The position numbers and the translations under genes were made by a program. Positions 1 to 24,426 of a stretch of DNA of 24,426 nucleotides are shown here, piece after piece. How positions within the stretch are numbered: position 1 is the first letter of the stretch; every line of letters begins with the position of its first letter. Under the pieces are notes generated by a model. It made no database searches, was not told the origin of the DNA, and was given only the letters and a program-made list of their open reading frames with translations. The stretch covers positions 1 through 24,426 of IMG/VR virus record IMGVR_UViG_3300024264_002845; one strand, 5' to 3'. The DNA is from a virus.

Positions 1-332
1 CCATGATCGATAATAATATCTCCTTCACTACAATGTCGTAGTAACTCATTGATAGTATCCTCTACTGATTCCGCTGGAACTACCATCATGAATATCCCTG
101 GTTGAGGGAATCGAATAGTTTCTCCAGACTTCTCACCATACAATTCTTTTGTTTTAACTACATAAACAAGATTTTCAATCGAGGTTGTGACTCCATTGAA
201 GTAACCTTTTTCATACTGTTCTTCAGCCTTTTGGTAATTGTTTCGATACCCATGTACCTCATGACCTTTTGATCTAAGACGGCGAGACATACCTTCTCCC
301 ATTCGTCCTAGTCCAATCATTCCAACTTTCAT
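1..332 (-). CDS. gnd: 6-phosphogluconate dehydrogenase, N-terminal part (cut by window edge)
   Basis: This gene is read as about 110 codons from an ATG at 332 and runs off the left edge. The N-terminus has a Rossmann dinucleotide-binding motif, GLGRMG at residues 7-12. A second conserved block, with MMVVPAE at residues 82-88 and GDIIID at 104-109, matches the NAD(P)-binding domain of 6-phosphogluconate dehydrogenases. The enzyme oxidatively decarboxylates 6-phosphogluconate to ribulose 5-phosphate and makes NADPH; in cyanophages it is a known auxiliary metabolic gene. An AGAAAGG ribosome binding site lies 5 bases upstream. The residues after the second beta strand are Y29-R30-N31-N32; the arginine suits NADP preference, which is inference. 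Oddities are His110 where many relatives have Gly (IIIDGG), and an extended segment at residues 60-78. The substrate-binding half is outside the window, so a related beta-hydroxyacid dehydrogenase is not fully excluded. The 32-base AT-rich leader (333-364) shows no convincing promoter. Confidence 0.87.
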   Translation of the reverse strand, partial: MKVGMIGLGRMGEGMSRRLRSKGHEVHGYRNNYQKAEEQYEKGYFNGVTTSIENLVYVVKTKELYGEKSGETIRFPQPGIFMMVVPAESVEDTINELLRHCSEGDIIIDH

Positions 333-364
333 AATAACCTTTCTATAATTTAAATTTTTTGCAT

Positions 365-580
365 TCAGTGAACATGAGCGACGTACTCTTTATGGAGTCG
401 CTTTACATCACTATCTAGTCGTTCTTCAGATGCAGTATATCCTTGACTGATCAAGTAATCCATGAAGTCATATGCTTCAGTATCAAGGACAATACCACAT
501 CTAACGAGGGAAGACATTAAGGTTCTTCTTCTTAAGAAGAACATATCATTAATCCTCCAATCACTTTCGATTGTATTCAT
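365..580 (-). CDS. Hypothetical protein, 71 aa
   Basis: This is a small soluble protein that I do not recognise. It has no signal peptide, membrane segment or metal motif; the N-terminal third is basic (LRRRT around residues 16-20) and the rest looks helical. Its ATG at 580 overlaps the stop of the preceding 52-residue gene in an ATGA arrangement. No clear ribosome binding site precedes it, so translation is probably coupled to that gene. It is the last gene before gnd. The overlap and the colinear strand support a real gene; function is unknown. Confidence 0.6.
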   Translation of the reverse strand: MNTIESDWRINDMFFLRRRTLMSSLVRCGIVLDTEAYDFMDYLISQGYTASEERLDSDVKRLHKEYVAHVH

Positions 581-735
581 GAATTTGATGGCGAGTATTG
601 GTCAAGATATAGTTTGAGTTTACATTGGAGATCATCATACTGTTCCCACATATACTCAGACCCAGTTTGTGCCTTGTAGACATCACATGCTTTGATCAGC
701 AAGTGGATGTCATCTTCTTTGAATCGCATTGCCAT
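577..735 (-). CDS. Hypothetical protein, 52 aa
   Basis: This short ORF begins at ATG 735 (MAMRFKEDD...) and ends with TGA at 577. A GGAG ribosome binding site sits 7 bases upstream (743-746), and the stop overlaps the next start by 4 bases (ATGA), which is the phage gene-packing style seen elsewhere here. The product is acidic and probably helical, with several Tyr and Asp residues (WEQYDD near residues 30-35) and one cysteine pair-free CKLKL segment. I do not recognise a family. An internal ATG two codons later (729) is a possible alternative start. Without this gene, 581-753 would be an unexplained gap in an otherwise gapless block. Confidence 0.6.
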   Translation of the reverse strand: MAMRFKEDDIHLLIKACDVYKAQTGSEYMWEQYDDLQCKLKLYLDQYSPSNS

Positions 736-753
736 TCTCTAACTCCATACTAA

Positions 754-1023
754 TTATAACGATTCTCCTTCCTCTGACTGCCCCTTGTCAAGAAACTCTA
801 ACCGTTTCTCCCAAGTGTCGCCACCCTCTTGACCCTTAGCAGGATTGATGCATGTGGCATCACCTAGAGTATTGCATACCAATCCTGCTAGATCTATATT
901 ACTACCTTTCATACCAGTACCAGACCATCTATGGTCTCCATTAATCCAGATAGCGCCACACTTGGGGCACTCTACCCTGGTCATGGAAAGATTAGATAAC
1001 TCTTTATTAGTCTCCTCGGCCAT
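754..1023 (-). CDS. Small zinc-ribbon-like protein, 89 aa
   Basis: The protein has a CPKCG knuckle (Cys19, Cys22) and two further cysteines at 50 and 58, a spacing compatible with one structural zinc site, although the second pair (C-x7-C) is wider than a standard ribbon. A WINGDHRWSGTG stretch (residues 26-37) and a GGDTWEKRLEFL segment near the C-terminus resemble, from memory, a small protein common in T4-like cyanophages. Its role is unknown. An AGAGGAC ribosome binding site lies about 9 bases before the ATG at 1023. The start overlaps the end of the upstream membrane-protein gene by 17 bases. An alternative ATG at 984 (Met14) lacks a good ribosome site. Zinc binding is inferred only from the cysteines. 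Confidence 0.7.
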   Translation of the reverse strand: MAEETNKELSNLSMTRVECPKCGAIWINGDHRWSGTGMKGSNIDLAGLVCNTLGDATCINPAKGQEGGDTWEKRLEFLDKGQSEEGESL

Positions 1024-1222
1024 TGTAATAGTCCTCTGTAAATTTTTTGGAAGGAATGCCTAGTTCTTTTTCTAGTTGTTTCTTCATCCTCCACATTCTA
1101 AGCTTTATTACGAAATATCGCAACTCAAGATCCATGTATACAAACAATCGCATCGTACCTTCGACACCTGCATATGCAACCATAAAGATTACAACCAGTA
1201 TAGAAAGATAAAATGCGATCAT
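1007..1222 (-). CDS. Small single-pass membrane protein, 71 aa
   Basis: One hydrophobic segment at residues 3-20 (YLSILVVIFMVAYAG) is followed by a strongly basic amphipathic stretch (KLRMWRMKKQLEKELG, residues about 41-56) and a polar tail. By the positive-inside rule this predicts an N-out, C-in inner-membrane protein of the host. No family is recognised; similar mini membrane proteins are common in cyanophage accessory regions. No evident ribosome binding site precedes the ATG at 1222. The 30 bases between this gene and the upstream 91-residue gene are AT-rich (ATATATAG around 1243-1250) with no promoter that I can defend. Its 3' end overlaps the next gene by 17 bases. Confidence 0.65.
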   Translation of the reverse strand: MIAFYLSILVVIFMVAYAGVEGTMRLFVYMDLELRYFVIKLRMWRMKKQLEKELGIPSKKFTEDYYNGRGD

Positions 1223-1252
1223 TAGAATGAATGATGATGTATTACTATATAT

Positions 1253-1528
1253 CTAACAATTCCATGCTCTTAGTGACTTTGACAGGCGATCCTCACCTGT
1301 ATTGTTAGAGGCTTTCTGTCTCTTCCTCATGCCCTTCATTCGAGCGCAGAAGGATGCCCGCCTGGGATTTCCAACCTTTTTGCTTGGTGCCTTAAGGTCA
1401 GATCCTGGATTTTCCTTTTCATAAGACTTTCGTCCTTTTTCGTTAAGTCCTCCTTCGGAGTTCTTTCCTGACTTTTTTGTCCAGGCTGCTGCCTCTGTGG
1501 TAAACTGTCCATATGTTTTCTTGTTCAT
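1253..1528 (-). CDS. Very basic conserved phage protein, 91 aa (DUF6321-like)
   Basis: This lysine- and arginine-rich protein has a core of conserved appearance: GGLNEKGRKSYEKENPG (from about residue 26), then LKAPSKK, GNPRRASFCARMKGMRKRQK and SNNTGEDRLSKSLRAWNC to the end. I recall this block as a conserved phage domain (DUF6321, from memory, not checked). The high positive charge suggests nucleic-acid binding or a virion or packaging role; that is inference. It is translated 5 bases after the stop of the 181-residue gene, with a GGGGGAT purine run 8 bases upstream of the ATG, so the two are likely co-expressed. Two cysteines (in SFCAR and at the C-terminus) do not form a recognisable metal site. 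Confidence 0.75.
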   Translation of the reverse strand: MNKKTYGQFTTEAAAWTKKSGKNSEGGLNEKGRKSYEKENPGSDLKAPSKKVGNPRRASFCARMKGMRKRQKASNNTGEDRLSKSLRAWNC

Positions 1529-1533
1529 TGGTC

Positions 1534-2079
1534 TTATCCCCCGACTACTTGCACCTGCTCAACAATAACGTCTGCCCCTGATCCAGCAGTTAGTTTTACA
1601 ACCCTTGTAATTCTTGGAATTAAAAGTGCATTCTCTTGTGCAGCTGCGAGGGTATATGCACCAGCAGCACCAGAAGCATCAATATCTGTGGTAATAGTTG
1701 TATTGGATACGGCAGTAACTTTCTTCCCAGTTGATGCAGCGCTCTCAAAGTCTGTACCAAAATTTGCAGTGTCTCCACCATCTACGGTTTGAATGTAGTC
1801 GCCAACTTCAAATGGATGTGCAGGTGTTCTGCCGTCTACATTAATCGTAATAACACTACCATCTACATTGGTAGCAGATCTAATTGAAGAACCTTTCACA
1901 GTTCCAACGTGCAAATTAGTATCTCCAGCACTAATAGCTGGAAGTTGAATTACAGGACCGTCGTTAATCTGAAGTGTACTTGCAGCAGTCGCAGTACATC
2001 TGATTGTACCAGTCTTTACTGCGATATATGCAGAACCACTGGCTGTCACTGTTGTAGTATCAAGAACGTTGAGTGCCAT
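1534..2079 (-). CDS. Beta-rich putative virion protein, 181 aa
   Basis: This Thr/Ala/Val/Gly-rich protein has no membrane segment and no charged helices, which is the composition of a beta-sandwich structural protein. The N-terminus (MALNVLDTTTVTASGSAYIAV) and the segment LQINDGPVIQLP (about residues 38-49) look like a small coat, decoration or fibre-type module. The C-terminal part carries ITRVVKLTAGSGADVIVEQVQV. I recall similar proteins beside g16 in T4-like cyanophages but know no demonstrated function. It begins 4 bases after the gp16 stop. An AAGGAAA ribosome site lies about 13 bases from the ATG, and a GATAAATA late-promoter match lies 25 bases upstream, suggesting independent late expression. 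Structural role is inference. Confidence 0.75.
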   Translation of the reverse strand: MALNVLDTTTVTASGSAYIAVKTGTIRCTATAASTLQINDGPVIQLPAISAGDTNLHVGTVKGSSIRSATNVDGSVITINVDGRTPAHPFEVGDYIQTVDGGDTANFGTDFESAASTGKKVTAVSNTTITTDIDASGAAGAYTLAAAQENALLIPRITRVVKLTAGSGADVIVEQVQVVGG

Positions 2080-2083
2080 TGTT

Positions 2084-2524
2084 TTAACTATTTCCTTCTT
2101 TAGTATTTATCTGTTTTTGTTGTTTGAGTAGTTTCTGCAGTTCTGCAGTGCTCCCAACGAACAACGCATTGGTTACATTTGTAGGACCAGACTTATTAGT
2201 TGGTGCGTCTAGTTCTCTCATTTTCTTTTGCAGATCTGCAAGTTTATCTGTCATATCTGCAACTTGTTTCATTGCATTAACTGCAACTTCATAAGCTCTG
2301 GGATGATCACTATTCAATGCAACATCAAGGGCCCCTTCTACTGCCTCTTGACCTTTCTCAATTAGAGAATATAGATTGCCCCTAGTATACTCATAATCTT
2401 TTGTTTGATCATCAGTATCATCTTTACCTTTTGGTTTGGGGACTTCTTTTACAATTTCAGTTTCTTCTGGAACATTGGGGTTAGCAATATTCAAAACATC
2501 ATCTAGTCCATCAAATGTTCCCAT
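2084..2524 (-). CDS. 16: Terminase small subunit gp16
   Basis: gp16 is the small terminase, which binds concatemeric DNA and stimulates the gp17 packaging ATPase. The protein is 146 residues, close to T4 gp16 (164). It has an acidic/lysine-rich N-terminal tail (PKPKGKDDTDDQTKDYEYTR, about residues 29-48), then a helical core. The core runs from LYSLIEKGQEAVEGAL into the coiled-coil heptads MTDKLADLQKKMREL, the region that oligomerises in T4-like small terminases, and ends with a polar tail. Identification rests on this architecture plus position directly after gp13-14-15. The start at 2524 has an excellent AAGGAG site 8 bases upstream. gp17 does not follow within the window. Confidence 0.85.
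   Translation of the reverse strand: MGTFDGLDDVLNIANPNVPEETEIVKEVPKPKGKDDTDDQTKDYEYTRGNLYSLIEKGQEAVEGALDVALNSDHPRAYEVAVNAMKQVADMTDKLADLQKKMRELDAPTNKSGPTNVTNALFVGSTAELQKLLKQQKQINTKEGNS
2104..2111 (-). promoter_or_regulatory. Probable T4-type late promoter (GATAAATA)
   Basis: On the minus strand this reads GATAAATA, fitting the NATAAATA late motif described for T4-like cyanophages. It lies inside the last codons of the gp16 gene, 25 bases before the ATG of the 181-residue gene, so a transcript would start just before that ribosome site. It is a one-base variant of T4 TATAAATA. Confidence 0.5.
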
Positions 2525-2535
2525 GATTTTACTCC

Positions 2536-3342
2536 TTAAGTAATAGTTTCATCCTGACCAGTGACAGGATTCCACTGTACATAACTATCGTTTGCAGTCC
2601 AAGTTTCACTAAACCCAAAGTCGTCGTTAACTTCTGCAGTAACTGGATCTGGTTGTGCAGTGTATCTCATAGCTCTTGGTTGATTTACAGTATCTACTTT
2701 TGTGTAAACATCTGCAATAGCCTTCTTGATAATACTGCTATCACTGACAGGACCGTAGAGATATGTCTTAGTCGAGAACTGCATTGTATAAACAATTGCC
2801 CTTCTCTTCATGTAGTCGCCCTCATAGTCATCTTCATAAGAAATACTAGTGAGGGTAATAGGTACATCTTTCTTCTCATTAATCACACTTACTAAATTAA
2901 GAGTAATATTGAAAGATGGTTGGAAGTATGGAAGAATTTGTTCAACGATCTGAACTGCATCATCACTATTTTTTGCAATGATTGCAAGTTCAAAGTCGAT
3001 GTTATATGGTACAGGCATGTATGCCTTTCGCACCTTTGACTCATTATCGGGATCAATTGCTTTAATTGTCTGGATAGGAGATACTTTTCTACTGGCATCA
3101 TAAGAAAGATTTTTTACTTCAAATGCCATCCTAGGAAGAACCATTTGTATTGGTTGTTCCTGAGTGGTTTGTTGTTCTAATCTTGCAAGAAATTTTTGCT
3201 TAGGTCCATAACTGAGAGGAACTTTCATAGACTCAATACGACCAGATTCTCCCGATCTGCGAATCTCAATGTCGTTAAACAGAGTTCCAAACCCAACAAT
3301 AGTTTTACGAATAATTTCGTGGTATGTGTATGTACCTAACAT
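2536..3342 (-). CDS. 15: Tail sheath stabilizer and completion protein gp15
   Basis: gp15 caps the contractile tail: it forms the hexamer at the head-proximal end of sheath and tube and docks to the neck. The protein is 268 residues, essentially the T4 length (272). The segment QIVEQILPYFQP (about residues 134-145) is a hallmark I recognise from T4 gp15. The N-terminus contains a GTLFNDIEIRR segment and IESMKVPLSYGPKQKFLARL, also matching the family layout. The ATG at 3342 overlaps the gp14 stop by one base (TAATG), with an AAGGAGA ribosome site about 8 bases upstream. A perfect late-promoter octamer lies 116 bases upstream, within gp14. The C-terminal 40 residues are acidic and polar and probably less conserved. 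Confidence 0.93.
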   Translation of the reverse strand: MLGTYTYHEIIRKTIVGFGTLFNDIEIRRSGESGRIESMKVPLSYGPKQKFLARLEQQTTQEQPIQMVLPRMAFEVKNLSYDASRKVSPIQTIKAIDPDNESKVRKAYMPVPYNIDFELAIIAKNSDDAVQIVEQILPYFQPSFNITLNLVSVINEKKDVPITLTSISYEDDYEGDYMKRRAIVYTMQFSTKTYLYGPVSDSSIIKKAIADVYTKVDTVNQPRAMRYTAQPDPVTAEVNDDFGFSETWTANDSYVQWNPVTGQDETIT

Positions 3343-4466
3343 TAGTAACTGTCTCCTTGATTTCCAAAGTCACCGAATGGGTTTGTTTCCGTCCAATCAA
3401 TGATATCATCTGCCTCGGTCTCGATATAATCGTTTTGATCCCAGACACTGTTAGTATTATTTATAGTGTTATATGACTCGGGACTCCACTGGGCCCCAGA
3501 AGTAATACCAGTTACTGTTTCTGCAGTAGTAAAGACTCCTGTTCTGTTGATAACCTGAAGTTCTCTTGTGGAACTATTCCAAGATTTAACTTCCGCTCTA
3601 TTGTCTTTGGGGGAGTAGTCCACTGATACAGTAGGTGAACTAGTATAACCTGTGCCCCCACTTGTAATAGTAATGCCAGTGACAATACCAGCACTAGAAA
3701 CTGTAGCAGTCGCCGTAGCACCACTTCCGCCGCCTCCTGTAATTGTGATTGATGGAGGTAATGCAGCGTTATAGTTACTACCACCATCGGTAATAGTTAT
3801 TGCAGTTACTGCATCACCTGTAATAGTTGATGTTGCCTTGGCATGATATTCATCACCTACAACTTCTTCTCCAACTGTAAAGTCTCCTGTACCACCAGGA
3901 TCCATAATAAGTTTAATTGCATTCGCAAATGTAGTTTCGATTGCATCAATTGCTGCATCTCCAGTATCAATAACTTCATCACTGTACTCAAAGAGTTCAC
4001 ATCTGATCTCGTATACAAATGCTCCGTATGGATTTTTAAGTTGGTAAAAGGGTTTCTTATACTCTACAAATTTAATTTCAAATAATTTCTTAGTTAACGG
4101 GAAGTAGATTAGATCTCCTTCATTTGGTCTACCTTCTCTAATCAAAGTAGCATTGTCATCTACTTCTTCAGTCCATCTCTTTCTGGAAACAATAAACGTT
4201 GCTTGATCAGTTACTCTAATACCAAATTTACTATACAAATCCCCATCTCCCTCAAACCCTTCAACGTTTGCAATATACATTTCCAGTGTATATGCATCGT
4301 CAAATTTTGAAGAAACATCTTCTCCAAACAACTCGTCTCTATTGACGAGTGTTCTTGGCATGTACTTTAGATCTTGTCCATAGATTTTTATTTGCTCGAT
4401 AACGAGATCCTCATAGAGGTCTCTTTCTGCTTGTGTGCCTTGAGAGAAATAGGAATTAAGTGCCAT
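3342..4466 (-). CDS. 14: Neck protein gp14 with an inserted Gly-Tyr beta-repeat domain
   Basis: gp14, with gp13, closes the portal of the filled head and receives the tail. The N-terminal MALNSYFSQG...LYEDLVIEQIKIYG matches the T4 neck-protein family. I start at ATG 4466, one base after the gp13 stop, with TTGGA just upstream; a TTG start at 4475 would add only MDD. The product is 374 residues, far longer than T4 gp14 (256). Much of the excess is at about residues 200-290, where GDEYHAKA leads into two copies of an ITITxGGxxY beta repeat rich in Gly, Thr and Ala. That repeat also occurs in the giant structural protein. The C-terminus is acidic (DIIDWTETNPFGDFGNQGDSY). Gene order 13-14-15 makes the assignment firm. 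Confidence 0.92.
   Translation of the reverse strand: MALNSYFSQGTQAERDLYEDLVIEQIKIYGQDLKYMPRTLVNRDELFGEDVSSKFDDAYTLEMYIANVEGFEGDGDLYSKFGIRVTDQATFIVSRKRWTEEVDDNATLIREGRPNEGDLIYFPLTKKLFEIKFVEYKKPFYQLKNPYGAFVYEIRCELFEYSDEVIDTGDAAIDAIETTFANAIKLIMDPGGTGDFTVGEEVVGDEYHAKATSTITGDAVTAITITDGGSNYNAALPPSITITGGGGSGATATATVSSAGIVTGITITSGGTGYTSSPTVSVDYSPKDNRAEVKSWNSSTRELQVINRTGVFTTAETVTGITSGAQWSPESYNTINNTNSVWDQNDYIETEADDIIDWTETNPFGDFGNQGDSY
3458..3465 (-). promoter_or_regulatory. T4-type late promoter motif (TATAAATA) inside gp14
   Basis: This is an exact minus-strand TATAAATA, the octamer recognised by the phage late sigma factor gp55. It lies in the 3' part of gp14, 116 bases upstream of the gp15 ATG, so it could give extra gp15-gp16 transcripts. 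It could be a chance match in coding sequence (it encodes part of a Thr-Ile-Asn-Asn stretch), but this octamer is rare and I did not see it on the plus strand. Confidence 0.5.
3600..3870 (-). repeat. Gly-Tyr beta-repeat insert within gp14
   Basis: The insert holds two tandem units, ITITDGGSNYNAALPPSITI and ITITSGGTGYTSSPTVSV, separated by a GGGGSGATATATVSSAG linker and preceded by YHAKA. The same pattern, including YHAKA, recurs in the 3,073-residue protein at 15390-15560. It is probably a surface-exposed beta domain added to the neck protein. Confidence 0.7.
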
Positions 4467-4467
4467 A

Positions 4468-5268
4468 TCATCCAATCAGATCTAGTGGTGGAAGTTCATG
4501 ATGATCTCTAAGTTCTTTACCTAGATTTTCTATAGTTTGAACAGCATCATCATATATTTTAGTCCCATTGAGAGTTACGCCGCCAGGAAGTTGTACACCA
4601 TCATACTTGATGAGGTTTGCTCCCCACTGTCTTTTGAATAGAGCAGTGGTGTAATCAAGCATCCATGGTTCTTGGTAGATCTTAGGGAAGTTATCTGGAT
4701 CGATAGACTTATAACAATCAATGATAATATACTGATCTTCTCTAGTATCTGAACGAAAATCCATATCAACATATAGACGATCAGTAGTTTGAGTGTATCT
4801 AACAGGTTTCTTTCCAACTAAAAGGAAATCAATCTGTGCCAGTTGTTGTTGAATAATATAGTAATGTGCAAAAGATGCTGACGTAAAGTCATACATATCA
4901 TTCAGTCTCATTTGATAACGAACATCAAAGAAACTCATTGAGTTCTTATCACCAAAATCAAAGATACCTTGGACACTAATCACATCAGTTGGCAGTTGAA
5001 TATATGTCTGACCTTCTTCATATACTGTTCCGTCAGCAGTAGTAATAGTATCGTTTGTTTCTCGCAGTCTTGTTATTTCTGCTGCAGTAAACTTATGCTT
5101 TAAATAAGCATGATACATACTATCATAACCAAACTCCTGAAACTTAGACAATGCATAATCGATTGCATCATCAAGTTGAGTATCATCAACATTGATTTCC
5201 AAGACTGGTTTACCCAATCTTCTCAAACAATATTCTTTAAGTTCTGTTCTAGTAGTTGGTTTTGCCAT
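4468..5268 (-). CDS. 13: Neck protein gp13
   Basis: gp13 joins the packaged head just below the portal and, with gp14, stops DNA leaking before tail attachment. The protein is 266 residues (T4: 309). The N-terminal LKEYCLRRLGKPVLEINVDD followed by LDDAIDYALSKFQEFGYDS is characteristic of T4-like marine phage gp13; the C-terminal WMLDYTTALFKRQWGANLIKYDGVQLPGG block is likewise typical. No signal or membrane segment is present. It starts 6 bases after the stop of the 655-residue fibre gene, without a clear Shine-Dalgarno sequence, so translation is probably coupled. The next gene, gp14, begins one base after its stop. Confidence 0.92.
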   Translation of the reverse strand: MAKPTTRTELKEYCLRRLGKPVLEINVDDTQLDDAIDYALSKFQEFGYDSMYHAYLKHKFTAAEITRLRETNDTITTADGTVYEEGQTYIQLPTDVISVQGIFDFGDKNSMSFFDVRYQMRLNDMYDFTSASFAHYYIIQQQLAQIDFLLVGKKPVRYTQTTDRLYVDMDFRSDTREDQYIIIDCYKSIDPDNFPKIYQEPWMLDYTTALFKRQWGANLIKYDGVQLPGGVTLNGTKIYDDAVQTIENLGKELRDHHELPPLDLIG

Positions 5269-5274
5269 TGGTTA

Positions 5275-7242
5275 TTATAGAGCGGCGATACGGGTCTGGA
5301 AGTCAGCAAAGTCAGTTGCTGCTGCAACTTCTGTTTTGAGAGTTGCTAATGTAATTGTCTCCGCTTGAAGTGCAGAGTCAGCAGTTGTTCCCTGTGCAGC
5401 AGTTGCATATGCAGTTGCGTCAGTAGTAGCAGCAGTACCAAGACCCAAAGCGGTGATGGCTGCTGATGCACGAGCATCGGCACGAGCGTCTGTGTAATAA
5501 AGGTTCGTTCCCTCAGTAAGATCTGTTGTAGATGCAGCAGCAATACGAGCATCTGCTCTAGCATCAGTAAAGTAAAGATTCGTAGAACCTTCGGACAATG
5601 CATCAGTATCTGCATTAGTAATACGAGCGTCTGCCCTAGCATCCGTATAGTAGAGGTTAGATCCTTCTGCCAGATCACCAGTGGACACACTATTCAGGTC
5701 AAGGTTTGCACCCACCTGTAATGCAACTCTAGCATCTGCCCTAGCATCCGTGAAGTACAGATTGACACCCTCTGTTAGATCTGCAGATGTTTTCTGAGAT
5801 AGATCAAGGTTAGTACCAGTCTGTAGGTTGACACGAGCGTCTGCTCTAGCATTTGTATAGTAAAGATTGGCACCCTCTGTAAGGTCTCCAGTATCCTTTG
5901 TGGCAAGATCTGTATCAAACCTAGCAGATGTATAGTAGACGTTCGTAGAACCCTCTGTGAGGTTGTCTGCGTTCTTTGTGGCAAGATCTGTATCAAATCT
6001 AGCAGAAGTATAATAAACGTTAGTAGAACCCTCTGTCAGTGCGTCTGTATCGTGATTTGCAATACTAGAAACTGTACCAGTGACATTACCAGTCAAGTTC
6101 GCTTGTACTGTTGACGCAACAAATGTTTCAGAACCGATCGTCCATACATCATTAGTCTCGTCCCAGACAAACGTTTTGTTTGCATCATCTCCACGCTCAA
6201 TCTCAATACCACTATCTTCTGTTGCACCTCCAGTAGCATTACTGTTCAGAACAATTGTGTTGTCTGCCAGTTGAATAGTTTCTGTATTCAGAGTTGTGGT
6301 AGTACCTGCAACTGTTAGATCTCCATTAACGGTTAGATCATTGAAGGTAACATCATCTGTAATTGCAACTGCCTGACCAATAGAGAACCTACCAGCGGCA
6401 CCATTATAGCTTACTCCAGTTCCACCACTAAACTCTGCACGAGCACGTGCTGGAGTAAAGTATAAGTTTACTGGGTTAGCATCCTCAATAACGTCATCAG
6501 TAAACTGGTTTGGGAAACCAACTGACTGACCCAGTTGAACTTGAGTGTTATTAATAGTGAAGTATGGATATGTCAGAGAAGTATTTGGAATACTTGCAAG
6601 TTCAAATACTCCAGTACCACTATTAAAACTCAATCCAGTATTAGGTGTTACCGTTACTGCAGCTCTTACTCTTGCTTCAGTAAAATACTTGTTAGCAGGT
6701 GAAGGGTCTTCCTGAACATCATCAGTGTTTAGTGTTCTTGCTGCACCAAGACTGGTTGCAATACCATTAATGGTAATACTTGAGTTTGTGATTGCAGTGT
6801 TAGGAATACTTGCAAGTGCAATAACACCAGTAGTACTATTGTAAGTTGCACCAGTTCCTGTCGTGGCACTGAAGTGTACTCTTGTTTCTGCAGCACTAGG
6901 TCCAGCATATGCAAATACACCTGTCCCACTATTGTATGCAAGTGTACCATCACCACCTGTTTGGTTTACAGATAATACAGCACGTGCTCTTGGAGTTGTA
7001 AAGTAGATATTGGTAGGAGTTCCAGACTCTTGGATATCATCTGTATCAAGAGTTTGTGATCCGCCTAGATCAATATCATATCCATTAACTATAAGTCCGT
7101 CATTGACAAGACCTGTGTTTGGAATATTCTGGAAGGTTACAGAATTATTAGCGTTCAGAGTTGCATTTCTAACAGCTCTGTTCTCGTCAACGATCTCAGT
7201 TCCCTGAATCGATAATCCTTCTTTTACGTTGAAATTAGCCAT
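5275..7242 (-). CDS. Repetitive tail-fibre/fibritin-like structural protein, 655 aa
   Basis: This fibrous virion protein is built of repeats. The N-terminal half has three degenerate units (TDDIQES...NIYFTTPRARA, TDDVQED...KYFTEARVRA, TDDVIED...LYFTPARARA), alternating with SIPNT and YNSGTGVF beta segments. A central module has TVAGTTTTLNTETIQLADN and KTFVWDETNDVW. The C-terminal half has seven LTEGxNLYYTDARADAR-type repeats, then LGTAATTDATAYATAAQGTTADSALQ, a familiar phage tail-fibre motif, and a short helical end. No enzyme motif is visible. The position directly before gp13 is that of wac (fibritin) in T4, but the sequence is not fibritin. An AGAGGG site lies about 9 bases before the ATG at 7242. 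Whether it is a tail fibre or a neck whisker is unresolved. Confidence 0.82.
   Translation of the reverse strand: MANFNVKEGLSIQGTEIVDENRAVRNATLNANNSVTFQNIPNTGLVNDGLIVNGYDIDLGGSQTLDTDDIQESGTPTNIYFTTPRARAVLSVNQTGGDGTLAYNSGTGVFAYAGPSAAETRVHFSATTGTGATYNSTTGVIALASIPNTAITNSSITINGIATSLGAARTLNTDDVQEDPSPANKYFTEARVRAAVTVTPNTGLSFNSGTGVFELASIPNTSLTYPYFTINNTQVQLGQSVGFPNQFTDDVIEDANPVNLYFTPARARAEFSGGTGVSYNGAAGRFSIGQAVAITDDVTFNDLTVNGDLTVAGTTTTLNTETIQLADNTIVLNSNATGGATEDSGIEIERGDDANKTFVWDETNDVWTIGSETFVASTVQANLTGNVTGTVSSIANHDTDALTEGSTNVYYTSARFDTDLATKNADNLTEGSTNVYYTSARFDTDLATKDTGDLTEGANLYYTNARADARVNLQTGTNLDLSQKTSADLTEGVNLYFTDARADARVALQVGANLDLNSVSTGDLAEGSNLYYTDARADARITNADTDALSEGSTNLYFTDARADARIAAASTTDLTEGTNLYYTDARADARASAAITALGLGTAATTDATAYATAAQGTTADSALQAETITLATLKTEVAAATDFADFQTRIAAL
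5455..6060 (-). repeat. LTEG-YYTDARADAR tandem protein repeats (seven copies)
   Basis: Seven imperfect copies of (D)LTEGxNLYYTDARADAR occur every 20-35 residues. The two copies nearest the N-terminal side read YYTSARFDTDLATK and are nearly identical to each other; the other five read DARADAR or NARADAR, some with an inserted ALQVGANLDL-type spacer. Repeats of this kind are common in marine phage fibres and probably form trimeric beta or alpha-beta shaft segments. Confidence 0.85.
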
Positions 7243-7264
7243 AGGTTCACTATCCCTCTATGTC

Positions 7265-10200
7265 TTAGGTTAGATGTGTTTTGTGGAGTTTGACAGTTAC
7301 TGATGTAGATGCAGGAACACCAATAATAGACAGAACGATCTGACCACCATTGCCTGCGTCGTAATCAGCGGAGAATCCATACCCGATAGAGTTTGGATTT
7401 ACAACTGCATACTCTGTCAAGTTGATTGCAGTTGCGTTTTGCATATCAGTACCATCGTATGTCATGAGAATCTCAGACATATATCTTTGGTTACTGGAGT
7501 TAATTACACAGACTGTATACTTGATACCATCTGCATCATTAGGTGTGCTTCCATCTGCATCAATTTGATATGGTGTGGAAACATTTGTACTTGAAATACT
7601 AGAGGTCTTTGCAGAACTCTTAGATGTAGAACTGAGGACAACTGCAGGAACAGCAACATCAGTAGTAACAATCAGATTGTCTCTGACTGTCAGATCACCA
7701 TCAACAACTGCATTTCCAGAAACTGCAAGGTTGGATGCCTCAACTTCTGCAGTAGAAGCATTGGCACCAGCACCAACTGCGAAAGCAGTAGAACCAACTT
7801 GTAGTTGACCTTGAACATCAACGTCACCAGATGTGGTGATATCAAGGTTATTACCAGCAGGGTTGGAAAGAGTGTCACCGTCAAGTCTCAGGTTGTCTGC
7901 ATTAAGTTGACCAACTACATTCAGAGTGTTTGTAATATCAACTTGTTCTGAAGTAACAATGTTACCAGCAGATGCCAGAGTCAGATTGCCAGTTGTAGAC
8001 TCAACTGTATTACCACTTGATCTGATGTTATCAACATCAATCTGTCCAACGACAGTCAAGTTTCCAGTGACAGTTGCGTTCAGATCAACCAGAAGATCGT
8101 CAGTGACATTGACTGTACCACCATCAGAATCCAGAATCAGGTTACCTGAAGAGGTGCCGATTTCATTTGCAGCATCAGTACCAATCTTCAGATCACGGAT
8201 GTTTGCTCTGTTGGTAGAAGTGATGTTTGCATTGAATGTAGAAGTTGCATTAACAGTTAATGTATCTCCAGCAGCATCACCAAGAGTTGTATTGGAATCT
8301 ACTTGTAGGTTTCCATCAACTTCTACATTGTCTGTGATATGAACCTTACCACCTGCAGAATCAAGGATCAGATCGCCTGTAGTTGTAGAGATTTCATTGT
8401 CTGCATCAACACCAATTTGAACTGCATCAGCAGTGATATTAGTCGAAGTGATTGCAGCAACGAATGTAGAGGTTGCATTAACAGTTAGAGAATCACCAGA
8501 AGTAGCACCGAGAATTACGTCATCATTTACTGTCAGATCATTACTTACTGTGAGATCAGCAGTAACTGATACACTATTGGTTGTAGAATCAAGAACTAAA
8601 GAACCACCAGATGCACTTATAGTTTTAGTACTGAATGAGATGTCATCAATCGTTGCAGTACCATTAATGTCAACAGCATTCGGGAATGTAACCGTACCGT
8701 TGATAGTATGAACATCATTAGATGCATCACCAATAGTAGTGTTACCGTTGATTGCAGCGGTTCCAGATACTGTGAAGTTGCCAGTGATGTTTGTGGAATC
8801 ATTGAGTTCAATAGTTCCAGTTCCATCAGAATACAGTTCTAGGTTAGCATCGTTCTGAGATGGTGTGATGGAGTTATCAAGAATCTCAAGTTGTTCAACA
8901 ACTACCTTACCAGTGCCATTTGCATAGATGTTCAGGTTACCGTTAGTAGGTGTTGAGAAGATATCACTTGTATTAATTGCAACGTTATCAGTATCCAGTC
9001 TGCCAAGGATAGTGACTTGTGATGCGTCAAGAGATGTACCAAAAGAAGCATCATAAACAGTATTGATATTACTGTTCAGTTTAATAACACCAACACCGTT
9101 TGCAGCAATATTAAGATCGACGTTAGTTGTCTGGACATTCAGAGTGTTGCCATCCAGACGCATGTTATCAACATTTAGTTGAGTTACCAAACCAAAGTTG
9201 GTAAGCGTGGAATTACTAATTGAACTGCCAAGAGTTGTTTGTGACAGTACGTTATTAGAATTAATAAAGAACGACTTGTTAACAGCAAGTTCCAAGTGTT
9301 CCGAAGAAGTCCAAGCGTTTGATGCATCGTACCAGTTAAAGGTTTTATCAGTTGCACCTTTAAGTGTTAAACCACCACCATCAGCAGTCGCATCAGTTGG
9401 ACTTGCAATAGTACCCAGTTCTAGGTTCTTATCATCCACCTGAACTGTAGTAGAATTAATGGTAGTAACCGTACCCTGAACATCAAGGTCGCCACTAACT
9501 ACCAAGTCATTATTGATTGTAGTAGTACCAGATCCTGCACCCAAACTCAGGGTTGTTGCCGCACCGAAAGCATTGACTGTAGTAGCGACTGTGTTGAATA
9601 CCGAGATACCTGCCTGTGTACTTACGATAGTTGGATTACCAATCGTCAGAGTACCAGAATCATCTCCGATATTAATTGCAGTTCCATCACCAAATGCATT
9701 AACCGTAGTAGCGTTAGCATCGAGGAGATTAAACGTGGTTTGATTAGTAGTGAGGTCACCACCTTTTACCTGAATATCACCTTCCAGAACAACTGCAGCG
9801 TTATTGATTGTTAGTGTTCCACTAGATGCACCAATATCAATTGTCGTAGCAGTACCAAATGCATTAACGGTAGTAGCGTTTGTTTCTAGTAGATTGAATG
9901 TTGTTGCATTAGTTGTAAGATCTCCACCGTCAACATTCAGATCAAGATCAATATCAACGTTGTTTCTGATGTTTGTAGTACCAGAAGTTGCAGCAAGTTG
10001 AAGTGTGCTTGCAAGAGCAAATGCAGTTACTGTGGTTGCATTTGTGTTGATCAGATTAAATGATGACTGATTGGTGATAATGTCTCCACCCTTAACTCTG
10101 AGATCGCCTGCAAGGTCAACTACAGATCCAGCAGCACCAACATCGATCTGACCAGTTACAGACTCAAGGAAACTTACTGTACCACCTACAACGTTCGTAG

Positions 10201-13200
10201 AGATTGTTGCTTGACCGTTAACTCCATTACCTCTAATCTGTAGTTCTGCATTACCACCTGTACCACCGATGTTAACAGTAGCAGTGTTTGCACCCAGATT
10301 GATCGTGCCAGTAACACCATCAAACAGGTTGACTGTACCAGTAGTGACGTTAGTGTCATACTCAATCGTACCACCAGTGCCGTTACCAGTCAGAGTGATG
10401 GTATTGTCATTAGATGCGTTACCAAAAGTAAACTCAGCATCTCCACCTGCACTGTTACCAATGTTCAGATCAGTTACTACACCAAATGCATTGACCGTAG
10501 TCGCATTGGTTTGAAGGAGATTAAATGTAGTCTGATTAGTTGTGAAGTCTCCGCCTTGTACTTCCAGATCCTCACCGACATAGAGGTTCTTAGTAATACC
10601 TGCACCACCAGTGACTCTCAGTGTACCAGTTGTATCTGAGGTTGATTGTGTACCCGTACTAAGGATCAAAGTACCTGCAATGATACCAGCATCAACACCA
10701 GTAACTACTTCATTAGCATTTGATGCTCTCTCTAAGAAGTGATAACTCTGAGCACTGATATCCCAACCAAAGAATCCAAGTCTATTTGCGCCATCATAGT
10801 AGTTGAATTCGATACCAACATCATTTGTATGAGCACTACCAGGAACAGTATCTCTAAAGAGTTTGATGATCGGATCATCAATCGTTACTTCAGTAGAGTT
10901 AATTCTAAGAACGCCGCCGTTGACAGTTACATTGTCTTCTAGAATAGTTGTTCCATGTACCTGTAGGTTGTCTGGTGACAGTGCCGTACCAATCGTTACA
11001 TGATTGTTGAATTGAGAAGTATTAGTGACTTCCAGTGTACCTGCAATGAATGTATTACCATTGTCAGTATCAACTGTAAACTTGTTATCGTTTGCGTTGT
11101 TCTGAATTGCAAACGTCTTATTGTCAGCGTTAATTGTAACGTTATGTTGGAAGGTTGCAGCGTTATCAACATTCAGAGTTGAATCAAGGTCAACTGCATC
11201 GATGACGTTGACTGTACCTTGAATAACTGTATTGCCTGTTGCACCTGCAATAGTTACATTGCCGTTACCGATGTCAGTATCGGACTCAACAGTTAGTGTA
11301 CCTTCTAATGCAGTGTTACCGTTTGCAGAATCAACAACAAACTTATCTACATTAGACTGATTTGTAATCTTGAAGTAGTTGGTTGCAGCGGTGTCAGAAC
11401 CTGCAACAGTTACATTCTTATTGAGTGTTACGTCATCATCTACATTCAGTGTACCTGAAATATCTGTATTACCACTTCCACTAACAACCTCAAACTTAGT
11501 AAGACCTGCCTGAGATTCAATCTTAAAGTATCTTGCCTGTGCTCCAGTTGCAGCAGTCGAACCAATAATAGTTACGTTCTCATTGAACGTTGCATCGTTA
11601 TCTACATTCAATGTAGAATCAAGATCAACAGCGTCAATAACGTTCAGTGTACCTTGGATAACTGTATTACCAGTATCTGTAGCAACAGTGAACTTGTCTA
11701 CTTGTGAACCATTCTGAACTGCAAACTCCTTACCTGCCTCATCAACAACCAGAGAGTCATTGATTGTAGTCAGACCTTGGACAGTGACAGTTCCTTGGAT
11801 ACTAGTGTTACCATTATCTGTGTCTACAGTAAACTTCGATACACCAGCGTCTGTCTTGATGTCAAATACTTTATTATCTGCTCTTACGATAAGGTTATCT
11901 GTGATCTCAGTTTCTAACTGAACATCCAGTGTACCTTCGATAACAGTGTTACCAGTTGCACTTTCAATAGTGACTTTATCAGTAGTACCACTTCTAACAG
12001 CGAAGTTAGCATCAATGTCAACTGTGCCGTCAATCTCAACGTTACCAAGAAGGTGAGTCGTGCCACCGACGTTAAGATTCTCAGAGATACCAACACCACC
12101 AGTGACTACAAGAGTACCAGTTGTAGGAGTCTTCCAAGTAGAAGACGTAGCAGTTGTTAGTCTGAGGTTACCAGCAATAAGAGAAGCGTCTGTACCAGAG
12201 AATACTTCGCCTGTGTTAGTCGCGTCGTGGAGGAACCTATACCCACCAGTGCCAGACCATATGTTAGAGTCTGTATAACTTTCGTCCCATCCGAAGAATC
12301 CAACCCTTGCTTGTGTATCATAGTATTTAAATTCAATACCTCTGTCTTTGTTGTCATCTGACGTTGGGGCTGTGTCCCCGCCCAGAGTGAAGATAGGATC
12401 ATCGATGGTTACTACAGTCGAATTCACTGTAGTCGTGGTTCCATTGACTGTCAAGTTGCTCTGCAACGTAACGTCACCTTCGACGTTCAGGATACCTTGG
12501 ATATCGGTGTTACCATTGTCAGTGTCAACCGTGAACTTATTGACTGAACCAGCAGTACGGATGATGAACTCTTTATTGTCCGCCGTGACAATTAGATTAT
12601 CTGTAATCTCGGTTTCAAGTTGAACGTCAAGAGTACCTTCAATTGTGGTATTGCCGTTATCTGTATCAACAGTAAACTTAGAAACACCAGCATCAGTTTT
12701 GATATCAAATACTTTATTATCTGCACGAATAATCAGATTGTCAGTGATCTCGGTCTCTAGTTGGACATCGAGAGTACCTTCAATTACTGTATTACCAGTA
12801 TCGGTATCGACAGTAAACTTGTCAACACCAGCACCAGTCTGAATCTTAAAGTCTTCATTGTCAGACTTGACAAGCAGAGTATCGTTAATCTCTGTCTGAT
12901 TGCCAATCGTGACGGTCTCTTGAATATGAACATCACCAGAAATACCAAAACCACCAGTAACAATTAGAGTTCCTGTTGTAGTAGAAGTAGAAGCAATATC
13001 AGAAGAGAGTGTCAGGTTACCTGCCAGAATACCAGCATCAGTACCAGTAACAACCTCTGCTGTATTTGTTACTGTATCGAGAAGTCTAAACTTGAGTTCG
13101 GAATGATCCCATCCGAGGAACGAACGTTTTGAAGATGTGTCCCAATAGTGGAATGTGAATCCTCTATCTTTTGTATGTCCAGCGAGTAAAGCGGTGCCTC

Positions 13201-14596
13201 TAGACTCACCACCAATATCAATAATTGGATCTGCAATCGTTACATTAGATGCATCAATCCAGAAGTTAGTTGCAACATAAGAGTTGCCATCATTAGTTGC
13301 ATTTGAATTATCATTATCTCTTCTCAAGAACTGATTTGATGTAAGGTTATCAAATAAGTCAGCGTTAAGGTTAATAACCTTTCTAGAAGATGACACCTGG
13401 AATGGAGGAAGACCACTCTCTGATTGAGTTCCATCTACTGTTCCAGAACCTTCAATTGATCTCAGACCTGCCTGGGTACTGGTCATACGAGCAGAAGTCG
13501 TAATGACACCAACAATTTCTAAAGCACTAGCAGGACTTGAAGTATTGACACCAACTCTATCATTTGTAGAGTCTACATACAGGGTATCAATATCAACTTG
13601 AAGTTCTGTAATGGTTGTGAAACCAGTATAAACTTGACCCAGAGTATACTGAGTAGAACCAAAGGTTACAAGAGGATTTTGCAGTTGATCGTTATCAACA
13701 CCTTGTGCGGCGATTGTTACTATACCAGCAGCAACATCAAAATCTTCAGCATCAAATTGTGAAAGACCTAATTGAGTTTCAGATGCAAGAGCGATAGGGT
13801 GGTCAACTGCCGTAGTGACTCTACCCTTTGCATCAAAAATTAGTTTTGTTACATTAACAGACGCATCACCAGAAGTTCTAGTTAGTGATGGATCATTATA
13901 TGTGCCTGCAGTTACTGTTGTATCAGAAAGACCAATGGTAGGATTTCCACTTACACCATCCCCATCAGTAATATCAATCTCTCCACTATCACCAGTAATA
14001 GTTCTAACAGCAACCTCACTAGAGGATGTTCTAGAAATAATGCCTAAAGACGTAAGACCTGAGATCGCTGTCAGTGTGGAGTCTAGTCCCTGAGCATCAG
14101 TGATACCATAGTCATTAAGAGTTGTTGGGTTTGTTGCAGAAGTTACTCTACCTTTGGCATCAACAGTAACTTTTGTATAGGTGATGCTTGTATCACCTGA
14201 AAATATTTCTCTAAGAAGAAAGTTAATATCAATGTTCTGAGAACCATCAAATGATGCTTGACCAGTTAAGTCAGATACATTAGACGCAGCAATAGTCCTT
14301 GCGGTACTAAGTTGATTGGCAGATTGAGCCGAACCAAACAATAAACCACCTGCTGATAAGGTGATGTTTCTAGCTTTAATACTAGATGTTGAATCTCTTA
14401 GTACAAGAGTGTTGGGAGTAGCATCGACAGACTCTAATGGCCTCTCATACTTTAAATTACCCCACTGTGTGGAACCATCACCGACCTTGATACGGCCAGT
14501 GTCAATCTCAACCCCTAGTTCTGCTTCTGCGAGAACGGGGTTAAACTGTGTCCATTCAGTAGATGTACCTCTCCTGAGTTGAATTCTGTTCGCCAT
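7265..14596 (-). CDS. Giant modular tail fibre protein, 2,443 aa
   Basis: This is probably a long host-recognition fibre subunit. Residues 1-55 (QLRRGTSTEW...LAEAELGVEIDTGRIKVGDGSTQWGNL) match the N-terminal domain of the tropism-determinant/tail-fibre type. Residues about 80-200 carry the classical fibre repeats TARTIA...QASFDGSQNI and KVTVDAKGRVTSATNPTTLNDYGITDA. The shaft holds several repeat families: DRGIEFKYYDTQARVGFFGW modules, KFTVDTDNGNTxIxGTL units, TTFNLLxTNATTVNAFG units and LTVNATSTF units. The C-terminal 130 residues form a non-repeated globular domain (KYTVCVINSSNQRYMSEILMTYDGTD...), a type common at the tips of marine phage fibres. An AGGAAG site lies about 7 bases before the ATG at 14596, with a perfect late promoter 38 bases upstream. 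No lyase or peptidase motif is recognised. The host receptor cannot be inferred. Confidence 0.85.
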   Translation of the reverse strand: MANRIQLRRGTSTEWTQFNPVLAEAELGVEIDTGRIKVGDGSTQWGNLKYERPLESVDATPNTLVLRDSTSSIKARNITLSAGGLLFGSAQSANQLSTARTIAASNVSDLTGQASFDGSQNIDINFLLREIFSGDTSITYTKVTVDAKGRVTSATNPTTLNDYGITDAQGLDSTLTAISGLTSLGIISRTSSSEVAVRTITGDSGEIDITDGDGVSGNPTIGLSDTTVTAGTYNDPSLTRTSGDASVNVTKLIFDAKGRVTTAVDHPIALASETQLGLSQFDAEDFDVAAGIVTIAAQGVDNDQLQNPLVTFGSTQYTLGQVYTGFTTITELQVDIDTLYVDSTNDRVGVNTSSPASALEIVGVITTSARMTSTQAGLRSIEGSGTVDGTQSESGLPPFQVSSSRKVINLNADLFDNLTSNQFLRRDNDNSNATNDGNSYVATNFWIDASNVTIADPIIDIGGESRGTALLAGHTKDRGFTFHYWDTSSKRSFLGWDHSELKFRLLDTVTNTAEVVTGTDAGILAGNLTLSSDIASTSTTTGTLIVTGGFGISGDVHIQETVTIGNQTEINDTLLVKSDNEDFKIQTGAGVDKFTVDTDTGNTVIEGTLDVQLETEITDNLIIRADNKVFDIKTDAGVSKFTVDTDNGNTTIEGTLDVQLETEITDNLIVTADNKEFIIRTAGSVNKFTVDTDNGNTDIQGILNVEGDVTLQSNLTVNGTTTTVNSTVVTIDDPIFTLGGDTAPTSDDNKDRGIEFKYYDTQARVGFFGWDESYTDSNIWSGTGGYRFLHDATNTGEVFSGTDASLIAGNLRLTTATSSTWKTPTTGTLVVTGGVGISENLNVGGTTHLLGNVEIDGTVDIDANFAVRSGTTDKVTIESATGNTVIEGTLDVQLETEITDNLIVRADNKVFDIKTDAGVSKFTVDTDNGNTSIQGTVTVQGLTTINDSLVVDEAGKEFAVQNGSQVDKFTVATDTGNTVIQGTLNVIDAVDLDSTLNVDNDATFNENVTIIGSTAATGAQARYFKIESQAGLTKFEVVSGSGNTDISGTLNVDDDVTLNKNVTVAGSDTAATNYFKITNQSNVDKFVVDSANGNTALEGTLTVESDTDIGNGNVTIAGATGNTVIQGTVNVIDAVDLDSTLNVDNAATFQHNVTINADNKTFAIQNNANDNKFTVDTDNGNTFIAGTLEVTNTSQFNNHVTIGTALSPDNLQVHGTTILEDNVTVNGGVLRINSTEVTIDDPIIKLFRDTVPGSAHTNDVGIEFNYYDGANRLGFFGWDISAQSYHFLERASNANEVVTGVDAGIIAGTLILSTGTQSTSDTTGTLRVTGGAGITKNLYVGEDLEVQGGDFTTNQTTFNLLQTNATTVNAFGVVTDLNIGNSAGGDAEFTFGNASNDNTITLTGNGTGGTIEYDTNVTTGTVNLFDGVTGTINLGANTATVNIGGTGGNAELQIRGNGVNGQATISTNVVGGTVSFLESVTGQIDVGAAGSVVDLAGDLRVKGGDIITNQSSFNLINTNATTVTAFALASTLQLAATSGTTNIRNNVDIDLDLNVDGGDLTTNATTFNLLETNATTVNAFGTATTIDIGASSGTLTINNAAVVLEGDIQVKGGDLTTNQTTFNLLDANATTVNAFGDGTAINIGDDSGTLTIGNPTIVSTQAGISVFNTVATTVNAFGAATTLSLGAGSGTTTINNDLVVSGDLDVQGTVTTINSTTVQVDDKNLELGTIASPTDATADGGGLTLKGATDKTFNWYDASNAWTSSEHLELAVNKSFFINSNNVLSQTTLGSSISNSTLTNFGLVTQLNVDNMRLDGNTLNVQTTNVDLNIAANGVGVIKLNSNINTVYDASFGTSLDASQVTILGRLDTDNVAINTSDIFSTPTNGNLNIYANGTGKVVVEQLEILDNSITPSQNDANLELYSDGTGTIELNDSTNITGNFTVSGTAAINGNTTIGDASNDVHTINGTVTFPNAVDINGTATIDDISFSTKTISASGGSLVLDSTTNSVSVTADLTVSNDLTVNDDVILGATSGDSLTVNATSTFVAAITSTNITADAVQIGVDADNEISTTTGDLILDSAGGKVHITDNVEVDGNLQVDSNTTLGDAAGDTLTVNATSTFNANITSTNRANIRDLKIGTDAANEIGTSSGNLILDSDGGTVNVTDDLLVDLNATVTGNLTVVGQIDVDNIRSSGNTVESTTGNLTLASAGNIVTSEQVDITNTLNVVGQLNADNLRLDGDTLSNPAGNNLDITTSGDVDVQGQLQVGSTAFAVGAGANASTAEVEASNLAVSGNAVVDGDLTVRDNLIVTTDVAVPAVVLSSTSKSSAKTSSISSTNVSTPYQIDADGSTPNDADGIKYTVCVINSSNQRYMSEILMTYDGTDMQNATAINLTEYAVVNPNSIGYGFSADYDAGNGGQIVLSIIGVPASTSVTVKLHKTHLT
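8070..8560 (-). repeat. LTVNATSTF / NEI...LILDS repeats in the long fibre
   Basis: There are two full units and a partial third, of about 75 residues each. Each has GDxLTVNATSTFxAxITSTN, IGxDAxNEIxTxxGxLILDSxGG and a VTDxLxVD link. They lie in the distal shaft, ahead of the C-terminal domain. Confidence 0.75.
9500..10560 (-). repeat. TTFNLLxTNATTVNAFG repeats in the long fibre (five copies)
   Basis: Five copies of GGDxTTNxTTFNLLxTNATTVNAFGxxTxLxIG are present, one of them altered to ATTVTAFALAST and the last shortened to VFNTVATTVNAFGAATTL. Between the first and second copies lie extra GTINLGANTATVNIGG-type beta segments. Confidence 0.8.
10560..13250 (-). repeat. Three dispersed copies of a ~115-residue DPI-DRGIEFKYYD module
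   Basis: Copies lie at about 12890-13245, 12060-12425 and 10560-10915. Each reads VTIxDPIxxLGGD, (D)RGIEFxYYDxxxRxGFFGWD, F(L/H)xxATNTxEVxxGTDAGIIAGxL, TSTTTGTLxVTGGxGIxxNLxVG. A shorter relative at about 9270-9480 (VDDKNLELGTIAS...DKTFNWYDASNAW) resembles the central module of the 655-residue fibre. Confidence 0.8.
11000..12900 (-). repeat. KFTVDTDNGNTxIxGTL repeats in the long fibre (about ten copies)
   Basis: There are about ten units of roughly 40-45 residues, of the form (ITDNLIVRADNKVFDIKTDAG)-SKFTVDTDNGNT-xIEGTLDVQLETE. One KYYDTQARVGFFGW module splits the array into groups of three and about seven. Two units, near 11811-11940 and 12650-12780, are almost identical in protein yet differ at about one base in five, mostly at third codon positions. 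Confidence 0.82.
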
Positions 14597-14633
14597 TAGA
14601 GCTTCCTAATCTGCAGTATATTCCCAATATGCT

Positions 14634-14641
14634 TATTTATA
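14634..14641 (-). promoter_or_regulatory. T4-type late promoter (TATAAATA) of the long fibre gene
   Basis: This is a perfect minus-strand TATAAATA in a true intergenic gap, 38 bases before the fibre ATG and directly after the terminator T-tract. Recognition by the phage gp55 late sigma factor is expected from T4 biology. This is the best-placed promoter in the window. Confidence 0.8.
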
Positions 14642-14644
14642 ATT

Positions 14645-14666
14645 AAAAAAGGGGGCGTTGCCCCCT
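14645..14666 (-). terminator. Intrinsic terminator after the giant-protein operon
   Basis: The minus strand reads AGGGGGC, loop AAC, GCCCCCT, then continues into a run of T (six Ts including the end of the stem). The 7-bp, almost all-GC stem starts 4 bases after the stop of the 71-residue gene. On the plus strand the hairpin is followed by AAGA, so it should act in one direction only. Confidence 0.9.
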
Positions 14667-14670
14667 AAGA

Positions 14671-14886
14671 TCATCCTTCAGCAGGAGTTTCAATTTGTTC
14701 TTCTTGAACTGTTTCTTCATCAGACTCTAGATATTGTAGAGTCTCAACAGCCCCTTGAAGTTTAAGAATGATAGCCTCATTCTCTTTTAGTTTTGCAGTG
14801 ATCTGTTGATTCTCATTCACTGCAGCTTGAATACGAGCACTGAACTTTTCAATCAGTTCAGCTGGACTTGATTTTTCAATTGTCAT
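14671..14886 (-). CDS. Small acidic coiled-coil protein, 71 aa
   Basis: The body (residues about 8-55) is a continuous helix with heptads, including FSARIQAAVNENQQITAKLKENEAIILKLQGAVETLQ, followed by a disordered acidic tail (ESDEETVQEEQIETPAEG). It has no Cys or Trp and no membrane segment. Its ATG overlaps the stop of the preceding gene (ATGA), and it is the last gene before the terminator. In size, coiled-coil nature and acidic tail it resembles the T4 fibre-assembly chaperone gp57A (79 residues); this is a structural analogy only. It could equally be a minor virion component. Confidence 0.75.
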   Translation of the reverse strand: MTIEKSSPAELIEKFSARIQAAVNENQQITAKLKENEAIILKLQGAVETLQYLESDEETVQEEQIETPAEG

Positions 14887-15191
14887 TTTTGATTCTCCAA
14901 GAATTGTTGTAGTAATTGTTTAATCTGAGTAACATCAGATTTCATGGAACTCACTTCAGTCTGAAGATCATCGACCTTCTTTCTTTGATTTGCTCTTTTG
15001 TCAGCGGCATTAAGGTAATCCTCATATGCCCTTTTGTTCTTATTTATAATCGCACCAGTAGTGGGATCTCTGACGAGATCCTCTTTATTTTCTACTGGTT
15101 CGTAACCCTTTTCCTTGAGTAAATCTAACTCATCAATTTCTTCAGGGAGGAGGTCAAATCCCTCCTCCTCGTCATAATCATTGTACGTCAT
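14883..15191 (-). CDS. Small acidic protein with C-terminal coiled coil, 102 aa
   Basis: The N-terminal 40 residues are very acidic (YNDYDEEEGFDLLPEEIDEL). A central DPTTGAIINKNKRAYEDYL segment (about residues 42-60) resembles a recurring motif of small cyanophage structural-cluster proteins, recalled from memory. Residues 70-101 form a coiled coil (VDDLQTEVSSMKSDVTQIKQLLQQFL). Its ATG overlaps the stop of the giant gene by 4 bases, and its own stop overlaps the next ATG by 4 bases, so expression should follow the giant protein. No family function is known to me; a partner or assembly role for the giant protein is inference. Confidence 0.78.
   Translation of the reverse strand: MTYNDYDEEEGFDLLPEEIDELDLLKEKGYEPVENKEDLVRDPTTGAIINKNKRAYEDYLNAADKRANQRKKVDDLQTEVSSMKSDVTQIKQLLQQFLENQK
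15041..15048 (-). promoter_or_regulatory. TATAAATA match inside the 102-aa gene (possible late promoter)
   Basis: This is an exact minus-strand late octamer inside coding sequence (it covers the Ile-Ile-Asn-Lys codons), 155 bases before the 71-residue gene. It could give extra transcripts of that gene, which the terminator would then end, or it may be a by-product of the conserved IINKNK codons. Confidence 0.35.
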
Positions 15192-18100
15192 GCTAGTGCG
15201 ATTGCTCTAAACTCATTGATAATTGGTACGTCTGCCTGGTTAATGGATTGCATAATAATCTTGAGTTGGAATGCCTCAAAGTTAAGTCCGTCAGCAGTGT
15301 ACTCATACTCCCTGAAGTTCTCGAAGTCATCTTCTGGGATTTCCTTATCTGGTTTACCACCTTCCAGAGGATCTGGAGTAATGTAAACAGCAGGAGCGGA
15401 AATATAACCTTGACCAGGATCAGTTACGTTGATCTGGGTGATTCTACCATCATTAATGACGGCCTCCGCCTTAGCATGATAAGCGGTTCCAGAATCTGTG
15501 TCAAGTCCACCGAAGAAAGTAACTCCAACTTTAGTGTTGTAATTCTCTCCTTGGTTCGTAACCAAGATTCTTTCAAGTTTACCATCTTCAAGATCTGCCT
15601 CTGCAGTTGCATCTCTTCCAGCATTGAAATACTGCCATGCAATTTCCTCTGGATTCTGCTTACTACCGACAGGAACAACTCTGTAGAGTGCCTTGAGGGT
15701 GGTGCCTGGTTTTCTCCAAGCATTGAAGTACAGTTTCAACTGTTTAGATGGATCCTGAAGTCTAACGAGTTTGTTGATGTAAACTGCCTCGTTCTTATCA
15801 CCTTCTGGTTGTGTCTCTTGCATGTCCTCAAAGATGCCAGTACCAGTCTGGTAAAGACCAGTTCTTGCATTGATTTCTCTAGGAGCATTAATGAGGTTAG
15901 AAGTACAGATCAACATAGATCTGTCAAGGTCAATTTGAGGTGATACATTATCTTTAGTAGATGAAATCTGGATATTCATTGTCAGTGACGGAGCACCTTT
16001 AAGAATACGCAGTTCATTTGTTCTAGAAGCAATCAAACGTGGTTCAGAGAAGTAGTTGATTTCATTCAGTTCAACATCTAAGAATTCGCCAGTATTAATG
16101 AATGATGTTTGATCAGTGGCAGAAACAGAAGTACCAGAGATGGTATTAAGTTGTGCTGTAAGATCAGTATTTGCAAATGTCAGATACTGTAGTTGTGGTG
16201 TTAGAACTTCAAACTGAACGTTTTGAGTTGCAGTAACATCATCACCACCACCAACGATACCATCAGTAGCAACCCCAGTGATCTTAATTTCATAAGTATC
16301 AATTGTTGGGTTGTAAATTCTTGTATGTAATTTGTTGATTTCAGTTAGTGGAATACCATCAAAGTTGTAACATAATACAGCGTCACCAGTTTCATGTTCC
16401 TCTCTTGATCCTCTACCGCCAGAGACGATAGTGATTGTCTTACCATCATCACTAATTGACTGATACTTCAGAACCTCATCTTCAATCTTAATGTATCCAG
16501 GGTTGGATGCACTGATCGGTTTGCCATTGACGTACTTGTGGAATCCTCTTGCATCACTAACTTTAATATCGAAAGAGATATTATTGTTGTTAGCATCTTT
16601 ACCATCAGTATCTAGAACATCCTGTTCCAAGATAGTTGGTTCAACTTCAGAAATAACATTGTCAATGATGACATCATTATTAGGATCATGCATACCATGA
16701 TGTGAATGATTGATGATCAATCTTCTGAGTTCAGGATCATAAACTGGATTCTGAATTGCATATAAGGTTCTGGAATCACCGAAGCTCTGTTCTGTATCAA
16801 AGTCTCCGTTAATTGTTGGATAACCGATATATGTGGTTACGTTTGCCAGAGTTGCCTGGAAGTTAGGACCAATATTAATAATATCAGGTCTAGTTTCAAT
16901 CTGTTCACCTTGAGCAAATGGTATTGAACCAGAATGCCATACGTTCTGCAGAATAATATATTGAGTACCACTTTCAACATATGTACTTTCAATAATACCA
17001 ATAGACTTACTGGTGTTACCAAAGATAAGTGAACCTTCACTAAATGCCGTTGAAGCAAATTCATCAGCAAGTTTCAATGTACATCTACCCGCACTAGAAG
17101 AGATTCTTCTAATAACCTTACCACTTGAGATACCTAAAGTAAACTCACCAGTGATATCGGAGATAGTAAGTCTTCTTTGACCAAGAGTTGGTTCTCCATC
17201 AGACTGATCGTCAATACCATTATCATAATCATAGACGATACCTCTTGCACTGATACCGATAATCGAAAGACCATCAGAACTCATTTGATATTCAACTAGT
17301 TCTGAACCTTCAGTATAGTTGTTAGGGTTAGATCCAACAGATCCGCCGTAGAGACGAACTTCTTTTCTTTGATCATAAGTTTCAATAGGATCTGGATTCA
17401 GTTCCTCAACACCTTCATTTGCAATAGTCAGTTGTGCATTATTGAAGACTAGGTTTCCAGTCTGAGAGGTATCAAACTTCGCCCTATACAGGTTGAACTT
17501 CATATCTTCCATCTGCGCCGCAGTCCATGTAGATGCGTTCTGTGACTTGAACAGAACACCGTTGTATGGTTGTGCCGCAATCGCAGTTCCATCATATGCA
17601 GTCTGACCCATAACAGAGATATGAACTCTGTAGTTATTAGCAACTGATAAGAGAACGAAACAGTATTCTTCACCCTCAGTCAAGTAAATAGGTGCAGGGA
17701 ATTCAAATGTAGTTGCAACTGTTGCATCAGATGAAACTTTAACATCTTCTGGATTTAGAGCAACCTCAGAGAATGGTAAGATTTCCTTTGTAGGATATCC
17801 ATTCTCCATAGTTCTCAACTGCATCGAGACAGGTAGTTTATCATTCTTACTAAAGAAGAAGACTTCAACCTTAGTAATAAACATACCGCCTTCTGGTGTG
17901 ACCACGAACGATTCAGCGATTGGGTCATACCAACCAATCTGTCTAGTTCTGCGTCTGATGCTTCTAGTAGTCTTTGTTTGAGTGACAGTATCACGAACAA
18001 CTCTTGCGTTTCTAATACGCAGTTGTCTTCTCTGTCTTCTCTGCAGAATACCACTGGACTCGAAGTTATCCTGTGCAGTTGTTTCTGCAATCTGACGATC

Positions 18101-21100
18101 ATCACTATTAACATCAGAAGATGTAATCTTGAAGACTCTCAGACCAGTCTGGAACTTAATAGCAGCTTTTCTATGTGGTCTAGGAATGAAGAATGAACCA
18201 CGGACGAATCCGTTGATATCAGTAATGAATCTTCTATCCTTAACGATAGCACGTGCCCTAGATTTTTCACCTTTCAGAACTTCACCAACTCTGATAACAC
18301 CGTATGATGTACCCTTGACCTTTCTAGAAGGTTCGTAAGAGTTGTTGTTAAGGTATGCAAAAGTGCCAGAGTATGACTTAGGCATTGCAACACTACCATT
18401 GCCCTCATATGGATTGGTCTTATAGACACTATTTGGTCTAAGAACTTTCCATCTAGACTTAGAACGCAGACCTCTTACATATTCACCAGGGATGAATGGG
18501 ATGTTGTTGGTCTTTCTGTTCTCACTTCTGTTCTTGATAAGTTCAATAATCTTAGGAGTACAGAGATTAGTTACATTTCTACCATCGAAGAAGAGATATA
18601 CTCTTGTGAATGGCTTCAGTTTCTTACCAGTAAATCTGATATTTCTGGATCTCATGTACGGAATTGCCGTCTTAGATAGAGTTCTGTTACCCAGATTAAT
18701 CTTTCTTACGACAGGAATAACTCTCGTTCTGATACCAACTCTTGCTCTCTTCTTAGTAGTCGTTGTAGTAGTAACTCTATTAACTGGACGACCCTTACCA
18801 CGAACAAAGTTCCTGAAGGATCTTTCTCGGACAGTTCTATTTTTCGTCTTCCTACCAGTCCAAACAGTTTGCCAACCACCCCATTGGAGAGGAGTAAATC
18901 CTCTTCTATTTGCCTTAAGTCTTCTCTTGGTGGATCTAAAGTTACCTTCTCTTCTAATAATTTTTCTAGGAAGTTGCTTAACACTTACCCAGTCATCACT
19001 TTCTGGATTCAAGTAACAGGTTCCAACCCAACCAACAACAGCGAATGGGTTTACATTCTCTGTATCTGAGGCATAAATCTGTTGTGCATAAAGTTTATGA
19101 TCATATGGAAGAGTAATGATCTCACCTTCATCATCATTATTACCAATCAATCTGAAGTGTTCAGAAGATGGTGCATTAAATGCAAGTGGAACACTAGTGG
19201 TGTAGTGTGCAGGACGTGCTTCACCAGACTCAAAGTCCATTGAGACGTTGTAGTCAAGGTGATCAAGTTCAGCAACATTAGTATCACTAAAGTCATCGAC
19301 AACAAATCCATTCTTGAATCTGTCAAATCCTTCTGCATCCTGAACCTTGAGGCTCTCTGTAGAAGTTTCAAGAAGTGATAGTGAAGTGTAATATTCAACT
19401 CTTTCTAATCTCTTCTCAATAGAAGTCATGTCTGAGAATGTGTATGACTTATACTCTTCCTCAGTAACTTCAACATCTTCCTCAATATCAAATCCATATG
19501 GTTCAATATTAATTGTTGCCAAAAGCATTGAATCATCAATGTCATCAGGTGGAATAGGATCAATAGCAGGCTTACCAGATTGAAGCTGGAAATCACCTTG
19601 TGGAGTCAAGAACAGTTTGTCGATTCTTCTCAGATAGAAATCATAGTCGCATCTGAAGTCAGTTCCAACCTTAGGAACGTCAACAATAATAGCAGAAGAA
19701 CCAGTATAACTTCTGTTTCTAAAGTCAAGAGACTTAGAGTCAACGTTATATGGAGTCGTCAGACTACCATCATTAGTGGTTTGTCTATCAACATATCCTC
19801 TAAAGTCAAGGACATCTCTGAGTCTAATATTCTCATATTCTGGAATATCCTCATAGTCAGTATCAATGTAAGAGTTAGCACAGAAGTACTCACCTTCACC
19901 TGATGGGAAGAAGTGGTCAAAGATGACCATGATCTGTCTACGGGGTCTAGCTTGACCAGGCTTTCTAACGATCCTACCAATATCATAGAAGGTATTACGT
20001 TGTCCAGTCTCAAGTTCAAATCTATCTGTGATGACCTTAGAACCTCTGGTAACAGATCCTCTATCAGATGCAATCTGACCTTCAAGAATAAGACCATCAA
20101 GTTCATTGACACCAACAATAACTTCATTCAGATCAAACTTGGCATCACTGAGGTATACAAAGAATACCGATGTGCCACTGATCTCAATAATTCTACCTTG
20201 TGCAAAACTAGATGCACCTTTAATGACTGAGCCAATTTTAAATGACTTAGCATCTGTCAGAATGATTTTTGGTGGTGTGGGTGGATTTCTATTATATGAT
20301 TCAAAAACTGCATGGAGTTTGAATGCGTCAGGTACACCAAGAGAGATTACTTCATCTTCAACTCTAGTACCGAAGTAACTAGAAGTTTCATTCCGAGCAA
20401 GACCAAACTTGTTAGCAACTTTTCTTCCTAGTCTGGTGTTATTAACCAGAACAGACTTCATCAACTTACCAGTTTTAGTTTTCTTAGAAGCATTATTCAG
20501 AGAAACTGTTGCAAGAACACGGATGTCATTAACATTGTTAATAGCGAATCCTAAGTTTTCTTCAGTAGTTGTCTTTGCCTCAGAACTCATAGAGATCTTG
20601 AATCGAGTTCCATTGACTGAATTGACAGATGTAATACTATTGAAAGCACCATTCTTATCTGCCAGTGTCATCTGAGTAGTTGGAACTGATGCATCTTCAT
20701 CATCTGCATCTCTCAACAGTTCTACGACAACACTATCAAAGTCATTATCACTTGTAGATTCTGCCAGAGAAATTCCAACAACTCTTACTTGACCAGTAGA
20801 CTCTTCTCCACCCAGATCATAGATACCTTCAATCTCATAAAGTTCACTGACAGGATCCAGGTCATCAGCGCGTCCAGGATTAGTGAATGAAATTGAAGCA
20901 GCAGAATCAGTTCCAGTTGCATTTGCACTCAAAGTGATTGTAGTATTAGTTGATGCAACTTCAATAGTTGCCGAGTCAGCAACTGTACCATCTGTCAACG
21001 TCTGTTTGATAGTGAGGGTTTCTCCATTGTCATAACCAACACCTTCTCCAACATACTCAACTGCAGTAACAGGACCGCCAATTTTAGTAATAGTCAGAAT

Positions 21101-24100
21101 AGCATTAGTAGTACTACCACTAACTGTAATAGTATCACCTACAGCATAACCAGTTCCAATATCATTGATAGTAAATTCTGTGATGCCAGAGTTACTATCA
21201 ACAGTAACAACATTGACTTTACATCCTGAACCAGAACCACTAGTAGTAACTGTTGCTTTAGCAGTTCCAAAACCAACACCACTACCTGCATTAGTAACAT
21301 CTGCAGTAAATACACCAGCAGTTGCAGTAATAGAAACTGTCAATCCAGCACCATTACCACTAGACTCAGTTGGAACTCCTGTAGTGTTAGTGATATAACC
21401 AGGGTTAACAACTGTTGTTGTATCATCATCATCGTCGTCATCAGTGGTATCTGCACCAACTGTCAATACATTACTGACTAGATTTTCAAACGTAGGACCG
21501 CCTTTAGCGATTGCATATACAGTACCTCCAGGGAATCCAGATGTTGTAGATACAAGTTCAGCACCTGCAGTTCCTGAAGCAGCACTTACTTGAGCAACAA
21601 TATACTGAGGAACGTTAGTCAGAATTGGACTACCACTAGTCATAGTGCATGGGAACACTGTGTTTGGAGTTGCTGTATAAGTTGTTCCAGCGCCAAATCC
21701 GATTTCATAAAGAGTTGTAATCTCTTGATCAATAGACTTCAAAGAAGTTCCTTCTTCAATCAGAGCATCACCACTTGTCTGTGCATTGACGATCATGCCA
21801 TCAAAGACATTATCTTCAATCTCATCAAACGCTTGCTTTTGGTCTACTTCCTCAAGATAGTATGATCTTGATACAGCTTCCGAACTCTCTTCTTCAGTCT
21901 TAAATAGAACACTAACAGGGTTACCAACACCAGAAGGAAGTCGGTCAATAGTCAGTTTTGTTCTATCGCCAGTGAATGTAATAATAGGTGATGTTCTATC
22001 AACCTCTTCACTCTGGACCAAATTAAGAGTTGGGTACTGATTAGATACTCCTGTCTTATCAACCAGAGTACACATGTAATTATCAAGTGTGTAACTAGTG
22101 AACTGAGATCCAGTTGGAGCGTCAATAGAAACTTTCTTTTTACCAGCAAATAGATCCGACTCTAGAAGAGCAAGGTCATATACTTTTCTGATAGTGAATG
22201 ATTCATCAGTAATATTTCTGGTTGGGTTTCTTGGAATCTCTGTAAACAGATCTCCATTTTCTCTGCCCTGCAGAATAGGTCTCTTCCTAAACATCTTAGT
22301 ATAGGTAGAGTTAGCAACTGCAAGTCTAGGAGCAAGAGCACCTCTTTCTGCACCAAGTTTATCAGACCTTTCTTTTTCGATCAGGAATCTGAAGTTACTT
22401 TCGACAGTATTCTCAAGAGCATCATTTCTTGCAATAGCAACTGCTTGTGCTTGTTCACCGTCAGTCTCTCTTGGGGGTGGAAGTCTAATTTCAGGATCAC
22501 TTGTGTATCCTTCACCACCGTCTTCAATATGAACTCTTCTCAGTGAACCATCATTGTCAACAACCAGTTCTGCTTCTGCCTGTTTTCTTCTAGGTGTACC
22601 ACCACCATAGAAACCAAATCTCTGATTTACAGATCCACCCATACCTGGGTCAGTTTGCAGAAGTACGATGTTAACAGGCATACCATCCTGTCCACAATCA
22701 CCATTTCTATAGTCTTCAATATTAGTCCAGTCTCTAGGATCATATCCATCACCATCTTCTACAATGTCAACATTAATAAGTTGTCCTTGTTCAGCAGAAG
22801 ATGCAACCATTCTCTTAACCTGAATGGCTCTACCACCTTTGAATAGGTAGTCTCCAGGTCTCAACTGAGAGTTGAAGAATGTACCAGAACCTAAAGCAAC
22901 TTCTGTAGAAGGATAGGTTGCGACATCCAAAACGGTTTTGAATACAGATCCATCATCTTCTTTGATAGCTTCAAGATCAAACAAGTTGTCCTGATCAAAT
23001 GCAGATACTTCAAACTCGGCTGCAGAATCAAGTTGAACAACAAATCTATTTCTTCTAGATCCTTGTCTAGAAACAACACCAGTGATAAGGTTTCCTTCAA
23101 TTTTTGCTCTAACTGGAGTACCATCAGGGAAACTATTGTCGTCCTTAGTTACAGTAACGACCTTCGCCATTGCATCGCAACGTTTTACCTTTCTACCAAC
23201 AGCTTCACCGTTTCTGATACCAGTAACATTTCTTGGACCTCTATGGAATCTTTGTGGAGTTCCATTAGAAGCTCTGAAGACTGTCAGATCATTCTTAGGT
23301 GTTTCGATTTCTACTTTACCAATACTGAAGTCTTGCAAAATACCCAAAGAAGTTCCACCACCTGCTGCCCAGTTGTATAGACATGCTTGGTCAACAGAAC
23401 GGAAAAGTTTCCAACTACTATCTAAACTAAAGTCTGCAGTACCATTGTTAATAGTTGTTGTATTAACAACTGCATTACCATTAGCATCGAGACCAGAGAC
23501 GTAAGAAACTGTAATAGTTCCTACTGGTCTCCAGAAGTGTTCTAGAGAAAGATATCCAAGAGTATTGGCAGAATTTCTACCATACCATCCATATCTAGTG
23601 ATAAAATCTGGATCGCTCTCATCAATACCTGTGTCATCATCAATCTTAGCAAAGATGAATGTAGGTGTCAGAACACTGTCAATAGTTTCAACCTTTCTAA
23701 GAATAACAACTTCATTCTTTCTCCAACTACTACCATTGAAAGTAGAGTCAGTTGTTATTCCTTGGAGAGTTGTCCCTGGATTCGTAAATCCCTGACTACT
23801 AGCATCAGAACCAGCTGTAGTAAAGTACAACTTTTTCTTAATAACATACTGGTTATATGGTTCAAAGTATAAAGTTACACCACTGAAAGTTTGAAGAACC
23901 TTACCTCCACCGATAGTAACTCTCTGAGCACCAGAAACAGTTCTTACTGAAAGGACATATGCACCTTTACTGAGGTAAGTACCACCGCCACCACCTGTAG
24001 AATCATGGACAACCATACCTTTAGTAATGGTGACTCCAGTAGGAACAGTAAACCATGTTCTGTTGATTGTACCATCACCAACAGCATTTACAGCAGTTCC

Positions 24101-24409
24101 AAAGTAATCAAATTCGTTAGAGTCTCTAACAATAACACGTCTACTTGTACGAGTATTAGACTCACCAAGAATTTCTACAAATTGAACAGTCTCAATATTA
24201 TTTGCAGAATCAACTGTACTGTTATAAACTTCAGCCTCAAAACCTCTCTTGATTAGATTCTGTCTTGCCCAACCAAAGTTACCAAAGGTATCATTGAAGT
24301 TACCAAAGACACTAGATTTAGAAGTAGTTGCAGTTCCTCTGATAAGTCTGAGTTTAGTAGTATCAGACATTGTTCTAGTCTGGAAATAATATCCAGGGTT
24401 GAATACCAT
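15188..24409 (-). CDS. Giant baseplate/fibre-region virion structural protein, ~3,073 aa
   Basis: This is the largest gene of the window. Its central part has the module series I recognise from large T4-like marine phage structural proteins (DUF4815-type, from memory). These are YDFYLRRIDKLFLTPQGDFQL (about residue 1590), IEKRLERVEYYTSLSLLE and DRFKNGFVVDDFSD (1660-1715), then IPYMRSRNIRFTGKKLKP with RVYLFFDGRNVT (1914-1950). Next come WYDPIAESFVVTPEGGMFITKVEVFF and PFSEVALNPEDV (2156-2230), IINHSHHGMHDPNN (about 2565) and the C-terminal FRAIALA. A basic Arg/Lys segment spans about 1820-1910, and an Asp7 tract lies near 990. Gly-Tyr beta repeats occur at about 550-640, 1020-1130 and 2950-3005. 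The N-terminus has FGNFNDTFGNFGWARQNL. The position corresponds to baseplate genes 9-11 of T4. The start is uncertain: ATG 24409 and ATG 24370 both lack a good ribosome site. Confidence 0.85.
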   Translation of the reverse strand: MVFNPGYYFQTRTMSDTTKLRLIRGTATTSKSSVFGNFNDTFGNFGWARQNLIKRGFEAEVYNSTVDSANNIETVQFVEILGESNTRTSRRVIVRDSNEFDYFGTAVNAVGDGTINRTWFTVPTGVTITKGMVVHDSTGGGGGTYLSKGAYVLSVRTVSGAQRVTIGGGKVLQTFSGVTLYFEPYNQYVIKKKLYFTTAGSDASSQGFTNPGTTLQGITTDSTFNGSSWRKNEVVILRKVETIDSVLTPTFIFAKIDDDTGIDESDPDFITRYGWYGRNSANTLGYLSLEHFWRPVGTITVSYVSGLDANGNAVVNTTTINNGTADFSLDSSWKLFRSVDQACLYNWAAGGGTSLGILQDFSIGKVEIETPKNDLTVFRASNGTPQRFHRGPRNVTGIRNGEAVGRKVKRCDAMAKVVTVTKDDNSFPDGTPVRAKIEGNLITGVVSRQGSRRNRFVVQLDSAAEFEVSAFDQDNLFDLEAIKEDDGSVFKTVLDVATYPSTEVALGSGTFFNSQLRPGDYLFKGGRAIQVKRMVASSAEQGQLINVDIVEDGDGYDPRDWTNIEDYRNGDCGQDGMPVNIVLLQTDPGMGGSVNQRFGFYGGGTPRRKQAEAELVVDNDGSLRRVHIEDGGEGYTSDPEIRLPPPRETDGEQAQAVAIARNDALENTVESNFRFLIEKERSDKLGAERGALAPRLAVANSTYTKMFRKRPILQGRENGDLFTEIPRNPTRNITDESFTIRKVYDLALLESDLFAGKKKVSIDAPTGSQFTSYTLDNYMCTLVDKTGVSNQYPTLNLVQSEEVDRTSPIITFTGDRTKLTIDRLPSGVGNPVSVLFKTEEESSEAVSRSYYLEEVDQKQAFDEIEDNVFDGMIVNAQTSGDALIEEGTSLKSIDQEITTLYEIGFGAGTTYTATPNTVFPCTMTSGSPILTNVPQYIVAQVSAASGTAGAELVSTTSGFPGGTVYAIAKGGPTFENLVSNVLTVGADTTDDDDDDDTTTVVNPGYITNTTGVPTESSGNGAGLTVSITATAGVFTADVTNAGSGVGFGTAKATVTTSGSGSGCKVNVVTVDSNSGITEFTINDIGTGYAVGDTITVSGSTTNAILTITKIGGPVTAVEYVGEGVGYDNGETLTIKQTLTDGTVADSATIEVASTNTTITLSANATGTDSAASISFTNPGRADDLDPVSELYEIEGIYDLGGEESTGQVRVVGISLAESTSDNDFDSVVVELLRDADDEDASVPTTQMTLADKNGAFNSITSVNSVNGTRFKISMSSEAKTTTEENLGFAINNVNDIRVLATVSLNNASKKTKTGKLMKSVLVNNTRLGRKVANKFGLARNETSSYFGTRVEDEVISLGVPDAFKLHAVFESYNRNPPTPPKIILTDAKSFKIGSVIKGASSFAQGRIIEISGTSVFFVYLSDAKFDLNEVIVGVNELDGLILEGQIASDRGSVTRGSKVITDRFELETGQRNTFYDIGRIVRKPGQARPRRQIMVIFDHFFPSGEGEYFCANSYIDTDYEDIPEYENIRLRDVLDFRGYVDRQTTNDGSLTTPYNVDSKSLDFRNRSYTGSSAIIVDVPKVGTDFRCDYDFYLRRIDKLFLTPQGDFQLQSGKPAIDPIPPDDIDDSMLLATINIEPYGFDIEEDVEVTEEEYKSYTFSDMTSIEKRLERVEYYTSLSLLETSTESLKVQDAEGFDRFKNGFVVDDFSDTNVAELDHLDYNVSMDFESGEARPAHYTTSVPLAFNAPSSEHFRLIGNNDDEGEIITLPYDHKLYAQQIYASDTENVNPFAVVGWVGTCYLNPESDDWVSVKQLPRKIIRREGNFRSTKRRLKANRRGFTPLQWGGWQTVWTGRKTKNRTVRERSFRNFVRGKGRPVNRVTTTTTTKKRARVGIRTRVIPVVRKINLGNRTLSKTAIPYMRSRNIRFTGKKLKPFTRVYLFFDGRNVTNLCTPKIIELIKNRSENRKTNNIPFIPGEYVRGLRSKSRWKVLRPNSVYKTNPYEGNGSVAMPKSYSGTFAYLNNNSYEPSRKVKGTSYGVIRVGEVLKGEKSRARAIVKDRRFITDINGFVRGSFFIPRPHRKAAIKFQTGLRVFKITSSDVNSDDRQIAETTAQDNFESSGILQRRQRRQLRIRNARVVRDTVTQTKTTRSIRRRTRQIGWYDPIAESFVVTPEGGMFITKVEVFFFSKNDKLPVSMQLRTMENGYPTKEILPFSEVALNPEDVKVSSDATVATTFEFPAPIYLTEGEEYCFVLLSVANNYRVHISVMGQTAYDGTAIAAQPYNGVLFKSQNASTWTAAQMEDMKFNLYRAKFDTSQTGNLVFNNAQLTIANEGVEELNPDPIETYDQRKEVRLYGGSVGSNPNNYTEGSELVEYQMSSDGLSIIGISARGIVYDYDNGIDDQSDGEPTLGQRRLTISDITGEFTLGISSGKVIRRISSSAGRCTLKLADEFASTAFSEGSLIFGNTSKSIGIIESTYVESGTQYIILQNVWHSGSIPFAQGEQIETRPDIINIGPNFQATLANVTTYIGYPTINGDFDTEQSFGDSRTLYAIQNPVYDPELRRLIINHSHHGMHDPNNDVIIDNVISEVEPTILEQDVLDTDGKDANNNNISFDIKVSDARGFHKYVNGKPISASNPGYIKIEDEVLKYQSISDDGKTITIVSGGRGSREEHETGDAVLCYNFDGIPLTEINKLHTRIYNPTIDTYEIKITGVATDGIVGGGDDVTATQNVQFEVLTPQLQYLTFANTDLTAQLNTISGTSVSATDQTSFINTGEFLDVELNEINYFSEPRLIASRTNELRILKGAPSLTMNIQISSTKDNVSPQIDLDRSMLICTSNLINAPREINARTGLYQTGTGIFEDMQETQPEGDKNEAVYINKLVRLQDPSKQLKLYFNAWRKPGTTLKALYRVVPVGSKQNPEEIAWQYFNAGRDATAEADLEDGKLERILVTNQGENYNTKVGVTFFGGLDTDSGTAYHAKAEAVINDGRITQINVTDPGQGYISAPAVYITPDPLEGGKPDKEIPEDDFENFREYEYTADGLNFEAFQLKIIMQSINQADVPIINEFRAIALA
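15390..15560 (-). repeat. Gly-Tyr beta repeats near the C-terminus of the giant protein
   Basis: Two units are present, ILVTNQGENYNTKVGVTFFGG and INVTDPGQGYISAPAVYITP, joined by GTAYHAKAEAVINDGRITQ. They share the ITxxxGxxY core and the YHAKA pentapeptide with the gp14 insert. Confidence 0.7.
21030..21380 (-). repeat. Gly/Thr beta-repeat block of the giant protein
   Basis: The block is rich in Gly, Thr and Val, with units such as FTADVTNAGSGVGFGTAKAT, FTINDIGTGYAVGDTITVSG and VEYVGEGVGYDNGETLTI. It is a degenerate version of the Gly-Tyr repeat. A further copy, VHIEDGGEGYTSDPEIRLPP, lies at about 22490-22550. Confidence 0.6.
21423..21443 (-). repeat. Seven-aspartate codon tract (GAT/GAC)
   Basis: Seven consecutive Asp codons, mixed GAT and GAC, are flanked by Thr runs (TTD7TTT). 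They sit between the N-terminal region and the Gly/Thr repeat block and probably form a flexible or cation-binding linker. Confidence 0.85.
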
Positions 24410-24425
24410 TCTGGTACATTCGACC
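24375..24425 (-). CDS. Possible 3' end of the upstream gene
   Basis: In the frame offset from the giant gene, 16 codons (GRMYQNGIQPWILFPD) end with TAG five bases before the ATG at 24370. If this is the end of the preceding baseplate gene, the giant protein more likely starts at 24370 (MSDTTKLRLIRG). The fragment is too short to identify. Confidence 0.28.
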   Translation of the reverse strand, partial: GRMYQNGIQPWILFPD

Positions 24426-24426
24426 T

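Follow-up and report, generated by a model that had tools for sequence, protein, structure and literature searches.

6-Phosphogluconate dehydrogenases (6PGDHs) fall into two recognised subfamilies, the long-chain enzymes, whose helical domain is duplicated, and the short-chain enzymes, which are restricted to prokaryotes and tetrameric except for one dimeric case, as set out in the available part of a previous study (PMC8900737). The NCBI family labels conflict on the cofactor of the short-chain form, TIGR00872 being named 'NAD(+)-dependent' and NF007161 'NADP-dependent'. For cyanophages, the accessible portions of earlier work cite a hyperplastic region between g15 and g18 (PMC2984593) and report a mobile zwf-gnd-petE-PTOX cassette (Sullivan et al. 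2010, PMC3037559), with gnd listed among the 'host' genes supplying NADPH; phage oxidative pentose-phosphate genes are generally proposed to serve phage nucleotide synthesis, while zwf and gnd of cyanophages are described as little researched (available part of PMC10452541). The occurrence of cyanophage gnd in the gp16–gp17 region is already published, and the location described here is in that sense known. The portions of this literature available to us contain no statement that cyanophage gnd belongs to the short-chain subfamily, nor any on its cofactor motif or on a half-length form.

Here we analyse a gnd gene at the edge of a 24,426-base stretch of DNA that constitutes the entire virus record IMGVR_UViG_3300024264_002845 (the window). 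We put at roughly 80% the probability that it encodes a complete short-chain 6PGDH of a cyanophage lineage, distinct from the enzyme of picocyanobacteria, which is predicted to prefer NADP+ and would supply NADPH and pentose for infection.

The recognised and large genes of the window all lie on the minus strand and comprise long structural-type open reading frames (ORFs) followed by gp13, gp14, gp15 and gp16, six small ORFs and gnd (Table 1). The gnd ORF (332..3, 110 codons) is open at the contig end and in profile searches matches phrog_1319 (E = 9.8e-41), phrog_3646 (4.4e-36) and the Pfam family NAD_binding_2 (1e-14); it matched 239 of 50,697 phage records. Profile searches found no gp17 in the 24,426 bases. 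The layout described by the sequence-only reading, with gnd on the same strand behind structural and packaging genes, gp16 present, gp17 missing and six small genes in the interval, is accurate in the details open to checking. Elsewhere in the window, three very long virion-type ORFs (5275-7242, 7265-14596 and 15188-24409; 655, 2443 and 3073 amino acids) were seen, the first two visibly repetitive, and the C-terminal part of gp14 carries Gly-rich modules in common with phage structural protein families. The DUF6321 domain at 1253-1528 stands alone; its best family, phrog_727 (a 450-position profile), has the DUF6321 stretch near its C-terminus, and elsewhere in phages the domain is part of a longer protein (T4-GC_110).

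Table 1. Positions of gnd, its diagnostic codons and its neighbours in the window, with the half-length relatives in other phages
Feature	Coordinates	Strand	Basis
gnd 5' part, codons 1-110 of 354, short-chain 6-phosphogluconate dehydrogenase	1..332	-	ORF call and profiles; completed by L001:5287-6351
Arg30 codon, end of strand beta-2	243..245	-	sequence and alignment
Lys35 codon, aligned with Lys of the long-chain motif Asn-Arg-Thr-x-x-Lys	228..230	-	alignment
His110 codon (IIIDHGNS)	3..5	-	alignment
small ORF, 71 aa, without family match	365..580	-	ORF call and profile searches
small ORF, 52 aa, phrog_5190	577..735	-	coordinates converted from L001:4884-5042
small ORF, 89 aa, phrog_484	754..1023	-	profile match
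small ORF, 71 aa, phrog_1181	1007..1222	-	profile match
small ORF, 91 aa, DUF6321	1253..1528	-	profile match
ORF, 181 aa, DUF7243 / phrog_682	1534..2079	-	profile match
gp16, terminase small subunit	2084..2524	-	profile match
gp15, tail sheath stabiliser	2536..3342	-	profile match
gp14, neck / head closure Hc2	3342..4475	-	profile match
gp13, neck / head-tail adaptor Ad2	4468..5268	-	profile match
half-length Gnd	L175:7001-7489, L176:7001-7477, L178:7001-7471, loci L179-L258		

The full-length gene was recovered from a second contig, L001 (8,017 bases), which overlaps the window over 5,618 bases at 99.964% identity, extends 2.4 kb further and belongs to the same phage. Its gnd encodes 354 amino acids with both Pfam domains, among them the 6PGD C-terminal domain PF00393 (78.4 bits against a cut-off of 27), and the catalytic residues K206, N210 and E213 are all present (catalytic stretch GAGHFVKMVHNGIEYG), so that the C-terminal domain and catalytic Lys and Glu on which the sequence-only reading hinged are in place. 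Downstream, L001 holds a small ORF overlapping the end of gnd (phrog_1542), phrog_593, more small ORFs, phrog_814 and the start of an endonuclease, and it ends approximately 1.7 kb past gnd, before any gp17. Since phrog_814 and the endonuclease stand shortly before gp17 in relatives, directly or with the phrog_1181/phrog_484 pair between, gp17 probably follows the endonuclease at the L001 end in this phage. An exact-pattern scan with the L001 end returned L001 and two contigs of other phages (pieces at 74–90% identity) and no extension of the genome; for a scan with the gnd stretch, the L001 contig was the sole match. In one rearranged relative (L269, 5,037 bases), the GC47 and phrog_593 genes, which normally follow gnd, lie upstream of gp16.

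For comparison we assembled 84 phage rows (the best 80 of 526 matches, several of the contigs being near copies, plus three isolates and the window); of the best 80, 63 (at least 330 amino acids) entered a first residue count, 50 different complete sequences the dN/dS estimates and 23 the tree. Against these were set 80 cellular short-chain rows, which as the best 80 of 570 are biased towards phage-like sequences; eight cyanobacterial short-chain rows, from ten loci less L260 (the same gene as L092) and L266 (partial); and 11 long-chain rows from ten genomes, one of them outside the host lineage. A few non-cyanophage records that also matched Gnd were left out of the alignment; three of them (MT837359, OR846669 and MT835586), short records bearing the labels Bacteriophage sp. 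or Enterococcus phage, cover almost all of Gnd at 31–38% identity and may be bacterial DNA.

The phage Gnd is a member of the short-chain 6PGDH subfamily with intact catalytic and substrate residues. The L001 protein scores above both short-chain cut-offs (TIGR00872, 332.5 bits versus 297.2; NF007161, 375.1 versus 271) and below that of the long-chain model (TIGR00873, 165.2 versus 426.7), and its 354 residues cover TIGR00872 from end to end (positions 1–295 of 299) without a duplicated helical domain. The closest solved structures by sequence are short-chain 6PGDHs (4e21, 8ihe, 6vpb and 10gw/6xeq), as are the first 17 fold matches of an AlphaFold model that served for fold class only and not for cofactor placement, its mean pLDDT being 76.2, with poor values from about residue 290 (block means 43–57), and its whole-chain rmsd to those 17 best matches 16.9–18.5 Å. 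K206, N210 and E213 are kept in all 72 sampled phage rows that reach them, the other 12 of the 84 being cut by contig ends (nine) or shortened genes (three; L005–L007), and the SGG substrate loop and the tail residues R345 and H351 are invariant in a 32-row alignment. The phage enzyme is probably tetrameric.

The cofactor loop sets the phage proteins apart. All 84 sampled phage rows have Arg at position 30, where strand beta-2 ends; the Asp that is usual there in short-chain enzymes, though neither universal nor defining, is absent from all of them. The 80 cellular short-chain rows (best 80 of 570) have Asp (68), Ala (7), Asn (4) or Glu (1) and never Arg, and all 11 long-chain rows have Asn. 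Position 31 is Asn in 80 and Arg in four of the 84 phage rows, and Arg in 11 of 11 long-chain rows, while Lys35 is found in all 84 sampled phage and all 11 long-chain rows and in a single one of the best 80 of 570 cellular rows. Among the rows examined, Arg at position 30 is peculiar to phages. The eight cyanobacterial short-chain rows are mixed (Asn in three, Asp in three and Val in two at position 30; Lys35 in five), so a shift towards NADP+ is not peculiar to phages.

According to the available part of PMC8900737, mutating the conserved Arg and Asn revealed that both matter for NADP+ specificity, and an Asp replacing the Asn at this place hinders the 2'-phosphate; an Arg after beta-2 does, as the sequence-only reading proposed, bear on cofactor choice. 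Because Arg30 replaces this NADP+-hindering acidic residue and Lys35 is present, the phage enzyme most likely prefers NADP+, the motif Arg-Asn-Asn-x-x-Lys pointing to this cofactor through an arrangement unlike the Asn-Arg-Thr-x-x-Lys of the host. The main competing reading is that phage Gnd keeps the NAD+ preference typical of short-chain enzymes and makes NADH rather than NADPH, in keeping with the name of TIGR00872 and with a phage Arg that sits off the classical Arg column; we consider it unlikely given the change from Asp30 to Arg and the Lys35 found in every sampled phage row, at a place where Asp hinders the 2'-phosphate (PMC8900737, as far as available). Since Arg occupies the Asn/Asp column of the phage loop and Asn the column where Arg is usual, the pocket is not a classical Asn-Arg-Thr, and dual or NAD+ use is possible. 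The preference predicted for NADP+ concerns a motif common to all sampled cyanophage rows, within a family model named for NAD+.

A second departure, the His in place of the usual Gly in the IIIDGG block that the sequence-only reading had pointed out, is real (IIIDHGNS) and phage-specific in our sample: the 84 phage rows have His (80) or Asn (four) at position 110, whereas Gly is found there in every one of the 80 cellular short-chain (best 80 of 570), eight cyanobacterial short-chain and 11 long-chain rows. Position 110 lies two residues before the conserved Asn112, a substrate-binding residue in sheep 6PGDH, and any effect of His110 would therefore more likely concern the substrate or nicotinamide than the 2'-phosphate.

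Relatives place gnd in the slot after gp16. In each of the seven stretches showing both gp16 and gp17 (L010, L035 and isolates L173–L177, chosen from matches), the interval between them contains gnd or, for L175 and L176, the half-length version; this, with the available parts of PMC3037559 and PMC2984593, bears out the assignment of cyanophage gnd to a variable region after gp16. Structural genes upstream and/or gp17/gp18 downstream were found within 7 kb in 36 of 80 environmental gnd loci; of the rest, 37 showed neither flank marker but were limited to less than 5 kb on one side or both, and seven had at least 5 kb on both sides without structural genes or gp17/gp18. One of these seven (L019) carries a ferrochelatase-like gene approximately 2.4 kb upstream of gnd. 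The gp16–gp17 slot is thus common and not universal for phage gnd, consistent with the mobile cassette reported in the accessible part of Sullivan et al. (PMC3037559).

Profile searches of L001 and the window gave no match for zwf, petE or PTOX. The leftward extension proposed by the sequence-only reading therefore recovered, through L001, the C-terminal part of gnd and small genes, and no zwf next to gnd; as far as the sequence reaches, the island consists of small genes and gnd, with a possible remnant of a zwf leader. At L001:6575-6904 there is a conserved 109-amino-acid ORF whose first 24–49 codons match the zwf leader of zwf-bearing phages. This ORF is perhaps a scar at a site of zwf loss; zwf remnants in cyanophages are mentioned by Sullivan et al. 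(PMC3037559, available part).

We also considered whether gnd and zwf were captured together from a bacterium. Among the best 80 of 570 cellular short-chain gnd loci (L081–L160), zwf lies within the stretch examined in 43, and in 33 it comes after gnd on the same strand at a distance of at most 300 bases, in the order of the phage cassette. By identity, however, syn9 Zwf lies slightly nearer to host Zwf (38–41%, median 39.1, to 12 host rows) than to the bacterial protein (32–41%, median 35.8, to 41 rows), and in a tree phage Zwf groups with two long-branched rows, with a long-branch warning.

Phage gnd is a maintained gene under purifying selection. The median dN/dS of the full gene, by simple Nei-Gojobori counts for pairs with dS of 0.1–2, is 0.154 (1,223 of 1,225 pairs of 50 sequences), and that of its N-terminal domain alone 0.186. 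Since the catalytic, substrate and tail residues are kept, the simplest reading is a conversion of 6-phosphogluconate to ribulose-5-phosphate with production of NADPH: the enzyme would oxidise and decarboxylate 6-phosphogluconate to ribulose-5-phosphate and CO2 and reduce NADP+ to NADPH, and we infer a role in infection in which NADPH and pentose would be supplied for phage nucleotide synthesis. That gnd is instead a decaying passenger of the variable region that does nothing useful seems very improbable: gnd of L001 has neither zwf nor petE nor PTOX beside it, the conserved small ORF behind it begins like a phage zwf leader and L005–L007 hold a shortened gene, but the L001 reading frame and catalytic residues are intact and its dN/dS against L002, L004 and L008 is approximately 0.10–0.17 (0.049/0.511, 0.063/0.371 and 0.097/0.636).

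The sequence-only reading had called the gene host-like, and this does not hold. Of 386 Cyanobacteriota genomes drawn, 57 carry CsoS2, a carboxysome protein that we take to be a marker of alpha-cyanobacteria, the group to which marine Synechococcus and Prochlorococcus belong, and these genomes served as the host-lineage set. Long-chain gnd (TIGR00873) exceeds its cut-off in 57 of these 57 genomes and short-chain gnd (TIGR00872) in none; the short-chain form exceeds its cut-off in nine of the 386, all outside the 57. Ten host-lineage long-chain loci (nine genomes) are 28–30% identical to phage Gnd, and the best 80 of 570 cellular short-chain loci 46–53% (50–56% for 22 aligned ones). The gnd tree that the sequence-only reading had proposed (115 rows) unites the 23 phage rows in one long-stemmed clade (SH-aLRT 100), and a branch with support 100 sets apart the long-chain rows, including those of the host lineage. 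Next to the phage clade stand three cyanobacterial rows, in a placement that is weakly supported (85) and involves a very long branch. That gnd is an ordinary host-derived gene, a shortened and fast-evolving descendant of the cyanobacterial long-chain enzyme, in line with the common treatment of cyanophage metabolic genes as host genes (PMC5083919; PMC3037559; both as far as available), is scarcely credible and is rejected by short-chain scores about twice the long-chain score on L001 Gnd, by the lack of a short form over cut-off in all 57 host-lineage genomes, by long-chain identities of 28–30% versus 46–56% for bacterial short-chain proteins and by the tree. For the non-host gene we infer an ancient bacterial donor; given the nine short-chain carriers among 386 genomes and the three cyanobacterial rows next to the phage clade, its source may lie in another cyanobacterium.

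In many phages gnd is replaced by a half-length Gnd (Table 1). Its stop-terminated frame measures 155–158 amino acids in 77 of 80 loci and 153–163 in 79, one running open; these are the best 80 of 209 matches, some of which are possibly full-length genes. A search with the full protein likewise left 64 of 250 phage records without any place covering 80% of Gnd, and among the 60 rows listed, 15 (H105–H119) cover residues 1-172 or 1-178 only. The half-length protein stops before Lys206, Asn210 and Glu213, is without the substrate loop, has Ser at position 30 in all 80 loci (best 80 of 209) and shows a median dN/dS of 0.123 (1,271 of 1,275 pairs of 51 sequences). Its AlphaFold model is a Rossmann-like domain (pLDDT 82.5), and 6PGDHs are the structures that it matches best. 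S-MbCM6 and ACG-2014b carry the half-length gene in the same slot, after petE, under the annotation '6-phosphogluconate dehydrogenase'; in S-SKS1 it lies elsewhere, near a phosphate-transport gene and tRNAs. A third state, a 202-amino-acid gnd with a changed substrate loop, no C-terminal domain and phrog_593 directly after it, occurs at L005:3757-4365, L006:6861-7469 and L007:5746-6354.

In a tree of the N-terminal domain (15 full, 20 half, 27 cellular and three long-chain rows), the half-length proteins form one clade that falls inside the full-length phage enzymes as a neighbour of L035 (97/82); its branch is long, which makes the exact place unsure. A single loss of the catalytic domain thus seems to have occurred on one phage branch, where the cofactor-binding domain persists as a new protein; our guess is that it partners Gnd, of host or phage, as a regulator or competitor. 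Phage gnd counts that include half-length forms would be inflated, because those of ACG-2014b and S-MbCM6 bear the full enzyme's label without its catalytic residues. We lean, somewhat beyond an even chance, towards the combined history in which cyanophages carry out the second oxidative pentose-phosphate step with a non-host short-chain 6PGDH whose cofactor loop was rebuilt once within the phages, from Asp (NAD+) to Arg-Asn-Asn-x-x-Lys (NADP+), and one branch of which later dropped the catalytic domain and retained a bare Rossmann domain as a new, conserved protein.

No new system is proposed here: cyanophage gnd is a well-known gene that has been mis-filed as host-type. Among isolates, syn9, S-RSM4 and ACG-2014h carry the same gene (T4-GC_920, phrog_1319) in the same gp16–gp17 slot, and the L001 protein is 75–86% identical to 13 aligned phage relatives and up to 93% in another comparison; by contrast, gnd here is without petE, PTOX and zwf in the available sequence and is preceded by six small genes. 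With the bacterial short-chain 6PGDHs (TIGR00872; 4e21, 8ihe for Gnd2 of M. tuberculosis and 6xeq/10gw from Gluconobacter oxydans), phage Gnd has in common its length class, domain plan and catalytic, substrate and tail residues, but it differs at positions 30 and 35 (Arg and Lys, against Asp and Ala as the commonest residues), in His or Asn for Gly at position 110 and in an insert at approximately residues 60–78 whose length varies among phages. The long-chain 6PGDH of the alpha-cyanobacterial hosts, at about 470 amino acids, is expected to catalyse the same reaction and shares with phage Gnd a positively charged cofactor loop that includes Lys35, but reads Asn-Arg-Thr where the phage protein reads Arg-Asn-Asn. 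A parallel lies in phage TalC, which, in the available part of PMC10452541, is similarly a phage pentose-phosphate enzyme substantially unlike its host homologue TalB in sequence; kinetics are reported there for TalC, whereas cyanophage zwf and gnd are said to have received little work. Together, Gnd and the TalC/TalB pair suggest that phages use compact, host-foreign isozymes for this pathway rather than copies of the host enzymes.
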